This document shows, in pieces, positions 1-64,000 of a DNA stretch of 64,000 bases. Every line of letters starts with the position of its first letter. The stretch's first letter is position 1. Made by a program: the position numbers and the translations under genes. Below the pieces are notes generated by a model. It was given only the letters and a program-made list of their open reading frames with translations, did no database searches and was not told the DNA's origin. Source of the stretch: Allobosea sp. Tri-44 (lineage in GTDB: Bacteria > Pseudomonadota > Alphaproteobacteria > Rhizobiales > Beijerinckiaceae); contig NZ_NBDP01000007.1 in assembly GCF_004123845.1 (NCBI RefSeq), positions 248,001 through 312,000 on the forward strand, in the 5' to 3' direction.

Positions 1-594
1 ATGCTCCGACCGGTCGACGATGACGACGCGGATATCGGCATCCTCGCCCAGGATCTCGCGCAGACGCCCCGGCATCTCGGTAGCGAATTCCAGCCCGGTG
101 AAACCGGCGCCGCCGACCACAACCGTATTGCGCGCCGGCGATGCCGGCATTTTCGCCAGCGCATGCAGGTGGCGATCGAGTTCGATCGCCTCGGCCAGTT
201 GCGTCGCGGCGAAGCCGAACTCGGCCAGGCCCGGGATCGGCGGAGTAAAGCCGTTGCTGCCCGCCGCAAGGATCAGCCGGTCATAGGGCAAGGTCGCCGA
301 GGTGCCATCGGCCGCTACGACCGTGATCGTCGATGTGGCGCTGTCGATTATCTCGACGCTGCCTTGGCGATAATTGATGTCGGTCGCGGCAAACAGCTCG
401 GTCAGAGGCGCGACCATCTGTTCGGGCTGCCGTTCGTACAGGCGCGGGCGGATGACCAGTTCCGGCGCAGGTGACACCACGGTGATCGCCACGTCACTCG
501 GTGAAACACCCAGTTCATGACGCTGGCGAGAAGCGCCCAGCGCTGCCATCAATCCCGCGAAGCCCGCCCCGATGACCACGATGTTTTTGGGCAT
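1..594 (-). CDS. NAD(P)/FAD-dependent oxidoreductase, NDH-2-like (partial, C-terminus off window)
   Basis: The first 198 codons are visible and the gene runs off the left edge. The protein opens with an FAD-binding Rossmann motif (GAGFAGLMAALGAS, about residues 8-21). A second, NAD-binding motif (VVVGGAGFTGLEFA) follows near residue 155, so this is the two-dinucleotide-domain pyridine nucleotide-disulfide oxidoreductase fold. The type II NADH dehydrogenase/carotenoid oxidoreductase group is the likeliest family; such enzymes pass electrons from NADH to quinone at the membrane face. The start at 594 follows a good GAGGAG Shine-Dalgarno. The gene stands alone, with more than 500 bp of non-coding DNA upstream. 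Without the C-terminal half a soluble reductase cannot be excluded. Confidence 0.8.
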   Translation of the reverse strand, partial: MPKNIVVIGAGFAGLMAALGASRQRHELGVSPSDVAITVVSPAPELVIRPRLYERQPEQMVAPLTELFAATDINYRQGSVEIIDSATSTITVVAADGTSATLPYDRLILAAGSNGFTPPIPGLAEFGFAATQLAEAIELDRHLHALAKMPASPARNTVVVGGAGFTGLEFATEMPGRLREILGEDADIRVVIVDRSEH

Positions 595-1148
595 GAAAGA
601 TCTCCTCGTCCTTGTTGAAAGCAACGGCAAAGAACAGCTTGCCTCACCACCGCCGCGAACATCCCTGGCCTGCAGGCGGGCATGCGACGTGAACCAGCAA
701 AGTCAGTCGGAAGGCGGCATGGCGCCTGATGCTGGATGTCGCCCGCAGATCTTGGTCAGGCATCCATCCGTTCAGGTTGCCGAGGCAGCATTGGCCTCAT
801 TGCCTCTCTCGTCAGCTCGGCCGGCCAATCTCCTCGGCGCGTCCTTTATGAGGAAAAGGCCAGGGAGCTGTCGAGAATGAGGGACCCTATGCAAAGGTTC
901 AGGGTGACCTGTCCCGCGGGTGAGCGTGAGCTGCTTTCTTGCGGGCTGCGGTTGATCGGCCGGGCGCGCCCGGTTTCCGCTCGCGCGGCGCTCCGCCTCG
1001 TCGCCGGACGAGCGTAGGCGTTCCGTATCACTCGTTATGACGGCGCAAGGTGAGCGCACGCGCCGCTCAAGCGAGCGTGTACGCTGCTGGAACAGCCCAT
1101 TATTCATCCGACATGACGCAAGCGAAGGTCAGGCTGCTTCGTCCTGGG
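595..1148. other. Non-coding stretch between oxidoreductase and efflux genes
   Basis: I see no convincing gene here. The short reading frames on both strands lack a ribosome binding site and recognisable motifs. The interval lies upstream of the 594-1 gene and downstream of the efflux transporter, so it should hold the promoter of the former. The only structure I noticed is an inverted repeat at 884-905, listed separately. Confidence 0.6.
884..905. promoter_or_regulatory. Inverted repeat ACCCT-N12-AGGGT
   Basis: ACCCT at 884-888 and AGGGT at 901-905 form a dyad with a 12-base centre. The arms resemble those of MerR-family (CadR/PbrR-like) operators, which sit between stretched -35 and -10 elements. 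No MerR-type gene is visible in the window and the dyad lies about 290 bp upstream of the nearest divergent start, so the assignment is weak. Confidence 0.2.
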
Positions 1149-2921
1149 TCATGCGGCAGGTTCCAGTTTTGGCGCTTCTTCAGAGTCTCTCACCTTGGCG
1201 ACGGCGCCATCGGCACGTACACCCGCTCGACTATCGTTGTCGGCAGACGCTGTGCGGCCGAGCGAACCTGCCGGCGCGGTCTCCCTCTCCGTCTCTTTCT
1301 GGATCGGAGGCGAGGGCTTCGGCACGATTGTCCCTGATGCTGCCTCAGCGTGCTTTTCGAGCTTGGCGAAGGCGATCTTGATGGCGACGAGGATGGGGGC
1401 TGCGACGACGAAGAGCAGGGCGACCGCGTTGAAGGCTGTGTCGAAGGCGATCACAGCGGACTGGCCCGTCACGGCTCGGCCGAGCAGGCTCGCCGCGGCC
1501 CGGCCGGCAACGGCGGCGTCCATCCCCTTCGCCGTCAACATCGCCGCCGTGGCCGTCAAGCGCTCGATCACGGCAGGCTTTCCGGCAGCGACGTTGGCGC
1601 CGAGGACCGCGAGATTGGCGATGGTGTGGTGCTCGATCAGCGTCTGCAGCGCCGCAATCCCCATCAGGCCGCCGAGCTGGCGGCCGGTGTTGAACAGGCC
1701 GATGCCGCCGGCGAGTTGGCGCGCGTCGAGATGGCTGAAGGCGATCAGCGTGATCGACAGGAACAGGAAGCCAAGGCCGAGGCCGCGCAGCAGTACCCCC
1801 GCCATCATGTCGTCAGCCCCGCTCTCGCTGGTTGAGCCGGAGAGCAGCCACATCCCGCTCATCAGGATCAGGATGCCGAAGGGCACCGTAGCGAAGGGCG
1901 GCAGGCGGCGGAACTGCACGAGCAGGGCGACGAGGAGAAGCGTGCCGATGAAGGGCGCGCCGCTCGGCAGCAGGAGCGCGCCGGCCTCGCTCGGGGTGAA
2001 GGCGAGGACGGACGTCGCGAAGGCCGGGATCACGAAGGCGCTGCCGGACAGGGCGGCGCCGGCGACGAAGCTGACGATGAAGGCGAAGGTAAAGTCGTTC
2101 GGCCCGAACAGGGAGACGTCGATGAGGCCCCGGCCTCCGGCCAGCGCCTGCTGAGCGAGGAAGGCCAGCAAAGCGGCGGCGCCGGTCAGCGTCAGCCAGA
2201 GGATGCGCGGCTCCTCGAACCAGTCCCAGCGGCTGCCTTGCGTCAGAACATAGGTGAGGCAGAAGAACGTGACCGAGATCAGCGCGACGCCGAGCCAGTC
2301 GAACGGACGGCGTACGTTCCTTTCGGGCATCGGCCCATCCGCCAGCAGCAGGAGCCCGGCGGCGGTGAGGGCGAGCGGCACGATGCTGAAGAAGATCCAG
2401 GTCCAGGCCTGCGCATCGAGCAGCCAGCCCTGAAGCGCCGGGGCGAGCGTTCCGGGCGCGACGACGGCGCCCATCGCGAAGAGCGCCTGATGCAGCGGCT
2501 GCTGCGCGCGCGGGAAGCGCAGGAAGATCAGCGCCTGGCCTGCGACGAGCAGGGTGCCGCCGGACAAGCCCTGGACGACGCGCAGCCCGATCAGCAGGTC
2601 GAGCCGGGCGGTCATGGCGGCGATCCCGGAGGCCAGCCCCATCGCCAGGGTCGCAGTGACGAGCACGCTGCGCGGATCGATCCGGCTCATCAGCCAGGGC
2701 GCGGTCATGAAGCCGATCAGCTTCAGCGCGATGTAGCCGATGTCGAGCCAGGCGAACTCGTCGGGCGTCGCCGAGGTGTCGCCGATGATGTCGCCGCGCC
2801 CGAGCGAGAGGACGGTGCCGGCAAGCGCCTCGGTCAAGGCGGCGAGCACGATGCCGGTGAGAAGAAGGGTGCCGGCGGCAGCGCTGCTGCGGCCCGGCGC
2901 GATGCTAGCGACCATGATCAT
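1149..2921 (-). CDS. MFS multidrug efflux transporter, DHA2 (EmrB/QacA-like) family
   Basis: This is a 590-residue membrane protein with about 14 hydrophobic segments, as expected for proton-driven drug antiporters of the DHA2 family. Recognisable parts are the N-terminal charged motif TPDEFAWLDIGYIALKLIG and the transmembrane 4-5 region RVVQGLSGGTLLVAGQA. The last 60 or so residues form a hydrophilic, charged tail (KPSPPIQKETERE...), longer than in EmrB and probably cytosolic. The start overlaps the stop of the upstream HlyD-type adaptor gene by four bases (ATGA), so the two are translationally coupled and should form one tripartite pump with an outer-membrane channel encoded elsewhere. The substrate is unknown; aromatic acids or detergents are typical. 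Confidence 0.88.
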   Translation of the reverse strand: MIMVASIAPGRSSAAAGTLLLTGIVLAALTEALAGTVLSLGRGDIIGDTSATPDEFAWLDIGYIALKLIGFMTAPWLMSRIDPRSVLVTATLAMGLASGIAAMTARLDLLIGLRVVQGLSGGTLLVAGQALIFLRFPRAQQPLHQALFAMGAVVAPGTLAPALQGWLLDAQAWTWIFFSIVPLALTAAGLLLLADGPMPERNVRRPFDWLGVALISVTFFCLTYVLTQGSRWDWFEEPRILWLTLTGAAALLAFLAQQALAGGRGLIDVSLFGPNDFTFAFIVSFVAGAALSGSAFVIPAFATSVLAFTPSEAGALLLPSGAPFIGTLLLVALLVQFRRLPPFATVPFGILILMSGMWLLSGSTSESGADDMMAGVLLRGLGLGFLFLSITLIAFSHLDARQLAGGIGLFNTGRQLGGLMGIAALQTLIEHHTIANLAVLGANVAAGKPAVIERLTATAAMLTAKGMDAAVAGRAAASLLGRAVTGQSAVIAFDTAFNAVALLFVVAAPILVAIKIAFAKLEKHAEAASGTIVPKPSPPIQKETERETAPAGSLGRTASADNDSRAGVRADGAVAKVRDSEEAPKLEPAA

Positions 2922-4012
2922 GAGCTGCCTCCCGGGGCGATCTCGACGCGCGCCGACAGGCCGGGCACCAGGCGGCCGGGCAAGGGATTGCCGACAAAGC
3001 GGATCTTGACCGGAACGCGCTGGACGACGCGGACGAAGTTCCCCGTCGCATTGTCGGCCGGGAGCAGGCTGAAGGCGGAGCCGCTGCCGGGCGCGAAGCT
3101 GTCGACCACGCCCTGGAGCGCCTCGTTCGGATAGCCGTCGACGGTGATGCGGACATGCTGACCGGGCCGGATCTGCTCGAGCTGGGTCTCCTTGAAGTTC
3201 GCCACGACCCAGACATCGTCGACCGGGACGATGTCGAGCAGGGCGACGCCCGGCGCGACCAGGCGGCCAATCCGGACCTGGCGGTTGCCGACGATGCCGC
3301 CGACCGGAGCGCGCACGACGGTACTGTCGAGATCGATCTGGGCGAGATCGCGCGCGGCCTGCGTCTGCGCCACGGCGGCAACGGCCGCTTGGTGCTGCGT
3401 GGTCAGGACGGCGATGCGCTGCTGCTGCGCTTCGATCGCCGCCGAGGCCGCCGACAGGTTTGCCTCGGCCCGCGAGCGCGCCGCGTCGCTCTCATCGAGC
3501 AGGGCCTGGCTCACCGCATTGCTGCGAATGAGTTCGCGGCGCCGGCTCTGCGACCGTGTCGCCAGGGTCACCTCGGCGCTGGCGGCCTGCTTCTGGGCTT
3601 CCGCCTGCCGGACCAGAGCGTGCTGGAGCTTGGTCTCGGCATCGACATTGGTGACGCGCGCCTGCGCGGCCTCGACATTGGCCACGGCTTGCGCGAGCCG
3701 TGCGCGATAGTCCGCATCGTCGATCCGGAACAGGATGTCTCCCGCTCTGACGGCCTGATTATCCTCGATCTCGACGGCCGTGACATAGCCCGCGATCTTC
3801 GGCGCCAGTGAGGTCAGATCGCCGCGGACATAGGCGTTGTCGGTCGCCTCGCCGCCCGAACGGGCATTGGCCCAGCCCGCCGCCGCGGCCGCCGCGGCGC
3901 CAAGGCACAGCAGCAGCCCGACGATCTTCTTCCTGCCGGGCCGCGCGGCGGCGGCGGCGCTCCCAGCGCCCTCCTCGCTGACGACGAGGCTCTTCTCATC
4001 AAGCGGGTCCAT
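2918..4012 (-). CDS. HlyD/EmrA-family periplasmic adaptor subunit
   Basis: This 364-residue membrane fusion protein has one N-terminal transmembrane helix (about residues 28-47), then a biotinyl-lipoyl-like half (DNAYVRGDLTSLAPKIAGYV). A long Ala/Gln-rich coiled-coil hairpin (about 100-215) and the second lipoyl half (VRAPVGGIVGNRQVRIGRLV) with a beta-barrel follow. EmrA-type adaptors connect an inner-membrane MFS pump to a TolC-like channel. I chose the start at 4012 because the longer frame (to 4090) adds only a basic, non-conserved leader, and GGAAATGGG precedes 4012. The gene is coupled by ATGA to the DHA2 transporter downstream. Confidence 0.88.
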   Translation of the reverse strand: MDPLDEKSLVVSEEGAGSAAAAARPGRKKIVGLLLCLGAAAAAAAGWANARSGGEATDNAYVRGDLTSLAPKIAGYVTAVEIEDNQAVRAGDILFRIDDADYRARLAQAVANVEAAQARVTNVDAETKLQHALVRQAEAQKQAASAEVTLATRSQSRRRELIRSNAVSQALLDESDAARSRAEANLSAASAAIEAQQQRIAVLTTQHQAAVAAVAQTQAARDLAQIDLDSTVVRAPVGGIVGNRQVRIGRLVAPGVALLDIVPVDDVWVVANFKETQLEQIRPGQHVRITVDGYPNEALQGVVDSFAPGSGSAFSLLPADNATGNFVRVVQRVPVKIRFVGNPLPGRLVPGLSARVEIAPGGSS

Positions 4013-4390
4013 GGTCCCATTTCCGTTGAACGCCAATGGCTGCGATCGAGCGCCCCGGCAGCGAGCCTGCCGCCGGGTGCTTGCTGGCATTCTGCGATCT
4101 GGACGGAGGAACTCTCAATCGGCCGCAAGAATAGCGAGAAGCCGTGCATTGGCGGCGTTGCTCTAGACCTTCGGATAGGACGACATGCTGTTTGGTTGCT
4201 GTCGAGGCAGTGCGGTCGATACCATTCCGGGTCAGCGCGGACTTGGGCGGGAGGCGGTCCGGTCCTTCGACGAAGGCAAGGCCGTTGATGGTCTGCACGC
4301 CTTCCGCGAGCGTGGGCTGCCGATCGAGGCAGATGAGCCATTCGGACGGCTTGACCTCAGTCAAACCGTGTCCAAAGCCACCAACAGCCT
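4013..4390. other. Non-coding stretch upstream of the efflux adaptor
   Basis: This 378-bp interval should contain the promoter of the efflux pair and the terminator of the 2-hydroxyacid dehydrogenase gene read from the same strand. A 69-codon frame at 4185-4394 on the plus strand and a 121-codon frame on the minus strand have no recognisable motif and no clear ribosome binding site. I do not call either. Confidence 0.5.
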
Positions 4391-5710
4391 CTAGACCCGC
4401 GTGACCGTATCCCGCGTGATCTGACCGACGTTGAGCGCGCCCGTCTGGCGCATGATCGTGATGAACTCATCGTCCAGAATCTGGAGGACACGGTCGACGC
4501 CGGGTTCGCCGAAGGAGGCGAGCCCCCAGACGTAGGGTCGGCCAATCCCCACGGCCGCGGCGCCGACGGCAAGTGCTTTCAGGACATCGGTGCCGCGGCG
4601 CACGCCGCCGTCGATGAGAACCGGGATGCGGCCACCTACCGCGTCCACGATCTCAGCCAGAACACCAATCGTCGCCTGCCCGCTCTCTTCGGCGCGCCCG
4701 CCATGATTGGAGACCAGAAGGCCGTCGACGCCGTGACGCAGCGCCTCCTTGGCGTCTGCGCCGGTCACAATGCCTTTCAGCAAGAGCTTGCCTTTGACGA
4801 TCCCGCGCAGGCGATCGACGAAGCTCCAGGTCATGCCGGTGCCGTAGAGGTTCGTGACCTTCGACACATCGATGCCGGCGAAATTCGCCTTGCGGCTGAC
4901 CTCATTGGCAAAGCCCGGCGTGTGACAGCCCGAACAATCGCGCTGATCCTGACGCCGCATGCGGAACAAGGTCTCGGTGTTGCGGCCGCCCTGCCGGTCG
5001 ACCGTCAGGACGATCGCCGGACAACCCGCGGCCTCGGCACGGCTTACCAGTGCCTGCGTCACGGCCCAGTTGTCGGTCGGATAAAGCTGGAACCAGGCCG
5101 GCGAGCCATGGGCCTTGCTCACATCGGCGATGCTCGCATTGTCGACCGTGGAGAGGATCATCTGGTGCCCGCGCTTGCCGGCCGCGCGCGCCGCCGTGAC
5201 TCCCGCCTCCGCATCGAAGGCGCCAAGGCTGCTGACCGGGCAGAGAAAGATCGGGCTGCGCCAGGTTTCGCCGAAGATCTTCACGCTGGTGTCGACCTTG
5301 CGCGCGTCGATCAGCCGTTTTGCGCGAATGTTGTAGCGGGCATAGGCGGCATTATTGGCATCGCGCGTCACGTCGCCGTCCACGCCGCTTTCCAGATAAC
5401 CCCAATGCGCCGGTGCCTCCTGAGCCAGCACGGCTTTCTTCGCCGCAGGTTCGAACTCGAACACGTTCAGCGCGTCCCCCGCCGCGGTGATGATCCCGTC
5501 CGGACCAAGCGTTCGGGCGGAGCTGCGCAGCACATCATAGCTTTGGGCCAACGACCGGTCCGGCATGGACGCCAGAATCGAAGCAATCGTGGAGGCGACC
5601 ATCGGGGTCGCGACGAGCGGGCTGGCAGCCAGAAAATTCAGGAATCTGCGACGCGCAATCATTCCGCGATCCGAAATCTCGAGCGACTTAAGGGGCGTCG
5701 GCTTTTCCAT
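4391..5710 (-). CDS. Tat-exported FMN-dependent alpha-hydroxy-acid dehydrogenase/oxidase (LldD/lactate monooxygenase-like)
   Basis: This 439-residue member of the FMN-dependent 2-hydroxyacid oxidising family shows FLCPVSSLGAFDAEAG and GHQMILSTVDNASI for FMN binding. LLLKGIVTGADA, the active-site LVSNHGGR and VLIDGGVRRGTDVLKALAVG are also present. The N-terminus has a twin-arginine signal (ARRRFLNFLAASPLVATP, residues 20-37), so the enzyme is probably folded with FMN and sent to the periplasm, unlike cytosolic or membrane-bound LldD. An insertion near residues 254-268 contains C259-S-G-C262-H263, the haem c attachment pattern. The start at 5710 has a GGAGGA ribosome binding site. The substrate (L-lactate, mandelate, glycolate) cannot be told from sequence. 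A two-component operon lies upstream on the same strand. Confidence 0.85.
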   Translation of the reverse strand: MEKPTPLKSLEISDRGMIARRRFLNFLAASPLVATPMVASTIASILASMPDRSLAQSYDVLRSSARTLGPDGIITAAGDALNVFEFEPAAKKAVLAQEAPAHWGYLESGVDGDVTRDANNAAYARYNIRAKRLIDARKVDTSVKIFGETWRSPIFLCPVSSLGAFDAEAGVTAARAAGKRGHQMILSTVDNASIADVSKAHGSPAWFQLYPTDNWAVTQALVSRAEAAGCPAIVLTVDRQGGRNTETLFRMRRQDQRDCSGCHTPGFANEVSRKANFAGIDVSKVTNLYGTGMTWSFVDRLRGIVKGKLLLKGIVTGADAKEALRHGVDGLLVSNHGGRAEESGQATIGVLAEIVDAVGGRIPVLIDGGVRRGTDVLKALAVGAAAVGIGRPYVWGLASFGEPGVDRVLQILDDEFITIMRQTGALNVGQITRDTVTRV

Positions 5711-5812
5711 GGAGATCCTCCGCGATTAGTGCAATTCAGGAAAACTGCTTGATTTCCTTGAGTTATCTATCCAGGCAGCGCCGGTAGCGGCTATCGTCCG
5801 GGGGTATTGAAA

Positions 5813-5832
5813 CCCTATCCGTTGGTTTAGGG
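5813..5832. promoter_or_regulatory. Inverted repeat CCCTA-N10-TAGGG upstream of the 2-hydroxyacid dehydrogenase
   Basis: CCCTA at 5813-5817 pairs with TAGGG at 5828-5832, about 105-120 bp upstream of the dehydrogenase start on the minus strand. LuxR/FixJ-type regulators bind short dyads of this kind, and three response regulators are encoded just upstream. It is an unproven operator candidate. Confidence 0.25.
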
Positions 5833-5939
5833 CCGGATCCGCCAAGTATCCCGGCACCCGTGGTTAGCCGTTTGCAGACACGTCAGATCAACCCAGACAA
5901 GCTGGCAGCCAGCAGCATGCTCGTCCCGGCATCGGCTGC

Positions 5940-6629
5940 CTAGGCCGTACGCGTTTCGCGGACATCGGCAGGCAGTGCTTCCCAGGCGCGGATGAGCTCG
6001 CCAAGCGAGGTCGCGTGCATTTTCCGCATCGCGTTGCTGCGGTGGAGCTTGACGGTGACCTCGCTGATGCCGAGATCAAAAGCGATCTGCTTGTTGAGGC
6101 GTCCGTGCGCGACTTCATGCAGAACCGAGCGTTCGCGCGGCGTCAACGTCTCCAGGTATTCCATGCTGCGTTTGGTGACTGCGGCCTCGGCCCGCTGCAC
6201 GGCATCCGCCGCAATCGCGACGGTCACGGCGTCGAGCAGGGTCTGGTCCCTGACCGGCTTGGTCAGAAAATCCAAGGCACCAGCCTTCATCGCCTGGACC
6301 GTCATCGGGATGTCCCCATGCCCGGTCAGGAAGATGATTGGCTTGCGATTGCCGCTTTGAACGAGCTGGTGTTGCAGTTGGAGACCGCTCGCCCCCGGCA
6401 TGCGCACATCGAGGATCAGGCAACCGGGGCTCTCCAATGCGCCGGAACCTAGCACTTCGCCGATCGACGGGAAGCTGACCGGGCTGAAACCGGCCGACAG
6501 GATCAACTCGGACAGCCCCTCCCGAACCGCAGCGTCGTCGTCGACAATGATGACCAAGGGTTCTGGTTCCTGGGCCCGTTGCATCCGCAACGCCTCCGAT
6601 CCTCGCAGGTTCTGATGACTAGCTTTCAT
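5940..6629 (-). CDS. FixJ-family response regulator (receiver + LuxR HTH)
   Basis: This 229-residue protein has an N-terminal CheY-like receiver (acidic pocket IIVDDDAA, phospho-acceptor D74 in CLILDVRMPG, lysine in FLTKPV) and a C-terminal LuxR helix-turn-helix (LTPRERSVLHEVAHGRLNKQ, ISEVTVKLHRSNAMRKM). Unusually for the family, about 22 extra residues precede the receiver. The start is supported by a very strong AAGGAGGGTG ribosome binding site eight bases upstream. It is the last gene of a four-gene minus-strand operon (kinase, FixJ-like regulator, lone receiver, this gene) and overlaps the lone receiver gene by 11 bases. The 2-hydroxyacid dehydrogenase gene lies next downstream and may be a target. 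Confidence 0.92.
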   Translation of the reverse strand: MKASHQNLRGSEALRMQRAQEPEPLVIIVDDDAAVREGLSELILSAGFSPVSFPSIGEVLGSGALESPGCLILDVRMPGASGLQLQHQLVQSGNRKPIIFLTGHGDIPMTVQAMKAGALDFLTKPVRDQTLLDAVTVAIAADAVQRAEAAVTKRSMEYLETLTPRERSVLHEVAHGRLNKQIAFDLGISEVTVKLHRSNAMRKMHATSLGELIRAWEALPADVRETRTA

Positions 6630-7008
6630 TGTTCACCCTCCTTTTTTGTTCAGGCAAGGCATCGCCAATAGCCGCCAGCAGGACCTGCCCATCGAAGGGC
6701 TTGCGGAAGAAGCCGCTGATGCCCAGCGCCCGGCTTTGATCGGCAATCTCGTGGCGGCCCGTGATCAGAAACACCGGCAATCCCGGACACGCCTTCGTCA
6801 CGGCGTCGCGAAGCTCAAATCCGTCCATGTCCGGCATCCCGATATCGGTGATCAGGGCATCGAAGCCGGATGGCCCATCGGCCAAGAGCGATCGGCCCGA
6901 CGAGAAGGTCCGGACCGCGTAGCCCGCAGATTCCAGCAGTTCCTCGAGCGCTTCAAGTAACCTTGGATCGTCATCGACAACCGCCACGACAGGTCTCCGT
7001 TTCGTCAC
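6619..7008 (-). CDS. Single-domain response regulator (CheY-like receiver)
   Basis: This 129-residue stand-alone receiver has acidic residues in VAVVDDDP, the predicted phospho-acceptor D55 in ALITDIGMPD, a threonine in FLITGRH and the conserved lysine in FRKPFDG. There is no output domain, so it acts as a phosphate sink, a relay intermediate or a competitor for the kinase. Translation starts at GTG (7008) behind AAGGAG, two bases after the stop of the upstream FixJ-like gene, and its end overlaps the next FixJ-like gene. Its place between two DNA-binding regulators suggests a branched relay served by one kinase. Confidence 0.9.
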   Translation of the reverse strand: MTKRRPVVAVVDDDPRLLEALEELLESAGYAVRTFSSGRSLLADGPSGFDALITDIGMPDMDGFELRDAVTKACPGLPVFLITGRHEIADQSRALGISGFFRKPFDGQVLLAAIGDALPEQKRRVNNES

Positions 7009-7010
7009 GG

Positions 7011-7655
7011 TCAGCTCCTTCCCGCTCGGCGCGAGTGCGCGATCGGAATCTCCAGCCTCTCTGCGATCCGAACGAGATCGGCCAGCGAGGCGGCAGCCAT
7101 CTTCTGCATCACGTTTCTTCGATGAATCTGCAGCGTGACCTCGCTGATGCCCAGCTGGGCGGCGGCCTGCTTGTTGAGAAGGCCACTCACGACCAGCGGC
7201 AGCACCTCACGTTCGCGCGGCGTCAGCACAAGATAGCGCTGCTTAAGCACACCGAACTCGGCACGCTCCAATCGCCTTTCCCGATCCTGCGCGATTGCGG
7301 CGTCGATCGCTGCCAGAAGGTCGACATCACTGAACGGCTTCGTAAGGAAGTCCACGGCGCCGTGCTTGATGGCCTGAACGGAAGACGGGATGTCGCCATG
7401 CCCGGTGATGAAAATGATCGGCGGATGATCGCCGATCGCGATCTGCTGCTGCAGGTCTAGGCCGTTGATGTCCGGGAGCTCGACATCGAGGAGGAGGCAG
7501 GCTGGGACTTCCGGCTTTTCTGCGTTGATGTAGTCGCCGGCCGATCCGAACGCTTCGGAGCGCATGCCGTGTGACGTCAGCAGCTCACCGAGTGCCTCCC
7601 GCATGCGGTCATCGTCGTCGACGATGAATACCATAGGATCGCCCGTCGTCGTCAT
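7011..7655 (-). CDS. FixJ-family response regulator (receiver + LuxR HTH)
   Basis: This 214-residue protein has a receiver domain (FIVDDDDRMRE, phospho-acceptor D57 in CLLLDVELPD, FLTKPFSD) and a LuxR-type DNA-binding domain (LTPREREVLPLVVSGLLNKQ, ISEVTLQIHRRNVMQKM). Its output domain is clearly paralogous to that of the regulator at 5940-6629, but the recognition helices differ, so they likely bind different sites. The start overlaps the stop of the histidine kinase gene by four bases (ATGA). FixJ-type regulators usually activate transcription after phosphorylation by a membrane kinase; the linked MASE1 kinase is the obvious partner. Confidence 0.92.
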   Translation of the reverse strand: MTTTGDPMVFIVDDDDRMREALGELLTSHGMRSEAFGSAGDYINAEKPEVPACLLLDVELPDINGLDLQQQIAIGDHPPIIFITGHGDIPSSVQAIKHGAVDFLTKPFSDVDLLAAIDAAIAQDRERRLERAEFGVLKQRYLVLTPREREVLPLVVSGLLNKQAAAQLGISEVTLQIHRRNVMQKMAAASLADLVRIAERLEIPIAHSRRAGRS

Positions 7656-9742
7656 GGCGCCGCTTTCAGTTCAACCGGCAATGTGAAGATGAACAGGGCT
7701 CCGTGCTTTTTGTTCTTTTCTGCCCAAAGTCGTCCGCCGCGAGATTCGACAATCGACCTGCAGATCGTCAGCCCCATGCCCATTCCATTTCCTTTTGTGG
7801 TGAAGAACGGCTCGAATATCCTGCCGGAGACAGCGACCCCGGGGCCGTGATCGCTGATCTCGGTCTGCACGACGTCTCCGAGCCGACGCGCTCTTATGCC
7901 AAGAACCCTGTCTTCGGTCGTGGTGTCCATCGCTTCCATTCCGTTGCGAATGAGGTTGATCAGCACCTGTTGAACCTGGACACGATCGAGAGACACGGGA
8001 GGCAGGTCGCCTTCGACATCCGTGTCGATGCGAATGCGACGCTGCTCCATCTCCTCGGCCACAAGAGCCAGCGCTTCGGCTATGGCACTGCCCAGCGCCG
8101 TCGAGCTCTTGGCCTCCGTGGATTGCTTGAACAGGGCGCGGATGCGGCTCACGACATCGGCGGCCGAGTTCGCGTCGCGGATGATGCGCTCGGCCGTGAG
8201 CTTCGCACGCCCAAGGTTTGGAGGATCCGTCGACAGCCAACGGTTGCAGGCGAGCGAGTTGGCAACGATCGCCGCCAGAGGCTGGTTGACCTCGTGAGCG
8301 ATCGAGGCCGAGAGCTCCGCGAGGCTAGCGAGTTGGCTCGCGCGGCCAAGTCTCTCTTGCGCGAGCCGCAGCTTCTGCTGAGCGCGAACCTCTCCGTCGA
8401 TGTCGAGGCAGGTGATGTTCCACTGCACGATTGCGCCTTCGGCGTTGCGCATCGGGACGGCGCGGGTATCGACCCAGCGATACTCGCCATCGAAGCGCTG
8501 CAGACGGAGCATTCGCGCGAATGGCTCGCCAGTGGCCAAGGAACGGGCCAAATTCTCCTTGACGCCAGCCACATCGTCCGGATGGACACTCGTGTCGATC
8601 GTGCCGGCCAAGCGGGATTTGCCCACGCCGTCCAGTTCTTCAAGTTCATAGCCGAGGAACTCGCGAAGCTGCCGGCTACGATAAACCGGCTCGCCATCCG
8701 GCGCGGCGCAATCGATCATCACCGGCAGCGTTTCAACGAGGTCTCGCAGCGAGCGCTCGCTTTGTTGCAATGAGAGCAGCGCCTGCTGGTGTTGCCGGGA
8801 TATCGCGGCCACGATGAGCGCCGAAAATGCCGAGATGGCCAGAAAGAGCTGCAGCATGACCTGCTTCTGCCTCTGGGTCTCGGGATCGCCGATGAACTGA
8901 CTGCTGCCGGACAGGGTGAGTGCCATCGTCGTGAGGGCGAGAAGGCACAAGGCGACGGCGACGCCTTTGAACTCGAAACGTACCGCCGCCCATAGGATCG
9001 GTGGCATGATGATGTAGGCGGAGAGCAGGAAGTCGTACTTCAAGGCAAGCGCGGCGACACCCAGGAAGATCAGCCCCAGGACGCCTGCCTCCGTCCACTG
9101 CATCGCAGAGATCTGCGTCCGGTTGCGCCAGTGCTGGATCGCGACGAGCGCCGGCGGCGCCACGAGCAGGATTCCAGTGGCGTCGCCGATCCAGAATAGC
9201 GGCCAGACGCTCGTGAAGGTTTGGGACTTCACGCCGAACCAGGCGAGCGCCGCGCTGCCCACCGTGGCACTGGCGAGGGGCGCGACACCAGCGCCCAAGA
9301 CCACAAATGCGAGAACCTCTCGCAAGGTCTCCAGCCGAACCGGCCGCCCGATTGCCCGATTCAAGAGCGTTGCGCCGACGACGGCGCAGAGGGCGTTGCC
9401 GAGATAGATCAGCAGGCCCGCGAGCAGCGGACTATGGAACCATACGAGCTGCGCGGTCATCTCCGCCAGACAGCCAATCAGGATCCACCACGGCCAACTA
9501 TAGGGCGAGGTGAGGATCAGCGTCGCGATGAAAACCCCGCCCGGAGGCCAGATCGAAACAGTGATCCCGGGGACGATCGCGAGCGCCTGAGCGAAGCCGC
9601 ACCCCAGCACATACGCCAGATAAAACAGCGCCAGATGCTGAAAACGAGGGCTGTGCGACCAAGCGTACATCAGCGGTTGCTCCAACCGAGTGTCGCCCAC
9701 GTTAATCTCGCTATGGTAGAATCGCATCTTATGGAAATCCAT
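7652..9742 (-). CDS. MASE1-domain sensor histidine kinase (MASE1-PAS-HisKA-HATPase)
   Basis: This protein of up to 696 residues begins with a MASE1-type membrane sensor of about eight helices (SIWPPGGVFIATLI motif, residues about 30-310) and a PAS domain (about 335-460). A HisKA dimerisation helix with phospho-accepting H483 (ASIAHEVNQPLAAIVANS) and a HATPase domain (NLIRNGMEAMD, DHGPGV, FEPFFTTKGNGMGMGL) follow. It is the first gene of the operon and is coupled by ATGA to a FixJ-like regulator. The start at 9742 lacks an obvious ribosome binding site. An internal ATG at 9670, preceded by GGAGC, fits better and starts just before the sensor. A longer paralogue lies at 17713-20580. The signal is unknown. 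Confidence 0.9.
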   Translation of the reverse strand: MDFHKMRFYHSEINVGDTRLEQPLMYAWSHSPRFQHLALFYLAYVLGCGFAQALAIVPGITVSIWPPGGVFIATLILTSPYSWPWWILIGCLAEMTAQLVWFHSPLLAGLLIYLGNALCAVVGATLLNRAIGRPVRLETLREVLAFVVLGAGVAPLASATVGSAALAWFGVKSQTFTSVWPLFWIGDATGILLVAPPALVAIQHWRNRTQISAMQWTEAGVLGLIFLGVAALALKYDFLLSAYIIMPPILWAAVRFEFKGVAVALCLLALTTMALTLSGSSQFIGDPETQRQKQVMLQLFLAISAFSALIVAAISRQHQQALLSLQQSERSLRDLVETLPVMIDCAAPDGEPVYRSRQLREFLGYELEELDGVGKSRLAGTIDTSVHPDDVAGVKENLARSLATGEPFARMLRLQRFDGEYRWVDTRAVPMRNAEGAIVQWNITCLDIDGEVRAQQKLRLAQERLGRASQLASLAELSASIAHEVNQPLAAIVANSLACNRWLSTDPPNLGRAKLTAERIIRDANSAADVVSRIRALFKQSTEAKSSTALGSAIAEALALVAEEMEQRRIRIDTDVEGDLPPVSLDRVQVQQVLINLIRNGMEAMDTTTEDRVLGIRARRLGDVVQTEISDHGPGVAVSGRIFEPFFTTKGNGMGMGLTICRSIVESRGGRLWAEKNKKHGALFIFTLPVELKAAP

Positions 9743-9893
9743 GAGATACGCCGGGCTGGGCGAGGTCGTCGCGCGCGCCGGGACGGTCGAGTGCTGGCCG
9801 GCCCGCCCGCGGTCGAGATGGTAAGTGTCGGCGCGGGTGCGGATGTTCGTGGTCCGGCCGATCCTCGCAGCGCGCGTTGAAGCCCCCGCCGCG

Positions 9894-10655
9894 TCAGGCC
9901 GCCCTCTTGCGGGCGGCGCTTGTGGCCCAATCCTCGAATCGGGCCGCGCCGATGCGGGCGCCTTCGGCCGGCAGGAGCGAGCGATCGTTCAGCCGGGCGC
10001 CGAAATAGCGGGCATTCGGATCGGTTACGACTTGGCGCGCATCGCCGATAGCTACGAGGAAGCGGCGGACGAGCTCATCAAGCCGGAAGCGCTCCGGGCC
10101 GGCGACCTCGACCATGCCATCGATCGGAGCGCCGAGAGCGACCGCTGCCAGAGCCTCGGCGACATCGTCGGAGACGATCGGCTGGATCGCGACCGAGGGC
10201 AGGCGAACAGTTCGGCCTTTGGTCGCCGCATACGCGATCCCGCACAGGAAATCGGCGAACTGGGTCGACCTCAGAATCGAATACGGGACCTTGGACGCCC
10301 TGATCAGGTTTTCCTGTGCCATCCTGCTGCGGAAATAGCCGCTTTCGAGCAAGCGATCCGTGCCGACCACCGACAGGGCCACGTGATGCTCGACCCCAGC
10401 CGCGACCTCGGCAGCGAGAAGATTGCGGCTGGAGGTTTCGAAGAACTTGAGCGCCGCATGGTCTTCGAACGAAGGCGAACTTGCCACGTCGACGACAATC
10501 TGGGCGCCTGCCAGAGCTTCGGTCAGGCCTTCGCCCGTGATGGTGTTGACGCCGGAAGCAGGCGAGGCAGCCAGGACGACATGCCCTTTCCGGCGCAGGA
10601 TGCTGGCCAGTTTCCAACCGATCGAGGCGGAGCCGCCGACGACGACGATCTTCAT
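9894..10655 (-). CDS. NmrA/SDR-like NAD(P)-binding reductase, paralogue 1
   Basis: This 253-residue atypical short-chain dehydrogenase has an N-terminal Rossmann fold (KIVVVGGSASIG) and no classical YxxxK catalytic pair that I can see. This resembles the NmrA/HSCARG group, whose members sense NAD(P) or reduce quinones. The family's GGTGxIG dinucleotide motif is degenerate here (GGSASIG), whereas the close paralogue at 12650-13408 keeps GGTGLIG. Shared blocks between the two include LAASP, SPSFED, ALSVVGT and SGYxRxxMAQE. The start overlaps the stop of an upstream membrane-protein gene by four bases, so the two form an operon. The degenerate motif may mean altered cofactor binding. Confidence 0.82.
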   Translation of the reverse strand: MKIVVVGGSASIGWKLASILRRKGHVVLAASPASGVNTITGEGLTEALAGAQIVVDVASSPSFEDHAALKFFETSSRNLLAAEVAAGVEHHVALSVVGTDRLLESGYFRSRMAQENLIRASKVPYSILRSTQFADFLCGIAYAATKGRTVRLPSVAIQPIVSDDVAEALAAVALGAPIDGMVEVAGPERFRLDELVRRFLVAIGDARQVVTDPNARYFGARLNDRSLLPAEGARIGAARFEDWATSAARKRAA

Positions 10656-11131
10656 GCTCCTGCCTCCGGTTGCTGCAATCGCGGCCGGTCTGATACGGCA
10701 GCGAGCTTTTCCGTGCGCGATTGACGGATCGCCCAGAGGGTCAGCACGACCCCGAAGAGAGCCGGCATCGTCACGGCCGGAAAGTCGCGCGGAATGACGG
10801 AAGGGGAGCAGATGCCGACAGCAACTTCCCAGAAGTGGAAGAGCGCATGCGCGCTGAGCCAGACCGTCGCAGCGGCCCAGAGGCCGATGCGGCGCTCCGG
10901 CACGGCAAGGCCGATCGCGAAAGCGGCGCCGAGGAAGAGCTGGATCATCCCGATATCGCGGACGAAGTGCTGGTTGAAAAAGCCGGTATCGGTCACGCCA
11001 GGCACCAGCTCATACCAGGCCAGAGGGGCGATGAGCATGAAAAGGCCGTTGAGGGAGAGGAATGCGCCGTTGAAGATCGCCATCGTGATGACGGCCGCCG
11101 CGGCAGTTCGATTTTCTCGATTGAAGCCCAT
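10652..11131 (-). CDS. Small four-helix membrane protein (function unknown)
   Basis: This 159-residue protein has four predicted transmembrane helices (about 10-35, 55-75, 83-103 and 120-142) and a short hydrophilic tail. The sequence between helices (GVTDTGFFNQHFVRDIGMIQ) resembles DoxX/DUF4345-type small membrane proteins, but I cannot name it securely. I chose the start at 11131 because it has an excellent GGGAGGT ribosome binding site; a longer frame reaching 11200 lacks one. It is coupled by ATGA to the NmrA-like reductase downstream, which suggests a membrane-associated redox pair. Confidence 0.7.
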   Translation of the reverse strand: MGFNRENRTAAAAVITMAIFNGAFLSLNGLFMLIAPLAWYELVPGVTDTGFFNQHFVRDIGMIQLFLGAAFAIGLAVPERRIGLWAAATVWLSAHALFHFWEVAVGICSPSVIPRDFPAVTMPALFGVVLTLWAIRQSRTEKLAAVSDRPRLQQPEAGA

Positions 11132-11589
11132 GATCGGTACCTCCCATGATTGAACTGGAGCCAGGGAACGCGATGCGATCGCGCGCGATGTGTCCGACAT
11201 CGATGGTCTGGCGCGCCGTCGCGATCGTGCGCCCGTGAGCTCAAGGCTAGGTCGGCGACGGGCCGGAATCGATTGAGTTCAAGGGCAAGCAGCGGCCATA
11301 CCGCGGTCTAGGCCGTCATAGCCGGCCGCTAGGTTTTGCTGGCTTCACGTGAACCACGGGCAGCTGCGAGCAATCCGCCCGACCGGGCTGCGCCGAGCGC
11401 TCTCGCTTCGGTTCGCTCCTTCTCATGGGTTGCCATGAGATGCGGCTTGGTCAGGCGGGAGCATGAGTTCGCCAGCCCACTGGCATTGGGGTCATGGCTT
11501 CTGTTCGCGCTGAGGCTGAAAAGGTGATCGCCGACCGGCAAGGGGCGGGCCGGCCGGCGATCAGGCTCTCGCTGAGGTGCAGCTCAAGC
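11132..11589. other. Non-coding stretch
   Basis: The 458 bp between the small membrane protein gene and the stop of the exported hydrolase gene, all on the minus strand, contain only short frames without motifs. The segment next to 11131 should hold the promoter for the membrane protein/reductase pair. I saw no clear hairpin or repeat. Confidence 0.5.
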
Positions 11590-12579
11590 CTATGACTTGA
11601 TGAATGCGAGCAGGTCGGCATTCACCAATTCGGCGTGCGTCGTGCACATGCCATGCGGCAGGTTGTCGTAGACCTTGAGCTTCGCGTTCTTCAGGAGCTT
11701 CGCCGACAGCGGCCCGGAATTGGCGAACGGCACGATCTGGTCATCCGTGCTGTGCATGACGAGGGTCGGGACGCCGACCAGCTTGAGGTCTTCGGTGAAA
11801 TCCGTCTCCGAGAACGCCTTGATGCCTTCGTAATGGGCCTTGGCGCTGCCCATCATCCCCTGCCGCCACCAGTTCTGGATCGTGCCCGGTATGGGTTTCG
11901 CGTCCGGCCGGTTGAAGCCGTAGAAGGGACCCGAGGGGAAATCGACGTAGAACTGGGCGCGATTGCCGGCCAGGGTAGCGCGCAAACCGTCGAGAACCTC
12001 CATCGGAACCCCTCCGGGAGTGTTCGGCGTCTTCACCATGAGCGGCGGCACCGCTCCGATCAGGACGAGCTTGGCGGCGCGTCCCCGGCTATGGCGAGCG
12101 ACGTAGCGGGCGGCTTCCCCGCCGCCGGTCGAATGCCCGACATGGACGGCGTTCTTCAGGTCGAGATGGTCGACCACCGCGGCTGCATCGGCAGCGTAGT
12201 GGTCCATGTCGTGACCGTCGCTGATCTGCGCCGAACGGCCATGGCCGCGCCGATCGTGGGCGATGACGCGATAGCCCTTGCCGAGGAAGAAGAGCATCTG
12301 GGCGTCCCAGTCGTCGCTGCTCAGCGGCCAGCCATGGTGGAAGACGATCGGCTGAGCGTCCCTGGGCCCCCAGTCCTTGTAGAAGATCGCCACGCCGTCC
12401 TTGGTCGTGATCGTACTCATCGTCATTGTTCCTTTGCTCAGGTCGGAAGAAGGTGGGCGCTGTCCCCGGTTCGTCTGCGCGGCCGCGCCTTGCGCCAGAC
12501 CAACGGCGAGCGTCGTGGCGAGGGCGCCCACCAGGACTTCGCGGCGTGATCCGGGGACGTGCGAGAAGTCATTGTGCAT
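11590..12579 (-). CDS. Tat-exported alpha/beta hydrolase, cofactor-free haloperoxidase/arylesterase-like
   Basis: This 329-residue protein has the body of a non-haem chloroperoxidase/arylesterase: oxyanion loop FHHGWPLS, DRRGHGRS, nucleophile elbow GHSTGGGE, acidic residue in HSTDDQIVPF and catalytic histidine in NLPHGMCTTH. Family members hydrolyse esters and can form peracids. A twin-arginine leader (PGSRREVLVGALATTLAVGL) precedes the usual family start, STITTKDG, so this copy is predicted to be periplasmic; most relatives are cytosolic. The start at 12579 follows AAGGA. An internal ATG at about 12420, also behind AAAGGAA, would give the leaderless form, so two isoforms are possible. NmrA-like reductase genes flank it. 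Confidence 0.85.
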   Translation of the reverse strand: MHNDFSHVPGSRREVLVGALATTLAVGLAQGAAAQTNRGQRPPSSDLSKGTMTMSTITTKDGVAIFYKDWGPRDAQPIVFHHGWPLSSDDWDAQMLFFLGKGYRVIAHDRRGHGRSAQISDGHDMDHYAADAAAVVDHLDLKNAVHVGHSTGGGEAARYVARHSRGRAAKLVLIGAVPPLMVKTPNTPGGVPMEVLDGLRATLAGNRAQFYVDFPSGPFYGFNRPDAKPIPGTIQNWWRQGMMGSAKAHYEGIKAFSETDFTEDLKLVGVPTLVMHSTDDQIVPFANSGPLSAKLLKNAKLKVYDNLPHGMCTTHAELVNADLLAFIKS

Positions 12580-12649
12580 TGCTGCGGTCCTTCAGTTTTG
12601 CGTAGGAGGCCGGCCCGGTTTGGCGACGGGAGAGTCCGGCGACCATAGG

Positions 12650-13408
12650 TCAGTGCCGCTGGGGCGAAGCGTGGCGGAACCAGTCATCGAAGCCGATCGC
12701 GCCGATGCGCGGGTTGTCGCCGGGGACGAGCGACCGGTCGTCGATCTCGGTGCCGAAATACTGCGCGTGAGCGCTCCCGATCACCTTGCGCGGATCATTG
12801 CTCGCCCTCAGGAAGCGCGCGACGAGATCGTTCATGCGGATTGGCTCGGGCCCGGCGATCTCGATCACGCCGTTGGCCGGAGCGGAGAGCGCCACATCGG
12901 TCATGAAGCCGGCGACGTCGTCCGATGCGATCGGCTGAAAATAGGCGGAGGGAACGGTTGTCGTATCCCCGACCGTCGTCGATTGGGCGATGGCGCCGAG
13001 GAACTCGAAGAACTGTGTCGAGTGGACGATGGTGTAGGGGATGCCGGATCCACGGATCAGGTCTTCCTGGGCCATCTTGGCACGCAGATACCCGCTCCTC
13101 GGCAGGCGACCGGTCCCCACGACCGAGAGCGCGATATGGTGCTTCACGCCGGCCGCCTTGGCTGCAGAGAGAAGGTTGCGGCCGGAGGTCTCGAAGAACT
13201 CCAGAACGGCCTTGTCTTCGAATGACGGCGAGTTCGCGAGATCGATGACCACCTGAGCGCCGGCGAGGGCCTCGCTCAGTCCTTTGCCCGTGATGGTGTC
13301 GACGCCGTTATTGGGGGACGCTGCGAGCACGTCATGCCCCTTGTTGCGCAACCTCGCGACCGTCTTCGAGCCGATGAGGCCAGTGCCGCCGATGACGACG
13401 ATCTTCAT
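12650..13408 (-). CDS. NmrA/SDR-like NAD(P)-binding reductase, paralogue 2
   Basis: This 252-residue paralogue of the 9894-10655 product has an intact dinucleotide motif (VVIGGTGLIGSKTVARLR). NmrA-like blocks follow (VLAASPNNGVDTITG, GAQVVIDLANSPSFEDKA, HHIALSVVGTGRLPRSGYL). Proteins of this group bind NAD(P)H and act as quinone reductases or redox sensors; no YxxxK pair is evident. The gene stands 70 bp upstream of the exported hydrolase gene on the same strand. The shared blocks suggest a local gene duplication whose copies have since diverged at the cofactor site. Confidence 0.85.
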   Translation of the reverse strand: MKIVVIGGTGLIGSKTVARLRNKGHDVLAASPNNGVDTITGKGLSEALAGAQVVIDLANSPSFEDKAVLEFFETSGRNLLSAAKAAGVKHHIALSVVGTGRLPRSGYLRAKMAQEDLIRGSGIPYTIVHSTQFFEFLGAIAQSTTVGDTTTVPSAYFQPIASDDVAGFMTDVALSAPANGVIEIAGPEPIRMNDLVARFLRASNDPRKVIGSAHAQYFGTEIDDRSLVPGDNPRIGAIGFDDWFRHASPQRH

Positions 13409-13745
13409 GACGAAAGCTCCGTGTTCGCAATGCGGGAGGCGACTTTTGAGAAGCCGGATGGTCGGCCGGTTCGTCTCACGGCCTTCGCTGCGGATAATGC
13501 GACGGAGCTGCGGGCCAGACTATCGAACGGAAGCATCTGTGACGCGATGCGAAGGTTTAGGGCGCCTGCATCCGGAGATTGGGAGCACCTGCCGGAACAG
13601 GCAGATGCCGCTGCCACGGACATAGGTCCGCCGAACCATCTGGCCAGAGGGTCAACCACCTCGGCCTTTCGTACCCTCACGATGGCGATGTGATCGGCCG
13701 GATCCAGCCGCCCCAACGGGGGCGCTCGCCGTTCGGGTTGTGACG
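13409..13745. other. Non-coding stretch with one copy of a shared sequence block
   Basis: The 337 bp upstream of the NmrA-like gene contain no supported gene. A 103-codon minus-strand frame (13405-13716) overlaps the reductase start by four bases but has no motif and no ribosome binding site. The block at 13523-13556 recurs at 14847-14880 on the opposite strand (listed separately). Confidence 0.5.
13523..13556 (+). repeat. Shared 34-base intergenic block, copy A
   Basis: Starting at TCGAACGGAAGC and ending at GCGAAGGT, this stretch matches copy B (14847-14880, minus strand) at 26 of 34 positions by eye. The similarity fades into TTAGGG against GTATGG. Both copies are in intergenic DNA upstream of minus-strand genes. 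It could be a binding site for a common regulator or a remnant of a duplicated gene. Confidence 0.4.
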
Positions 13746-14585
13746 CTATGCTGGGCCAGACAACGCCGCTTGCCGACGGGAACGCCGGCTCGACCCCGGA
13801 ACATTGGAAGCCCGGGCGTTCTGCGCAGCCCAGTCGAGGGCGAAGTCCGCGACCTCCTCCCAGCCCGCCTGAATACAGGTCCAGTGCGAGCGGCCGGGAT
13901 AGATCTTGATCTCGGTCTGCGACGGCGCCTGCTTCTGCTTCTCGAACAGGGCTTGCGTCATCTTGGCCTGGGCGATGAGGTCGATGCCGCCGCCGATGAG
14001 CAGCAGAGGCGCGCGATGGGGGTTGTCCCAGCGGATCTTGCCTGCGGCCGACACCAGGCCGTCCCAGTAGATTTTTCCGGGCGTCGGGACGATGTAGCGG
14101 TCGTACATGGCGTCGACCTGCTGCGGCGGCACGGTCTGCGCGAAGCGCGTGCCGAAGAAGCTGCGCGACATGGTCATGACGCGGCGCCAGCTTCCCCAGG
14201 ACAGGAACACCGGGAAGGTCGACCGGACGGTCTGCCAGCCAACCAGCACGCCGGAGGTCGGAGCGGGGTCGATGACGACGCCGGCCGCGCCGAGGCCACG
14301 GTCGAGCAGGTGCTGCGTGACGGTGCCGCCGAATGAGTGCCCGATCAGAATCGGCGGCTCGGGCAGCGCGCGGATGAGGCGATCGTAGTGATCAATGACC
14401 TCGTTGATGCCGACCTCGGCGAGCGCGGGGTCCGGGGACGCCCGCAGCTCGGCCGGAGGACGGTCGTCGAGCGGCCAGGATGGGGCGATGACGGCATAGC
14501 CCTGCGCTTCATAGCGGGCCTTGAAGCCTTCCCAGCTCTGCGCATTCAGCCAGGCGCCATGGATCAGCATGATGGTCTTGGACAT
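13746..14585 (-). CDS. Alpha/beta hydrolase
   Basis: This 279-residue cytosolic alpha/beta-hydrolase has LIHGAWLNAQSWEGF (oxyanion region), the nucleophile elbow ILIGHSFGGTVTQ, and a late histidine in YPGRSHWTCIQAGWEEV. LLLIGGGIDLIAQ contributes the acid. There is no signal peptide. It starts at ATG 14585 and ends in a short basic tail. The family covers esterases, lactonases and haloalkane dehalogenase relatives; nothing here fixes the substrate. Nearby genes include a second alpha/beta hydrolase and a lactonase-like metallo-beta-lactamase-fold gene, so ester or lactone breakdown is a plausible shared theme. Confidence 0.82.
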   Translation of the reverse strand: MSKTIMLIHGAWLNAQSWEGFKARYEAQGYAVIAPSWPLDDRPPAELRASPDPALAEVGINEVIDHYDRLIRALPEPPILIGHSFGGTVTQHLLDRGLGAAGVVIDPAPTSGVLVGWQTVRSTFPVFLSWGSWRRVMTMSRSFFGTRFAQTVPPQQVDAMYDRYIVPTPGKIYWDGLVSAAGKIRWDNPHRAPLLLIGGGIDLIAQAKMTQALFEKQKQAPSQTEIKIYPGRSHWTCIQAGWEEVADFALDWAAQNARASNVPGSSRRSRRQAALSGPA

Positions 14586-15018
14586 CGGTCACTCCGTCGG
14601 ATCTGCTGGTAGCTGGACGCGGCCTTCGCACAGGCCCCGAGGGCCCTCGGCGCTGGGGCGCCAATCGGCGCGCGCCGTCGTCGGCATCGAGGCCGTGGCC
14701 ACTGATATCGCGGTATCGGAGCGAGCCTCACCCTAGGCGCCGGTGCACCGGCGACATGCAAGAGGCACAGCCGTTGCTCGCCGCTCAGAGCGGCGCCTCC
14801 CGACGTTCGCGGAGGGTCGACCATGCGCGCAACGAGGCTGCCATACACCTTCGCACAGCCTGACCGAGGCTTCTGTTCGATGGCTGTGCTGGCGGAGGCG
14901 ATGCAACGTCCTTCGGCTACGCCATGTGGCCGTCCCGGAAGGCGAGCACGCCAACCATGGAGACCGCTGGCGGAGGTGGCCGATACGGCCGTGGCAACCC
15001 CATCAGCAGGAGACAGAC
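14586..15018. other. Divergent promoter region with one copy of a shared sequence block
   Basis: The 433 bp between the minus-strand hydrolase and the plus-strand metallo-beta-lactamase-fold gene should carry both promoters. Short frames here show no motif. The block at 14847-14880 matches 13523-13556. A ribosome binding site (AGCAGGAGA) ends just before 15019. Confidence 0.5.
14847..14880 (-). repeat. Shared 34-base intergenic block, copy B
   Basis: Read on the minus strand from 14880, the block TCGAACAGAAGC...GCGAAGGT matches copy A (13523-13556) at 26 of 34 positions. It lies about 265-295 bp upstream of the hydrolase start on the same strand and 140-170 bp upstream of the divergent metallo-hydrolase gene. 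Confidence 0.4.
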
Positions 15019-15941
15019 ATGATCGCCCAGATGAGCCTCGACAACATTTCACATCCCGGCCGAGCGGCGCTCGACGAGTTGGTCCCATCGCGTTACGCGG
15101 TGAAAGTCGGAGAGATCGACGTGCTGGTGATCAGCGACGGCGTGCTGTCGCTGCCAACCGAGATGCTGGCGCACGACGCCGACCCGGCCATCCGCGCGGC
15201 CTGGCTGAAGGAAAATTTCCTGCCGCAGGAAATGATCGGCTGGCCGCTGAACGTGGTCGTGGTGAAGAGCGGCGACCAGACGATTCTCGTCGATGCCGGG
15301 CTCGGAGTGGACCCGAACTTGCCGCGGGCCGGGCGGTTGATCAAGCGATTGGAAGCCGCCGGCATCGATCTCGGCGCGTGACCGACGTGGTGCTGACCCA
15401 CATGCACATGGATCACATCGGCGGGCTGCTCGTCGACGGGGTGAAGGAACAGCTGCGTCCGGACCTGCGTATCCATGTGGCGGCGGCCGAGGTCAAGTTC
15501 TGGGCGGCGCCCGACTTCACCGAGACCTCCATGCCGGAGGGATTCCCGGACGCGCTGCGGGCGAGCGCCAAGCGGTTCGTGCACGAGTATCGCAACCAGC
15601 TGCGGACATTCGAAGAGCGGCACGAGGTGGCGCCGGGCGTCGTCGTCACGCGCACTGGCGGCCACACCCCCGGACACAGCGTGGTCCGCCTGTCCTCCGG
15701 CGGCGAGCGGCTGATGTTCGCCGGCGACGCCGTGTTCGCGGTCGGGTTCGACCATCCCGACTGGCACAACGGCTTCGAGCACGACCCCAAGGAGTCGGCC
15801 CGCGTTCGCGTCGAACTCTTGCGCGAGCTGGCGGCGACCGGCGAGCAGCTGGTGGCCACTCATATGCCGTTCCCGTCCGTTGGTCATGTGGCGGTCGACG
15901 GCAAGCTCTTTCGTTGGGTGCCGGCCGTCTGGGACTACTGA
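15019..15941 (+). pseudogene. MBL-fold metallohydrolase (lactonase-like), frameshifted
   Basis: Two frames together encode one metallo-beta-lactamase-fold protein of about 307 residues. The first part (15019-15381) starts behind AGGAGA and runs through IGWPLNVVVVKSG and ILVDAGLG to a premature TGA at 15379-15381. The +1-shifted frame then continues without loss as VTDVVLTHMHMDHIGG (metal motif HxHxDH), TGGHTPGHSV and FAGDAVFAVGFDHPDW to the TGA at 15939-15941. Restoring one G near 15378 (GCG GTG ACC) rejoins the frames exactly. The intact family hydrolyses lactones, including acyl-homoserine lactones, and related esters. The gene is either freshly inactivated or carries a sequencing error; both halves remain well conserved. 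Confidence 0.85.
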
Positions 15942-16074
15942 CCGCTCGTTGGGTCAGGGCCGAGCCGGCCTGGAGGCTGGCTCGGCCAGGGCGTTGGCGA
16001 TCTTGAGCCAAGTCTCGAGGCGTGGCCCTGACGAGCGACGCCGCCATAGCGCAAGGCGTAGCGCTGCTGCGCCA

Positions 16075-16132
16075 TGAGGTGAAACCGGCCGGCTGCGGCA
16101 TCGCATCGCTTGGCCCGGGCGGTTTCACCTCA
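16075..16132. repeat. 13-bp perfect inverted repeat with 32-base loop
   Basis: TGAGGTGAAACCG at 16075-16087 pairs perfectly with CGGTTTCACCTCA at 16120-16132. It lies between the metallo-hydrolase pseudogene and the Bfd-like gene, 65 bp before the latter starts. It could be a regulator binding site or an intergenic palindromic repeat; the long loop and lack of a T-run argue against a simple terminator. Confidence 0.6.
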
Positions 16133-16196
16133 CCCAAACCCTTGTTCATGGCCCTAGCGGCCTTCGGATAACCTTGCTGCCAAGAGCCATCGCGCC

Positions 16197-16592
16197 ATGA
16201 TCGTCTGTTCATGCAATGTGTTGAGCGAACAGGATGTCCGCTCCGCCGTCGAGGCGCAAACGCCGCGCTCGCCCAGCCAAGTTTATGGCTGTCTCGGCTG
16301 CAGTGCCAAGTGCGGCCGCTGCGCACGCACCATCCGCCGCCTCATGGACGAGGCGCTCGGCGGCGCGCAATATCCTGCAACGGCTGCGCGCGGGCCTCAC
16401 AGCCCCGATCTGCAGCCGCCTGCCGGCGTTCCGGGTGTCAAACCGCTTTGGAGACCAGTGCTCCTTTTCGTGGTGAAGGTTGGCCCTGAAGCGGGCGACC
16501 GAGTTTTCGGCCACGAAGCGTCGATCGGCTACGGTAGCAGCGTCGAGCACCTATCCCCCAGCACGGAATACACTATCCCCACGACCAGCTGA
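16197..16592 (+). CDS. bfd: Bacterioferritin-associated ferredoxin-like [2Fe-2S] protein with C-terminal tail
   Basis: The first 55 residues are a Bfd-type [2Fe-2S] domain: C4-S-C6, then C39-G-R-C42 after a 32-residue gap, which is the family's CxC-x32-CxxC pattern. Two further cysteines are C32 and C35. Bfd docks on bacterioferritin and donates electrons to release stored iron. Typical members are 60-90 residues; this frame gives 131. The last 75 residues (after MDEALGGAQ) show no domain and may be non-conserved readthrough sequence. No bacterioferritin gene is linked here. A 13-bp inverted repeat lies upstream. Confidence 0.8.
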   Translation: MIVCSCNVLSEQDVRSAVEAQTPRSPSQVYGCLGCSAKCGRCARTIRRLMDEALGGAQYPATAARGPHSPDLQPPAGVPGVKPLWRPVLLFVVKVGPEAGDRVFGHEASIGYGSSVEHLSPSTEYTIPTTS

Positions 16593-16725
16593 CCTCACTA
16601 CAAGCATCGCCTGACAGATGCATGCGTAGAGTATCGCAGTTGGATTGAACTCTTCATTCTTATTGAACCTTCAATCTCAAATATAGTTTGGGATATTGGA
16701 GGAATTCCAAATCTAGGAGAAAAAT

Positions 16726-17085
16726 ATGACAAATGAAATTCCGAGCAAGGGATTGGAATGGACCAACCTCGTTCTAGGCGCGATCTTGGCCTGCGCCGCT
16801 TTCCTGTTCGCTGATCCGTCTACCGCCGCATGGAATGCAGGGATCGTTGGCGCGTTGATCGTCTGCTGTTCCCTCGTGGCGCTCTATCGCTACGGAGATT
16901 GGACCGAATGGTCCAACCTGACCTTGGGATGCTGGGCGGTCGCCGCGCCGTTCCTGCTCGGCTTCAAATCGGCGGAAGGGCCGATGTGGACGCACGTCGT
17001 GGTCGGGCTCTGCGTGGCGACAATCGCCGCTGGGCAGCTTGTCGCCAGCCGCAAAGCCCAGCCGCAGACGAGCGGCTCAAGATAA
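16726..17085 (+). CDS. SPW-repeat membrane protein
   Basis: This 119-residue protein has four hydrophobic helices arranged as two similar halves. Each half begins with a tryptophan-asparagine motif (EWTNLVLGAILACAAFLF and EWSNLTLGCWAVAAPFLLGF), the signature of SPW-repeat proteins. Their function is not established; they are small inner-membrane proteins. The start has a clear TAGGAGA ribosome binding site. The 100 or so bases upstream are markedly AT-rich compared with the rest of the window, which suggests a strong or stress-type promoter. Confidence 0.85.
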   Translation: MTNEIPSKGLEWTNLVLGAILACAAFLFADPSTAAWNAGIVGALIVCCSLVALYRYGDWTEWSNLTLGCWAVAAPFLLGFKSAEGPMWTHVVVGLCVATIAAGQLVASRKAQPQTSGSR

Positions 17086-17201
17086 CTCAGGCGGAGCACC
17101 GGGGACGGATGAGCGGAGTCTGCTTCCGCTCCCGTCCCCCAAGGCGCTTCGGCCGGTCAAGAATGGACCGCCGCGCCGGCTGAAGCCGGACAGGGAAACG
17201 G

Positions 17202-17438
17202 ATGATGGACTCCTCGAACCGCGAACCAACGCTCGAAGACTTGCTGGCCGACTCCATCGTCCAACTCGTGATGAGGCGCGACGACGTCGTGCCAGACGAG
17301 GTGCGGCAGATCGTTCACGAGGCTTGGGTGCGTCGAGACCTGTGGCAATTCCGACCAGGACGTGACCGCCTGCGCTGGAGCCCGTCCGGATCGGCCTGTG
17401 CCGCAAGCTGGCCGGAAAACGGGCTCTTCAAACTATAA
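17202..17438 (+). CDS. Small conserved-looking hypothetical protein
   Basis: This 78-residue product has an acidic, helical N-terminal half (NREPTLEDLLADSIVQLVM, then DDVVPDEVRQIVHEAW) that looks like a genuine folded small protein. The C-terminal 30 residues look random and may be past the true end or frame-shifted. Two ATGs are adjacent (17202 and 17205). I do not recognise a family. It sits between the SPW-repeat gene and the large sensor kinase on the same strand. Confidence 0.5.
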   Translation: MMDSSNREPTLEDLLADSIVQLVMRRDDVVPDEVRQIVHEAWVRRDLWQFRPGRDRLRWSPSGSACAASWPENGLFKL

Positions 17439-17712
17439 TACAAGAGACGGTTCGCCTGCCAGCTCGAGCCGGTCTGACCGGATCCGACTCCAAAGGCCTG
17501 TTCAACGTCACCTCGTCCCGATCAAACGATTTTGCTTCGCCTTCATCGTCATTTTTGGCCGATGACGCGTTGTTCGGAAGCGCGATCCCATTCCCCTCAT
17601 TCGCCATCTGCGTACCGACGGTACGACCCTGAGTTGGCCGCCGCGATACAGAGAACAGTGGTATACGACGGCTGATAGTCCTCGGGCTTGCCTCACTCCG
17701 AAGGAGCGGCCA
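17439..17712. other. Leader region of the large MASE1 kinase
   Basis: No gene is visible in this 274-bp interval. It should carry the promoter of the kinase at 17713. The ribosome binding site AAGGAGCGG is at about 17700-17708, directly before the GTG start. Confidence 0.45.
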
Positions 17713-20580
17713 GTGACGACAGCGTCCAACTCTCATGGCGAAGCCGGCGACGACGATCGGAAGCAGGATCAGTGGTCGCGAATCTGGGCGTACCGCCCGC
17801 AACTCCGGCGCCTGGCTCTCTTTGCCGTGGCCTATATCCTGGGCTGTGCGTTCGCGCAGTCGCTGGCAATCGTGCCCGAGACAGGAATTTCCATCTGGCC
17901 TCCGGCCGGGCTGTTCATCGCGACCCTCATCGTCACTTCAGGCTATAGCTGGCCGTGGTGGATCGCTGCGGCCTGCCTGGCCGAACTCGTCAGCAATCTC
18001 GTCTGGTTTCACAACCCGCTGCCGGTGGCGCTCCTGATCAATGCCGGCAACGCGCTTGAGGCGGTAGTCGGAGCTTGGCTCGTGACCCGAACCTGCAAGC
18101 GGCCGGTGCGCCTGGAGACCTTGCAGGAGGTCCTCGCATTCGTTTCACTGGCTGCGGGTATTGCGCCGGCCCTGAGCGCGACGGTGGGCAGTGCCACACT
18201 CGCGTGGTTCGACATGAAACCGCACTCATTCGCGGCGGCCTGGCCCATGTGGTGGATCGGAGACGCGACCGGGGTTCTGATCGTGGCGCCGCTGGCGCTG
18301 GCCGTTTTCCAGAATTGGCGCGGCGAGGCGCGGTTTTCTGCCGCCCGCTGGCTGGAGGCTTTCGTCGTTGGGGTGATCCTGCTCGGTGTCGCCGCGCTGT
18401 CCCTCGGTGGCTACCTGCCCTTCGCCTACATCATCATGCCGCCGCTGCTGTGGGCAGCGGTGCGATTTGAATACAGAGGCGCCGCCGTCAGCCTGGCCCT
18501 CCTCGCACTGATAACCGCGGCATTTACGATATCCGGCGACAGCCAGTTCGCCGGCGCTCCCGAGACGCAGCGACACCGGCAGATCATGCTGCAGCTCTTT
18601 CTGGCCATTTCGGCGTTCTCCGCACTCGTCGTCGCCGCAATATCCCGCCAGTACCATCAGTCGCTGCTGACATTGCGCCAAAGTCAGCAGCAGCTTCAGC
18701 AGATGATCGACACACTCCCGGTCCGCATCTGGAGCGCGACGCCCGATGGCGCCCCCACTTATTTCAACAAGCGCTACCAGGACCATTTCAAAGAGGTTCT
18801 CCCGAGTCTGACGCCGCTCCAGGCATCGAACATCCAGGATCTGGTCGGTCAGCTCATCCATCCGGACGACGCGTCCGAGGTGGAGCGGACGCTGCGAGGC
18901 TGTCTTGAAAGCACCAGCCCCGCCGTGATGCGGTTTCGCTGGCTTGAGAAGGACGGCGCCTATCGCTGGGCGGAGTGCAAGGTGGAACCCCGGCGTGATG
19001 AAAGCGGAGCGGTTGCCGAATGGTACGGCGTTTCCATCGACATCGACGATCAGATGCGCCTTTACAACGAAGTTCAGGAGCGAGAAGCCAGAATTCGGCG
19101 CCTGGTCGAGTCCGATATCATCGGCATCGTCATCTGGGACCTGGACGGACGGCTCATCGACGCCAATGACGCGTTTCTCCGCATGGTCCAGTATGACCGC
19201 GCGGATTTGCAGGCCGGGCTTCGATGGCTCGATATGACGCCTCCGGAATGGCAGGCCGAGCATATCCGCAACGAGCTCGACGAGCTCAAGGAAACGGGCA
19301 AGATGCAAGCCCGCGAGAAGGAATACTTCAGGAAGGACGGCAGCCGTGTACCGGTGCTGATTGGGGCTGCCTGCTTCGAAGGCCAGTCCAGGCAAGGCGT
19401 CGCCTACATTCTCGATTTGACTGAACGCAAGCGTGCGGAATCGGCGTTACACGACCGGGAATGCGAGCTTTCACAGCTCGTAGACATGCTTCCGGTTTAC
19501 ATCAGACGCCTGTCGCCCGAAGGAGAGCCGATCTTCTTTAACAAGCGACTGACCGATTTTATCGGCGTGAGCTTGGCGGACTTAGGCGCGGCCGGCGCGA
19601 GTCGACTTCGACCAGCCATCGAGAATTTCGTCCACCCTGATGAAGTTGCGAAGGTCGTGGCGGCGCTCCGCCGCGCCCTCGCCACGGGCGAGGACTACAC
19701 CATGAGATATCGCATGCGTGGCGCGGACGGCGTGTATCGGTGGGTCGAGACTCGTGCCGAGCCGTTGCGGAATCAGGATGGAACAATCGCGCAATGGTAT
19801 TCGGTGTCGATCGACATCGAGGACCAGATGCGAGCACTGCAAGCGGAAGAGGCATTGCGGCGTGCCTCCGGCGAACTCGCCAAGGCGACACAAGCCGCCA
19901 GCCTTTCGGAGCTCTCGGCTTCGATCGCCCACGAGGTGAACCAGCCGCTGGCGGCTATTGTGGCGAACTCTCATGCCTGCCAGCGCTGGCTCACGGCCGA
20001 ACCGCCCAACCTCGAGCGCGCGCAGACGACGGTGGAGCGCATCATCCGCGACACCAATGCCGCGGCCGAGGTCGTGAGCCGAATCCGTGCCCTCTTCAAG
20101 CAGTCCGTAGAGACGAGGACGAGCACGCCTCTTGGCAGCGTCCTAGAGGAAGCGCGCAACCTGATAGCCGATGAGGCGGCGCGACGGCGCGTCCGTATAG
20201 ACCTCGATATCCAGAGCGACCTTCCACTCATCGCGCTGGATCGCATCCAGATCCAGCAGGTGCTGGTCAATCTCATGCGCAACGGTATCGAAGCGATGGA
20301 GGCGGTTGCGGACGAGAGATCGCTCGGCGTGCGCCTGCGCCGCATAGCAGATTCGGTTCAAACGGAGGTCAGCGATCGCGGGCCGGGCGTCGAATTCCCC
20401 GACAGGATCTTCGAGCCCTTCTTCACCACGAAGGAACAGGGAATGGGCATGGGCCTGGCAATCTGCCGGTCGATCGTCGAGTCGCATGGCGGGCGATTGT
20501 GGGTCGAGACAAACGAGCCGCGTGGTGCAAGGTTCATCTTCATCTTGCCGGTTGAAGTGAAGCAGCATGATGACGAGTGA
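17713..20580 (+). CDS. MASE1 sensor histidine kinase with three PAS domains
   Basis: This 955-residue kinase starts at GTG (17713) behind AAGGAG. After a hydrophilic leader comes a MASE1 membrane sensor (SIWPPAGLFIATLIVTSGYS, about residues 30-305). Three PAS modules follow, from about 327, 459 and 589; the first and third share the PVxIxxxxPxGxPxxFNKR pattern. The HisKA helix carries H740 (ASIAHEVNQPLAAIVANSHA) and the HATPase domain ends the protein (NLMRNGIEAME, DRGPGVEFPDRIFEPFFTTK, GMGMGLAICRSIVESHGG). It is a clear paralogue of the kinase at 7652-9742 with two extra PAS domains. No response regulator is adjacent, so it may feed the same three regulators at 5940-7655. Confidence 0.93.
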   Translation: MTTASNSHGEAGDDDRKQDQWSRIWAYRPQLRRLALFAVAYILGCAFAQSLAIVPETGISIWPPAGLFIATLIVTSGYSWPWWIAAACLAELVSNLVWFHNPLPVALLINAGNALEAVVGAWLVTRTCKRPVRLETLQEVLAFVSLAAGIAPALSATVGSATLAWFDMKPHSFAAAWPMWWIGDATGVLIVAPLALAVFQNWRGEARFSAARWLEAFVVGVILLGVAALSLGGYLPFAYIIMPPLLWAAVRFEYRGAAVSLALLALITAAFTISGDSQFAGAPETQRHRQIMLQLFLAISAFSALVVAAISRQYHQSLLTLRQSQQQLQQMIDTLPVRIWSATPDGAPTYFNKRYQDHFKEVLPSLTPLQASNIQDLVGQLIHPDDASEVERTLRGCLESTSPAVMRFRWLEKDGAYRWAECKVEPRRDESGAVAEWYGVSIDIDDQMRLYNEVQEREARIRRLVESDIIGIVIWDLDGRLIDANDAFLRMVQYDRADLQAGLRWLDMTPPEWQAEHIRNELDELKETGKMQAREKEYFRKDGSRVPVLIGAACFEGQSRQGVAYILDLTERKRAESALHDRECELSQLVDMLPVYIRRLSPEGEPIFFNKRLTDFIGVSLADLGAAGASRLRPAIENFVHPDEVAKVVAALRRALATGEDYTMRYRMRGADGVYRWVETRAEPLRNQDGTIAQWYSVSIDIEDQMRALQAEEALRRASGELAKATQAASLSELSASIAHEVNQPLAAIVANSHACQRWLTAEPPNLERAQTTVERIIRDTNAAAEVVSRIRALFKQSVETRTSTPLGSVLEEARNLIADEAARRRVRIDLDIQSDLPLIALDRIQIQQVLVNLMRNGIEAMEAVADERSLGVRLRRIADSVQTEVSDRGPGVEFPDRIFEPFFTTKEQGMGMGLAICRSIVESHGGRLWVETNEPRGARFIFILPVEVKQHDDE

Positions 20581-20586
20581 TCCACA

Positions 20587-21393
20587 TTGTCTTCACCCCG
20601 GAGGATGCCGTTCACCAGCTTTGCGATGGCGGAGGATCACTACCTGGGCAAGTGGCGGACGATGCTGGCCAAGGCCGGCGGCGATCCGGCAAAGATCGCA
20701 ATGTTGAGTTCCTGGACCTGGCCGGCGCTGTTCTTCCCCTATGGCTGGCTGTTCTACCGGAAGATGTGGGCCCTCGGCGGCTCTGTCTTCGCCTTCCAGT
20801 TGGTCTATGCTCTCTTGCCCGAGAGTGCGCCGCCGCTGGCAGCGGGGCTGCTGATGGTGGCGACCTTCAGCCTCGGCATCGTCTTCGCGCTCTACGGCAA
20901 TGCCTGGTACCTCGAAAAGGTCCGCAAGCGCTGGGAAGCGCTACGATCTGAGCCCGATCGGGCCACCGCGCTCGCCAAGGCGAAGCAGGAAGGCGGCGTC
21001 AACCTGATCGCACCGATCGTCGCCTTCGCGCTGGTTGTTGCGGCCGCGGTCGGGCCGCACCTGATCAGTTGGAACGATCCGGTCGCTATGGTGCGCGACG
21101 GGCATATGAGGGCTTACCCCAGCACCACTGTCGGCAAGGCCTTCGCCGGCAATTTCGATGGCGGCACCTGGCGCAGCTTCATCACAGCCAAGGGTCAGCA
21201 GGTCGTCGAGTTCAGCGGCAAGATCAACGCGGCCCTGCATGGCAATGCGGTATCGGCGCTCGCGGACAGCTTCGAGAAAGCCCGCAAGGTCGGGCGCTCA
21301 AAGCTCGAAGACACAATCTCGCCCTGTCCGCCAAGCAATTCTCTTGGAAAAGGTGAGAATATCGAGCCCCAACAGCCACCCCAACAGAGATGA
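20587..21393 (+). CDS. DUF2628-like membrane protein
   Basis: This protein has a DUF2628-like membrane region (SSWTWPALFFPYGWLFYRKMW, followed by two helices at about 70-110), a further helix (about 140-160), and a soluble segment. The soluble segment TTVGKAFAGNFDGGTWRSF, ending in GQQVVEFSGKI, resembles the exported domain often found behind zinc-ribbon membrane proteins. The last 25 residues are low-complexity and unlike the family. The start is uncertain: TTG 20587 opens the frame, ATG 20605 has GGAGG immediately adjacent (too close), and ATG 20626 is also possible. It follows the kinase by a few bases and may be co-transcribed. Confidence 0.65.
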   Translation: MSSPRRMPFTSFAMAEDHYLGKWRTMLAKAGGDPAKIAMLSSWTWPALFFPYGWLFYRKMWALGGSVFAFQLVYALLPESAPPLAAGLLMVATFSLGIVFALYGNAWYLEKVRKRWEALRSEPDRATALAKAKQEGGVNLIAPIVAFALVVAAAVGPHLISWNDPVAMVRDGHMRAYPSTTVGKAFAGNFDGGTWRSFITAKGQQVVEFSGKINAALHGNAVSALADSFEKARKVGRSKLEDTISPCPPSNSLGKGENIEPQQPPQQR

Positions 21394-21687
21394 ATGACTA
21401 GTCTCCTTCAACGCTACGCGAGCAAGGTATCAGGGACACACTGCGTCGGCCGCGAACTGAATTTCTGAATTGCGCCGCAAGCTGACATGAGCTCGCCGCC
21501 AGGAGGCGAACATTCGGAAAAAAGGCTCGGGGGTCAGTCTGGCTTCAGTTGACGCCGGGTGAAGATGGCCGACGGCCTCGGCGATCAATCAACGAAGGGC
21601 TTGCGTGAAGCGACCGCTGACAACGATGCATCCGACGTGGTGACGCTCTGGGCAAGCCCAAAACCGAGTCCACCGTCCAGCCCTCCT
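21394..21687. other. Intergenic region between convergent genes
   Basis: The 294 bp between the stops of the DUF2628-like gene and the ROK regulator hold no supported gene. I saw no strong hairpin followed by a T-run. Confidence 0.4.
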
Positions 21688-22902
21688 TCAGATCCGCTCC
21701 ACCACGCCCTGCTTGAACAGCAATGACAGCTCCGGCGTCATGCCGTCGAAGACCGGCAGCGTTGCAGCGCCCAGCGCCGGCGTATCCGGTCCCATCTCGG
21801 CGGCGATCAGGCGCGGCGTGTCGGCCGCCTTGTTGAGGCTGACGCTGCGCGGTAGCGGCTCGATCCGGGCGATCAGTGCCTCCAGCACGGGGCGGGGCAG
21901 CACTCCACCGAGGATCACCGTCTGCGGATCGAGCATGTTCTCGATCATCACCACGGCCTGGCGCAGGCTGGCTGCGGCCTCGTCCAGCCAGGCGAGCAGG
22001 CGGGTGTCGCCGTCTTCGAGCGCCTTGGCGATGCGGTCGAGATCGCCGTGGCGGACGGTTGCCGCCTGGCCATCGCCGAGCGCCTTCAGCGCGAGCGAGA
22101 CCGAGGCGTAGCGTTCGAGGCAGCCGCGATTGCCGCATGGGCAAGGCCGCCCGTTGGTGTCGACGACGAGATGGCCGATCTCGCCAGATTTGCCGTAGCC
22201 GCCACGATAGGGCTGGCCACGCAGGAAGAGCCCGCCGCCGATGCCGGCGCCGATATAGATATAGGCAAAATCGGTCAGGGTACGGCCGGCGCCGTAGAGC
22301 CGCTCGCCGATCGCCGCCGCCGTGGCGTCGTTCTCGAGCAGCACCGGCAGGCCGAGCTTGTCCTGCAGCGACTGGCGCAGCGAGAAATCCTTCCAGCCGG
22401 GCAGCGCGACCTCGCCGAGCACGACGAGCCGGTCGTCCTGGAACAAGGCCGGGACGACGAGGCCGACGCCCCAGACACGCTGGCGCGCCACCTGCTGGCG
22501 CTCGAGCATCGCCGAGATCGTCGCCGCGATCTGGTCGAGCACAGCCTCGGGTGCATCGAAATCAAGGTCGAGCTCGACGCGATCGCGCACCGCGCCGGCG
22601 ACGTCGGTGAGGATGACCAGCAGGACGCCATGGCCGAAGGACACGCCGAAGGTGAAGCCGCCATCGGGATTGATGTCGAGATCGACCGCCGGCTGACCGC
22701 GGGCGCCGCTGCGCCGGCTGACGCTGCGCACCAGCCCGGCCTCGCTCAGCTCGGCGATGATGTTGGAGATGGTCTGCGGCGCCAGGCCGGTGGCGCGGGT
22801 GATCTCGGCGCGCGAGAGCGGCGCCTGCAGCCGCACCGTCTCCAGCACGACCCGCCGGTTGAACCGGCGGGCATGGTCCATATTGGCGCCGAACAGCTTC
22901 AT
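21688..22902 (-). CDS. ROK-family transcriptional repressor (NagC/XylR-like)
   Basis: This 404-residue protein has an N-terminal winged helix-turn-helix (APLSRAEITRATGLAPQTIS, about residues 27-46) followed by a ROK domain. The ROK domain has a sugar-phosphate-binding region (VLLENDATAAAIGERLYG) and the ROK zinc motif (GEIGHLVVDTNGRPCPCGNRGCLERYAS with CxCGxxGC). ROK repressors release DNA on binding a sugar or sugar phosphate. It is divergent from the sugar ABC locus at 23064-28043 and very likely controls it. The start at 22902 opens a typical MKLFGAN leader. Confidence 0.92.
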   Translation of the reverse strand: MKLFGANMDHARRFNRRVVLETVRLQAPLSRAEITRATGLAPQTISNIIAELSEAGLVRSVSRRSGARGQPAVDLDINPDGGFTFGVSFGHGVLLVILTDVAGAVRDRVELDLDFDAPEAVLDQIAATISAMLERQQVARQRVWGVGLVVPALFQDDRLVVLGEVALPGWKDFSLRQSLQDKLGLPVLLENDATAAAIGERLYGAGRTLTDFAYIYIGAGIGGGLFLRGQPYRGGYGKSGEIGHLVVDTNGRPCPCGNRGCLERYASVSLALKALGDGQAATVRHGDLDRIAKALEDGDTRLLAWLDEAAASLRQAVVMIENMLDPQTVILGGVLPRPVLEALIARIEPLPRSVSLNKAADTPRLIAAEMGPDTPALGAATLPVFDGMTPELSLLFKQGVVERI

Positions 22903-23063
22903 CTCTGCCTCTGAATCATCGCTCCTGCCTACACCCAGCCGCTTGCCAGTCGAAGTGCTCTCTGATTAAATCACTTCATTGGAATAAATCGGGCGGCAGC
23001 GAAAGACCTCCCGGAAACAGCGGGGAACAGACCATAACGCAGCAGCGCGAATCCAAGAGTGGC
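22903..23063. promoter_or_regulatory. Divergent promoter region of ROK repressor and sugar ABC operon
   Basis: This 161-bp interval should contain the overlapping promoters and the ROK operator. It is AT-richer around 22960-22990 (TCTGATTAAATCACTTCATT), where the imperfect dyad TGATTAAATCA (22963-22973) stands out as an operator candidate. Within it, ATA at 23034 is preceded by AGCGGGGAA and is in frame with the binding protein. Confidence 0.4.
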
Positions 23064-24296
23064 TTGTCCCGCCGGACGGTGCTGGGCGCGGCCGGAACGA
23101 TGGCGGCGACGGCCTATGGCTTCGGCGCGCGAGCGCAGGAGATGAACGTCCGCTTCGTCGGCGAGCGCTACCCGGCGCTGGAATTCTACGTGAAGAAGCT
23201 CCAAAGCGCGCTACCGAACGTCAAGGTCACTGCCGACCTGATGCCGAACGCGCCGTTGAAGGAGCTGCAGACGATCACGCTGTCGTCCGGTGCGGACTCG
23301 ATCGACATCATGCTCGGCAACGACCTGACGATCGCCAACTTCGCGCAGAACGGCTGGCTCGAGCCGCTCGACGATTACATCGCCAAGCACAAGGACGAGT
23401 ACAAGCTCGACGACTTCGCCAAGACGGCGATGAGCTCGGCCTCGTTCGGCGGCAAGGTCTATGGCCTGCCGGTGCTGACCAACACCCAGCTCATGGCCTA
23501 TCGGCAGGATCTGTTCGAGGCCAAGGGCCTGAAGCCGCCGACCTCGTTCGAGGAGTACATCGCCGCCGCCGGCGCGCTGAACTCGCCCTCCGTCGCGGGT
23601 ACCGTAATGACGCTCAAGGGCGACGGCGTCCTCAACGAGGGCCACTGGTATCTGAATGCGCTGGGCGACGGCTGGTTCGACGCCAACAAGAAGCCGGTGT
23701 TCAACAGCCCGAAGGGCATCGCCGCGATCGAGACGATGAAGTCGCTGACGCGCTTCGCGCCGCGCGGCTACACCGCCAACGGCAACGACGAATCGACCAT
23801 CCTGTTCCAGCAGGGCGCCGCTGCCATGGGCATGCAGTGGCTGACGCGCACCGCCGCGATGGACCGCCAGGATCAGTCCAAGGTGATCGGCAAGATCAAT
23901 TGGGCGCCGCCGCCGCGGGGTGGTCAGGTCGTGGTGGCCGACACCTTCGCCATCTCGAAGTTCACCTCGCGCAACAAGGACACGCTGTTCCGCCTGCTCG
24001 CCGCGACGCTGTCGCCGACGAACCAGCGCGAGGGCGCGAGCCTCGCCTGTCCGACGCGCGTCTCGGTGCTGGAGGATCCGGAGCTGCGCCAGCGCTTCCG
24101 CTATTACAACGTGCTGGTGCCGGCACTGGACAAGGGGGCGACCTTCCCGAAATTCGCCGAGTTCAAGGAAGTCAGCGAGACGGTGACGCGGCGCGTCCTG
24201 CAGGCCGTCACCGGCGAGATGCCGGTCAAGGAGGCGCTCGACACCGGCGCCAAGGAAGCCGAGGAATTCCTGACGCGCCGCGGCGTCTACAAGTGA
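23064..24296 (+). CDS. Sugar ABC transporter substrate-binding protein (family 1)
   Basis: This protein of about 410 residues has a Tat-type leader (SRRTVLGAAGTMAATAYGFG) and the pattern of carbohydrate-binding proteins. It shows SIDIMLGNDLTIANFAQNGW, GKVYGLPVLTNTQLMAYRQD, a conserved FQQGAAAMGMQW and an ALDTGAKEAEEF C-terminus. The start is odd. The only usual start codon in frame near the leader is TTG 23064, which leaves almost nothing before the twin arginines. ATA 23034 has a better ribosome binding site and would give ten more residues. It heads the operon binding protein, permease, permease, SIS, ROK kinase. A strong hairpin follows at 24311-24341. Confidence 0.88.
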   Translation: MSRRTVLGAAGTMAATAYGFGARAQEMNVRFVGERYPALEFYVKKLQSALPNVKVTADLMPNAPLKELQTITLSSGADSIDIMLGNDLTIANFAQNGWLEPLDDYIAKHKDEYKLDDFAKTAMSSASFGGKVYGLPVLTNTQLMAYRQDLFEAKGLKPPTSFEEYIAAAGALNSPSVAGTVMTLKGDGVLNEGHWYLNALGDGWFDANKKPVFNSPKGIAAIETMKSLTRFAPRGYTANGNDESTILFQQGAAAMGMQWLTRTAAMDRQDQSKVIGKINWAPPPRGGQVVVADTFAISKFTSRNKDTLFRLLAATLSPTNQREGASLACPTRVSVLEDPELRQRFRYYNVLVPALDKGATFPKFAEFKEVSETVTRRVLQAVTGEMPVKEALDTGAKEAEEFLTRRGVYK

Positions 24297-24310
24297 GCAT
24301 TCTCGCTTCC

Positions 24311-24341
24311 GGAACGGTCCGGGCCTGAACCGGGCCGCTCC
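24311..24341 (+). terminator. Stem-loop between binding-protein and permease genes
   Basis: Two 12-base arms (24311-24322 and 24330-24341) pair with one G-U wobble and one mismatch around a 7-base loop. There is no T-run, so it fits a 3' stabiliser or partial attenuator that keeps the binding-protein transcript more abundant than the permease part. Confidence 0.6.
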
Positions 24342-24359
24342 AGCGCAAGGCACAGATTT

Positions 24360-25253
24360 ATGGCGTCGTCGTCGGCGCGGGCCTATCCCCGCGAAATATC
24401 GCTCTGGCTGTTCGTGGTGCCGAGCGCGCTCGTCGTGCTCGGCATCCAGCTCTACCCGGTGCTCTACGCCGTCTATCTCAGCTTTTTCGACTACCATATC
24501 GGCCAGTCGCAGCCCCGTTTCGTCGGGCCCGACAACTACCTCGCTTTGCTTGGTCAGGACCGTGTCTGGGCCTCGCTCAGGACGACGGTGATCCTGGTCG
24601 CCTGCTCGCTTGCGGTCGAGTTCGCGCTCGGCCTGCTGCTCGCGCTCGGGCTCTACAAGCTGACGCGCGGCGCGCGCCTCTTCTCGACACTGATCTTCGT
24701 GCCCTATCTGATCACGCCGGTGGTCGCTGCGCTGTTCCTGCGCTGGATCTTCGCGGCGCGCTGGGGTCTTGCCGACGCCGTCATCGCCTCCTTCGACATC
24801 TTCCCGCCGGACTGGCTGGGATCGCCGGTCTGGGCCTTCGTCACCATCATCGTCGCCGATGTCTGGCAATTCACGCCCTTCGTCATGCTGATCCTCTATG
24901 CCGGCCTGCAGGGCATGGACGAGGCGCTGCTCGAAGCCGGCAAGATCGACGGCGCCTCGGGCCCGCGCCTGGTCTGGCACATCATCCTGCCGTGCTTGCG
25001 CCCGCAGATCCTGTTCGTGCTGGCGATCCGGCTGATGGATTCCTTTCGCACCTTCGACAGCATCTATGTGCTGACCGGCGGCGGCCCGGGCACCGCGACC
25101 GAGACGCTGACGATGTACACCTACGCCCTGGCCTTCAAGCAGCTCGACCTCGGCCGCGCCTCGACACTGGGCGTCCTGACCATGCTGATCGTCACCGGGC
25201 TGACGCTGATGATCATCTCGCTGATGTACCGGCGCGAACGGGGAGCGTTCTGA
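24360..25253 (+). CDS. Sugar ABC transporter permease (MalF/UgpA-like)
   Basis: This 297-residue inner-membrane permease has six predicted helices and the cytoplasmic coupling motif EALLEAGKIDGASGPRLVWHIILPCLRP (EAA loop, about residues 185-212). These permeases contact the ATPase through that loop. It starts 63 bp after the binding-protein stop, after a stem-loop, and its stop overlaps the start of the next permease by one base (TGATG). With the next gene it should form the heterodimeric channel. Confidence 0.92.
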   Translation: MASSSARAYPREISLWLFVVPSALVVLGIQLYPVLYAVYLSFFDYHIGQSQPRFVGPDNYLALLGQDRVWASLRTTVILVACSLAVEFALGLLLALGLYKLTRGARLFSTLIFVPYLITPVVAALFLRWIFAARWGLADAVIASFDIFPPDWLGSPVWAFVTIIVADVWQFTPFVMLILYAGLQGMDEALLEAGKIDGASGPRLVWHIILPCLRPQILFVLAIRLMDSFRTFDSIYVLTGGGPGTATETLTMYTYALAFKQLDLGRASTLGVLTMLIVTGLTLMIISLMYRRERGAF

Positions 25254-26074
25254 TGCGCCGCCTCTTCGGCCAGCCGCTCGCCGTCTTCCTCCTGTCGCTG
25301 TTCGCGCTGTTCAGCCTGACGCCGATCATCTGGGCGGTGCTGATCTCGATCAAGCAGCCGGCCGATGCCTTCGCGATCCCGCCGAAACTGCTCTTCGAGC
25401 CGACCTTCCGTTTCCATTACGAGATCTGGGTCGAGCGCCGCTTCGTCGAGTTCTTCCTGAACAGTTCGATCATCGCGCTCGGCACTGTCTTCATCTCGGT
25501 GCCGCTCGGCACGCTTTCCGCCTACGGCCTGTCGCGGCTGGAGAGCCGGATGGCGCGCTCCTATCTAATGGGGCTCCTGGTGATCCGGATGTTCCCGCAC
25601 ATCCTGCTGCTGATCCCGTTCTTCATCGTGGCGCGCTCGCTTGCGATGATCGACACCTATCCTGCGATGATCGCGGCGATGGTGGCGATCAACCAGCCCT
25701 TCACCGTCTGGCTGATGCGCAGCTTCTTCCTGGAAATCCCGCGCGAGCTCGACGAAGCCGCCACGATCGACGGCTGCAATGCCTGGACGACCTTCACCAA
25801 GGTGATCCTGCCGCTGGCCAAGCCCGGCATCGTCGTCACCTCGCTGTTCAGCCTGCTGCTTGCCTACAACGAATTCCTGTTCGCGCTGATCCTGACCGGC
25901 AGCAACACCAAGACGCTGCCCGTCGCGATCGCCGAATATGGCGGCGAGGACCTGAACTACTGGTCGCTCTCGGCGGCCGGCGCGATCGGGATCATGCTGC
26001 CGATCCTGCTGTTCATGCTGTTCTTCCAGCGCCATCTCGTGCGTGGCCTGACCATCGGCGCGGTGAAGGGATGA
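25253..26074 (+). CDS. Sugar ABC transporter permease (MalG/UgpE-like)
   Basis: This 273-residue permease has six helices and the EAA loop ELDEAATIDGCNAWTTFTKVILPLAKPG. The ending (LPILLFMLFFQRHLVRGLTIGAVKG) is typical for the MalG group. It overlaps the previous permease by one base and the next (SIS) gene by four bases (ATGA), so the operon is tightly coupled. No ABC ATPase gene is present in the locus, so a shared MsmK/UgpC-type ATPase encoded elsewhere must energise it. Confidence 0.92.
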   Translation: MRRLFGQPLAVFLLSLFALFSLTPIIWAVLISIKQPADAFAIPPKLLFEPTFRFHYEIWVERRFVEFFLNSSIIALGTVFISVPLGTLSAYGLSRLESRMARSYLMGLLVIRMFPHILLLIPFFIVARSLAMIDTYPAMIAAMVAINQPFTVWLMRSFFLEIPRELDEAATIDGCNAWTTFTKVILPLAKPGIVVTSLFSLLLAYNEFLFALILTGSNTKTLPVAIAEYGGEDLNYWSLSAAGAIGIMLPILLFMLFFQRHLVRGLTIGAVKG

Positions 26075-27108
26075 CCATGGTCGACCAGAGCATCATCGAC
26101 GGTTTCATCCGGGCGCAGGCGCAGATCGTGCCGGCGACGATCGCCGCCGTGCGCCAGCGGCTGCGCGAGCTCGCGCTTCCGCGGGCGGGGCACATTGTCC
26201 TCGTCGGCTCCGGCACCTCGCTCAACGCGCTGCTGGTGGCGAAGCCGGCGCTGGAAGCCAGGGGCACCTTCGTCGAGGCGCTGAACCCGGGTGCCTTCCT
26301 GCAGCGCGAGCCGGTGCTCGGCCGCGAGGCGCTGGTCGTCGCGCTGTCGCAGACCGGGACCAGCGAGACCACCGTCGCAGCGGTCAGGCGAGCGCAGGAC
26401 AGCGGACTGACCACCCTCACCATCACTGCCGAGGCCGACAGCCCGATCGGGCGGGTGGCGACGACCAGGATCGTGATGCCGATCGGATCCGAACCGGTCG
26501 GCCCGAAGACAAAAGGCTATGGCGGCTCGCTCGCGGCGCTGGCCGAGCTTGCGGCGGCACTCGCCGGTCATGCCGGGCAGGACGTCGCCGAGGCGGCGAT
26601 CGCCGCACTGATCGAGGCGGCGACACTGCCGGCCTTCGCGCTGGCGGCGGAGCTCGACGCGGTCGATGGCCTGCTCTTCACCGGCGAGGGCCGCCATCTC
26701 GGCACGGCGCTTGAAGCCTCGCTCAAGCTCGCCGAGATGACCGGCGTGCCGGCGGCGGCCTTCCCGGCCGAAGAAGCCATGCATGGCCGCCTGCACGGGC
26801 TGACCGGCAGGAGCCTCTGCGTCATGATCGCGGCGGACGCGGCCGAACGAGAGCTCGCGGCCCATGCCGCTGGTGTGATGGCCACACTGGGCGTCCGCAT
26901 CCTGATCCTCAATTTAACCGATGAGCCGACGTCGTTCGACTGGCTGCGGCTCGACGGACTGGCGGCGCCCTATGACGCGCTCGCCGCGATCGTGCCCGTG
27001 CAGCGGCTGGCGCAGGCCATGGCGGCGCGACGCGGGATCCCACCGCATCTGATGCGCTTTCCCGGCCTGTCCAAGAAGCTCGGCATCAAGATCGACCGCT
27101 TGCCATGA
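26071..27108 (+). CDS. SIS-domain sugar isomerase/deaminase (GlmS C-domain/AgaS-like)
   Basis: This 345-residue protein carries two SIS (sugar isomerase) domains and no glutaminase domain. Sugar-phosphate-binding loops are LVGSGTSLNALL (about 47-58), ALSQTGTSETTV (about 91-102) and LFTGEGRHLGTALEASLKLAEM in the second domain. This layout fits NagB-II/AgaS-type amino-sugar-6-phosphate deaminases or related deglycases. With the ROK kinase downstream (four-base overlap) it suggests phosphorylation, then deamination and isomerisation, of an imported amino sugar. No NagA-type deacetylase is present. Start 26071 overlaps the permease stop; a second ATG at 26077 is possible. Confidence 0.85.
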   Translation: MTMVDQSIIDGFIRAQAQIVPATIAAVRQRLRELALPRAGHIVLVGSGTSLNALLVAKPALEARGTFVEALNPGAFLQREPVLGREALVVALSQTGTSETTVAAVRRAQDSGLTTLTITAEADSPIGRVATTRIVMPIGSEPVGPKTKGYGGSLAALAELAAALAGHAGQDVAEAAIAALIEAATLPAFALAAELDAVDGLLFTGEGRHLGTALEASLKLAEMTGVPAAAFPAEEAMHGRLHGLTGRSLCVMIAADAAERELAAHAAGVMATLGVRILILNLTDEPTSFDWLRLDGLAAPYDALAAIVPVQRLAQAMAARRGIPPHLMRFPGLSKKLGIKIDRLP

Positions 27109-28043
27109 AGACCGTCTTCGCCTTCGATATCGGCGGCACCGCCGTCAAGTTCGGGCTGGTGGCCGAGGACGGCCGCCTGCTCAAGCAAGGCGAGGTGCCG
27201 TTCGAACGCGACCTGTCTTTCGCGGCGCTCTGCGAGCGGCTGGCCCGGCTCTATGAGGACGTGATGGCGGGCGCCCCGGCCGATGCCTTGGCGGTCGCGA
27301 TGCCGGGCTACGCATCGCCGAAGAGCGGCGTCGTCATCGATGGCGGCGGCAATGTTCCCGCGCTGCGTGACGGGTCAATTGCCCAAGCGCTAGAACAGCG
27401 GGTCGGCCTCCCGGTCTGGTTCGCGAATGACGGCGTTGCCGCTGCATTAGGCGAAATCAGGTACGGTGCCGGCCGGGCGCTGAATCGCTTCGTCCTGATC
27501 ACGATTGGGACGGGGGTCGGCGGCGCCGTTGTGCTCGACGGAAGGCCGGTCATTGGCCCGGACGGCCATCCGCCCGAGCTTGGTGCCATCGTCGTCGGTA
27601 TCGACGGCACGGGCCGGCCGCTTTCGCTAGAAGCGCGGTCCTCGGCGCCAGCCATGCTGCAAGCCTACGCACGTCAGGCCGGGGATGCAGCCTTATCGGC
27701 ACGGAAGCTGTTCGAGCAGGCCGAGGCCGGCGACGCGGCGGCGGAAGCGATCATCGATGCGGCCTGTCGCGGCATCGCCCACGCGGCGGGCGCCCTGACC
27801 AACGCGCTCATGCTCGAGGCGATTGTTCTCGGCGGCGGGGTGTCGGGGGCCGGCGAGGCTCTGGCGCGCCGGATCCGTACTATTTTGCCGGCTTATGTCT
27901 GGCCGGCCCTGGCGGCAGCAGTTGATGTCCGCACCGCCGAACTCGGCAATACGGCCGGGCTGCTCGGCGTCGCCTCGCTTGCGTTCGAAGGGCTAGCCGC
28001 GTCGGCCAAGGATCGCAGCGTCAGACAGATCGCGAAGTCCTGA
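27105..28043 (+). CDS. ROK-family sugar kinase
   Basis: This 312-residue kinase has the ROK ATP site (FAFDIGGTAVKFGLV, residues 4-18), the substrate loop VWFANDGVAAALGEIRYG, and the phosphate segment FVLITIGTGVGGAVV. The family's HxCxCGxxGCxE zinc motif is not evident, so it is closer to zinc-less glucokinase or N-acetylmannosamine-kinase-like forms. In context it should phosphorylate the sugar brought in by the upstream ABC importer before the SIS enzyme acts. The start overlaps the SIS gene by four bases; only ten bases separate its stop from that of the convergent dehydrogenase gene. Confidence 0.88.
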   Translation: MKTVFAFDIGGTAVKFGLVAEDGRLLKQGEVPFERDLSFAALCERLARLYEDVMAGAPADALAVAMPGYASPKSGVVIDGGGNVPALRDGSIAQALEQRVGLPVWFANDGVAAALGEIRYGAGRALNRFVLITIGTGVGGAVVLDGRPVIGPDGHPPELGAIVVGIDGTGRPLSLEARSSAPAMLQAYARQAGDAALSARKLFEQAEAGDAAAEAIIDAACRGIAHAAGALTNALMLEAIVLGGGVSGAGEALARRIRTILPAYVWPALAAAVDVRTAELGNTAGLLGVASLAFEGLAASAKDRSVRQIAKS

Positions 28044-28053
28044 TCAATTCGCA

Positions 28054-29112
28054 TCAGTCGGCGAGAGCAATCGGAATCGCGACGCCGAGGCGGCCGGCAC
28101 TGGCCTGAAGCGCGGCCAGCGTTGTCCTTGCGAGGGGGCAGAAGCCGTCGAAACGGCTGCGCGCCTGCGTTGCCCGATCGCCCGGCAGGCGGATGGGAGG
28201 GGCGCCGGGAACCGGCCTCGACTGCCGGATGTGGTCCGTGAACGTCGCTGCAGCGGTCTCGAACTCGGCGAGAGGGCGCATGCCCTCGATCTCGATCGCC
28301 ATGAACAGGTTGGCGCTGCCATAGGGCCGGGAGAGATCACCATAGAGCGGTTGCACCTCGCTGCCGATGCCGCCGGCCGAGAGGCCACCCGCGATAAGGT
28401 CGATCATCACGGCAAGGCCGAAGCCCTTTGCCCCGGCAGCAGGCAGGAGCACGCCCTTGATCGCCTCGGCCGCGTCGCGGGTCGGCAGCCCCTCGGCCGT
28501 TTGGGCCCAGCCTTCGGGAATGGGCTCGCTGTTGCTCGCCGCCAGCCTGACCTTGCCCATCGCGCCGGCGCTCATGGCGAGGTCGAGGACGATCGGCTCG
28601 CCGCCGGTCGGAATGGCGAGCGCCAGCGGGTTGTTGCCGACGACCGCCTCGGCTCCACCCGGCGCCGGCAGCATCGGGCGCGTATTGGCCATGACGATGC
28701 CGATCTTGCCGGTGAGCGCGATCTTGCGGGCAAAGCGCCCGGCGGCGCCGAAATGGAAGGCGTTGCGGATGGCGACGATCGCGACGCCGTGCTCGGCCGC
28801 ACGGGCGATCGCGATGTCGCAGGCCCGCTCGGCCGTGACATGGCCGAGCCCGTTCCTGGCGTCGATCGTCAGGCGCGCACCCGTGTCGACGACGATCTCG
28901 CCGCTGGCCGCCGGATCGACGGATTTCCGTTCGATCCGCTCCAGATACATCGGCAATTGCAGCAGGCCATGCGAGGCCAGGCCCTCGATATCGGCATCGA
29001 CGAGTGCCTGCGCCACCAGAGCGGCATTGCCTGGCGGCGTCCCGGCCGCCTCGAGCAAGGCGGCCGCGAAGGATCGCAGCGCCTCGGCTGAATAGCGGCC
29101 GGACGCTGCCAT
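28054..29112 (-). CDS. Ldh-family (malate/L-lactate/ureidoglycolate) NAD(P)-dependent dehydrogenase
   Basis: This 352-residue protein has the non-Rossmann type 2 malate/L-lactate dehydrogenase fold: SHGLLQLPMYLERI near residue 45 (catalytic histidine), GHVTAERACDIAIARAAEHG, ANTRPMLPAPGGAEAVVGNNPLA and KGFGLAVMIDLIAGGLSAGG. Members oxidise 2-hydroxy acids or reduce 2-oxo acids or imines with NAD(P)H. The start codon shares a base with the stop of the upstream binding-protein gene (TGATG), so the two are translationally coupled. The substrate is unknown; a 2-hydroxy or imino acid linked to an imported amino acid is plausible. Confidence 0.88.
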   Translation of the reverse strand: MAASGRYSAEALRSFAAALLEAAGTPPGNAALVAQALVDADIEGLASHGLLQLPMYLERIERKSVDPAASGEIVVDTGARLTIDARNGLGHVTAERACDIAIARAAEHGVAIVAIRNAFHFGAAGRFARKIALTGKIGIVMANTRPMLPAPGGAEAVVGNNPLALAIPTGGEPIVLDLAMSAGAMGKVRLAASNSEPIPEGWAQTAEGLPTRDAAEAIKGVLLPAAGAKGFGLAVMIDLIAGGLSAGGIGSEVQPLYGDLSRPYGSANLFMAIEIEGMRPLAEFETAAATFTDHIRQSRPVPGAPPIRLPGDRATQARSRFDGFCPLARTTLAALQASAGRLGVAIPIALAD

Positions 29113-30122
29113 CAGCGCACCGGCGGCGCGTATTGCAGGCCGCCCTTGGTCCAGAGCTTGTTGAGGCCACGCTCGATGCCGAGCTTCGAGCCCGCGCCGA
29201 CATTGCGCTCATAGACCTCGCCGTAATTGCCGACCTGCTTGACGATCTGCAGCGCCCAATCCGGCTTCAGCCCCATCGATTCGCCGAGATTTCCCGAGCC
29301 GCCGAGCAAGCGTTGCACTTCCGGCGAGCCGGTGCGCTTCATTTCGTCGGCATTGTTGGCGGTGACGCCGAGCTCCTCGGCGACGAGCATGGCATAGAGC
29401 GACCAGCGCACGATGCTGGTCCACATCTCGTCGCCCTGGCGCACGACGGGGCCAAGCGGCTCCTTCGAGATCAACTCCGGCAGGATCACGTATTCGGTCG
29501 GGTTGACCAGCTTCAGCCGGTAGGCCGAGAGCGCCGAGACGTCGTTGCTGAAGACGTCGCATCGGCCGGACTCGAAGGCCTTGGCGACCTGATCGCCGGC
29601 CTCGAAGGCGACGCCCTCATACTTCATGCCGTTCCCACGGAAATAGTCGGCGATGTTGAGCTCGGTGGTCGTGCCGGTCGGCACGCAGACCGAGGCCCCG
29701 TTGAGCTCTTTCGCCGATTTGATGTTCAGCGCCTTGCGAACCATGAAGCCCTGGCCGTCATAATAGCCGACGCCGACATAGCGCAGGCCCATCTGGGTGT
29801 CGCGCGACAGCGTCCAGGTCGCCTGCCGGGAGAGCAGGTCGATCTCGCCGCTCTGCAGGCTGACGAAGCGGTCCTTCGGGCTGAGCGGGGTGTAGCGGAC
29901 CTTGCCGGCATCGCCGAGGACGGCGGCAGCGACGGCCCGGCAGATGTCGACGTCGAAGCCGCCCCAGCGCCCGGCCTCGTCGGGCACCGAGAAGCCGGCG
30001 ACGCCCGGGCTGACGCCGCAGATCATCTCGCCGCGATTCCTGACGGTCTCGAGCGTGCCGGCGGCGGCGGGCATGGCGCAGGCCGCGATCAGGCCGGCGG
30101 CCGGCAACAGGCGTGTCTTCAT
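29112..30122 (-). CDS. Amino-acid ABC transporter substrate-binding protein (AapJ/BztA-like), orphan
   Basis: This 336-residue periplasmic protein has a Sec signal (KTRLLPAAGLIAACAMPAAA) and the general L-amino-acid-binding pattern. It shows RGEMICGVSPGVAGFSVPDE, GGFDVDICRAVAAAVLGD, SRQATWTLSRDT and KQVGNYGEVYERNVG. No permease or ATPase gene accompanies it, so it must dock to a transporter encoded elsewhere or act as a sensor. I placed the start at 30122, where the signal peptide begins; the frame stays open further upstream. It is coupled to the Ldh-type dehydrogenase gene and divergent from the aldolase operon. Confidence 0.9.
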   Translation of the reverse strand: MKTRLLPAAGLIAACAMPAAAGTLETVRNRGEMICGVSPGVAGFSVPDEAGRWGGFDVDICRAVAAAVLGDAGKVRYTPLSPKDRFVSLQSGEIDLLSRQATWTLSRDTQMGLRYVGVGYYDGQGFMVRKALNIKSAKELNGASVCVPTGTTTELNIADYFRGNGMKYEGVAFEAGDQVAKAFESGRCDVFSNDVSALSAYRLKLVNPTEYVILPELISKEPLGPVVRQGDEMWTSIVRWSLYAMLVAEELGVTANNADEMKRTGSPEVQRLLGGSGNLGESMGLKPDWALQIVKQVGNYGEVYERNVGAGSKLGIERGLNKLWTKGGLQYAPPVR

Positions 30123-30310
30123 TCGGATGCCCTTCCCCCCGAGTGTCGTATCCGACGTTTCCTCGCCGGGTCCCAGGGTGATCCTGACGGCTTTCTGACG
30201 CAGGGGGCGCGCGCCTCGGCTGATTTCGAGATGTGAAACGCAGGGACTTCCGGTCATATCCGGGAGCGGCAGTGCCATCATCCGATCATCGAAATCGGTA
30301 CGGCCTATCC
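30123..30310. promoter_or_regulatory. Divergent promoter region of binding-protein and aldolase operons
   Basis: This 188-bp interval must drive both the minus-strand binding protein/Ldh pair and the plus-strand aldolase/bicupin/DUF6282 operon. I saw no clear dyad and no regulator gene adjacent to it. Confidence 0.4.
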
Positions 30311-31111
30311 ATGCAGCCCCCTGCCCCAACCAGCTTTCGCCAACGCCTCGTCAGCGGCGCCTTCCTGGCGGGGAGCTTCGTCAAGACGCCGAGCCCGCAC
30401 GCCACCGAAATCCTCGGCAATAGCGGCTTCGACTTCATCGTCGTCGATCAGGAGCATGCGCCCTTCGATCGCGGCACGACCGACCTCGTGCTGCTGGCGG
30501 CACGGGCCGCCGGGATCGCCGGCGTCGTCCGCGTCCCGACGCTGACGAGCGACGCGATCCAGGTGTCGCTCGATTGCGGCGCGGTCGGCATCCTCGCTCC
30601 GCATGTCGCGAGCGTGGCTGATGCTGAGGCCCTCGTCGCCGCCTGCCGCTATCGCGGCGGCAAGCGCGGCTTCTCCGGCGTCACCCGCGCCGGCCGCTAT
30701 GGCGGCAGCAAGATGTGGGACCTCGTCGACGCGGCCGATGCGGCAGTGGCGACGATCGCCATGATCGAGGACCCGTCGGCGCTGGACCGGATCGACGCCA
30801 TCCTCGCGGTCGAGGGGTTGGACGCCGTCTTCATCGGCCGCGGCGACCTCACCGTCGCCTTCGGAGCCCCGACCCGCGATGCGCCTGCGGTCCGCGATGC
30901 GGTCGAAACGATCCTGCGCGCCGCGAAGAAGGCCGGCAAGCCGGTCTGCGTGATGACCGACAATGGCGAGGAATCCGCTGCCTTCGCCGAGCGCGGCGCC
31001 AGCGCCTTCATCCTCTCTTCGGACCAGGGCTTCCTGCGCAAGGCCGCGAGCGAAACCCTGGCGCAGATGCAGACAGCCAGGAGCCGGGTCGAGAACCCAG
31101 GCTCCCGATAG
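30311..31111 (+). CDS. HpcH/HpaI-family class II aldolase
   Basis: This 266-residue protein of the HpcH/HpaI aldolase family has GSFVKTPSPHATEILGNSGF, DFIVVDQEHAPFD (catalytic histidine and base), GVVRVPT with the substrate arginine, and IAMIEDPSALDRI (metal glutamate). VFIGRGDLTVAFG follows. Members cleave 2-keto-3-deoxy or 4-hydroxy-2-oxo acids to pyruvate and an aldehyde, using a divalent metal. The start at 30311 is the first ATG at the family N-terminus. It leads the plus-strand trio with the bicupin gene (13 bp downstream) and the DUF6282 gene. Confidence 0.9.
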   Translation: MQPPAPTSFRQRLVSGAFLAGSFVKTPSPHATEILGNSGFDFIVVDQEHAPFDRGTTDLVLLAARAAGIAGVVRVPTLTSDAIQVSLDCGAVGILAPHVASVADAEALVAACRYRGGKRGFSGVTRAGRYGGSKMWDLVDAADAAVATIAMIEDPSALDRIDAILAVEGLDAVFIGRGDLTVAFGAPTRDAPAVRDAVETILRAAKKAGKPVCVMTDNGEESAAFAERGASAFILSSDQGFLRKAASETLAQMQTARSRVENPGSR

Positions 31112-31124
31112 GAGATACGGACCC

Positions 31125-32042
31125 GTGAGCTATCCCTCCAGCGATCCGCGCTCGAAGCTGTCTGCGCCGGCGGCGACGAAGGCCGCGCCGGTCAAGGCGT
31201 ATGCCGGCGCCGACTATGCCCGCTTTTATGTTGAGGAGCCGCAGCACGCGAACGACAGCGAGCGCACCTGGCTGGCTCGCGGCCAGAACTTCATCGTCGC
31301 CTATTCGGATGTGAAGCCTGGCGCCGTGCTGGCACGCACGGCGCAGCCGGACGAATACTGCCTGATCCTGCCCGAAAAGGAGCTCGGAGCGACAGTCACC
31401 GCCGGAGCCGAGACGGTCGAGGTCGCGGGCGGCTCGATCGTCTTCGTGCCGCCGGGCGCCTCGCGCATCACGCTCAAGGGCACCGGCCGCGTCATCCGGA
31501 TCTTCTCCAGCGTCGCGACCGACCTGGCGGCGTCCTGCTCGAATGCCGCCTCCTATGCGCAGCCTCATGCCAATGTCGCGCTGCTGGAGCCCTGGCCGGA
31601 ACCATCAGGTGGCTTCAGGATCCGCGCCTACAGCCTCGATGCCGGCGGCGGCGAAGGCCGTTTCGGCCGCATCTTCCGCTGCACCACGCTGATGGTGAAC
31701 ATCCTCGATCCACGGATGGGCTTGCGCGACGTCACCGCGCTCTCGCCGCATCACCATGACGATTTCGAGCAGGGCTCGCTGGTCATCGACGGCGGCTACA
31801 TCCACGACATCCGCTGGCCGTGGACACCCGACATGCGGATCTGGCGCGAGGACGAGCACGAATTGATGGCCGCGCCATCGCTGACCGTGATCCCGCCGCC
31901 CTCGATCCACACCTCGCGCTCGGTCCTACCCGGGCTGAACCAGATGATCGACATCTTCTCGCCGCCCCGCCTCGACTTCTCGCAGAAGCCCGGCTGGGTC
32001 ATCAACGCCGCGGATTATCCGATGCCCGGCGAAACCGCCTGA
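31125..32042 (+). CDS. Bicupin-fold protein of unknown function
   Basis: This 305-residue protein starts at GTG 31125 behind TAGGAGA. It has two beta-barrel halves. The first (about 80-135) contains EYCLILPEKELG and GGSIVFVPPGASRITL. The second has a likely metal set in LSPHHHDDFEQGSLVIDGGY with a later histidine in VIPPPSIHTSRS, the cupin HxHx(n)E...H pattern. Such bicupins are sugar-acid isomerases, dioxygenases or lyases. No specific family is recognised. Its place between an aldolase and a metallohydrolase-like gene suggests a step in breaking down an oxidised sugar or hydroxy acid. Confidence 0.65.
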   Translation: MSYPSSDPRSKLSAPAATKAAPVKAYAGADYARFYVEEPQHANDSERTWLARGQNFIVAYSDVKPGAVLARTAQPDEYCLILPEKELGATVTAGAETVEVAGGSIVFVPPGASRITLKGTGRVIRIFSSVATDLAASCSNAASYAQPHANVALLEPWPEPSGGFRIRAYSLDAGGGEGRFGRIFRCTTLMVNILDPRMGLRDVTALSPHHHDDFEQGSLVIDGGYIHDIRWPWTPDMRIWREDEHELMAAPSLTVIPPPSIHTSRSVLPGLNQMIDIFSPPRLDFSQKPGWVINAADYPMPGETA

Positions 32043-32053
32043 GGGCCTGCGAC

Positions 32054-32986
32054 ATGACCTTGACCGCCCAGAAAGCCGACGCCCGCAGCCGGCAGATCGC
32101 CGACCTCCTGGTCGGCGCCGTCGACCTGCATTGCCATAGCGGCCCAGCCGCGATGCCGCGGATCCTCGACCATCACGAGGCGATGCTGGATGCCGCCGCG
32201 GCGAAGTTCCGCGCCGTCGTCTACAAGGATCATTTCTATCTCGGCACCGCCCACGCGATCCTGCTCGAGAAGCTCGTGCCTGACACCGGTGTCAGGCTGT
32301 TCTCGGGCATCGCGCTCAACAATGCCTCCGGCGGCTTCAACCCGCATGCGGTCGACCACGCCATCAAGCTCGGCGGCAAAATCGTCTGGATGCCGACGCT
32401 CTCGGCCAAGAACCATATCGACGTGCTCGCCTCCGGCGCGGTGAAGACCTTCCCGAAGACCGCACAGAAGATGCTCGACCCGATCCCGCTGACGCCGTTC
32501 GGGGCCGACGGCAAGCTCACTGACGACGTCAAGCTGATCCTCGACCTGATCGCGGCCGGCGACATCATCCTCGCCGGCGGGCATCTCTCTACGCCCGAGC
32601 TCTTCGCGGTGTTCGAGGAGGCGAAGGCGCGCGGCGTCAGGAAGCTGCTCGTCAACCATCCGACCTACATGGTCAACAATTGCAGCGATGCGGAAATCCG
32701 CGACCTCGTCTCGCTTGGCGCGGTGATGGAGCATTCGATCTGCATGTTCGTCGAAGGCAAGTCGAAGAAGTTCGAGCCGCCTGAGCTGCGCCGGGTGATC
32801 GAGGTCGCCGGCGTCGAGAACACCGTGCTCTGCTCGGACCTCGGCCTTACCGGCTCGCCGCGCCCGATCGATGGCTATCGCGAGGTCGTCGGCCATCTGC
32901 TCGACCTGCAGTTCACGGAGGCCGAGATCAAGCGCCTGACCGGCGGGCATGCGGCGGAGCTGCTGGGGTTGGAGGCGGCGGCCTGA
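32054..32986 (+). CDS. DUF6282-type metal-dependent hydrolase-like protein
   Basis: This 310-residue, probably TIM-barrel protein has amidohydrolase/PHP-like metal ligands spread along the chain. These are H26-x-H28 in VDLHCHSGPAAMPR, YKDHFYLGTAHA, AGGHLSTPEL, LLVNHPTYMVNN and LCSDLGLTGSP. The pattern predicts a cytosolic metal-dependent hydrolase or lactonase. I believe it is the DUF6282 family, which has no assigned reaction that I know of. The start at 32054 lies 11 bp after the bicupin stop, so the three plus-strand genes are one operon. Confidence 0.7.
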   Translation: MTLTAQKADARSRQIADLLVGAVDLHCHSGPAAMPRILDHHEAMLDAAAAKFRAVVYKDHFYLGTAHAILLEKLVPDTGVRLFSGIALNNASGGFNPHAVDHAIKLGGKIVWMPTLSAKNHIDVLASGAVKTFPKTAQKMLDPIPLTPFGADGKLTDDVKLILDLIAAGDIILAGGHLSTPELFAVFEEAKARGVRKLLVNHPTYMVNNCSDAEIRDLVSLGAVMEHSICMFVEGKSKKFEPPELRRVIEVAGVENTVLCSDLGLTGSPRPIDGYREVVGHLLDLQFTEAEIKRLTGGHAAELLGLEAAA

Positions 32987-33119
32987 AAAAAGGACCAGAG
33001 AACTGCGGGACAGTCGGCCACGATCCATTGCGTCATTTCAAACGTGAAGGTCGGCTAGCTTGCCGTCCACCAATTCGATAGCTTTCTTCGACAGGGAATG
33101 TTGAGGAAGGGGCAGACGC

Positions 33120-33521
33120 ATGAACGCTTCCGAGATGTTTATGAAGTATGACTATGCAGAAACAAAAGATCTACTGAAAACTTTTATTACTCTGATTTCC
33201 GCAACGCTGGTATTTTCAATAACTTTTTCTGAGAAAGTAGTAGGCATCAAGGACGGATCACTAGAATCTCGTGTCGCATTGATTATCGCATGGTCACTTC
33301 TAATTCTTGCATTGATATGCTCGGGCATAGCGTTAAGCTTCATTGCTGCGGCGGCGGGAAAAATAATCTACGGAAATATCCCACTGTTTAACTGGAACTA
33401 TTGGCATTTGGCGCTAATTTCATGGTTTTTTGTGCTCTTTGGAGGTGGCGCCTTTGTAGGCGGGTTGGTTGCAATGGCTATTGCTGGCGCACGATCAATG
33501 GGCGTTTGGCCTCGGACATAG
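33120..33521 (+). CDS. Small AT-rich membrane protein, possible recent acquisition
   Basis: This 133-residue protein has three or four hydrophobic helices (TFITLISATLVFSITF, ALIIAWSLLILALICSGIAL, ALISWFFVLFGGGAFVGGLV) and a charged N-terminus. GAGGAAGGGG precedes the start. The gene is visibly AT-richer than everything around it and uses codons such as ATA, TTA and AAA that neighbours avoid, so it is probably foreign. I do not recognise a family. It ends before a hairpin at 33621-33641 shared with the convergent gene. Confidence 0.65.
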   Translation: MNASEMFMKYDYAETKDLLKTFITLISATLVFSITFSEKVVGIKDGSLESRVALIIAWSLLILALICSGIALSFIAAAAGKIIYGNIPLFNWNYWHLALISWFFVLFGGGAFVGGLVAMAIAGARSMGVWPRT

Positions 33522-33620
33522 TGCAGCGGCCTTAATCAGCGAGGTCTGCTGTAAACCCAATCGCGACATTCGTCACGTCAGGCGACGTGACAGCCATAGC
33601 CTAATGGAGAGAAGAAGCCG

Positions 33621-33641
33621 GGCCCAGGCGAACCTTGGGCC
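33621..33641. terminator. Candidate bidirectional terminator hairpin
   Basis: GGCCCA (33621-33626) pairs with TGGGCC (33636-33641) around a nine-base loop, followed on the plus strand by a GCTTGTTTTGT tract. It lies between the convergent AT-rich gene and the TctC-type gene. The stem is only six base pairs. Confidence 0.4.
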
Positions 33642-33667
33642 AGGCGCTTGTTTTGTAACTTTTCAGC

Positions 33668-34654
33668 TCAATCCAGCGAGATCGCCGCAGCCCGCACGAC
33701 ATCCGCCCATTTCGCCACTTCCTGGGTCTGAGCAGCCCGCACCGCCGCGGCGTCACCGCTGAGCGAACGCACGCCGATCGTGGCGAGCTTTTCACGCCCC
33801 TCGGTGCTCTCGACATAGGCGCGGGTGATCTTAGCGATGCGCGCCACGATCGGATCGGGCAGCCCTTTCGGCCCGACCAGCGCAAACCAGCCCGTCGCAC
33901 TGACGCCCGGCAACCCGGCCTCGGACAAGGTCGGTACCTCCGGCAATTGCGGGGCACGCTGGTCGCTTGTCACCGCAAGCGCGCGGATGGCGCCGCTTTT
34001 GACGTGGGGGATGTAGGCCGGGATGAAGTCGATCGCGACATTGACCATGCCCCCGACCAGATCGGCCGAGAGCGGGGCCGAGCCGCGATAGGGCACATGC
34101 GTCATCTGGAAGCCAGCCTTGCGCTGGATCAGCTCGCCGGTGACATGGCCCATCAGCCCGAAGCCGGGGCTGCCGAAGGTGAGCTTGCCGGGATTGGCCT
34201 TGCCGTAGGCGACGAGCTCGGCAAACGACGAGACCGGCAGCGAGGGATGGACGCTGACGATGCCCTGGACGTCGCCCAAGAGCGCGACCGGCGCGAAATC
34301 GGCCAGCGGATCGAAGGACATGGTCTTGTAGAGCAGCTTGTTGGTCGCGAGCGGCCCGGACGAGGAGAACAGCAGGGTGTAGCCATCCGGGGTCGCCCGG
34401 GCGACGCCGGTCGCCGCGATGTTGCCGCCAGCGCCGGTCTTGTTCTCGACGACGAAGCCCTGGCCGAGTTCGCTGCGCAACCGCTCCGCCAGCAGGCGAG
34501 CGACGACGTCGGTCGAGGCTCCCGCCGGGAACGGCACGACGATGGTGACCGGCCGGCTCGGCCAGGTATCGGCGAAGGCCCGCCCCTGTGTAGCCAGCGC
34601 GCCGGCGCCAGCGAGAGACGCCATGAAACGACGGCGTGAGATCGGCCGCATCAT
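33668..34654 (-). CDS. TctC/Bug-type tripartite tricarboxylate binding protein, orphan
   Basis: This protein of about 328 residues has a Tat leader (SRRRFMASLAGAGALATQG) and the Bug fold: WPSRPVTIVVPFPAGASTDV, GQGFVVENKTGAGGNIAATG, VHPSLPVSSFAELVAYGKAN, TFGSPGFGLMGHVTGEL. Bug proteins bind carboxylates or aromatic acids for TctAB transporters or for sensing. No TctA or TctB gene is nearby. The start is at 34654 (ATGATG; 34651 also possible) behind GGAAACC. An IclR regulator gene lies upstream on the same strand, followed by a quinone oxidoreductase and a fumarase-type hydratase, so the ligand is probably a dicarboxylate or an aromatic/imidazole acid. Confidence 0.88.
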   Translation of the reverse strand: MMRPISRRRFMASLAGAGALATQGRAFADTWPSRPVTIVVPFPAGASTDVVARLLAERLRSELGQGFVVENKTGAGGNIAATGVARATPDGYTLLFSSSGPLATNKLLYKTMSFDPLADFAPVALLGDVQGIVSVHPSLPVSSFAELVAYGKANPGKLTFGSPGFGLMGHVTGELIQRKAGFQMTHVPYRGSAPLSADLVGGMVNVAIDFIPAYIPHVKSGAIRALAVTSDQRAPQLPEVPTLSEAGLPGVSATGWFALVGPKGLPDPIVARIAKITRAYVESTEGREKLATIGVRSLSGDAAAVRAAQTQEVAKWADVVRAAAISLD

Positions 34655-34736
34655 CTGAGGTTTCCTCCGGACACCATGTTTTGGTCGTGTCCGGACACTA
34701 GGCACGAGCCCTTCACAGGTTCGCGGGAAAGCGCGG

Positions 34737-35540
34737 CTATTTCTCGCCTTGAAACGCAACGCCCATGGATTGCGACAGCGCCTCGAGCTGCGCCTCGATA
34801 TTGGCCGCCGCCTTCTTCAGCGGATGGATGATTTTCGCCTTGTCATCCGGGTTAGGGACTGCGGCGCGGAAGAAGGTCACGCCGAAGGTCGCGAGCACGC
34901 GCTCGCCGAGCTTGATCGGCACCGCGATCGTCGCGGAATTCTTCGGCTCGGCGGCGGGATCCCGCTCGGTATAGCCGCGCCAGCGCGCCTGCGCGATCAT
35001 GCCCTCGACATCTTCGTCGCTGAGGCTGTTGTTCTCCGGCTCGGCCGAGGCGCGCATCGCAGCGCGCAGTACGTCGCGTTCCTCGTCGGGACAGAAGGCG
35101 AGATAGGCGCGTCCGAGCGCCCGGCCGCCGAGGTTCAGCCGGTAGCCGAGCGTCGCATGGAAGGGCGAGATCGGGCTGTCAGGAATCGTCGAGAAACGGA
35201 CGACCACGGCGTCGTAATCGAGTAGGCAGACCGCGCAGGGCCATTTGATCTGGCGCGTCAGCGCTGTGGCCCAGGGGCGCGCCGCCTCGATCACCATCGG
35301 CGCGCCATGGAAGCCCGAGCTCAGATGCGCCACCTGCGACGTCACGAGATAGCCGCGCATGCGCTCGTCGCGCACGACATAGCCGGCTTCCATCAGCGTC
35401 TCGAGCAGGCGCACGATCGTCGGCTTCGGCATGCCGGTACGGCGATGCAGTTCGCCGACGGTCGCGACACTGCAGCGATTGACCTCGGTCAGCAGCCGGA
35501 GCGCCTTGAGAACGGACTGAACGGGCGCGAAGGAGAACAC
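34737..35540 (-). CDS. IclR-family transcriptional regulator
   Basis: This 267-residue protein has an N-terminal winged helix (PVQSVLKALRLLTEVNRCSV, then TVGELHRRTGMPKPTIVRLLETL) and a C-terminal GAF-like effector domain (RYSLNLGGRALGRAYLAF-type segment YRLNLGGRALGRAYLAFCPD). IclR regulators respond to carboxylates and control adjacent catabolic genes. It starts at GTG 35540, directly after an in-frame stop. Likely targets are the fumarase/quinone oxidoreductase operon, the TctC gene and the divergent ammonia-lyase homologue. Confidence 0.92.
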   Translation of the reverse strand: MFSFAPVQSVLKALRLLTEVNRCSVATVGELHRRTGMPKPTIVRLLETLMEAGYVVRDERMRGYLVTSQVAHLSSGFHGAPMVIEAARPWATALTRQIKWPCAVCLLDYDAVVVRFSTIPDSPISPFHATLGYRLNLGGRALGRAYLAFCPDEERDVLRAAMRASAEPENNSLSDEDVEGMIAQARWRGYTERDPAAEPKNSATIAVPIKLGERVLATFGVTFFRAAVPNPDDKAKIIHPLKKAAANIEAQLEALSQSMGVAFQGEK

Positions 35541-35624
35541 TTTGCGATCCGGCTAAGCGAGCACGAACCGCTGTTCTAGATGAGAATTCTCCAAACTGGA
35601 TAGTTATTCGCGCAGCCCGCCGGG

Positions 35625-36608
35625 CTATTCCGGCATGGTCAGGACAACCTTGCCGACCTGATCGCCCGCATCCATCAGCGCATGCGCATCCTGGACGTCG
35701 CGCCAGTCGAAGCTCGCGCAGATATGGCTGCGGATCGCCCCGCTCACCAGCAGCGGCCAGATTTGCGCCACCAGCTTGTTGGCGATCCGGCCCTTATAGG
35801 CGGCATCGCGTGGCCGCAGCGTCGAGCCGGTCAGGGTCAACCGCCGGCGCACGATGTTGCGGACATTGACCTCGGCCATCTGGCCGAGATGGCTGGCGAT
35901 CAGCACGACGCGCCCGTCCGGCGCGAGCAGTTGCAACTGCTTTTCGGTATAGGGGCCGGCCTGCGCGTCGAGGACGACGTCGACCTTCTCCTTGCCGATC
36001 GCCGCCTCGACCTCGCCTACCCAGTCGGCGCGGTAGTCGACGGCGAGGTCGGCGCCGATCTCCAGGCAAACCGCGCGCTTCTCGGCGGTGCCGGCGGTCG
36101 CGATCACGCGGGCGCTGCGGAGCTGCTTGGCAATCTGGATCGCGGCCATGCCGACGCCGCTGGTGCCGCCCTGGACCAAGAGAGTCTCGCCCTCAGCGAG
36201 CCGGCCGAGCCAGATGACGTTGTTCCAGGCAGTGAAGAACACCTCCGGCAGCGCCGCCGCCTCAGCGAAGGAGAAACCGGTCGGCAGCGGCATGCATTGC
36301 AGCGCCGGCACCGCGCAGAATTCGGCATAGCCGCCGCCATTGGCGAGCGCGCAGACGGCATCGCCGAGCTTCGGCCAGGCGACCTCGGCGCCGACAGCCT
36401 CGACCACGCCGGAAACGTCGAGGCCAGGCAGGTCGGTCGCACCGGGCGGTGGCGGGTAGAGGCCGCGCCGCTGCTGGATGTCGGGCCGGTTCACCCCGGC
36501 CGCCCGCACGCGGATCAGCACGTCGCCGGGACCGAGCACGGGCAATGGCCGCTCGCAAAAGGCAAGGACCTCGGGTCCGCCCGGCCTGGTGATCTCGATC
36601 GCTTGCAT
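35625..36608 (-). CDS. NAD(P)H:quinone oxidoreductase, PIG3/zeta-crystallin-like MDR enzyme
   Basis: This 327-residue zinc-free medium-chain dehydrogenase has AAGVNRPDIQQRRGLYPPPPG, GLDVSGVVEAVG and LPEVFFTAWNNVI. The NADPH motif is LLVQGGTSGVGMAAIQIAK. This is the PIG3 subgroup, which reduces quinones or activated enones with NADPH. The start shares a base with the stop of the fumarase beta gene upstream (TGATG), so it is the last gene of the three-gene operon TtdA-like, TtdB-like, oxidoreductase. In a pathway it could reduce an enone or unsaturated acid product. Confidence 0.9.
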   Translation of the reverse strand: MQAIEITRPGGPEVLAFCERPLPVLGPGDVLIRVRAAGVNRPDIQQRRGLYPPPPGATDLPGLDVSGVVEAVGAEVAWPKLGDAVCALANGGGYAEFCAVPALQCMPLPTGFSFAEAAALPEVFFTAWNNVIWLGRLAEGETLLVQGGTSGVGMAAIQIAKQLRSARVIATAGTAEKRAVCLEIGADLAVDYRADWVGEVEAAIGKEKVDVVLDAQAGPYTEKQLQLLAPDGRVVLIASHLGQMAEVNVRNIVRRRLTLTGSTLRPRDAAYKGRIANKLVAQIWPLLVSGAIRSHICASFDWRDVQDAHALMDAGDQVGKVVLTMPE

Positions 36609-37246
36609 CAGTTGGTCTCGTTGTCGGTTTCCGTGGGGCGGAGCGAGCGGATGATCTCCGGCAGGCGCTCGCGGGCAGACGTCATCAGGCGCTCATAGAT
36701 CGAGTTGCCATGGGCATCGATGGCGACGATCACCGGTCCGAAGCCGCCGAGCCGGAGCCGGTTCAGGCGGAACTGCATGATCAGGTCGCGCCAGGCGCAG
36801 TCGGTTACCGCCTCCACGCCTTCGCTCAGCAAGGCGGAGGCGCCGCCGACGAAGGAGAAATAGACGCAGCCGACTTCGCGCATCGCGTCGACGCTGTCCT
36901 GCGAGAGCCCGCCCTTGCCGCCGGTCGCGGTCAGGCGCAGCCCCCGGATCAGCGTCGGCATCAGGTGACTGAAGCGGCTCGACGTCGTCGGGTTGACGTA
37001 GTGGACCGCGCCGGGCCGCCCGTCATCGTCCTCATAGCTCACGCCCATATGGAAGAAGGTGCCGGCGCGCAGCGACAAAGGCAGTTCGCGGCCGGCCTCC
37101 AATTCCGCGACCATGCGCTTCTGGGTGGGCATTCCGACGGTCGCGACCGCATCGCCATCGAGCAGCACGACATCGCCGACCTTGAGCGCGCGCGCCGCTT
37201 CGGGCGTCAGCGGCAGGGTCAGACGTATCGGGGATGGGCTCGTCAT
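36608..37246 (-). CDS. Class I fumarase/tartrate dehydratase beta subunit (TtdB-like)
   Basis: This 212-residue protein matches the C-terminal (swivelling) domain of class I Fe-S hydro-lyases: LKVGDVVLLDGDAVATVG, GTFFHMGVSYED, TTSSRFSHLMPTLI, TATGGKGGLSQ and YFSFVGGASALL. Such subunits pair with an Fe-S alpha subunit to hydrate fumarate or mesaconate or to dehydrate tartrate. The start at 37246 overlaps the alpha-subunit stop by four bases. The product of the divergent lyase could be an unsaturated acid that this hydratase acts on, but this is inference. Confidence 0.9.
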   Translation of the reverse strand: MTSPSPIRLTLPLTPEAARALKVGDVVLLDGDAVATVGMPTQKRMVAELEAGRELPLSLRAGTFFHMGVSYEDDDGRPGAVHYVNPTTSSRFSHLMPTLIRGLRLTATGGKGGLSQDSVDAMREVGCVYFSFVGGASALLSEGVEAVTDCAWRDLIMQFRLNRLRLGGFGPVIVAIDAHGNSIYERLMTSARERLPEIIRSLRPTETDNETN

Positions 37247-38112
37247 TCGATCCGCTCCACCACGCCGGAATTGTAGATCCGCGCCCGCGTCCGCCGGTTG
37301 ATCCAGCAGTTGAACGAGACCGCGACCGGGGTGAAGCCGTGGCCGGAGGCGTATTCGACATGGACGCCGAAGGTCGTGGTCGAGCCGCCGACGCCCATCG
37401 GGCCGAAGCCCATCTGGTTCACGGCGCGGGTCAGGCGCTCCTCCATTGCGGCGACCATCGCCTCGGGATTGCGCTCGCCGAACGGCCGCAAGGTCGCGTC
37501 CTTGGAGAGCTTTGCGGCATGATCGAAAGTGCCGCCGATACCGACGCCGATCACCACCGGCGGGCAATGCTGGCCGCCGGCGCGCAGCACGATCTCCAGG
37601 ATGCAGCGCTCGATCTCGTCGAGGCTCGGGCTGACCAGTATCTCCACGGCGGCCCAGCGCCCGCCGCCGAGCGCCTTGGGGGCGCAGGTGATGTCGAGAT
37701 AGTCGCCCTCGCCGACGAGGTCCCAGGAGACCAGCGGCATGTCCTTGCCGTGAAAGCTGCGCTCATTGGTCAGCGGATTGGTGACGAAGCGCAGCAGCGG
37801 CGGCTGGATCGTGCGGGTGAGCTCGGCGAAGCCGTCAACGATGGCCTGGCGGATATCGCCCTCCATCCGCGCGCCGGAGCCGATCTTGATGCTGTAGCTC
37901 GGCACGCCGGCGTCCGAACACAGGAACTTGCCGGTGGTCTCGGCGCGCTCGGCGCTGTCCAGCATGAAGGCGAGTGTCTGGCGGGCCTGCGGCTCGGTTT
38001 CCGTCGCGAGCGCCTTGCGGAATTCGGCCTTCGAGGATTCAGGGATACGGCGCAGCGACCAATCATAGAGATTGGCGGTGACTTCCTTGACCAGATTATA
38101 GGTGATTGCCAT
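37243..38112 (-). CDS. Class I fumarase/tartrate dehydratase alpha subunit (TtdA-like)
   Basis: This 289-residue Fe-S hydro-lyase subunit has the three cluster cysteines in FLCSDAGVPSYSI (C65), GGQHCPPVVIGVGIGG and VSFNCWINRR. Also present are TNPLTNERSFHGKD and FGPMGVGGSTTTFGVHVEYA. The [4Fe-4S] cluster acts as Lewis acid on a dicarboxylate substrate. I chose ATG 38112; a GTG six bases earlier would add two residues. It is the first gene of the minus-strand operon with the beta subunit and the quinone oxidoreductase, divergent from the ammonia-lyase homologue. Housekeeping fumarases are usually encoded elsewhere, so a specialised substrate is likely. Confidence 0.9.
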   Translation of the reverse strand: MAITYNLVKEVTANLYDWSLRRIPESSKAEFRKALATETEPQARQTLAFMLDSAERAETTGKFLCSDAGVPSYSIKIGSGARMEGDIRQAIVDGFAELTRTIQPPLLRFVTNPLTNERSFHGKDMPLVSWDLVGEGDYLDITCAPKALGGGRWAAVEILVSPSLDEIERCILEIVLRAGGQHCPPVVIGVGIGGTFDHAAKLSKDATLRPFGERNPEAMVAAMEERLTRAVNQMGFGPMGVGGSTTTFGVHVEYASGHGFTPVAVSFNCWINRRTRARIYNSGVVERIE

Positions 38113-38292
38113 GCGCACCGTCCGTTCGACGGCGTGAAACTAGTCGATTGATAAGCGCTGGCTGAGAACCGGCGCCGTGTTTCGCATGATGAAATTGATG
38201 TGACGGTCCGCCCCCTGCCCCGGCTTCCCCTTAATGACAGGATCGGCAGAGCCTGCCGGCGCGCCGGCTGCACAGCAACAGGATGATCTGCC
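38113..38292. promoter_or_regulatory. Divergent promoter region with a 14-bp palindrome
   Basis: This 180-bp interval drives the fumarase operon (minus) and the ammonia-lyase homologue (plus). A perfect palindrome GCCGGCGCGCCGGC lies at 38255-38268, 25 bp before the lyase start. Palindromes of this kind can arise by chance in GC-rich DNA, but the position suits a repressor site, with the nearby IclR protein as candidate. Confidence 0.35.
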
Positions 38293-39744
38293 ATGAGCCA
38301 TGTGGACATCACCGGCTTCGATCTGACGATCGACGAGATCGTCCGCGTCTCCAGGCAAAAGACGCCCGTCTCCGTCACGCCGGATGCCGTTGAACGCATG
38401 GAGGCGGCCCGCGCAATCGTCGACGAAGCCGTGGCGCGCGGCGACAAGGTCTATGGCGTCACCACCAGCGTCGGCGCCAAAACCGGCGTCCCGCTCGCCC
38501 CTGAGCGCATCGGCGAGTTCAACCGCCGCCTGCTGCTCACCCACAACGTCGCGCACGGCCCCCTCGCCTCGCCCGAAGCCGTCAGGGCGATGATGCTCGT
38601 CCTGCTCAACTCAATGGCGAGCGGGCGCCTCGGTGTGCGGCCGCTGCTCGCCGAGCGACTCACTGCAGCCCTCAATGCCGACCGGCAGATCGACGTCCAC
38701 ATTTGGGGCTCGATGGGCCAGAGCGACATGGCCCCGATCACCGATCTTGCGCTCGCGCTCTACGGCGATATCGAGCTGCAGGCCGGCGAGGCGCTGGCAC
38801 TGCTCAATTCCAGCTCGCTCGCGCTCGGGACAGCGGCGCTCGCCATGGCGGATTTGCAGCGCAGTCTCGATCTGTGGAGCCTGGTCGCCGCGCTGAGCAT
38901 GGAGGGCTTCGCCGCCAACCCGTCGATCGTCTCCGAGGCCGCCTTGCGCTCGCGCCCCTTTGCCGGGCTGAAGCGGCATGGTGCCAGGATTCGTCATTAT
39001 CTCGACGGCAGCTATCTCTTCACCAAGGGTGGGCCGCGCCATCTGCAGGATCCCTTGAGCTTCCGCTCGCTGCCCTTGCTGCACGGCACGGCAGCCGACA
39101 GCCTTGGTTTCGCTTATCGCCAGGTCGAGACCGAGTTCCGCTCGAGCCAGAACAACCCGATCGTCTCGCTCGAGGATCGCTCGCTCGTCTCGGTCGCCAA
39201 TTTCGACACGGTCTCGCTGTCGATGGCGCTCGACATCGCCCGCCTTGCCTTCGCGCCGGTCGTGACGGCTTCCGCCGAGCGAGTCGCCAAGCTGGTCGAT
39301 TCCTTCTGGTCCGGGCTGACGGTGGGCCTGATCGAGGAGGACGGCGTCGGCCTGCCGGGCTTCAACGGCCTCGCCCAGTTTCATAAAGCGATCACCTCGG
39401 AGGCGAGGCTGGCTACCGCACCCGTGGTGCATGAACTCGCCAGTTCCAGCCACTCCAACGGCAATCTCGACCGGGCCGGCATGGCGGGGCTGGCGGCAAG
39501 GAAGACGGCAGAGGTTGCAAGCCTGTGCCGCTCTATCGCGGCAATCGAGCTTCTCGTCGCGGCTCAGGCCGTCGATATCAGGAAGGCCACACCGCTTGGC
39601 TCGGTCACAAGCAAGCTCCACACACTGGTTCGGGAGGTGATCCCGTTCGCCGCAGCGGGCGATCGCGTTCCCCATCTCGATCCGCTGCTGCAGCATCTCG
39701 AGGAACGCAACAGCGACGTCCAACGCATGATCGAGCTGGGTTGA
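38293..39744 (+). CDS. Aromatic amino-acid ammonia-lyase (HAL/PAL) homologue lacking the MIO triad
   Basis: This 483-residue protein aligns along its length with histidine/phenylalanine ammonia-lyases. It shows the Tyr loop VYGVTTSVGAKTG (Y54), LLNSSSLALGTAALAMAD, LQDPLSFRSLPLLHG, FRSSQNNPIV and a SVANFDTVSLSMALDIARLA helix. At the cofactor position, where HAL has GSVGASGDLAPL, it reads G139-S-M-G-Q-S-D-M-A-P148. The Ala-Ser-Gly that cyclises into the MIO electrophile is missing and one residue is deleted. The DNA there is clean, with no frameshift. It must therefore use a different mechanism, as the MIO-less relative ergothionase does, or have lost lyase activity. It stands alone, divergent from a fumarase-type operon. 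Confidence 0.85.
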   Translation: MSHVDITGFDLTIDEIVRVSRQKTPVSVTPDAVERMEAARAIVDEAVARGDKVYGVTTSVGAKTGVPLAPERIGEFNRRLLLTHNVAHGPLASPEAVRAMMLVLLNSMASGRLGVRPLLAERLTAALNADRQIDVHIWGSMGQSDMAPITDLALALYGDIELQAGEALALLNSSSLALGTAALAMADLQRSLDLWSLVAALSMEGFAANPSIVSEAALRSRPFAGLKRHGARIRHYLDGSYLFTKGGPRHLQDPLSFRSLPLLHGTAADSLGFAYRQVETEFRSSQNNPIVSLEDRSLVSVANFDTVSLSMALDIARLAFAPVVTASAERVAKLVDSFWSGLTVGLIEEDGVGLPGFNGLAQFHKAITSEARLATAPVVHELASSSHSNGNLDRAGMAGLAARKTAEVASLCRSIAAIELLVAAQAVDIRKATPLGSVTSKLHTLVREVIPFAAAGDRVPHLDPLLQHLEERNSDVQRMIELG

Positions 39745-39880
39745 CCCGTCCCGGGTTTGCTCGAAATCAGTCTGTTCCGACTCGCTCCGGCGGCCTCGCT
39801 TGCTAGGCTGACTATCTGCAAGCGGACCCTTTGAAGGTCAGCAAATGGCCGATGTCAGGTCTGCCTCATACACCGCTATT

Positions 39881-40336
39881 TCATTCAGCGGTCAGCAGCA
39901 CCTCAAGCTTCTCATAAACTTCGTCCAGGCCATCGGTGAAGCCGTTAGCAATCGCGGCGGCCCGCGCCTCGTGATTTGCATAGCGCATTACCTGGGTCAT
40001 GCGGGTCCCTGTTCCGCGCGCGACCAGATCGGTGATGATCGTTGCACCCGAAGTCGTATCGCCGTTGAAATATTCGACATGGGTCATGTGATGCGGGGCA
40101 TCGACGGTCAGGATCGGTCCCGAGAAAAAGAACGCTTCCCATTCAAAGCGAAAGGTCCCGCCCGGCTGCAGGTCCATCTCGCAGCGCGTCATGTCGTCCG
40201 ATCCCAGCCACTGACGGATCAGCGCAGGCTCGGTCAGCGCCCGCCAGACGCGGGCGGGTGGATGGGTGAAATCGCGACGGACGATGATATCGGTTTCGCC
40301 GTCCAATGCGACGGTCAGGTCCAGGGTCATGTTCAT
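39881..40336 (-). CDS. SRPBCC-domain protein (AHSA1/CalC-type)
   Basis: This 151-residue protein has the START/SRPBCC ligand-cavity fold: IIVRRDFTHPPARVWRALTE, IRQWLGSDDMTRCEMDLQPG, GTFRFEWE and a C-terminal helix GFTDGLDEVYEKLEVLL. The start overlaps the stop of an ArsR-type regulator gene by four bases. This regulator-plus-SRPBCC arrangement is common in bacteria; the ligand is unknown. It is convergent with the ammonia-lyase homologue. Confidence 0.88.
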   Translation of the reverse strand: MNMTLDLTVALDGETDIIVRRDFTHPPARVWRALTEPALIRQWLGSDDMTRCEMDLQPGGTFRFEWEAFFFSGPILTVDAPHHMTHVEYFNGDTTSGATIITDLVARGTGTRMTQVMRYANHEARAAAIANGFTDGLDEVYEKLEVLLTAE

Positions 40337-40695
40337 GATGTGCTCCTTTCAGGGTTGTCGGAAGATGTCTGCTCCGTTGTGTCTGACAGGCCGTCGAGAA
40401 CCGCATCCAGCCTCTGGAACTGCGTCTCCCAAAGTGCGCGGTATTGGCCGAGCCAGTCCCAGAGCGCCGCGACGGCGTCCGGTTTCAGGCGGCGGGGGCG
40501 GGCGGCGCCTTCGATGCGGGTTTCGATCAGTCCCGCCTCCTCAAGCACCTTCAGATGGCGGCTGATCGCCGGCTGGCTGATGGAAAATGGGCGGGCGAGG
40601 TCCTGCACCGTCGCCTCACCTTCCGCCAGCCGCGTGATGATGGCGCGGCGGGTGGGATCGGCCAGGGCCGCAAAGGACTGATCGAGGGCGCTCAT
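40333..40695 (-). CDS. ArsR-family winged-helix regulator (SdpR-like, no metal site)
   Basis: This 120-residue protein has a winged helix-turn-helix: DQSFAALADPTRRAIITRLA, EATVQDLARPFSISQPAISR, HLKVLEEAGLIETRIEG. The metal-binding cysteine pairs of true ArsR/SmtB sensors are absent, so it responds to something other than metal, possibly autoregulation with its SRPBCC partner. The two genes are coupled by ATGA. The short AT-rich stretch just upstream (TATATAACTAAACGGCGATAT) suits its promoter. Confidence 0.88.
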   Translation of the reverse strand: MSALDQSFAALADPTRRAIITRLAEGEATVQDLARPFSISQPAISRHLKVLEEAGLIETRIEGAARPRRLKPDAVAALWDWLGQYRALWETQFQRLDAVLDGLSDTTEQTSSDNPERSTS

Positions 40696-41217
40696 GGCGG
40701 ATATCCGATATGTAACGACTCAGTTATATAACTAAACGGCGATATAAGTAAGCCTCAAACCGTACCTGGATGGCGGGTCAGTCTGAACGTCCGCTCTGCG
40801 GACGAAACGCGTCGTTGAACTGATAAGAATATGTGGCGGCGCTTGACCGCCGGGTGGGCGCTGGGGTGTGGATGCCTGCTCCCCCACCCAACCCAGCCAT
40901 CGCGCCTCCGCTACGGCTACCCGTCAGCCGTGCGCCGATAACGGAAGTTGAATAAGCTTCCAGATATCGGACATTGGCTCGTGGGCGACTCAAATGACGA
41001 CACAAGGCTTGGGCGCGAATGCCGCCATCTTGCCGGGATCTCACACCGGATCGCGCGGGTAGGAGATTTTCTGAAGCCTGAGACTTAGCCAACCGACTTG
41101 ATGAAGCTTCGTGCGGTGGTCCTCGGATGATCATCGCTTGCCTCCCGCAAGGCGCCTGCAGGAAGCTCGTCGTCAGGGCGCCGGATCATCGTCCGCGCAG
41201 GGGCGCGAGCGCGGAGT
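40696..41217. other. Non-coding stretch upstream of the ArsR gene
   Basis: These 522 bp contain no supported gene. A 118-codon minus-strand frame at 40778-41134 has a biased composition and no motif. The end nearest 40695 is AT-rich and likely holds the ArsR/SRPBCC promoter. The interval ends at the palindromic repeat that starts at 41218. Confidence 0.5.
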
Positions 41218-41323
41218 CTAGAGCAGTTCCGCGTTTCTCCGAATCGCGAAACTGCTCCAACCGTTTATTTTGTCGCATTTTCTTCACGCGAACCGGTATC
41301 CACTTCGCTCGAAAATGCTCTAG
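41218..41323. repeat. 106-bp intergenic palindromic repeat with terminal inverted repeats
   Basis: The element begins CTAGAGCA and ends TGCTCTAG (8-bp terminal inverted repeats). It contains two stem-loops. One is GAGCAGTTCCGCG (41221-41233) against CGCGAAACTGCTC with one mismatch; the other is GCATTTTC against GAAAATGC enclosing TTCACGCGAACCGGTATCCACTTCGCTC. Similar mosaic palindromic elements are scattered through genomes of Hyphomicrobiales. The right end supplies the TAG stop (41320-41322) of the flavin reductase gene and may act as its terminator. Confidence 0.75.
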
Positions 41324-41883
41324 CCGAGCCGATCGCGCCAGTCGCGCAGCGCTTCCAGGAGCTGGCGGATGAAGCCGGCCGTGGCCTCGTCGGTGAGCCG
41401 GCCATCCTCGTTGAACTTGGTCTGAGCCGAGCCGATCATCACCTCCGGCTTGTTGAGCGGGAAGGCGTTGAGGAAGATCAGCATCTGCCGCAATTGATAC
41501 TGCGCCCGGGCAGTGCCGAAGATGCCGCCGCTCGCCCCCATGATCGCCACGGGCTTGTTGTCGAAAGGCTGGCTCGGCGGGCGCGAAGCCCAGTCGATCG
41601 CGTTCTTGAGGACGCCCGGAATCGAGTAATTGTATTCCGGCGTCACGAACAGGATCGCGTCGGCGGCCTCGAGCTGGTCGCGCAGGCGCTGGGCCGCCGG
41701 CGGATAGCCCGCGACACGAACATCGTCATTGTAGAGCGGCAGGTCGCCGATCTCGGCGGTCTCGATCGTCATCCCCTCGGGCGCCAGCGCAATGGCGGCC
41801 TTGAGTGCGGCGGTGTTGTAGGATCCGGCCCGCAGGCTGCCCGACATTCCGACGACCCGGATCGGGCGTCCATCCTTAGCCAT
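41320..41883 (-). CDS. NAD(P)H-dependent FMN reductase
   Basis: This 187-residue flavodoxin-fold reductase has the FMN phosphate loop MSGSLRAGSYNTAALKAAI, the LFVTPEYNYSIPGVLKNAIDW motif and PVAIMGASGGIFGTARAQ. It reduces FMN or quinones with NAD(P)H. It is the last gene of the long minus-strand operon starting at 52922, 36 bp after the YciI-like gene. Its stop codon lies inside a palindromic repeat. It may supply reduced flavin to an oxygenase or protect against quinones formed from hydroxyquinol. Confidence 0.9.
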   Translation of the reverse strand: MAKDGRPIRVVGMSGSLRAGSYNTAALKAAIALAPEGMTIETAEIGDLPLYNDDVRVAGYPPAAQRLRDQLEAADAILFVTPEYNYSIPGVLKNAIDWASRPPSQPFDNKPVAIMGASGGIFGTARAQYQLRQMLIFLNAFPLNKPEVMIGSAQTKFNEDGRLTDEATAGFIRQLLEALRDWRDRLG

Positions 41884-41919
41884 GTCTTCTCTCCTGAAAC
41901 GCTCGGTCAGTTATCGTAT

Positions 41920-42207
41920 TCAGCCCTGGCGCCTGATGAAGCCGGTGATCGCGATGCGCTCCCATATCCCGGCGGCGCGGAACGGGTCGGCGGCATTGAA
42001 GCGCTCCACGGTTGCGAGGTCCGCCGCCTCCACGACGAAGAGGCTGCCGATCATGGTCGAGGCCTCGTCGGCGACCAGGGGACCCGACATCACGATCTCG
42101 ACCTTTAGCGCAGAGGTGTCGGAAAGGAAGGCCTTGTGCGCGTCGTAATGAGCCAGGCGGGCGCCGAGCGCGCCGGGCTTGTCGAGGGCATGGATCACGA
42201 ACAGCAT
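41920..42207 (-). CDS. YciI-like protein
   Basis: This 95-residue ferredoxin-like-fold protein of the YciI family has LFVIHALDKPGALGARLAHY near the start, then a VMSGPLVADEASTMIGSLFV core. SLFVVEAADLATVERFNAAD follows. YciI proteins are related in fold to muconolactone isomerase and chloromuconolactone dehalogenase, so a role with lactones from ring cleavage is possible. It lies between the ribose-type binding-protein gene (56 bp, with a strong hairpin) and the flavin reductase gene. Confidence 0.88.
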   Translation of the reverse strand: MLFVIHALDKPGALGARLAHYDAHKAFLSDTSALKVEIVMSGPLVADEASTMIGSLFVVEAADLATVERFNAADPFRAAGIWERIAITGFIRRQG

Positions 42208-42223
42208 GCGATGTGCTCCTGTA

Positions 42224-42249
42224 GCGGCCGGGAGGACACCCCCGGCCGC
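42224..42249 (-). terminator. Perfect 9-bp stem-loop after the binding-protein gene
   Basis: GCGGCCGGG (42224-42232) and CCCGGCCGC (42241-42249) pair perfectly around an eight-base loop. It lies 15 bp after the stop of the ribose-type binding protein. No T-run follows on the minus strand, so it may stabilise the upstream message or only partly terminate. Confidence 0.65.
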
Positions 42250-42263
42250 GACGACGGTGAGGG

Positions 42264-43238
42264 TCAGTTCGGCTTGCTGGCCAGGGCCGCCGCCTCGCTC
42301 CAGCTCGGGCAGCTACGCGTTTCCAGAGGGATATCGTAGGGCTGGAAGTTCGATGCGTTCACCACGGTCGGCTTCAGCACCACTTCGGTGACGATCGGCT
42401 CGTTGCGTAGGGCCCGGATCGCGACGAGGGTGCCGATGCAGCCCTGCAGGAAGCCGTTATAGTCGCCCGAGGCGAGGAGCTTGCCGGTCTTGATGGCGTC
42501 GACCGCCTCCTTGGTGCCGTTGATGCCGATGACCCTGGCCTTGCGGTTGGCGCCGTCGAGGGCCTCGATCACGCCGATCGCCATCGCATCGTTGGCGGCG
42601 AGCACGCCGTCGATCTGCGCATGGGACTGCATCAGGTTTTCCATGACCTGCAGGCCCTGCAGGCGCTGGTAGTTGGCCGGCTGACTGGCGAGCAGCTTGA
42701 CCTCCTTGAACTCCTTGATCGCATCGTTGAAGCCGCGCACCCGGTCGATATTGGTCAGCGAGCCCTTGACGCCCTCGAGGATCACGACATTGCCCTTGCC
42801 GCCGATCTCCTTGAGCAGGAAGCGCGCCGTCTCCAAGCCGAGGCTGTAATCGTCTGCCCCGACGAAGGCGAGGAACTTGCCCCCGGCGCTGCGGTCGGTG
42901 ACGTTGACGATCGGGATCTTGGCGTCGTTGATCTGCTCCACGCCCGGCACCATCGCCTTGTAATCGACGGGCACGAAGACGATGGCGCTGGGCTTCTTGA
43001 CGATAACGTCCTCGACCTGGCTGAGTTGCTCGGGGATCGAGTCGGGCTTGGTCGGGATGTAATGCACCGCCTTGGCGCCGAGCGATTTGGCCGCGACCTC
43101 GGCGCCGACCCGGACCGTCTGGAAATAGGGGTTGGTCTGGTTCTTGGTGAAGACCGCGATCGTCTCGCCGGCGGCGAGCGCTGCGCTGGAGATCAGGATG
43201 GCGGGCAGTGCTGCGGCCAGAAGTTTCGATTTCGACAT
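42264..43238 (-). CDS. Ribose-type (RbsB family) ABC substrate-binding protein
   Basis: This 324-residue periplasmic protein has a Sec signal (SKSKLLAAALPAILISSAAL) and the type I periplasmic fold of RbsB. It shows ETIAVFTKNQTNPYFQTVRV, AIVFVPVDYKAMVPGVEQIN, IPIVNVTDRSAGG and IDGVLAANDAMAIGVIEALD. Ligands are usually sugars or polyols, but some members bind autoinducer, purines or aromatics. It is the fourth part of the importer encoded at 43280-46753, placed after both permeases. In this operon the ligand is probably the substrate of the hydroxyquinol-type pathway. Confidence 0.92.
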   Translation of the reverse strand: MSKSKLLAAALPAILISSAALAAGETIAVFTKNQTNPYFQTVRVGAEVAAKSLGAKAVHYIPTKPDSIPEQLSQVEDVIVKKPSAIVFVPVDYKAMVPGVEQINDAKIPIVNVTDRSAGGKFLAFVGADDYSLGLETARFLLKEIGGKGNVVILEGVKGSLTNIDRVRGFNDAIKEFKEVKLLASQPANYQRLQGLQVMENLMQSHAQIDGVLAANDAMAIGVIEALDGANRKARVIGINGTKEAVDAIKTGKLLASGDYNGFLQGCIGTLVAIRALRNEPIVTEVVLKPTVVNASNFQPYDIPLETRSCPSWSEAAALASKPN

Positions 43239-43279
43239 GGTTGTTTCCTCCCTTTGGTTCTTCGGTTGTGTTGCTTGGT

Positions 43280-44254
43280 TCAGGCGCGCCGACGGCCGAC
43301 CATGTCGAACCAGACGGCGAGGATGACGATCAGGCCGGTGACCAGCGGCTGCCAGTTGGCGTTGACGGCGAGCAGGTTCATGCCGTTCAGCACCAGCGTC
43401 AGGATCAGGGCGCCGATGAAGGTGCCGAAGACGCTGCCGACGCCGCCGAACAGCGAGGCGCCGCCGATCAGCGCCGCGGCGATCGCCGGCAGCGTCATGG
43501 CCTCGCCGATATCGCCCTCGGCCGAGTTCAGCCGGGCGAGGAAGACGATCGAGGCGACGCCCGCCATGGCGCCGGAGAAGCCGTAGACCAGGATCAGGCG
43601 GCGATCGACCGGGATGCCGGTGAGGCGCGCCGCGACCGGGTTGGCGCCGATGGCGTAGATCTGCTGCCCCCAGATCGTGCGCTGGGCGAAGATCGTGCCC
43701 GCCAGCAGGAAGGCCAGCATCAGATAGACCGGGATCGGCACGCCGAGGAAATAGCCCGAGCCGATCTGCCGGAAACCGGGCGGGAAGCCGTGAATGGTCT
43801 CGCCGGCCATGTAGTAGTAGGTGATGCCGTGCAGCACCCAGAGCATACCGTAGGTGGCGATGAAGGACGGGATCCTGAGCTTGGCCACCATCAGCCCGTT
43901 GCAGATGCCGATGGCGAGCCCCGTGGCGAGGCCCACGAGCGTGCCGAGCACGGGCGAGCCGGTCGCCTTGATCACGGTCGCCGCGAAACAGGCGGAGAGG
44001 CCGATATTGGCGCCGACCGAGAGATCGAGCCCGCCGGTCAGGATCACCAGCGTCAGCCCCGAGGCCAGGAAGAAGAGCAGGCTCGCCTGCCTGAGCACAT
44101 TGAGGATGTTGTTGGCGGTGAAGAAGGCTTCCGTCGCGACGCTCAGGGCGGCGCAGAGCAGAGCCACCGCCAGCAAGCGATAGGCAAGCTGCTGCGTTTC
44201 GCGCGAGAGGTGGAAGCCGGCCGAGCGGGTGGAGGCGTCGCTGGCGATGCTCAT
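43280..44254 (-). CDS. Ribose-type ABC permease (RbsC family), 1
   Basis: This 324-residue permease has about eight to ten hydrophobic helices and RbsC motifs: LVILTGGLDLSVGANIGLSA, NGLMVAKLRIPSFIATYGML, GANPVAARLTGIPVDRRLIL and LIGGASLFGGVGSVFGTFIG. The start overlaps the stop of the other permease by four bases. Two different permeases with one ATPase point to a heterodimeric channel. Confidence 0.93.
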   Translation of the reverse strand: MSIASDASTRSAGFHLSRETQQLAYRLLAVALLCAALSVATEAFFTANNILNVLRQASLLFFLASGLTLVILTGGLDLSVGANIGLSACFAATVIKATGSPVLGTLVGLATGLAIGICNGLMVAKLRIPSFIATYGMLWVLHGITYYYMAGETIHGFPPGFRQIGSGYFLGVPIPVYLMLAFLLAGTIFAQRTIWGQQIYAIGANPVAARLTGIPVDRRLILVYGFSGAMAGVASIVFLARLNSAEGDIGEAMTLPAIAAALIGGASLFGGVGSVFGTFIGALILTLVLNGMNLLAVNANWQPLVTGLIVILAVWFDMVGRRRA

Positions 44255-45204
44255 GACCTGGTGCTCCGCAGGCTGTCGACGAGAAGGGCGGCGATGACAA
44301 GGGCGCCGATGCAGGCGACCTGGACGGAGGAGGGAACGGCCATCAGGTTGAGGCCGTTGCGCAGTACGCCGACCGTCAGCACGCCGAGCAGCGTGCCGAA
44401 GAGCCAGCCATTGCCCTTGTCGAAAGAGGTTCCGCCCAGCGCCACCGCGGCGATGGCATCAAACTCCAGGCCGATCGCCGCGGTCGGATGGCCGGCGTTG
44501 ATGCGCGCGGTCATCAGCAGGGCGGCGAACCCGGCCATCGCGCCGCCGAGCATGTAGACGGCGACGAGCAGGCGCTTCCAGGCCACGCCGGCGAGCGTCA
44601 GCGCATCGCGGTTGCCGCCGAGCGCGCAGATATAGGTGCCGAAGCGGGTGTGGTAGAGCAGGATGTGGAAGAGTGCGTAGAAGCCCGCGCCGATCAGGAT
44701 CGGCGTCGGGATGCCGAGGATGTCGCCGGAATAGACCAGCCGCACGAAGCGCGGGATGCCGACGACGCTCTGGCCGTCGCTGACGACGAGCGCGAGCCCC
44801 TGCGCCGCTCCGAGCGTGCCGAGCGTGGCGACGAAGGGCGGGATCGAGAGTCCGGCGATCAGCCAGCCGTTCAGGAGGCCGAAGGCGAGGCCGACCGCGA
44901 GCGCGCCGATCAGGGCGAGCGCCAGCGACTGCGTCGCGACCACGATCAGCGCCAGCACGAGCGAGGCCAGTGTCAGCACCGCGCCCATGGAGAGGTCGAG
45001 CCCCTCGGTCATGATGATCAGCGTCATCGGCAGGGCCAGCAGCAGCAGGATGACCGACTGCACCAGCACGTTGGAGAGGTTGCCGGCGGTGAGGAAGCCG
45101 GGGCTCGCCAGCGAAAAGAGCAGCGAGAGCCCGACCAGCGCGACGGCCACGCCCGGCACTGCCGGGAGACGCGGTGAAGCAGAGGAGATCGCCTGATCAG
45201 TCAT
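44251..45204 (-). CDS. Ribose-type ABC permease (RbsC family), 2
   Basis: This 317-residue permease is homologous to the one at 43280-44254: MTLIIMTEGLDLSMGAVLTL, NGWLIAGLSIPPFVATLGTL, GGNRDALTLAGVAWKRLLVA and ALGGTSFDKGNGWLFGTLLG. The start overlaps the ATPase gene by eight bases and the end overlaps the next permease by four. The pair must come from an old duplication, as the two differ throughout. Confidence 0.93.
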   Translation of the reverse strand: MTDQAISSASPRLPAVPGVAVALVGLSLLFSLASPGFLTAGNLSNVLVQSVILLLLALPMTLIIMTEGLDLSMGAVLTLASLVLALIVVATQSLALALIGALAVGLAFGLLNGWLIAGLSIPPFVATLGTLGAAQGLALVVSDGQSVVGIPRFVRLVYSGDILGIPTPILIGAGFYALFHILLYHTRFGTYICALGGNRDALTLAGVAWKRLLVAVYMLGGAMAGFAALLMTARINAGHPTAAIGLEFDAIAAVALGGTSFDKGNGWLFGTLLGVLTVGVLRNGLNLMAVPSSVQVACIGALVIAALLVDSLRSTRS

Positions 45205-46753
45205 GGTGCATCCCCATTCGGACGATGTTCTCTTCGGAGAGTTCGGAGCGGGAGAGTTCGCCGACGAGGCGCTTGTCGCGCATCACGTAGGCGCGGTCGC
45301 AGACATGGACGATCTCGGCCTGCTCGGAGGAGATCATCAGCACCGCGGCGCCATCGGCTACGAGCTGGTCGATCAGCGCGAAGATCTCGGACTTGGCGCC
45401 GACGTCGATGCCGCGGGTCGGCTCGTCGAAGATGAACAGCCTTGTGCCGGCGGCGAGCCACTTGCCGATCACCACCTTCTGCTGGTTGCCGCCGGAGAGC
45501 AGCGCGACGCTCTGGTTCGGCGATGGTGTCGCGATCCGCAGCCGCTTGATCAGCTCCTCGGCCGAGCGCTGCGCCCGGCGCGGCGAGAACATCCCGTTCG
45601 GGAAGAGCTTGGGCAAAGCGGCGACGGCGAGGTTGTCGGCGACCGTGCGGATCAGCGCGAGGCCTTCGATCTTGCGGCTTTCCGGGATGAGGCCGACACC
45701 GGCGAAGACGGCAGCGTCGGGCCCGCCGCGCCTGGCCTTTCCGAAGATGCTGATCTCGCCAGCCGTGACCTCGTCGGCGCCGAAGACGGCGCGCGCGACC
45801 TCGGTCCTGCCGGAGCCGACCAGGCCGCACAGGCCGACGATCTCACCGGCGCGCACCGTCAGGTCGATGTCGCGGATGCCGTTCTTGGCGCAGAGGCCCT
45901 TGACCTCAAGCACGATCTCGCCCGGCTGCTGCGCGAAGTTGCGCGGATAGCTCATGTCGACAGTGCGGCCAACCATCATGCGCACCAGCGCATCCGGCGT
46001 GGTCTCGCCCGGCCGCGCCCGGCCGACGAGCTTGCCGTCGCGCAGCACCGTGATCCGGTCGCCGAGCGCGAACACCTCCGCCATGCGGTGCGAGATGTAG
46101 ACGATGGCGACGCCCTTCGCCTGCAGCTGGCGCATCACCTCGAAGAGGCGCTCGGTCTCGCGATCGGAGAGCGCGGCGGTCGGCTCGTCCATGACGAGGA
46201 TGCGCGCGTCCTGCGACAGCGCCTTGCCGATCTCGACCATCTGCTGCTGAGCGACGCCGAGCGTGTGGACCTTGGTCCTGGGATCGACATCGAGGCCGAT
46301 CAGGTCGAGCACCGCCTGCGCCTCACGATAGAGCCGCCGGCGGTCGACGAGACCGGGAATGCGCGACGGGAATTCGCGGCCGAGGAAGATGTTCTGCGCC
46401 ACGTCGAGATAGGGGACGAGCGAGAACTCCTGGAAGATCACGGCGATGCCGAGCTTGCGGGCATCCGCCGGCGAGCGGATCTCGACCTTCTCGCCCTTGT
46501 GGAAGTATTCGCCAGCATCGGCCTGATAGGCGCCGCACAGCACCTTCATCAGCGAGGATTTGCCGGCGCCGTTCTCGCCGAGCAGCATGTGCACCTGGCC
46601 CGGCCAGAGAGCGAAGGAGACGTCGTCGAGCGCCTTCACGCCGGGGAAGGTCTTGGAGATACCCCTGAGCTCGAAGAGCGGCACGCCTTCGGCGGTGACA
46701 GGCGGCGGGGCAGCCGCTTCGAAGTCGGGCTTCATCGCCGTCATCGCGCTCAT
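45197..46753 (-). CDS. Ribose-type ABC transporter ATPase (RbsA family, two nucleotide-binding domains)
   Basis: This 518-residue tandem ATPase has a first domain with Walker A LLGENGAGKSSLMKVL, QQQMVEIGKALSQDARILVM and DEPTAALSDRE. The second domain has the degenerate P-loop GLVGSGRTEVAR usual for RbsA, the signature LLSGGNQQKVVIGKW and IFDEPTRGID. I chose ATG 46753 because the family start follows; the frame is open further upstream only in the overlapping oxidase gene. It is coupled by ATGA to that oxidase and overlaps the permease by eight bases. Confidence 0.93.
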   Translation of the reverse strand: MSAMTAMKPDFEAAAPPPVTAEGVPLFELRGISKTFPGVKALDDVSFALWPGQVHMLLGENGAGKSSLMKVLCGAYQADAGEYFHKGEKVEIRSPADARKLGIAVIFQEFSLVPYLDVAQNIFLGREFPSRIPGLVDRRRLYREAQAVLDLIGLDVDPRTKVHTLGVAQQQMVEIGKALSQDARILVMDEPTAALSDRETERLFEVMRQLQAKGVAIVYISHRMAEVFALGDRITVLRDGKLVGRARPGETTPDALVRMMVGRTVDMSYPRNFAQQPGEIVLEVKGLCAKNGIRDIDLTVRAGEIVGLCGLVGSGRTEVARAVFGADEVTAGEISIFGKARRGGPDAAVFAGVGLIPESRKIEGLALIRTVADNLAVAALPKLFPNGMFSPRRAQRSAEELIKRLRIATPSPNQSVALLSGGNQQKVVIGKWLAAGTRLFIFDEPTRGIDVGAKSEIFALIDQLVADGAAVLMISSEQAEIVHVCDRAYVMRDKRLVGELSRSELSEENIVRMGMHHD

Positions 46754-48171
46754 GACGCGCCTCCGATCTGCGCGGGCGAACGGAAGATCTTGCCGGGGTT
46801 CATGATCCCCAGCGGATCGAGCGCCTGCTTCACCAGGCGCATGGCATCGACGGCCTCGCCCAGTTCCAACTCGAGGAAATCGATCTTGCCGAGGCCGATG
46901 CCGTGCTCGCCGGTGCAGGTGCCGTCGAGCGCGATCGCCCGCCGCACCAGGCGTTCGTTGAAGGCCTTGGCCCGGGCGAGTTCCTCGGCGTTGGCGGGAT
47001 CGATCAAAACAAGGAGGTGGAAATTGCCGTCGCCGACATGGCCGACGACCGGAGCGATCAGCCCGGCCGCCTCGATGTCCGCCGCGGTGGCGACGAGGCA
47101 TTCGGCCAGGCGCGAGATCGGCACGCAGACATCGGTGACCAGAGCGCGCGCGCCCGGCCGCAAGGCGAGCCCGGCATAGAGCGTGTTGTCGCGGGCCCGC
47201 CAGAGACGGCTGCGTTCCTCCGGCGTGGTCGCCCAGGCAAAGCCCTGGCCGCCGAATTCGCCGGCCAGCGCCTGCGCCGTCTCGGCCTGCTCGGCAACAT
47301 AGCTCTTCGAGCCGTGGAACTCGAAGAAGAGATGCGGCGCCTCCGGCAAGCCGAGCCCGGCGTGCAGGTTCATGCCGCGCATCATCACCGCGTCGAGCAG
47401 TTCGATGCGCGCCACCGGAACGCCGGACTGGATGACCGCGATCGCCGTGTCGACCGCGGCCTTCAGGTCCGGAAAGCTGCAGACCGCCGAGGAGATGGCC
47501 TCGGGCTGGGGATGGAGCTTGAGCGTCACCTCGGTGATGACGCCGAGCGTCCCTTCCGCGCCGACGAACAGGCGGGTGAGGTCATAGCCGGCGGCGGATT
47601 TGCGGGCGCGCCGTGCCGTCCGGATCACGCGGCCATCGGCGAGCACGGCCTCGAGGCCGAGCACATTGTCCTTCATCGTGCCGTAGCGCACCGCCATGGT
47701 GCCCGAGGCGCGCGTCGAGGCCATGCCGCCGATCGAGGCGTCGGCGCCGGGATCGATCGGGAAGAACAGCCCGGTGTCGCGCAATTGCGCATTGAGCTGC
47801 TTGCGGGTGATGCCGGGCTGGACGCGCACATCCATGTCCTCCGGGCTCGCCGCCAGCACCTTGTCCATACGGGACATGTCGATGCAGACGCCCCCCAGCG
47901 GCGCTGAAGCGTTGCCTTCGAGCGAGGTACCGGCGCCGAACGGGATGACCGGCAGCAGCAGATCGCGGCAAACCGCTACGATGTCGCGCACCTCCTCGGT
48001 GGTTTCCGGAAAGGTGACGAGATCAGGCGGCGAGGCCGCATGATAGGCCTCGCTGCGGCCATGGTCGGCGAGGACGCCGGGGGCGCGGCTGACGCGCGAG
48101 CCGAGCGTATCGGCCAACCGCGCCAGTGCCGTTTCCGTGGCGGCGCCATCCGGGGATGGTCTGGTCAACAT
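46750..48171 (-). CDS. FAD-linked oxidase (GlcD/D-lactate dehydrogenase-like)
   Basis: This 473-residue flavoprotein has a PCMH FAD domain (VIPFGAGTSLEGNASAPLGG, GLFFPIDPGADASIGGMAST, GTMKDNVLGLEAVLADG, FVGAEGTLGVITEVTLKL) and the C-terminal cap ending CTGEHGIGLGKIDFLELELG. It oxidises 2-hydroxy acids such as glycolate or D-lactate and passes electrons to quinone or cytochrome. The start at 48171 has GGGAGGAAG. It lies between the ring-cleavage dioxygenase gene (65 bp) and the importer ATPase gene (ATGA overlap). A 2-hydroxy acid side chain of the imported compound is a possible substrate. Confidence 0.9.
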   Translation of the reverse strand: MLTRPSPDGAATETALARLADTLGSRVSRAPGVLADHGRSEAYHAASPPDLVTFPETTEEVRDIVAVCRDLLLPVIPFGAGTSLEGNASAPLGGVCIDMSRMDKVLAASPEDMDVRVQPGITRKQLNAQLRDTGLFFPIDPGADASIGGMASTRASGTMAVRYGTMKDNVLGLEAVLADGRVIRTARRARKSAAGYDLTRLFVGAEGTLGVITEVTLKLHPQPEAISSAVCSFPDLKAAVDTAIAVIQSGVPVARIELLDAVMMRGMNLHAGLGLPEAPHLFFEFHGSKSYVAEQAETAQALAGEFGGQGFAWATTPEERSRLWRARDNTLYAGLALRPGARALVTDVCVPISRLAECLVATAADIEAAGLIAPVVGHVGDGNFHLLVLIDPANAEELARAKAFNERLVRRAIALDGTCTGEHGIGLGKIDFLELELGEAVDAMRLVKQALDPLGIMNPGKIFRSPAQIGGAS

Positions 48172-48236
48172 TGGTTTCTTCCTCCCGATTGGCCCGCTGA
48201 CCGGGCTCTCTCGATTGCAGTCGATGATTGCTGGGC

Positions 48237-49124
48237 TCAGCCCGCGCCTTGCGCACGTCCCGGCGCAGGGTTGAGCTGGAAATCGTAGGTCAGGTGGCAC
48301 CAGGGCCGGTCGAGCGTTCTTCCATCCGGAGCGGTGCCTGCCGGATGCGCCGCAAAATCGCTGATCAACGAATCCTTCACGCCGAAGACGGCGTCGGAAT
48401 CGAGATACTGGTCGCCGGCGACGAAGACGTGGGTGACGAGCTTCTCGTATCCCGGCGCCGCGATCATGAAATGGACGTGGGCCGGCCGCCAGGGATGGCG
48501 TCCCTGCGCCTCCAGCATCTTGCCGACCGGCCCGTCATGCGGGATCGGGTAGGCAGCCGGCTTGATCGACCAGAAATGGAAGCGGCCCTGCGCGTCGGTG
48601 CGAAAGCGCGCCCGGGCGACGAGATCGGCCGCGTCCTCCGAATGCTGGACGTCGTAATAGCCGTCCTCGTCGGAATGCCAGACGTCGACGATCGCCCCCG
48701 TGAGCGGACTGCCATCGGCAGCGGTGACGGAGCCGGAGACATACATCGGCTCGCCCGGCAGCTCGCCGGAGATGTCGCTGCCCAGAGCGGCTTCGGGCGG
48801 GCCCTCGACATAGAACGGGCCGAGCACGGTGCTCTCAGTGACGGCGCTCTGATGGTCGTGGTTGATCGCGTCGACCAGCATGGAGACGCCGAGCGTGTCG
48901 GAGAGCAGGATGAACTCCTGCCGCGCCCCGGTGCACATCTGGCCGGTATCGGTCAGGAAGGCGATGCCCTTCGCCCATTCCTCCTGCGTCGGACGGATCT
49001 CGCGGATGAAATCATGGAGGTGGCGGACGAGGGCTTCGCTGATCTGGCGGGTTCGGGCATCCGGTGCGTCGGCGATGCGCTCGAGCACGGCCTGGGTGAT
49101 GCTGTCCTGATCGAAATTCCTCAT
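48237..49124 (-). CDS. Intradiol ring-cleavage dioxygenase, hydroxyquinol 1,2-dioxygenase-like
   Basis: This 295-residue protein has an N-terminal helical dimer domain (HLHDFIREIRPTQEEWAKGI) and an intradiol catalytic domain: ESTVLGPFYVEGPPEAALGS, VDVWHSDEDGYYDVQ with iron-ligand tyrosine, PIPHDGPVGKMLEAQGRHPW, and RPAHVHFMIAAPGYEKLVTH with the two iron-ligand histidines. The LVTHVFVAGDQYLDSDAVFG stretch matches hydroxyquinol rather than catechol dioxygenases. It cleaves 1,2,4-trihydroxybenzene to maleylacetate, which fits the maleylacetate reductase gene three genes upstream. The start overlaps the stop of the NAD-dependent oxidoreductase by four bases. Confidence 0.92.
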   Translation of the reverse strand: MRNFDQDSITQAVLERIADAPDARTRQISEALVRHLHDFIREIRPTQEEWAKGIAFLTDTGQMCTGARQEFILLSDTLGVSMLVDAINHDHQSAVTESTVLGPFYVEGPPEAALGSDISGELPGEPMYVSGSVTAADGSPLTGAIVDVWHSDEDGYYDVQHSEDAADLVARARFRTDAQGRFHFWSIKPAAYPIPHDGPVGKMLEAQGRHPWRPAHVHFMIAAPGYEKLVTHVFVAGDQYLDSDAVFGVKDSLISDFAAHPAGTAPDGRTLDRPWCHLTYDFQLNPAPGRAQGAG

Positions 49125-50038
49125 TCGACCCTCCCTTCGTTCCTGCCGAGCTCGGGCTCGCCCAGGCCTGCGAGCCATTCGGCGAGGCGTACCGTCGAGA
49201 TGAAATCGGCCTCGCCTTCGCCGCGCCCGATCAGGGCGCCATAGGTTTCGCGCGTCAGGCTCGCCAGCGGCATGGCCATGTCAGCGGCATGGCCGGCCCC
49301 GATGATCAAATCGAGATCCTTGGCCATCTGCTGGCAGGAGAAGGTCGGCGAAAAATCGCGCGTTTCCAGGCTTTTCGCCTTGTAGTGGACCATGGGCGAG
49401 CCGACCGCGCTGTTGGTCAGCACGTCCAGAATGTCCTGCCAGGCGAGATTGCCCTTGCGCGCGAGCACGACGCTCTCGCCCATCATCGCGGCAGAGACCG
49501 CGATCATCAGGTTGACGGCGAGCTTGGCGAAGCGGGCCTCCTCGGCTTCGCCGAGATACTTCTGGGCGCGGGTGAAGCCCTGCGCGATCGGCAGGAAGCT
49601 GTCGAAGGCGGCGCGCGGCCCCGAGACGAAGCAGGTCAGGTTGCCGGTATGGGCGATGGCGGCGTTGCCGGAGACCGGCGCGCGCAGATAGAGAATGCCG
49701 CGCTGCGCCGCCTCCCGCGCCACTTCCGCGGAGATCGTCGGGCTGACGGTCGAGGTTTCGACCAGGATCGCGCCCTTGCGCATCGCGTCGAAGAGCCCGC
49801 CGGACAGTGCGACGGCAGCCAGCACCTTGTCGTCCGGCAACGAGGTGAAGACGATGTCGCGTCCGGCCGCATCGAGGAGCGTGGCGGCGGGCCTGACACC
49901 GCCTGCGGACGCTGCGGCGATGCGCTCCTGGTCGCGATCGAAGCCTGCGATGTCGTGCCCGGCCGCCGCGAGACGGATCGCGATGGGCAGCCCCATCTTG
50001 CCGAGCCCGATCCAGCCTATGGTTTGTGTGTCGGTCAT
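49121..50038 (-). CDS. 3-Hydroxyisobutyrate dehydrogenase-family NAD(P)-dependent oxidoreductase
   Basis: This 305-residue beta-hydroxyacid dehydrogenase has the N-terminal dinucleotide motif IGWIGLGKMGLPIAIRLAAAG. The substrate loop is LRAPVSGNAAIAHTGNLTCF and the catalytic lysine lies in ARFAKLAVNLMIA. The family oxidises 3-hydroxy acids such as tartronate semialdehyde, 3-hydroxyisobutyrate and related side chains. It lies ten bases after the amidohydrolase gene and overlaps the dioxygenase gene by four. An earlier in-frame start would add an N-terminal extension absent from the family. Confidence 0.9.
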   Translation of the reverse strand: MTDTQTIGWIGLGKMGLPIAIRLAAAGHDIAGFDRDQERIAAASAGGVRPAATLLDAAGRDIVFTSLPDDKVLAAVALSGGLFDAMRKGAILVETSTVSPTISAEVAREAAQRGILYLRAPVSGNAAIAHTGNLTCFVSGPRAAFDSFLPIAQGFTRAQKYLGEAEEARFAKLAVNLMIAVSAAMMGESVVLARKGNLAWQDILDVLTNSAVGSPMVHYKAKSLETRDFSPTFSCQQMAKDLDLIIGAGHAADMAMPLASLTRETYGALIGRGEGEADFISTVRLAEWLAGLGEPELGRNEGRVE

Positions 50039-50048
50039 TCCGCTGTCC

Positions 50049-51413
50049 TCAAGCCGCCCGTTGCCCGCGACGAAGCTCTTCGACGATACGCGTGCCGGAG
50101 GCGGCGAGACGGGCAACCTTTCCGTCCAGCCCTCCGGCCAGCAGCCTTCCATGCTGCTTGAGAAAGCGGCCGGCGATCATCACGGCTTCGATGTCGCCGC
50201 GCCCCGCCTGCATCACCACGGTGGCGGCGGGATCGTGCACCGGCTGCAGATGCAGCGCACGCGCGTCGATCAGGGTGATGTCGGCCTGCTTGCCGAACGC
50301 GAGCGAGCCGATGCGGTGATCGAGGCCCAGCATGCGCGCGCCCGCTATGGTGATCCAGGACAGCGCCTGACGGACGGGAATCGTCGAGGTCGGCGGAATC
50401 GCGCCGGTCTGGCGGCGGCTTTCTGCGTTGTCGAGCGCGCGCTGCATGCCGAGCGCGATGCGCGCGACGCCCATCATGTCGCCGGCGAGCACGGATTCGA
50501 GATCGACGCCGAGCGAGGGCGCCACGCCCCGCGCCAGCAGCCGGCCGGTGATCGGGAAGCCATGGCCCTGCGTCATCTCGTTTTCCGGGGTGACGGAGAA
50601 AGAGGCGCCGAGATCGACCAGCCGCGCGAACAGCTCGTCCGAGAGGTCGTTGCCATGCACGATGTTGATGCAGGGCCCGACCAGCCCCTCGGCGAGCAAT
50701 TGCTCCCATCCACCCGGCGTCTTCGCCGCGCCACCGCCCTGGTGCATCGAGGCGACGAGGCCGAATTCGCGGGCGAGGCGGAAGTCGGCCCGCGCGACCT
50801 CCATTGTCGCGTAATGCGGGCCGAGGATGGCGAGGCCGAGCGTCAGCAAGCCGTCATCGCCGGCGAAACGGCCGCGCCGCAAACGCTCGACCTCGGCGCG
50901 CGGATGCGGCACCTCCGAGAAATGCGGCTCACCGGGCTTGGGATCGGGCTTGGGCGAGCCGTGGAAGAAGGCGGCGCGGATGCCGCTTTCCGTCAGCGCC
51001 TCGACGGCGGCGTCGGTGTGCTCGGGCGTGGGGTTGTTGTGGCACCAGTCGACCAGCGTCGTGGTGCCGGCGTCGATCTGGCCGAGCGCGCCCATCAGCG
51101 TCGCGATGCCGATATCCTCCGGCGTGAAGAGGGTGGCGAGGCCGGCATGCACCCAGCGGAAATATTCGAGCAGCGTCCAGTCGGCCGCGAGCCCGCGCAG
51201 GCCGGTCTGCCAGCTATGCATATGGGCGTTGACGAAGCCTGGCACGGCGATGCGCCCGGCCGCGTCGACGCGCTCGGCATCGTCAGCCTTGATGCGGGGC
51301 GCGATGGCGGCAATCCTGCCGTCCGCGACGAGGATGTCGCCCCGATCCAGGTCGCCCGTGGCGGCGTCCATCGAGAGGATGGTGGCGCCCGAGATGAGGA
51401 TGCGGCGCGCCAT
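50049..51413 (-). CDS. Amidohydrolase-family hydrolase/deaminase (TrzN/AtzA/SsnA-like)
   Basis: This 454-residue member of the cytosine-deaminase-like amidohydrolase group has metal ligands H-x-H in GFVNAHMHSWQTGLRG, a histidine in GLVASMHQGGG, a histidine in NIVHGNDLSD and an aspartate in PSLGVDLESVL. A small beta-sandwich formed by both ends closes the barrel. Relatives deaminate or dechlorinate N-heterocycles. Its presence in a hydroxyquinol operon is unusual and suggests that the imported compound carries an amine, an amide or a ring nitrogen. It begins two bases after the maleylacetate reductase stop. Confidence 0.88.
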   Translation of the reverse strand: MARRILISGATILSMDAATGDLDRGDILVADGRIAAIAPRIKADDAERVDAAGRIAVPGFVNAHMHSWQTGLRGLAADWTLLEYFRWVHAGLATLFTPEDIGIATLMGALGQIDAGTTTLVDWCHNNPTPEHTDAAVEALTESGIRAAFFHGSPKPDPKPGEPHFSEVPHPRAEVERLRRGRFAGDDGLLTLGLAILGPHYATMEVARADFRLAREFGLVASMHQGGGAAKTPGGWEQLLAEGLVGPCINIVHGNDLSDELFARLVDLGASFSVTPENEMTQGHGFPITGRLLARGVAPSLGVDLESVLAGDMMGVARIALGMQRALDNAESRRQTGAIPPTSTIPVRQALSWITIAGARMLGLDHRIGSLAFGKQADITLIDARALHLQPVHDPAATVVMQAGRGDIEAVMIAGRFLKQHGRLLAGGLDGKVARLAASGTRIVEELRRGQRAA

Positions 51414-51415
51414 GC

Positions 51416-52504
51416 TCAGGCCGCCTCGTCTTCGGCGATGGCGGCCCGCGGCCGCTCGCCTGCGAAGGCCTTGGCGAGCAGGTTGCGGATGCCGTCGCGC
51501 GTGACCGGTCGCGGATTCCAGTAGGGGTTCTCGACGGCGATGTCCGCTGCCGTCTCGATTCCGCTCTCCGGCATACCGAGTTGCGCCAGCGACAGCGGCA
51601 CGCCGAGCGCGCGCACCAGATCGTACAGGCCCTGCGCCGCGTCGGGGGCGCCGAGCGCCCGGCGGATCGCGGCCATCGCCTCCGGCGCGGCCGGCGCGTT
51701 GTAGGCGACCGCATGCGGCAGGACGACGGTATGCGTCTCGGCATGGGGCAGGTCGAAGCTGCCGCCCAGCGTGTGGCAGAGCTTGTGGTGCAGCGCCATC
51801 CCGACCGCACCGAGGCAACAGCCGCAGAGCCAGGCGCCGTAGAGCGCGTTGGTGCGTGCCTCCAGGTTCGCCGGCTCGTGAACGAGGATCGGCAAGGCGG
51901 AGGACAAGGTGCGGATGCCGTCCTCCGCCATCAGGGAGATGATCGGATTGCGGTCCCTGGCGTAGAGCGCCTCGACCGCATGGGCCATGGCGTTGACGCC
52001 CGAGGTCGCCGACAGCATCGGCGGCAGGCTGAGCGTCAGCTCGACATCGTAGAGCACCGTCTCGGGCAGCACGTCGAGCGAGCGGATCGTCGTCTTGCGG
52101 CCAGCTTCCGTCTGGCCGAGGATCGGTGTCATCTCCGAGCCGGCATAGGTGGTCGGGATAACGATCTGCGGCACGCCGGTGCGCAGCGCCAGCGCCTTGC
52201 CGAGCCCGGTGGTGGAGCCGCCGCCCAGCGCCACGACGCAATCGGCCCCGGTCTCGCGCAGGGTTTCGAGCGCCCGCTCCGTCACCTCGACCGGCGTATG
52301 CATCGTCGCCTCGGCGAAGTACCCGGCCAAGGCGGAGCCGAGCAGGGCACCAAGACGCTCACCCGCGGCCGTCTGCTGCGGCGTCGTCAGCACCAGCGCC
52401 CGCCGGGCGCCGAGCCGCTGAACCTCCGCCGCGACCTCCTTGATCGTGCCACGCCCGAAGCGGACCCGGGACGGGAGAGCCTCATAGGTGAAGGTCTCGA
52501 TCAT
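51416..52504 (-). CDS. Maleylacetate reductase (iron-containing alcohol dehydrogenase-like)
   Basis: This 362-residue protein has the NAD motif VVALGGGSTTGLGKALAL (about residues 90-107). The segments IPTTYAGSEMTPILGQTE, SGVNAMAHAVEALYA and HHKLCHTLGGSFDLPHAETH carry the histidines of the family. The pattern is that of maleylacetate reductases, which turn maleylacetate into 3-oxoadipate with NADH. It pairs with the hydroxyquinol dioxygenase gene in the same operon. It starts 43 bp after the Dabb-domain gene. Confidence 0.92.
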   Translation of the reverse strand: MIETFTYEALPSRVRFGRGTIKEVAAEVQRLGARRALVLTTPQQTAAGERLGALLGSALAGYFAEATMHTPVEVTERALETLRETGADCVVALGGGSTTGLGKALALRTGVPQIVIPTTYAGSEMTPILGQTEAGRKTTIRSLDVLPETVLYDVELTLSLPPMLSATSGVNAMAHAVEALYARDRNPIISLMAEDGIRTLSSALPILVHEPANLEARTNALYGAWLCGCCLGAVGMALHHKLCHTLGGSFDLPHAETHTVVLPHAVAYNAPAAPEAMAAIRRALGAPDAAQGLYDLVRALGVPLSLAQLGMPESGIETAADIAVENPYWNPRPVTRDGIRNLLAKAFAGERPRAAIAEDEAA

Positions 52505-52547
52505 CGGGGACTCCCTGCGGAAGAGACGTTGATCGGGCGGTGCCGGC

Positions 52548-52922
52548 TCACTCGCCGGCGACGACTTCGCGGTGGCGGTGCAGATCGCTTCCGGCAAAGA
52601 CCGGGGTGTCCGCGTCGGCGAGATAGTCGACCTGGAAGCGCGCGATCCTGAGATCGGCCAGCTCCTGCCGGACCCTCAGATGCTCGGGATGGCTGCCATA
52701 GGCTTCCAGCGCAGCGCGATCGGCAAACTCGCTGACCAGAACGACATCGCAGGCATAGTCGACACCGCTGACGTCCGCGCCGATCTCGATATGGGTGAGA
52801 CCGTCGATGCGGCCCCGAAGCCCCTCGAAGGCAGCCTTGACCTTGGCGCGGGCAGCGGCGCGCTCCTGCGGCGTGTCTCCACGCAAGCGCCACATCACGA
52901 TGTGGCGGACCGGACCGGACAT
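52548..52922 (-). CDS. Dabb-domain (stress-responsive A/B barrel) protein
   Basis: This 124-residue dimeric alpha+beta-barrel protein has VRHIVMWRLRGDTPQERAAA, DGLTHIEIGADVSGVDYACD and VLVSEFADRAALEAYGSHPE with the usual HPEH-type ending. Dabb proteins are found in many catabolic operons and some are cyclases or monooxygenase-like. It is the first gene of the long minus-strand operon and is divergent from a LysR regulator gene 118 bp away. Confidence 0.88.
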   Translation of the reverse strand: MSGPVRHIVMWRLRGDTPQERAAARAKVKAAFEGLRGRIDGLTHIEIGADVSGVDYACDVVLVSEFADRAALEAYGSHPEHLRVRQELADLRIARFQVDYLADADTPVFAGSDLHRHREVVAGE

Positions 52923-52981
52923 GGCGTTTCCTCGACCTTAGGCCATCGTTCTTGGGCCGTCGTTGTCCGGCGAGTTAAGAC

Positions 52982-53041
52982 TTGCGAAAGCCGGAAATAA
53001 AGCTGAGCTTCAGGAACTCTCTTTTGCGGAAATCGGAAATA
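52982..53041. promoter_or_regulatory. 18-bp direct repeats, 42 bp apart, in the LysR/operon promoter region
   Basis: TTGCGAAAGCCGGAAATA (52982-52999) recurs as TTGCGGAAATCGGAAATA (53024-53041), with 15 of 18 matches. The start-to-start distance is 42 bp, four helical turns, which places both on the same DNA face. The second copy runs into the LysR start codon, which suggests autoregulation. No inverted symmetry is obvious within a copy. Confidence 0.45.
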
Positions 53042-53955
53042 TGGACCGGCTCACGCAGATCGAGGTGTTCGTGAAGACGGCGGAGCTGCGCAGCCTGTCG
53101 CGCGCGGCGGAAGCGCTCGGCATGTCGAACGCCGCCGCCAGCCGGCACCTCGCCGCCCTGGAAGAGCGCCTCGCCGCCCGGCTGGTCGAGCGCAATACGC
53201 GCCGGCTCTGGCTGACCGAGGCGGGCGAGCAGTTCTACCAGCGCAGCGGCGCGCTGCTGACCGAGTTCGGCGAGGCCGAGGATGCGGTGAACGCCCATAC
53301 GCTCGCGCCGCAGGGCGTGCTGCGCGTCACTAGCTCCCTGTCCTTTGCGACGATCTATCTGGCACCGATGCTGCCGGCGTTCCGCAAGCTCTACCCCAAG
53401 CTCGGCGTCCACATCGCCGTCGCCAACCGCTATCTCGACTTCATCGAGGCCGGCATCGACGTCGCCATCCGCACGCGCCTGCACGAGCCCGACAGCCATA
53501 TCATGGTGCGGCGGCTCGGGCGGATGCGGCGGGTCCTCGCCGCCTCCCCCGCCTATCTGGAGGAGCGCGGGCGGCCCGCGGCCCCGGCCGACCTCGCCCA
53601 GCACGACATGCTGGTCTATAACCTCGCCGCCGACCCGTTCTCGCTGCGCTTGACCAGGGGGGATACCGAGCGGATCGTGCGGATCGGCGCGGCGCTCGAC
53701 TGCAATGACGGGCAGGTGATCCGCCAGGCCGCAATCGCGGGGCTCGGCATCCTCATCCAGCCGCTCTACATCGTGCAGGCCGATATCGAGGCGGGGCGCC
53801 TGACACCCGTCCTGCTCGACTGGCAGCTACCGATGCTGACCATGAACATTGCCTATCAGAACCGCGACCACCTGCCGGCCAAGATCCGGGTGTTCAACGA
53901 GTTCCTCGTCAATCACGTCCGCTCGACCTCAAACAGCCAGATATGGTCGGCATGA
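53041..53955 (+). CDS. LysR-family regulator of the hydroxyquinol/ABC operon
   Basis: This 304-residue LysR protein has an N-terminal winged helix (QIEVFVKTAELRSLSRAAEA, MSNAAASRHLAALEERLAAR) and a periplasmic-fold effector domain that keeps the CrgA/PerR-like features GVLRVTSSLSFATIYLAPML and AIAGLGILIQPLYIVQ. I chose ATG 53041, where the family starts; a 26-codon extension to 52963 lacks conservation. Being divergent from the operon at 52922-41320, it is the likely activator, with an effector from the aromatic pathway. Confidence 0.9.
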   Translation: MDRLTQIEVFVKTAELRSLSRAAEALGMSNAAASRHLAALEERLAARLVERNTRRLWLTEAGEQFYQRSGALLTEFGEAEDAVNAHTLAPQGVLRVTSSLSFATIYLAPMLPAFRKLYPKLGVHIAVANRYLDFIEAGIDVAIRTRLHEPDSHIMVRRLGRMRRVLAASPAYLEERGRPAAPADLAQHDMLVYNLAADPFSLRLTRGDTERIVRIGAALDCNDGQVIRQAAIAGLGILIQPLYIVQADIEAGRLTPVLLDWQLPMLTMNIAYQNRDHLPAKIRVFNEFLVNHVRSTSNSQIWSA

Positions 53956-54256
53956 CCGCCCTTGGCAGTGCCAGCAGATCGAGAAGCTGAGGCAGCAAGG
54001 CAACTTTGGCTTCAGTTTTGCCCTTTGTCGGATGCTGAGGCGGTAAACAACGCGACCCTAGCGGTGCGCCAACTGCTGACGTTGGCGTGCTACCCGGAAG
54101 CGGACATTTTTCGCTGACCCCTGCGATAAGCCCGCGACCTATTGCGGTCACTACGGGCGGAACGTCTCGCCATCCCGGAGATGCCATGGATGGGTTCGTG
54201 CGAGGTTCAACGGCGCGCATGCGATTGTCTTCGGTGCAACCGCTTTTCCGGTACGC
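53956..54256. other. Non-coding stretch between convergent LysR genes
   Basis: These 301 bp separate the stops of two convergent LysR genes. No gene, clear hairpin with T-run or repeat was found. Confidence 0.5.
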
Positions 54257-55180
54257 CTAGCCGCCGGCAGACAACTTGGCCTGACTTTTCGACAGCGCGA
54301 CGACCCAAGCTCTGAATTCCGTTCCGAACGGCTTGTCCAGCGCTGCGCGGTCCCAGGCTAGAAAATAGGGGTCGCTCAGTTGCAGACGATGGTCGAAAGG
54401 GATCACCAGGCGTCCGGCTGCGAGGTCTTCGGCGATCATCGCCATTTGGGCGAGAGCGAAGCCGTGCCCGTTGACTGCGGCGTCCAGAGCGGAACTCGAC
54501 AGGGAGAAGGCGAGTTCGGTCTCGACCCGGCGCAGATTTCCGCCGACGCTCGCTGCCCACTCGCGCCATGTCGGGGCCGGACGATGCTGCTGTTCCCATT
54601 CGATGCCGATCAAGGGATGGCGCAAGACATCGTCGGCGGTGCTGACATCGTGTCCGGCAATCAGAGAGGGCGCGCAGGCCGGCACGACCCAATCGGTAAA
54701 CAGCTCGGTGAAATGGGCGAACCCCTTGCTCTTTTCGCCATATGAAATGCGGAAATCAAAGGGATCGTGGTGCAGCACCGGCTCCGCTTCGGCGCCGATC
54801 AGGCGAACCTTCGCGGCCGGATGGAGTGCGTGCCAGTCAAAGAGTTTCGGGCCGATCCACCGGCTGGCCACTGAAGCCAGGCAACTCACGACGAGGCCGC
54901 CGCTCGCCCGCGCGTGATCGAGGGCGGCATGCGTCTGGCGAAGATCGTCGAACGCCGCCGCCAGGCCCTTCTGATACATCCTGCCCCAGGATGTCAGCTC
55001 GACCCCCTTGCCGCTACGCTCGAGCAGATGGAGCCCGAGATGCTCCTCCAGCTTGCGGATCTGCTGGCTAACCGCTCCTGGCGAGACACCGAGTTCAAGA
55101 GCGGCCTTCGTGACGCTGCCGTGCCGCGCCACATGCTCGAAGGCTTGCATGGCTTTCAACGGTAGCTGTTTCGGCACCAA
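54257..55180 (-). CDS. LysR-family regulator (GcvA/AmpR-like)
   Basis: This 307-residue LysR protein has the GcvA-type start KQLPLKAMQAFEHVARHGSV, helix-turn-helix KAALELGVSPGAVSQQIRKL and an effector domain with SLIAGHDVSTADDVLRHPLI and GHGFALAQMAMIAEDLAAGR. GcvA-like proteins control amino-acid-linked genes and can both activate and repress. It is divergent from the Rieske oxygenase gene, and a T-N11-A dyad lies in the gap, so it very likely controls the operon from 55302. Confidence 0.92.
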   Translation of the reverse strand: MVPKQLPLKAMQAFEHVARHGSVTKAALELGVSPGAVSQQIRKLEEHLGLHLLERSGKGVELTSWGRMYQKGLAAAFDDLRQTHAALDHARASGGLVVSCLASVASRWIGPKLFDWHALHPAAKVRLIGAEAEPVLHHDPFDFRISYGEKSKGFAHFTELFTDWVVPACAPSLIAGHDVSTADDVLRHPLIGIEWEQQHRPAPTWREWAASVGGNLRRVETELAFSLSSSALDAAVNGHGFALAQMAMIAEDLAAGRLVIPFDHRLQLSDPYFLAWDRAALDKPFGTEFRAWVVALSKSQAKLSAGG

Positions 55181-55207
55181 GACCTCTCTGCGGAGCGATC
55201 AGTCATT

Positions 55208-55220
55208 TTAGTTTTTCTAA
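55208..55220. promoter_or_regulatory. LysR-type T-N11-A box
   Basis: TTAG-N5-CTAA (55208-55220) is a dyad of 13 bases that fits the LysR box T-N11-A. It is in an unusually AT-rich patch 28 bp from the LysR start and 82 bp upstream of the oxygenase start, which is the expected place for autoregulation and divergent activation. Confidence 0.5.
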
Positions 55221-55301
55221 TATAGATTGCAATTCGTAACGCTTCGTCCCGGCTCGCAGCGCGCTTAACAATTGGCCTGTCGATTGCGCGGGGAAGCCGT
55301 C

Positions 55302-56342
55302 ATGTTCCTGAGAAACGCTTGGTATGTCGCTGGATGGGATCGCGAGATCGGCACCGCGCTGCATCCGGTCACGATGCTGGGCGAGGCGATCGTTCTCTTC
55401 CGCAGGCAGGACCGCACACTGGCAGCCCTGGAGGATGCCTGCCCGCATCGCAAGCTCCCCTTGTCCATGGGTCGCATCAAGGGCGACACGGTCGAGTGCG
55501 GCTATCACGGCCTGACCTTCGACGGCACCGGAACCTGCACGCGCGTGCCTGGCGCCGAACGCATTCCTCATGTCGCTCGGGTCCGTTCCTATCCGGTCGC
55601 GGAGCGTTACGGCCTGGTCTGGATCTGGATGGGCGAGGCGTCGCTGGCCGACCCTGCCGAAATCTTCGCGGTCGATCACTGGGGCGATCCTGCCTGGGGC
55701 ATCAACCAGGGCGATGGCATGACGATCGACTGCAACTACCTCTACATGACCGACAATCTGCTCGACCCTTCGCATGTCGCGTGGGTTCATCAGTCCTCCT
55801 TCGGCGGCGCCGGAACCGAGGAGACTCCCCTCCAGACGACGGTCGGGGAAGACGGAGTGACCGTCTGGCGCTGGATGATGGATGCTCCGCCCGCACCCTT
55901 CTATGCGCCGTTCCTGAAGTTCAGCGGACATTGCGATCGCAAGCAGCATTATGAAGTCCGCTATCCCAGCAATGCGATCATCAAGGCAATTTTCGCGCCG
56001 GCTGGGAGTGGCGGCGAAGGCCGTCCGTTCCATCAGGACGTGTTCCTGATGGACAGCTACAATTTCATGACCCCGATCGATGAGCGCCGGACCCGCTACT
56101 ACTGGTTCCAGATGCGCAACTTCGCGCCGAACGACGCCGAGATTTCCGCACAGTTCGCAACCTCGGTCAGGGGCGCATTCGAGGAGGACCGCGCCGTACT
56201 GACAGCCGTGCAAAAAGGCATGGACGACAAGCGCACGCCCAATCTCGACCTCAAGATCGACAATGGCCCGCTCCGTTTTCGCCGCCGGCTGACGCAGCTC
56301 ATCGAGGCCGAGCGCGCCTCCTCGCTCGCCGCCGCGGAATAG
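55302..56342 (+). CDS. Rieske non-haem iron oxygenase alpha subunit (VanA/DdmC-like)
   Basis: This 346-residue oxygenase has an N-terminal Rieske [2Fe-2S] domain with C47-P-H49 and C66-G-Y-H69. The catalytic domain has the iron-facial-triad pattern DNLLDPSHVAWVHQSSF. Length and opening (FLRNAWYVAGWDREI) match the vanillate O-demethylase group, which removes methyl groups or hydroxylates aromatic and amine substrates. The start at 55302 is the family start. The reductase gene follows by 10 bp. The substrate is not determined by sequence. An aminotransferase and a peptide-type importer are in the same operon, so an amino-acid-like substrate is possible. Confidence 0.92.
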   Translation: MFLRNAWYVAGWDREIGTALHPVTMLGEAIVLFRRQDRTLAALEDACPHRKLPLSMGRIKGDTVECGYHGLTFDGTGTCTRVPGAERIPHVARVRSYPVAERYGLVWIWMGEASLADPAEIFAVDHWGDPAWGINQGDGMTIDCNYLYMTDNLLDPSHVAWVHQSSFGGAGTEETPLQTTVGEDGVTVWRWMMDAPPAPFYAPFLKFSGHCDRKQHYEVRYPSNAIIKAIFAPAGSGGEGRPFHQDVFLMDSYNFMTPIDERRTRYYWFQMRNFAPNDAEISAQFATSVRGAFEEDRAVLTAVQKGMDDKRTPNLDLKIDNGPLRFRRRLTQLIEAERASSLAAAE

Positions 56343-56352
56343 GGCGTCCTTC

Positions 56353-57465
56353 GTGAGCGCGCCCCGGATGAGCGGTTTCCGCGAGCTCAAGGTTCTCGCC
56401 AAAAGGCGCGAGAGCAGCACGATCACGTCCTTCGAGCTCGCGCCGGTAGAGCGCGAAGGATGGCGCCCATTCAGGCCCGGCCAGGTCCTCGTGCTGCGCT
56501 GCGCCTCTTCAACGGAACGCCGGTTCGTGCCGCGCACCTACAGCGTGTCGTCACCTTCCGCGGAGGCGGGGCGCTACCGGATCACCGTGAAGCGTGAGGC
56601 TGCTCCATCTGCGGGGCTGCCCGACGGGATCGGTTCCTGCTTCCTGCATGACGCGGTCGAGGTCGGCGACATCCTTCTGGTGGATGGGCCGCGCGGAGAG
56701 TTCGTCCTGCGCGATGAAAGCTCGCGTCCCGTCGTTCTGCTGAGCGGCGGCGTCGGGTTGACGCCTTTGGTCTCGATGCTTCATGCGCTGGCTGCCGATG
56801 CCGGCAGGCGCGTCTTCTTTATCCATGCCTGCGACAATGGCGAGGTGCATGCGCTGCGCGACGAGGTCGATGCCATCGCGGCGGACCATGCCCATGTCAG
56901 CGTACACTATTGCTACCGATTTCCGACAGATGCCGACCGGCGAGCTGGCCGCTTTCACAGCGAAGGCCTCGTCACCCGCGAGGCACTGCAGAGTCTGCTG
57001 CCGCTCGACGACTATGACGTCTATCTGTGTGGCCCTCCCCCTTTCATGGACGCCGTCCATGGGCTGATCCGCTCGCTCGGCATCACGCCCGAACGGATCG
57101 CGAGCGAGGTCTTCGGACCCGCCAGCCTCGCCGGCGACGGGCGCGCCTCGAACGAAGGAAGCAACCCGGAATCCGTTTCTTCACTTATCGCCCGACCATT
57201 GGCGGGCACGGAACCTCTCGTTGAATTCCGCAGGTCGGGCCGGATCGTGCCATGGGACGCGGCAGCACAGTCCCTGCTGGTCTTCGCCGAGGAGAACGGC
57301 CTCGATCCCGAATTCTCGTGTCGCGCCGGAATCTGCGGCTCGTGCACGACCGCCGTGATCGAAGGCGAGGCCGACTATTTCGAAGAACCGCTCGACCCGC
57401 CTGGCGACGGCCACGTCCTGATCTGCTGCGCCCGCCCGAACGGCAACCTGGTGCTCGACCTGTGA
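56353..57465 (+). CDS. Rieske oxygenase reductase (flavin/NAD domain + C-terminal [2Fe-2S], VanB-like)
   Basis: This 370-residue electron-transfer protein starts at GTG 56353. It has a flavin-binding barrel (RRFVPRTYSVSSPS, about residues 56-69), an NAD(P)H domain (VVLLSGGVGLTPLVSMLHAL, DDYDVYLCGPPPFMDAVHGL) and a C-terminal plant-type ferredoxin (FSCRAGICGSCTTAVIEGEA with a distal ICCAR cysteine). It passes electrons from NAD(P)H to the oxygenase. The flavin loop RTYSVSS is closer to flavohaemoglobin-type reductases than to FMN-only VanB, as in the reductases of carnitine and stachydrine demethylases. Its stop overlaps the aminotransferase start by four bases. Confidence 0.9.
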   Translation: MSAPRMSGFRELKVLAKRRESSTITSFELAPVEREGWRPFRPGQVLVLRCASSTERRFVPRTYSVSSPSAEAGRYRITVKREAAPSAGLPDGIGSCFLHDAVEVGDILLVDGPRGEFVLRDESSRPVVLLSGGVGLTPLVSMLHALAADAGRRVFFIHACDNGEVHALRDEVDAIAADHAHVSVHYCYRFPTDADRRAGRFHSEGLVTREALQSLLPLDDYDVYLCGPPPFMDAVHGLIRSLGITPERIASEVFGPASLAGDGRASNEGSNPESVSSLIARPLAGTEPLVEFRRSGRIVPWDAAAQSLLVFAEENGLDPEFSCRAGICGSCTTAVIEGEADYFEEPLDPPGDGHVLICCARPNGNLVLDL

Positions 57466-58616
57466 ACCCGCAGAGTGCAGGCTTGAAGGACGGTGACGCC
57501 GAGAGCCGGCGCGCAGCCGGCGCGGCTCCCCAGGATCAGCGCTTCAACCGCTATGTGGCCGCGCTGCCAGCCTACAATGCGGGAATGAACGTCGACCGCG
57601 CACGCGAGATCAGCGGCAGGCAGGATATTGCGCGGCTGGCGAGCAACGAGAACCCCGACGGCTGCTCTCCGGCGGTTTGGGCGGCACTGACATCGCCCGC
57701 ATTCGAACCTTGGCGCTATGCAGACCCCGCCTGCACGCTTCTCAAGACTGCCCTCGCCCGCAAACTGGCGGTCGGGATCGACGAGATCGTCATCGGCAAC
57801 GGCTCCGAAGAGATGATCGCTGCGATCTCGCGCGCGACGCTGATGCCCGGGGCGAAGGTCGTCACGGTCGCGCCCAGCTTCGGCCTGCATGAGATCGAGC
57901 CGCTAGCGGTCGGCGCGCAGGTGGTCAAGGTCGCCATGACCGCCGAGCTTGGCTTCGACATCCCGGCGCTGGAGGCTGCGATCGTGGCTGGCCCGCGCCT
58001 GGTGTTTCTCTCGTCGCCATGGAACCCCGTCGGCCCCGCGCTCGACAGGCACGCCCTGCAGCGCCTGATCGCCGCCACCGGGCCCAATACGCTGTTCGTG
58101 CTCGACGAGGCGTATTTCGAGTTCGGCGGCAGCGACATGCCGGACGGGCTTGCGCTCATGCGCGAGGCAGGTGTCGCCCATATCATCCTGCGGACCTTTT
58201 CGAAGGCCTATGGGCTTGCCGGGCTACGCGTGGGCTATGCCGTCTGCAGCGACGCGGAGACCGCGCGCGTCGTGGCTGCGGCCAAAACGCCGTTCAACGT
58301 CAATGGCGCAGCCCAAATCGCCGCGCTCGCCGCACTGGACGACGAGGACTGGATGCTGGCCTCGGTCGCGCGGCTGCGCGCTGAGCGCCAACGGGTGACG
58401 GAAGCGCTGCGCGCTATCGGACTCCATACGGCGCCGTCCCACACCAATTTCGTCTTTCTGGATGCCGGCCGCGACAGCGTCGAGCTCGAACGTCGGCTCT
58501 TGATGCAGGGCATCCTCGTCAAGGCCTGGCGCGAGCCGGGTTTCCAGAACTTCGTCAGAGCGACCATCGGCCATCGTTGGGAGAACGACAGGTTTTTGGA
58601 GGCTTTGGCGCCCTAG
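57462..58616 (+). CDS. HisC-like PLP-dependent aminotransferase
   Basis: This 384-residue fold-type I aminotransferase has IARLASNENPDGCSPAVWAA, IVIGNGSEEMIAAISRATLM, FLSSPWNPVGPALDRHALQR and VLDEAYFEFGG. The PLP lysine is K248 in RTFSKAYGLAGLRVGY, and the C-terminal RATIGHRWENDRFLEAL carries the substrate-carboxylate arginine. It resembles histidinol-phosphate aminotransferases, which often also use aromatic amino acids. It starts at GTG 57462, overlapping the reductase stop. A role in histidine synthesis is unlikely in this setting; transamination of the oxygenase product or of an imported amino acid is more plausible. Confidence 0.9.
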   Translation: MNPQSAGLKDGDAESRRAAGAAPQDQRFNRYVAALPAYNAGMNVDRAREISGRQDIARLASNENPDGCSPAVWAALTSPAFEPWRYADPACTLLKTALARKLAVGIDEIVIGNGSEEMIAAISRATLMPGAKVVTVAPSFGLHEIEPLAVGAQVVKVAMTAELGFDIPALEAAIVAGPRLVFLSSPWNPVGPALDRHALQRLIAATGPNTLFVLDEAYFEFGGSDMPDGLALMREAGVAHIILRTFSKAYGLAGLRVGYAVCSDAETARVVAAAKTPFNVNGAAQIAALAALDDEDWMLASVARLRAERQRVTEALRAIGLHTAPSHTNFVFLDAGRDSVELERRLLMQGILVKAWREPGFQNFVRATIGHRWENDRFLEALAP

Positions 58617-58690
58617 CCGCGTGCCTGACCGACTGAGCACAGAACTCAGCGGGGCCGCGGTCATCACAAACCAAAAAGGGGAATGCAGAC

Positions 58691-60247
58691 ATGAGCGAAG
58701 ACGTCTCGATCAACCGACGACATGCAATGGCGGGACTGGGCCTGCTCTCCGCCGCAGCCGCCCTGCCATCTCTTGCCAAGGCCCAGGGACCGGCGCCCAA
58801 ACGGGGCGGCGCGATGCGCATCGCCATCGCGGACTTCGCCACCTCGGATTCGCTCGACCCGACCCTGGCCGAGACGCAGTTCAGCCAGAACCTGCAATGG
58901 CAACTGCGCAACAACCTCGTCGAGGTCGGGCCCGGGGGCAAGCTGATCCCGGAACTGGCGGAGAGCTGGGAGGGCTCGAACGAGGCCCGGACCTGGGTGT
59001 TCAAACTGCGCCGGGGTGTGACCTTCCATGACGGCAAGCCCTTCACGGCGAGCGACGTGGTCCATTCCTTCAACATCCACCGCAAGGAAGGCTCGAAATC
59101 GCAGACCAAGCCGATCCTGAACCAGATCACCTCGATCAAGGCCGAGGGTCCCCATACCGCGATCTTCGAGCTGGTGGACGGCAATGTCGGCTTCCCCGCG
59201 CTGACCAGCGCGGTCGGCCTCTACATCCTCAAGGAGGGCGATACCGATTTCAACAAGGGGATGGGCACCGGCGGCTATATCCTCGAGCAGTTCCAGCCCG
59301 GCATCAAGGCGGTGGTGCGCCGCAATCCCGGTTACTGGAAAAGCGGCCACGCCAATTTCGACAGCGTCGAGCTGATCTGCATGAAGGACGCGACGGCGCG
59401 CGCGAATGCGCTGATCACCGGGCAGATCGATGCCTACAACGCCGTCGACACGCGTACCGTAAACCTGTTGCAGCGCAGCAGCGCGATCCGGATCAACCGG
59501 GTCAAGAGCAAGGCGCATTTTTCGTTCCCGATGATGATCGATCAGGGGCCGTTCGCCAGCAACGACGTGCGCCTGGCGATGAAGTTCGCCATCGATCGGG
59601 ACGACATCGTCAAGCGCGTCCTTGGCGGCTTCGGGGCACCGGGCAACGACCATCCGCTGTCCTCGGCCTATGCCTTCTACGACGGCACGATCCCGCAGCG
59701 GAGCTATGATCCCGACAAGGCCAGGTTCCATCTCGACAAGGCGGGCGCGGCGAACCTGCGCGTCCAGCTTCATGTCTCGGAGACCCCCTTCACCGGCGCG
59801 ACCGACGCGGCCGTCCTGTTCAAGGGCCATGCCGCCAAGGCCGGCATCACCATCGACGTCGTCAAGGAGCCGGAGGACGGCTACTGGTCGTCGGTCTGGA
59901 ACAAGCGGCCGCTTTGCACCTCGCGCTGGAGCGGGCGCATAAACGAGGACGTGCTCTTCACGCTCGGCTACACGGCCGACGGCACCAAGGCCGGCTGGAA
60001 CGAGACCCGCCTGAACGACGAGCGCTTGAACAAGCTCGTCGCCGAGGCCCGCAAGGAATTCGACGAGGGCAAGCGCCGCCAGCTCTACGGCGAGGTCCAG
60101 CGCATCGTGCATGGGCAGGGCGGCTCGAACATCTTCGCCTTCGCCGACTTCCTCGACGCCGTCAGCAGCAAGGTCACGCATGGCGAGCTGTCGGGCGACT
60201 GGATGCTCGACGGCTGCCGTGCCTCAGAGCGCTGGTGGTTCAGCTGA
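58691..60247 (+). CDS. Dipeptide/oligopeptide-type ABC substrate-binding protein (SBP family 5)
   Basis: This 518-residue periplasmic protein has a Tat leader (NRRHAMAGLGLLSAAAALPS) and the SBP_bac_5 fold: SDSLDPTLAETQFSQNLQWQ, LIPELAESWEGSNEARTWVF, VVHSFNIHRKEGSKSQTKPI and GTGGYILEQFQPGIKAVVRR. The family binds peptides, opines, nickel or other amphiphilic compounds. The start at 58691 follows an AAAAGGGGAA ribosome binding site. A strong stem-loop (60290-60320) separates it from the permease genes. Confidence 0.92.
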   Translation: MSEDVSINRRHAMAGLGLLSAAAALPSLAKAQGPAPKRGGAMRIAIADFATSDSLDPTLAETQFSQNLQWQLRNNLVEVGPGGKLIPELAESWEGSNEARTWVFKLRRGVTFHDGKPFTASDVVHSFNIHRKEGSKSQTKPILNQITSIKAEGPHTAIFELVDGNVGFPALTSAVGLYILKEGDTDFNKGMGTGGYILEQFQPGIKAVVRRNPGYWKSGHANFDSVELICMKDATARANALITGQIDAYNAVDTRTVNLLQRSSAIRINRVKSKAHFSFPMMIDQGPFASNDVRLAMKFAIDRDDIVKRVLGGFGAPGNDHPLSSAYAFYDGTIPQRSYDPDKARFHLDKAGAANLRVQLHVSETPFTGATDAAVLFKGHAAKAGITIDVVKEPEDGYWSSVWNKRPLCTSRWSGRINEDVLFTLGYTADGTKAGWNETRLNDERLNKLVAEARKEFDEGKRRQLYGEVQRIVHGQGGSNIFAFADFLDAVSSKVTHGELSGDWMLDGCRASERWWFS

Positions 60248-60289
60248 ACCCGCATCGTTCCCTGGACAGCCGGCATCTGTTCGAAATCC

Positions 60290-60320
60290 GCCTCCGCGCG
60301 CGTCCTGCGTCCGCGGAGGC
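60290..60320 (+). terminator. Perfect 9-bp stem-loop after the binding-protein gene
   Basis: GCCTCCGCG (60290-60298) pairs perfectly with CGCGGAGGC (60312-60320) around a 13-base loop, 42 bp after the binding-protein stop and 24 bp before the permease start. No T-run follows. It likely stabilises the upstream message or attenuates transcription into the permease genes. Confidence 0.6.
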
Positions 60321-60344
60321 ACTCGGCCGCAAGGGACGGTCGTC

Positions 60345-61310
60345 ATGGGCAGCGTAGCCGAGCTTCTCGCCAAGCGCCTCGTCTTCGGGATCGCCACGCT
60401 GTGGGTCATCTCGCTGCTCGTGTTCTCGGCGGTCAACCTGCTGCCGGGCGATCTCGCCGACGCCATTCTCGGGCAAGGCGCGACCCCTGAAGCGGTCGCC
60501 GCCTTTCGCGCGGAGCTCGGCCTCGATCAGCCCGTGGCGAGCCGCTACCTGAACTGGGTGGCCGATATCCTCCACGGCGATCTCGGCCGCTCGCTTGCCA
60601 ACGACCGGCCGATCTCCGAGCTGGTCGCGGGCCGGCTCGCCAACACCGTCCGACTCGCCATCCTTGCAGCCTTCATCGCGATTCCAGCCGGCGTCGGCCT
60701 CGGCATCCTCGCCACGGTGTACCGCGACCGGCCCTTCGATCGCGCGACGACGACGGCCTCGCTCATCGCCATCTCGTTTCCCGAATTCTTCACCGCCTAT
60801 ATCCTGGTCGCACTGTTCTCGGTCACGCTCGGCTGGCTTCCCGCCGTCGCGATCGAGACCCGGGGCGGCGGCTGGCAGCAGGCCCTGCGCGAGATCGCGC
60901 TGCCGGCCCTGACGCTGGCGCTGGCCGTCGTCGGCTATGTCCTGCGCATGACCCGGGCAGCGATCGTCAACGTCATGGCCGCGCCCTATATCGAGATGGC
61001 GCAGCTCAAGGGCGCCTCGCCGCTGCGCATCGTCACCCGGCACGCGCTGCCCAACGCGCTGTCGCCGATCATCAACGTCGTGATCATCAACCTCGCCTAT
61101 CTCGTCGTCGGCGTCGTCGTCGTCGAAGTCGTCTTCGTCTATCCCGGCCTCGGACAACTGCTCGTGGACTCGGTGTCCAAGCGCGACATCCCCGTCGTGC
61201 AGGCCTGCTGCATCATCTTCGCGGCGACCTATGTGCTGCTGAACCTCTTGGCCGACATCCTCTCCGTGCTCTCCAACCCGAGGCTGCGCCGGCCTCGCCA
61301 GCAGGTCTGA
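60345..61310 (+). CDS. Dpp-type ABC permease (DppB family)
   Basis: This 321-residue permease opens like the DppB family (SVAELLAKRLVFGIATLWVI, NLLPGDLADAILGQGATPEA). It has six helices and the coupling loop YIEMAQLKGASPLRIVTRHALPNALSP, and ends at VLSNPRLR. I placed the start at 60345, the family start; the frame is open upstream only inside the preceding gene. Its stop is one base before the DppC-type gene starts. Confidence 0.93.
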   Translation: MGSVAELLAKRLVFGIATLWVISLLVFSAVNLLPGDLADAILGQGATPEAVAAFRAELGLDQPVASRYLNWVADILHGDLGRSLANDRPISELVAGRLANTVRLAILAAFIAIPAGVGLGILATVYRDRPFDRATTTASLIAISFPEFFTAYILVALFSVTLGWLPAVAIETRGGGWQQALREIALPALTLALAVVGYVLRMTRAAIVNVMAAPYIEMAQLKGASPLRIVTRHALPNALSPIINVVIINLAYLVVGVVVVEVVFVYPGLGQLLVDSVSKRDIPVVQACCIIFAATYVLLNLLADILSVLSNPRLRRPRQQV

Positions 61311-61311
61311 C

Positions 61312-62166
61312 ATGCAGCTCTGGCTCAAACTGATGCGTGCGCCGCTTTCCGCGAAGCTCGGCATGGCCATCGTCGCCGTCAACGTCGCCTGCGTCGTCTT
61401 CGCGCCCTGGCTCGCCCCCTTCGGCGAGACCGAGATCGTCGGGCAGAGCTGGGTGCCGGGGTTTTGGGGGGCCGATGTGCAAGGCGCCCCGGCGACCTGG
61501 CTGGGCACCGACCATCTCGGCCGCGATGTCCTGACGCGGCTCATCTTCGGCGCCCGCAACTCGATCGTGATCGCGCTGGTCACCACGATTCTTTCCTTCT
61601 CGCTCGGGATCACCACGGGCCTGCTCGCTGCGGCGATGCGCGGGTGGGTCGACCAGATCCTAAGCCGGACCGTGGATCTGATGATGGGCTTCCCGACGCT
61701 GATCTTCGCACTGATGGTGCTCGCCGTGATCGGCTCCTCGATCCCGGCCGTCATCGGCGTCATCGCTTTGCTCGATGCCACGCGCGTCTTCCGCATCACC
61801 CGAGCGGTCGCGACCGACATCGCAGCGCAGGATTACGTGGAGGTCGCTCGACTGCGAGGCGAAGGGATGGGCTGGATCATGCGCCGCGAGATCCTGCCCA
61901 ACGCGATCACGCCCTTGGCGGCGGAATTCGGGCTGCGCTTCTGCTTCGTCTTCCTGTTCGTCGCCACGCTGAGCTTCATCGGCCTCGGCGTCCAGCCGCC
62001 CGCCGCCGACTGGGGCTCCATGGTGAAGGAGAATTCGGCGGCGATCTCCTTCGGCATCCTGATGCCACTCTTTCCGGCCGCCGCCATCGCCCTCCTCACC
62101 GTCGCGATCAACCTGATCATCGACTGGACGGGCGCCACAGCCGGCGGAGTGCACGATGATCATTGA
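61312..62166 (+). CDS. Dpp-type ABC permease (DppC family)
   Basis: This 284-residue permease has the DppC signature WLGTDHLGRDVLTRLIFGAR, the coupling loop YVEVARLRGEGMGWIMRREILPNAITP and the ending AIALLTVAINLIIDWTG. With the DppB-type partner it forms the channel. Its end overlaps the start of the fused ATPase gene by 11 bases. Confidence 0.93.
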   Translation: MQLWLKLMRAPLSAKLGMAIVAVNVACVVFAPWLAPFGETEIVGQSWVPGFWGADVQGAPATWLGTDHLGRDVLTRLIFGARNSIVIALVTTILSFSLGITTGLLAAAMRGWVDQILSRTVDLMMGFPTLIFALMVLAVIGSSIPAVIGVIALLDATRVFRITRAVATDIAAQDYVEVARLRGEGMGWIMRREILPNAITPLAAEFGLRFCFVFLFVATLSFIGLGVQPPAADWGSMVKENSAAISFGILMPLFPAAAIALLTVAINLIIDWTGATAGGVHDDH

Positions 62167-63865
62167 CCAAGTACCGCAACGCATCGTCCCCGCTCCATGC
62201 AATGATGAGGCCCCGCTTCTCGACATGCGCGGCCTCAGGATCGAGGCGCGCAGCGGCGAGGCCTGGCACGTCATCGTCCATGGCCTCGATCTGACCCTGC
62301 GGCGCGGCGAAGTGCTTGGGCTGATCGGCGAATCGGGCGCCGGAAAATCGACGATCGGGCTGGCCGCCATGGGGCATGCACGGCCTGGCTGCCGCTTCGC
62401 CGGCGGTTCCATCCTGTTCAGCGGCAGGGACCTTCTGCGCGAGCCCGCCGCGGGGCGCCGCGCACTTCGCGGCACAAGGATCGCCTATGTCGCGCAGAGC
62501 GCCGCCGCGGCCTTCAATCCCGCCCATCGCCTGATCGACCAGGTCGTCGAGACGGCGGTCGAGCGAGGTGGACGCAGCCGCGTCGATGCGATGGCTGACG
62601 CCAAGGACCTGTTCAGGCGGCTTTCCCTGCCGGAGCCGGAGACCATCGGACTGCGCTATCCGCACGAGGTCTCGGGCGGGCAGTTGCAGCGGGTCATGAC
62701 CGCGATGGCGATGGTCTGCCGGCCAGACCTGATCATCTTTGACGAACCGACCACAGCGCTCGACGTGACGACGCAGGTCGAGGTGCTGGCCGCCATTCGC
62801 AGCGTCGTCGAGGACTTCCATACGGCGGCGCTCTACATCACCCACGATCTCGCGGTCGTCGCGCAACTGGCGCACCGCATCATGGTCCTGCGCCATGGCC
62901 GACTGGTCGAGGAGGCGCCGACCCGGACCATGCTGGAGGCGCCATGCGAGGATTACACGCGCTCGCTCTGGGCCGTGAGGACGCTGGAGAAGCCCGCCGA
63001 ACCCGAGGCGCCCTGTCTCCTCCAGATGGAGCAGGTCGGTGCCGCCTATGGCGCGCGCAGGGTCCTCGACGACATCTCGATCAGGATCGAGCGCGGACGC
63101 ACTGTGGCGGTGGTCGGCGAGTCGGGCTCCGGCAAGTCGACGCTGGCGCGGGTGATCACCGGCCTGCTGCCTCCTGTCGCAGGCGCGATCGTCTTCGCGG
63201 GCGAGCCGCTGCCGGCCCAGACGCAGAAGCGCAGCAAGGCGCAGCTGCGCCGGATCCAGATGATCTACCAGAGTCCCGATGCGGCGCTGAACCCGCGCCA
63301 TACGGTGCGCGAGGTCATCGGCCGACCGCTCGAGTTCTACGGCGGCCTGAAGGGCCGCGAACGGGAGGTCCGCACGCTCGCCTTACTCGATATGATCGAG
63401 ATGAGCGCGACCCATCTCGACCGCCTGCCGAGCGAGCTGTCCGGCGGCCAGAAGCAGCGCATCTGCATCGCGCGCGCGCTGGCGGCCGAGCCCGAGCTCA
63501 TGATCTGCGACGAAGTCACATCCGCGCTCGACCAGATCGTGCAAGCCGGCATCCTGAAGCTTTTGAGGCAGCTGCAGACGGAGTTGTCGCTGTCCTACCT
63601 GTTCATCACCCACGACATCGCGACCGTGAAGGCGATTGCCGACCGGATCGTGGTGATGCATCGCGGCAAGATCGTCGAACAGGGCGACAAGCGCGAAATC
63701 CTGGCCCCACCGCACCCTGCCTACACCGAACTCCTGTTGTCCTCCGTGCCAGGGCTGGATCCCGATTGGCTCACCCGCCTGCTCGCAGAGCGTGAGCGAG
63801 ACGGCGGCACCCACGCGACCTCCTGGCCGGACCGTTTGCCGAAAACCGGAAATCGCCATGTCTGA
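62156..63865 (+). CDS. Dpp-type ABC ATPase with two fused nucleotide-binding domains (DppD-DppF)
   Basis: This 569-residue protein carries two complete ATPase domains: Walker A LIGESGAGKSTIGLAAM with signature VSGGQLQRVMTAMAMV and IIFDEPTTALDVTTQ. The second has VVGESGSGKSTLARVITG, LSGGQKQRICIARAL and MICDEVTSALDQIVQ. In the second domain the usual Walker B DEP is DEV, a mild change seen in some DppF-type proteins. Both domains should hydrolyse ATP to drive the importer. The end overlaps the next gene by eight bases. Confidence 0.93.
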   Translation: MIIDQVPQRIVPAPCNDEAPLLDMRGLRIEARSGEAWHVIVHGLDLTLRRGEVLGLIGESGAGKSTIGLAAMGHARPGCRFAGGSILFSGRDLLREPAAGRRALRGTRIAYVAQSAAAAFNPAHRLIDQVVETAVERGGRSRVDAMADAKDLFRRLSLPEPETIGLRYPHEVSGGQLQRVMTAMAMVCRPDLIIFDEPTTALDVTTQVEVLAAIRSVVEDFHTAALYITHDLAVVAQLAHRIMVLRHGRLVEEAPTRTMLEAPCEDYTRSLWAVRTLEKPAEPEAPCLLQMEQVGAAYGARRVLDDISIRIERGRTVAVVGESGSGKSTLARVITGLLPPVAGAIVFAGEPLPAQTQKRSKAQLRRIQMIYQSPDAALNPRHTVREVIGRPLEFYGGLKGREREVRTLALLDMIEMSATHLDRLPSELSGGQKQRICIARALAAEPELMICDEVTSALDQIVQAGILKLLRQLQTELSLSYLFITHDIATVKAIADRIVVMHRGKIVEQGDKREILAPPHPAYTELLLSSVPGLDPDWLTRLLAERERDGGTHATSWPDRLPKTGNRHV

Positions 63866-64000
63866 CGCCGCCATGCCCGCCACCGCGTCCGGCGCAGACC
63901 GGATCGACCGCCTGCGCGCGCTTCTCGGCACCTCCGCGATTCTGGGCCCGGCCGAGCTCGAGGGGCGGGATGCCGGCTGGGACGCTGCGAACTTCAACGC
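63858..64000 (+). CDS. Start of a further operon gene, possibly a FAD-binding oxidase (partial)
   Basis: Only the first 47 codons are inside the window. The product begins with an alanine-rich leader, then DRIDRLRALLGTSAILGPAE, a helix-loop typical of the N-terminus of FAD-linked (PCMH) oxidases such as GlcD relatives. It overlaps the ATPase stop by eight bases, so it belongs to the same operon. The function is a guess from the N-terminal pattern and operon position. Confidence 0.5.
   Translation, partial: MSDAAMPATASGADRIDRLRALLGTSAILGPAELEGRDAGWDAANFN

Follow-up and report, generated by a model that had tools for sequence, protein, structure and literature searches.

The window, by which we mean the whole 64,000-nucleotide stretch analysed, carries an open and uninterrupted reading frame encoding a HAL/PAL-fold protein of 483 amino acids, which together with its relatives we call family A. 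The gene lies in a catabolic cluster, the features of which are collected in Table 1. The Pfam profile PF00221 (Lyase_aromatic) scored 321.3 bits with the protein, the gathering cut-off being 27.3, and the Pfam profile search found no second domain. Scores with the NCBIfam histidine ammonia-lyase (HAL) profiles stayed below their cut-offs (TIGR01225, 230.6 bits against 539.15; NF006871, 253.9 against 524). The closest solved structure by sequence was the ergothionase of Treponema denticola (phmmer E 4.9e-42). The AlphaFold2 model, built with 39 aligned sequences, had a mean pLDDT of 92.0, with a value of 59 in the block 381–390, and its top Foldseek match was ergothionase 6s7j (E 2.8e-29, TM 0.89, 24% identity, 498 alignment columns), the histidine ammonia-lyases ranking close behind.

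Table 1. Features of the lyase gene and of its surroundings (positions in the window)
Feature	Position	Strand	Basis or remark
MIO-less HAL/PAL-fold lyase (family A)	38293..39744	+	ORF, Pfam, AlphaFold2, fold match
Tyr54, Tyr-loop tyrosine	38452..38454	+	Tyr in 50/50 aligned rows
GSMGQSDMAP (residues 139–148), replacing MIO-forming GSxGASGDLAP	38707..38736	+	loop one residue shorter
Arg258	39064..39066	+	Arg in 50/50 aligned rows
Phe363-His364-Lys365	39379..39387	+	His364 and Lys365 in 11/11 family-A rows, 0/39 others
SSHSNGNLDR (residues 385–394)	39445..39474	+	family-specific His387, Asn389, Arg394; superfamily Glu position is Leu392
Fumarase/tartrate-dehydratase-type hydratase, alpha subunit (fumA)	37243..38112	-	divergent from lyase; profile matches
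Fumarase-type hydratase, beta subunit (fumB)	36608..37246	-	profile matches
PIG3-family NAD(P)H oxidoreductase	35625..36608	-	NCBIfam
IclR-type regulator	34737..35540	-	profile matches
TctC-type solute-binding protein	33668..34624	-	Pfam
DUF6282 protein	32054..32986	+	Pfam, model
Cupin-like protein, no Pfam family	31125..32042	+	conserved residues
HpcH/HpaI-type aldolase	30311..31111	+	nearest GarL and HpaI, under NCBIfam cut-offs
Amino-acid-type solute-binding protein (SBP_bac_3)	29112..30122	-	best NCBIfam match Lys/Arg/Orn binding, under cut-off
Ldh_2-type 2-hydroxyacid dehydrogenase	28054..29112	-	profile match
TTTCGCATGATGAAA, conserved imperfect palindrome, putative operator	38180..38194	.	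divergent lyase/fumA promoter
TTTCGAGATGTGAAA, same kind of palindrome	30224..30238	.	divergent SBP/HpcH promoter

When 101 genomes were searched, 20 of them (the window's own counted) gave a match at E up to 1e-40. The matches comprised nine full-length close copies in other genomes (85–93% identity) and eight full-length paralogues at 68–70%, besides fragments and more distant homologues; altogether, close copies at 85–93% were found in 11 other genomes. A search of genome contigs yielded 76 loci, 14 of them of family A, from Bosea, other Rhizobiales and one contig binned as Marmoricola. The distant relatives are the protein of that contig (61%) and one encoded on a plasmid of Pseudorhodobacter turbinis (55%). 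In larger samples, where scoring was limited to the best few candidates per genome, matches at the strict limit were found in 2/397 genomes of the order, 1/385 of the class and 2/199 of the family, the window's own genome counted each time, and every such match was in that genome or in one of its genus. Family A is patchily distributed. Comparison of the lyase with four close copies gave dN/dS values of 0.106, 0.156, 0.124 and 0.118 (the neighbouring fumA, for comparison, 0.04–0.08). The gene is intact and under purifying selection, and values of 0.11–0.16 make it most unlikely that the gene is decaying or reflects a sequencing error.

MIO, the self-made catalytic group of classical HAL/PAL enzymes, is formed from Ala-Ser-Gly. 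We aligned 50 sequences, 11 of family A and 39 others, and classed 21 of the latter as MIO rows. Between Gly142 and Asp145, the loop is three residues long in 21/21 MIO rows (18 with ASG, three with CSG or SSG), two residues long in 28 of the 29 others and a single residue long in the remaining row. The ORF and the alignment agree with the sequence-only reading, which had described a HAL/PAL-type protein with Tyr54, the motif GSMGQSDMAP, one residue deleted and a clean frame, and had concluded that the MIO triad is absent. All 17 full-length members from the genus, that is, the nine close copies and the eight paralogues, read GSMG(Q/E)SDM(A/S)P, and the short loop is also retained in Rhizobiales 2SD, in the protein of the Marmoricola-binned contig and in the Pseudorhodobacter plasmid protein; every full-length family-A copy found has it. 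A triad elsewhere in the protein, which the same reading had named as a possible objection, was looked for by alignment. The sole other Ala-Ser-Gly, at residues 109–111, was rejected as a displaced MIO triad, since it is not aligned with the MIO position and is kept in only six of 10 family relatives (ATG in three and ANG in one).

The MIO-less rows besides family A are ergothionase, four groups that we call R, B, C and D, a protein of Sinorhizobium pSymA and two odd rows. Group R is drawn from Rhizobium, Mesorhizobium, Salinicola, Ancylobacter, Martelella and others, and the members of groups B, C and D come from the genus or the order to which the window belongs. The superfamily is represented four times in the genome of the window; two of these proteins have the triad, a third belongs to group C and the fourth is the window protein. 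At least six short-loop groups are present among the sequences fetched, a frequency of triad-less relatives that the sequence-only reading had missed. MIO-less relatives being frequent among the fetched sequences, the missing triad by itself does little to set family A apart. The Sinorhizobium pSymA copy and a Martelella plasmid copy are MIO-less yet annotated hutH, histidine ammonia-lyase; the absent triad contradicts this annotation, which would misdirect pathway prediction.

Beyond the loop, positions 362 and 392 presumably correspond to Lys384 and Glu411 of T. denticola ergothionase, and we take position 392 to be also that of the catalytic Glu414 of Pseudomonas putida HAL. Maurer et al., in 2019, reportedly name four essential catalytic residues of ergothionase. 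In the 15 rows that represent ergothionase and groups R, B, C and D, position 362 is always Lys, whereas the 11 family-A rows have Gln (nine) or Leu (two); this Lys is also missing from the pSymA protein of Sinorhizobium and from the two further odd rows with a short loop. Position 392 is Glu in 39/39 rows outside family A, with or without the triad (21/21 MIO rows; 14/14 rows of groups R, B, C and D), whereas family A has Leu in nine rows and Met in two (n = 11). His364 and Lys365 lie two and three residues, respectively, past the position of the ergothionase-type Lys. According to the alignment, the window protein retains Tyr54 (which we take to be Y53 of HAL), Arg258 (presumably at the position of the carboxylate-binding Arg of HAL), Phe304 and Asp393.

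A comparison that omitted the D row and the two odd short-loop rows revealed 26 polar positions that do not vary among the 11 family-A rows and occur in at most 20% of the 15 other MIO-less rows and of the 21 MIO rows; nine of the 11 family-A rows are close kin, so that the word invariant rests mostly on the two distant rows. Thirteen of the 26 (Ser59, Thr64, Thr83, His88, Ser144, Ser173, His364, Lys365, Ser385, Ser386, His387, Asn389 and Arg394) fall, we assume, in active-site loop segments. As judged by sequence, the active site has been largely rebuilt, while the fold, a putative base and a putative carboxylate anchor have been kept. The joint absence of MIO, Lys and Glu, together with the rebuilt invariant set and a place inside a catabolic cluster, is unusual. 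In the open-access literature searched, we found neither an account of this combination nor a HAL-fold protein with a GSMGQSDMAP-type motif, a statement that covers the available portions of PMC13405746, PMC9732360, PMC3903478 and PMC9002059.

The best tree of all 50 rows put family A beside ergothionase and the Sinorhizobium protein with weak support (94/73), and AU tests of alternative placements among the MIO-less groups gave 0.30 and 0.14, so that these were not rejected. In a tree of 47 rows, from which the changed loop columns and the rows L052, L080 and L025 (the D row) were left out, the 21 MIO rows formed one side of a branch supported at 100/99.9 with family A outside it, which speaks against family A being nested within the MIO enzymes. 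Grouping of family A and the MIO rows as one clade received an AU p of 0.007, which rose to 0.36 when L052, L080, L025 and the loop columns were removed, and we place no weight on the first value; family A may therefore be sister to the MIO enzymes. In the 50-row tree, the short-loop row L052 (GSVGYLTHMA) stood among the MIO rows and the short-loop row L080 adjoined them. The short loop may thus have arisen more than once, or the long branches L052 and L080 may be misplaced.

We compared the surroundings of the lyase in 12 close clusters, the window's included; these were counted as distinct genomes, overlapping records from two collections having been matched, among other means by identity. 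The lyase was accompanied by FumA, FumB, PIG3, IclR and TctC in 12/12 and by HpcH, cupin and DUF6282 in 11/12, the twelfth being an 11,982-base contig that ends first. The SBP_bac_3 protein was seen in seven and Ldh_2 in five of the 12 stretches. Both distant lyases (61% and 55%) have HpcH and cupin genes at a distance of at most about 4 kb; one of these loci contains DUF6282 and the other Amidohydro_2, and both contain a flavin-reductase-like gene and an IclR gene. The paralogues (68–70%) are accompanied by a solute-binding protein, GST, CoA-transferase III, a CMD-like protein, Amidohydro_2, enoyl-CoA hydratases and GntR, a set found whole or in part in 7/7 loci examined. Because the paralogues are tied to a different gene set, one substrate may not fit both. 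On two plasmids, GST, CoA-transferase, CMD and enoyl-CoA hydratase genes adjoin fumAB, with no lyase annotated in the stretch.

Among the neighbours, the DUF6282 protein has an HxH motif, His177 and Asp262 that are invariant in 28 sequences. Its model is an amidohydrolase-type barrel (mean pLDDT 94.4) that best matched a Pseudomonas aeruginosa amidohydrolase (E 5.1e-9, TM 0.65). A single-sequence search against solved structures gave a match at E 0.12; the sole match of the DUF6282 profile there was discarded, as it covered 26 positions of a designed repeat protein. A literature search on DUF6282 found no paper. In the cupin, His209, His211, Glu215 and His262 are invariant in 14 sequences, and this three-His-one-Glu set looks like a metal site. 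Searches of solved structures with the cupin, DUF6282, HpcH and FumA proteins gave reaction classes only and named no substrate.

Alignment of the intergenic regions revealed a 15-base inverted repeat, TTTC-N7-GAAA, at near-constant positions. It was present in 13/13 lyase/fumA rows (12 genomes) and in 9/9 HpcH/SBP rows that could be extracted from the 13 loci, and in none of the 13 loci was it found within 120 bases upstream of IclR or of TctC. For the strict form TTTCRNNNNNTGAAA, the window has three occurrences where 0.04 would be expected, and 0/100 shuffles reached three; the third occurrence, at 54733, is within a predicted LysR gene. In the whole 6.05-Mb genome the strict form was found at six places, two of which are the lyase/fumA and SBP/HpcH promoters, and the reversed control pattern gave three forward matches and one reverse. 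The Pseudorhodobacter locus has two palindrome places, both strands matching (0.30 matches expected; 2/100 shuffles reached four). The first falls between the HpcH gene and the flavin-reductase/cupin genes, the second between IclR and the lyase. No palindrome was detected in the Marmoricola locus or in the three paralogue loci scanned. Thus a common palindrome, and not position alone, links the lyase to the core, both in the genus of the window and in Pseudorhodobacter. We propose the IclR-type regulator as the binder of this putative operator.

The HpcH/cupin/DUF6282 core also recurs in other bacteria. From 27 cupin-matching plasmid records we chose ten plasmid loci (19-kb stretches). HpcH aldolase adjoined the cupin in 9/10 and DUF6282 was present in 6/10, and no lyase match was found within the 19-kb stretch in any of the ten. 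DUF6282 occurs in 35/199 genomes of the order; the 20 stretches around the better-scoring DUF6282 genes (two of which overlap) contained HpcH in 14 and cupin in 11, and none of these stretches, all from other genomes, contained the lyase. Eight of 30 lyase-less cupin/DUF6282 loci (L123, L163, L165, L166, L168, L169, L174 and L180) had the palindrome immediately upstream of a gene for HpcH, cupin, IclR or PIG3, a count made without a shuffled control. L186 has TTTC-N7-GAAA between fumA and Ldh_2, and the remaining lyase-less loci had no palindrome near the core genes.

We also compared the transporter genes of loci with and without the lyase. In the ten lyase-less plasmid loci, the carriers were of the TRAP or TTT carboxylate type in five, amino-acid ABC in one and MFS in one, and some of the loci also contained ABC parts for which no substrate is stated. 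Amino-acid-type or Pot-like ABC parts lie near each of the four lyase lineages: SBP_bac_3 near the close copies and the paralogues, and Pot-like ABC parts near the two distant lineages, all these names being under the curated cut-offs and the Pot-like ones far under, with overlap with sulfate and phosphonate carriers. The contrast of 4/4 lyase lineages against 1/10 lyase-less loci (Fisher p 0.005, with post hoc classes and related lineages) was drawn up after seeing the data and is suggestive only. The window cluster itself also carries TctC. Its identified genes include no glycine-betaine-type transporter. Most simply, the lyase would allow an amine-bearing substrate to enter a pathway for carboxylates. 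Together with its transporter parts, it offers a clue to the compound degraded by the recurrent core.

Our proposal, which we hold at about even chances, is that the window protein is a MIO-less HAL/PAL-fold lyase that catalyzes a pathway-entry beta-elimination of an amino-acid-like compound, yielding an alpha,beta-unsaturated carboxylate for the neighbouring enzymes. The amino (or substituted-amino) group would be stripped from the compound by Tyr54, acting as the base that takes the beta proton, with Arg258 holding the substrate carboxylate, both roles being modelled on HAL and ergothionase. Without an electrophile, the leaving group would have to be protonated or already good. Because neither the ergothionase-type Lys nor the superfamily Glu is present, we assign the part of leaving-group acid to the family-specific His364, Lys365 and His387, perhaps also His88. 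The unsaturated carboxylate could then be hydrated by the class-I-fumarase-type hydratase, oxidised by the 2-hydroxyacid dehydrogenase and cleaved by the HpcH aldolase, and the cupin and the amidohydrolase-type enzyme may also take part in degrading the lyase product. The catalytic roles given to these residues rely on alignment, and the neighbouring enzymes indicate reaction classes and are not proof of order or substrate. We infer the reaction type, the catalytic roles, the order of the steps and the IclR-type protein as binder.

With the superfamily Glu lost, the reaction could also be a different one. The substrate might be a non-amine intermediate of the pathway, and the protein a lyase, dehydratase or isomerase that works by C-O or C-S elimination or by double-bond chemistry; the HAL fold would have been re-used and its amine chemistry lost. 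The absence of both MIO and Glu fits such a change, as does the company of FumAB, PIG3 and HpcH, which by family are carboxylate or carbonyl enzymes, but the retention of Tyr54, Arg258 and Phe304 argues against it, as do, weakly, the transporter parts of amino-acid or Pot-like type that lie near each of the four lyase lineages. We consider it unlikely, though a serious candidate. It seems improbable that the protein is an ergothionase, or another trimethylamine-lyase using an amino-acid betaine, whose active site has diverged. Ergothionase is the best match both by sequence and by fold, shares the short loop and adjoins family A in the best tree, and its Lys is not universal, as the Sinorhizobium protein that groups with it also lacks this residue. 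However, the Lys present in 15/15 rows of ergothionase and groups R, B, C and D is found in 0/11 family-A rows, as is the Glu, and the tree does not fix the placement, given the AU values of the alternatives. Moreover, the other MIO-less copy of the same genome, which lies beside an OpuAC-type betaine transporter, is a better ergothionase candidate. The sequence-only reading had suggested a lyase of a different mechanism, possibly acting on a quaternary amine. The former is still the best reading, given the absent triad, ergothionase as the nearest solved structure and the place of the gene in a conserved catabolic cluster, but a simple transfer from ergothionase is not supported, in view of Gln/Leu and Leu/Met in place of Lys and Glu and of the identified cluster genes, none of which is a betaine-type transporter. 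A quaternary-amine substrate is possible but not indicated.

The other suggestion of that reading, a non-catalytic sensor, is very unlikely, and a non-catalytic scaffold equally so. The replacement of two elsewhere-conserved positions by Leu/Met and Gln/Leu is what such a protein might show, but new invariant His, Lys and Arg residues have appeared in the same segments, Tyr54, Arg258, Phe304 and Asp393 are kept, the gene is under purifying selection with a single Pfam domain, and the palindrome and the neighbours are of metabolic type. That the sequence is an ordinary MIO lyase altered by a sequencing or assembly error can practically be dismissed: the same loop is present in all full-length family relatives, and the Lys and Glu positions differ too.

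Returning to the MIO-less beta-eliminating lyase, we tentatively suggest, with a little less than even confidence, that family A represents a third HAL/PAL-fold solution, working without either MIO or the ergothionase Lys/Glu by means of a new His-Lys/His set. It would have been recruited together with an amino-acid-type importer, feeding an undescribed amino compound into an HpcH/cupin/DUF6282/fumarase-type pathway under an IclR-type operator. Family A offers a natural case for studying how the fold of a C-N lyase can work once its electrophilic cofactor and a conserved Glu are gone.

Compared with known systems, family A shares with HutH and the other MIO enzymes (PAL, TAL and aminomutases) the fold and the positions Tyr54, Asp145, Asn172, Arg258, Phe304 and Asp393. 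It differs from them in having no Ala-Ser-Gly at the MIO site and no Glu at 392, and the window protein has Leu at position 255, where the MIO enzymes have Tyr. With ergothionase (the ergothioneine trimethylamine-lyase of T. denticola, PDB 6s7j/6s7q) it has in common the HAL/PAL fold, the MIO site without Ala-Ser-Gly, the two-residue loop, the QDPLSFR segment and the Tyr loop, whereas ergothionase has Lys (362) and Glu (392) in place of Gln/Leu and Leu/Met, the identity in the structural match is 24%, and the window cluster has no betaine-type transporter among its identified genes. Unlike family A, one example each of groups R and C lies next to an ornithine-cyclodeaminase-like gene and to ABC transporters of the glycine-betaine type. 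The four groups R, B, C and D, which are predicted to be ergothionase-like, share with family A the short loop and GSxGxxD, but keep the Lys in 14/14 rows and the Glu in 14/14 rows.

The genome that holds the window encodes a second HAL/PAL member without the Ala-Ser-Gly (MIO) triad. The alignment showed that this protein retains both the Lys and the Glu that are kept in Treponema denticola ergothionase (aligned to Gln362 and Leu392, respectively, of the window lyase). Its gene adjoins genes for an OpuAC-type binding protein, permeases and an ATPase, and an ornithine-cyclodeaminase-like gene. The product is a better candidate than the window lyase for an ergothionase-type betaine lyase.

In another genome of the genus (L020; G035, contig C11), the sole match to the window lyase's own family was partial (query residues 294-480) and lay inside a long contig, and the gene is apparently broken. 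One of the two Salinicola corii members has a loop that is shorter still (GSVGYLTHMA) and was placed among the MIO rows of the tree. The Pseudofrankia member adjoins a lyase with the variant triad CSG.

Elsewhere in the window, the HpcH aldolase, cupin and DUF6282 genes form a set that recurs in several Alphaproteobacteria, and parts of it are also present on Rhodococcus and Streptomyces plasmids. A search of open-access literature found no paper on DUF6282. Genes of aromatic-catabolic type lie downstream in the window.

Features and their coordinates (L, fetched loci; G000, the window's genome; C, contig)
Feature	Location	Strand	Motif
HpcH aldolase, cupin without Pfam family, DUF6282	window 30311-32986; relatives elsewhere		
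Catechol-dioxygenase-type protein, iron-containing dehydrogenase, VanA-like oxygenase, aminotransferase	window 46750-58616		
MIO-less HAL/PAL member, window's genome	G000:C12:239255-240634 (L121:9139-10539)	-	GSLGEADLSP
Two MIO-less members, close together, Salinicola corii	L052:5964-7463; L052:9980-11473		
Very divergent HAL/PAL member, Pseudofrankia contig	L080:17172-18587	-	GSIGTGDLSALA
MIO-less protein annotated hutH, Sinorhizobium meliloti pSymA	L113:7938-9578		GSVGQADMT

On pSymA, the S. meliloti hutH-annotated gene has an ABC transporter and a gene of the DMSP_lyase family nearby. Its product has the same Tyr loop (GVGWNKD) as T. denticola ergothionase but lacks the latter's Lys.
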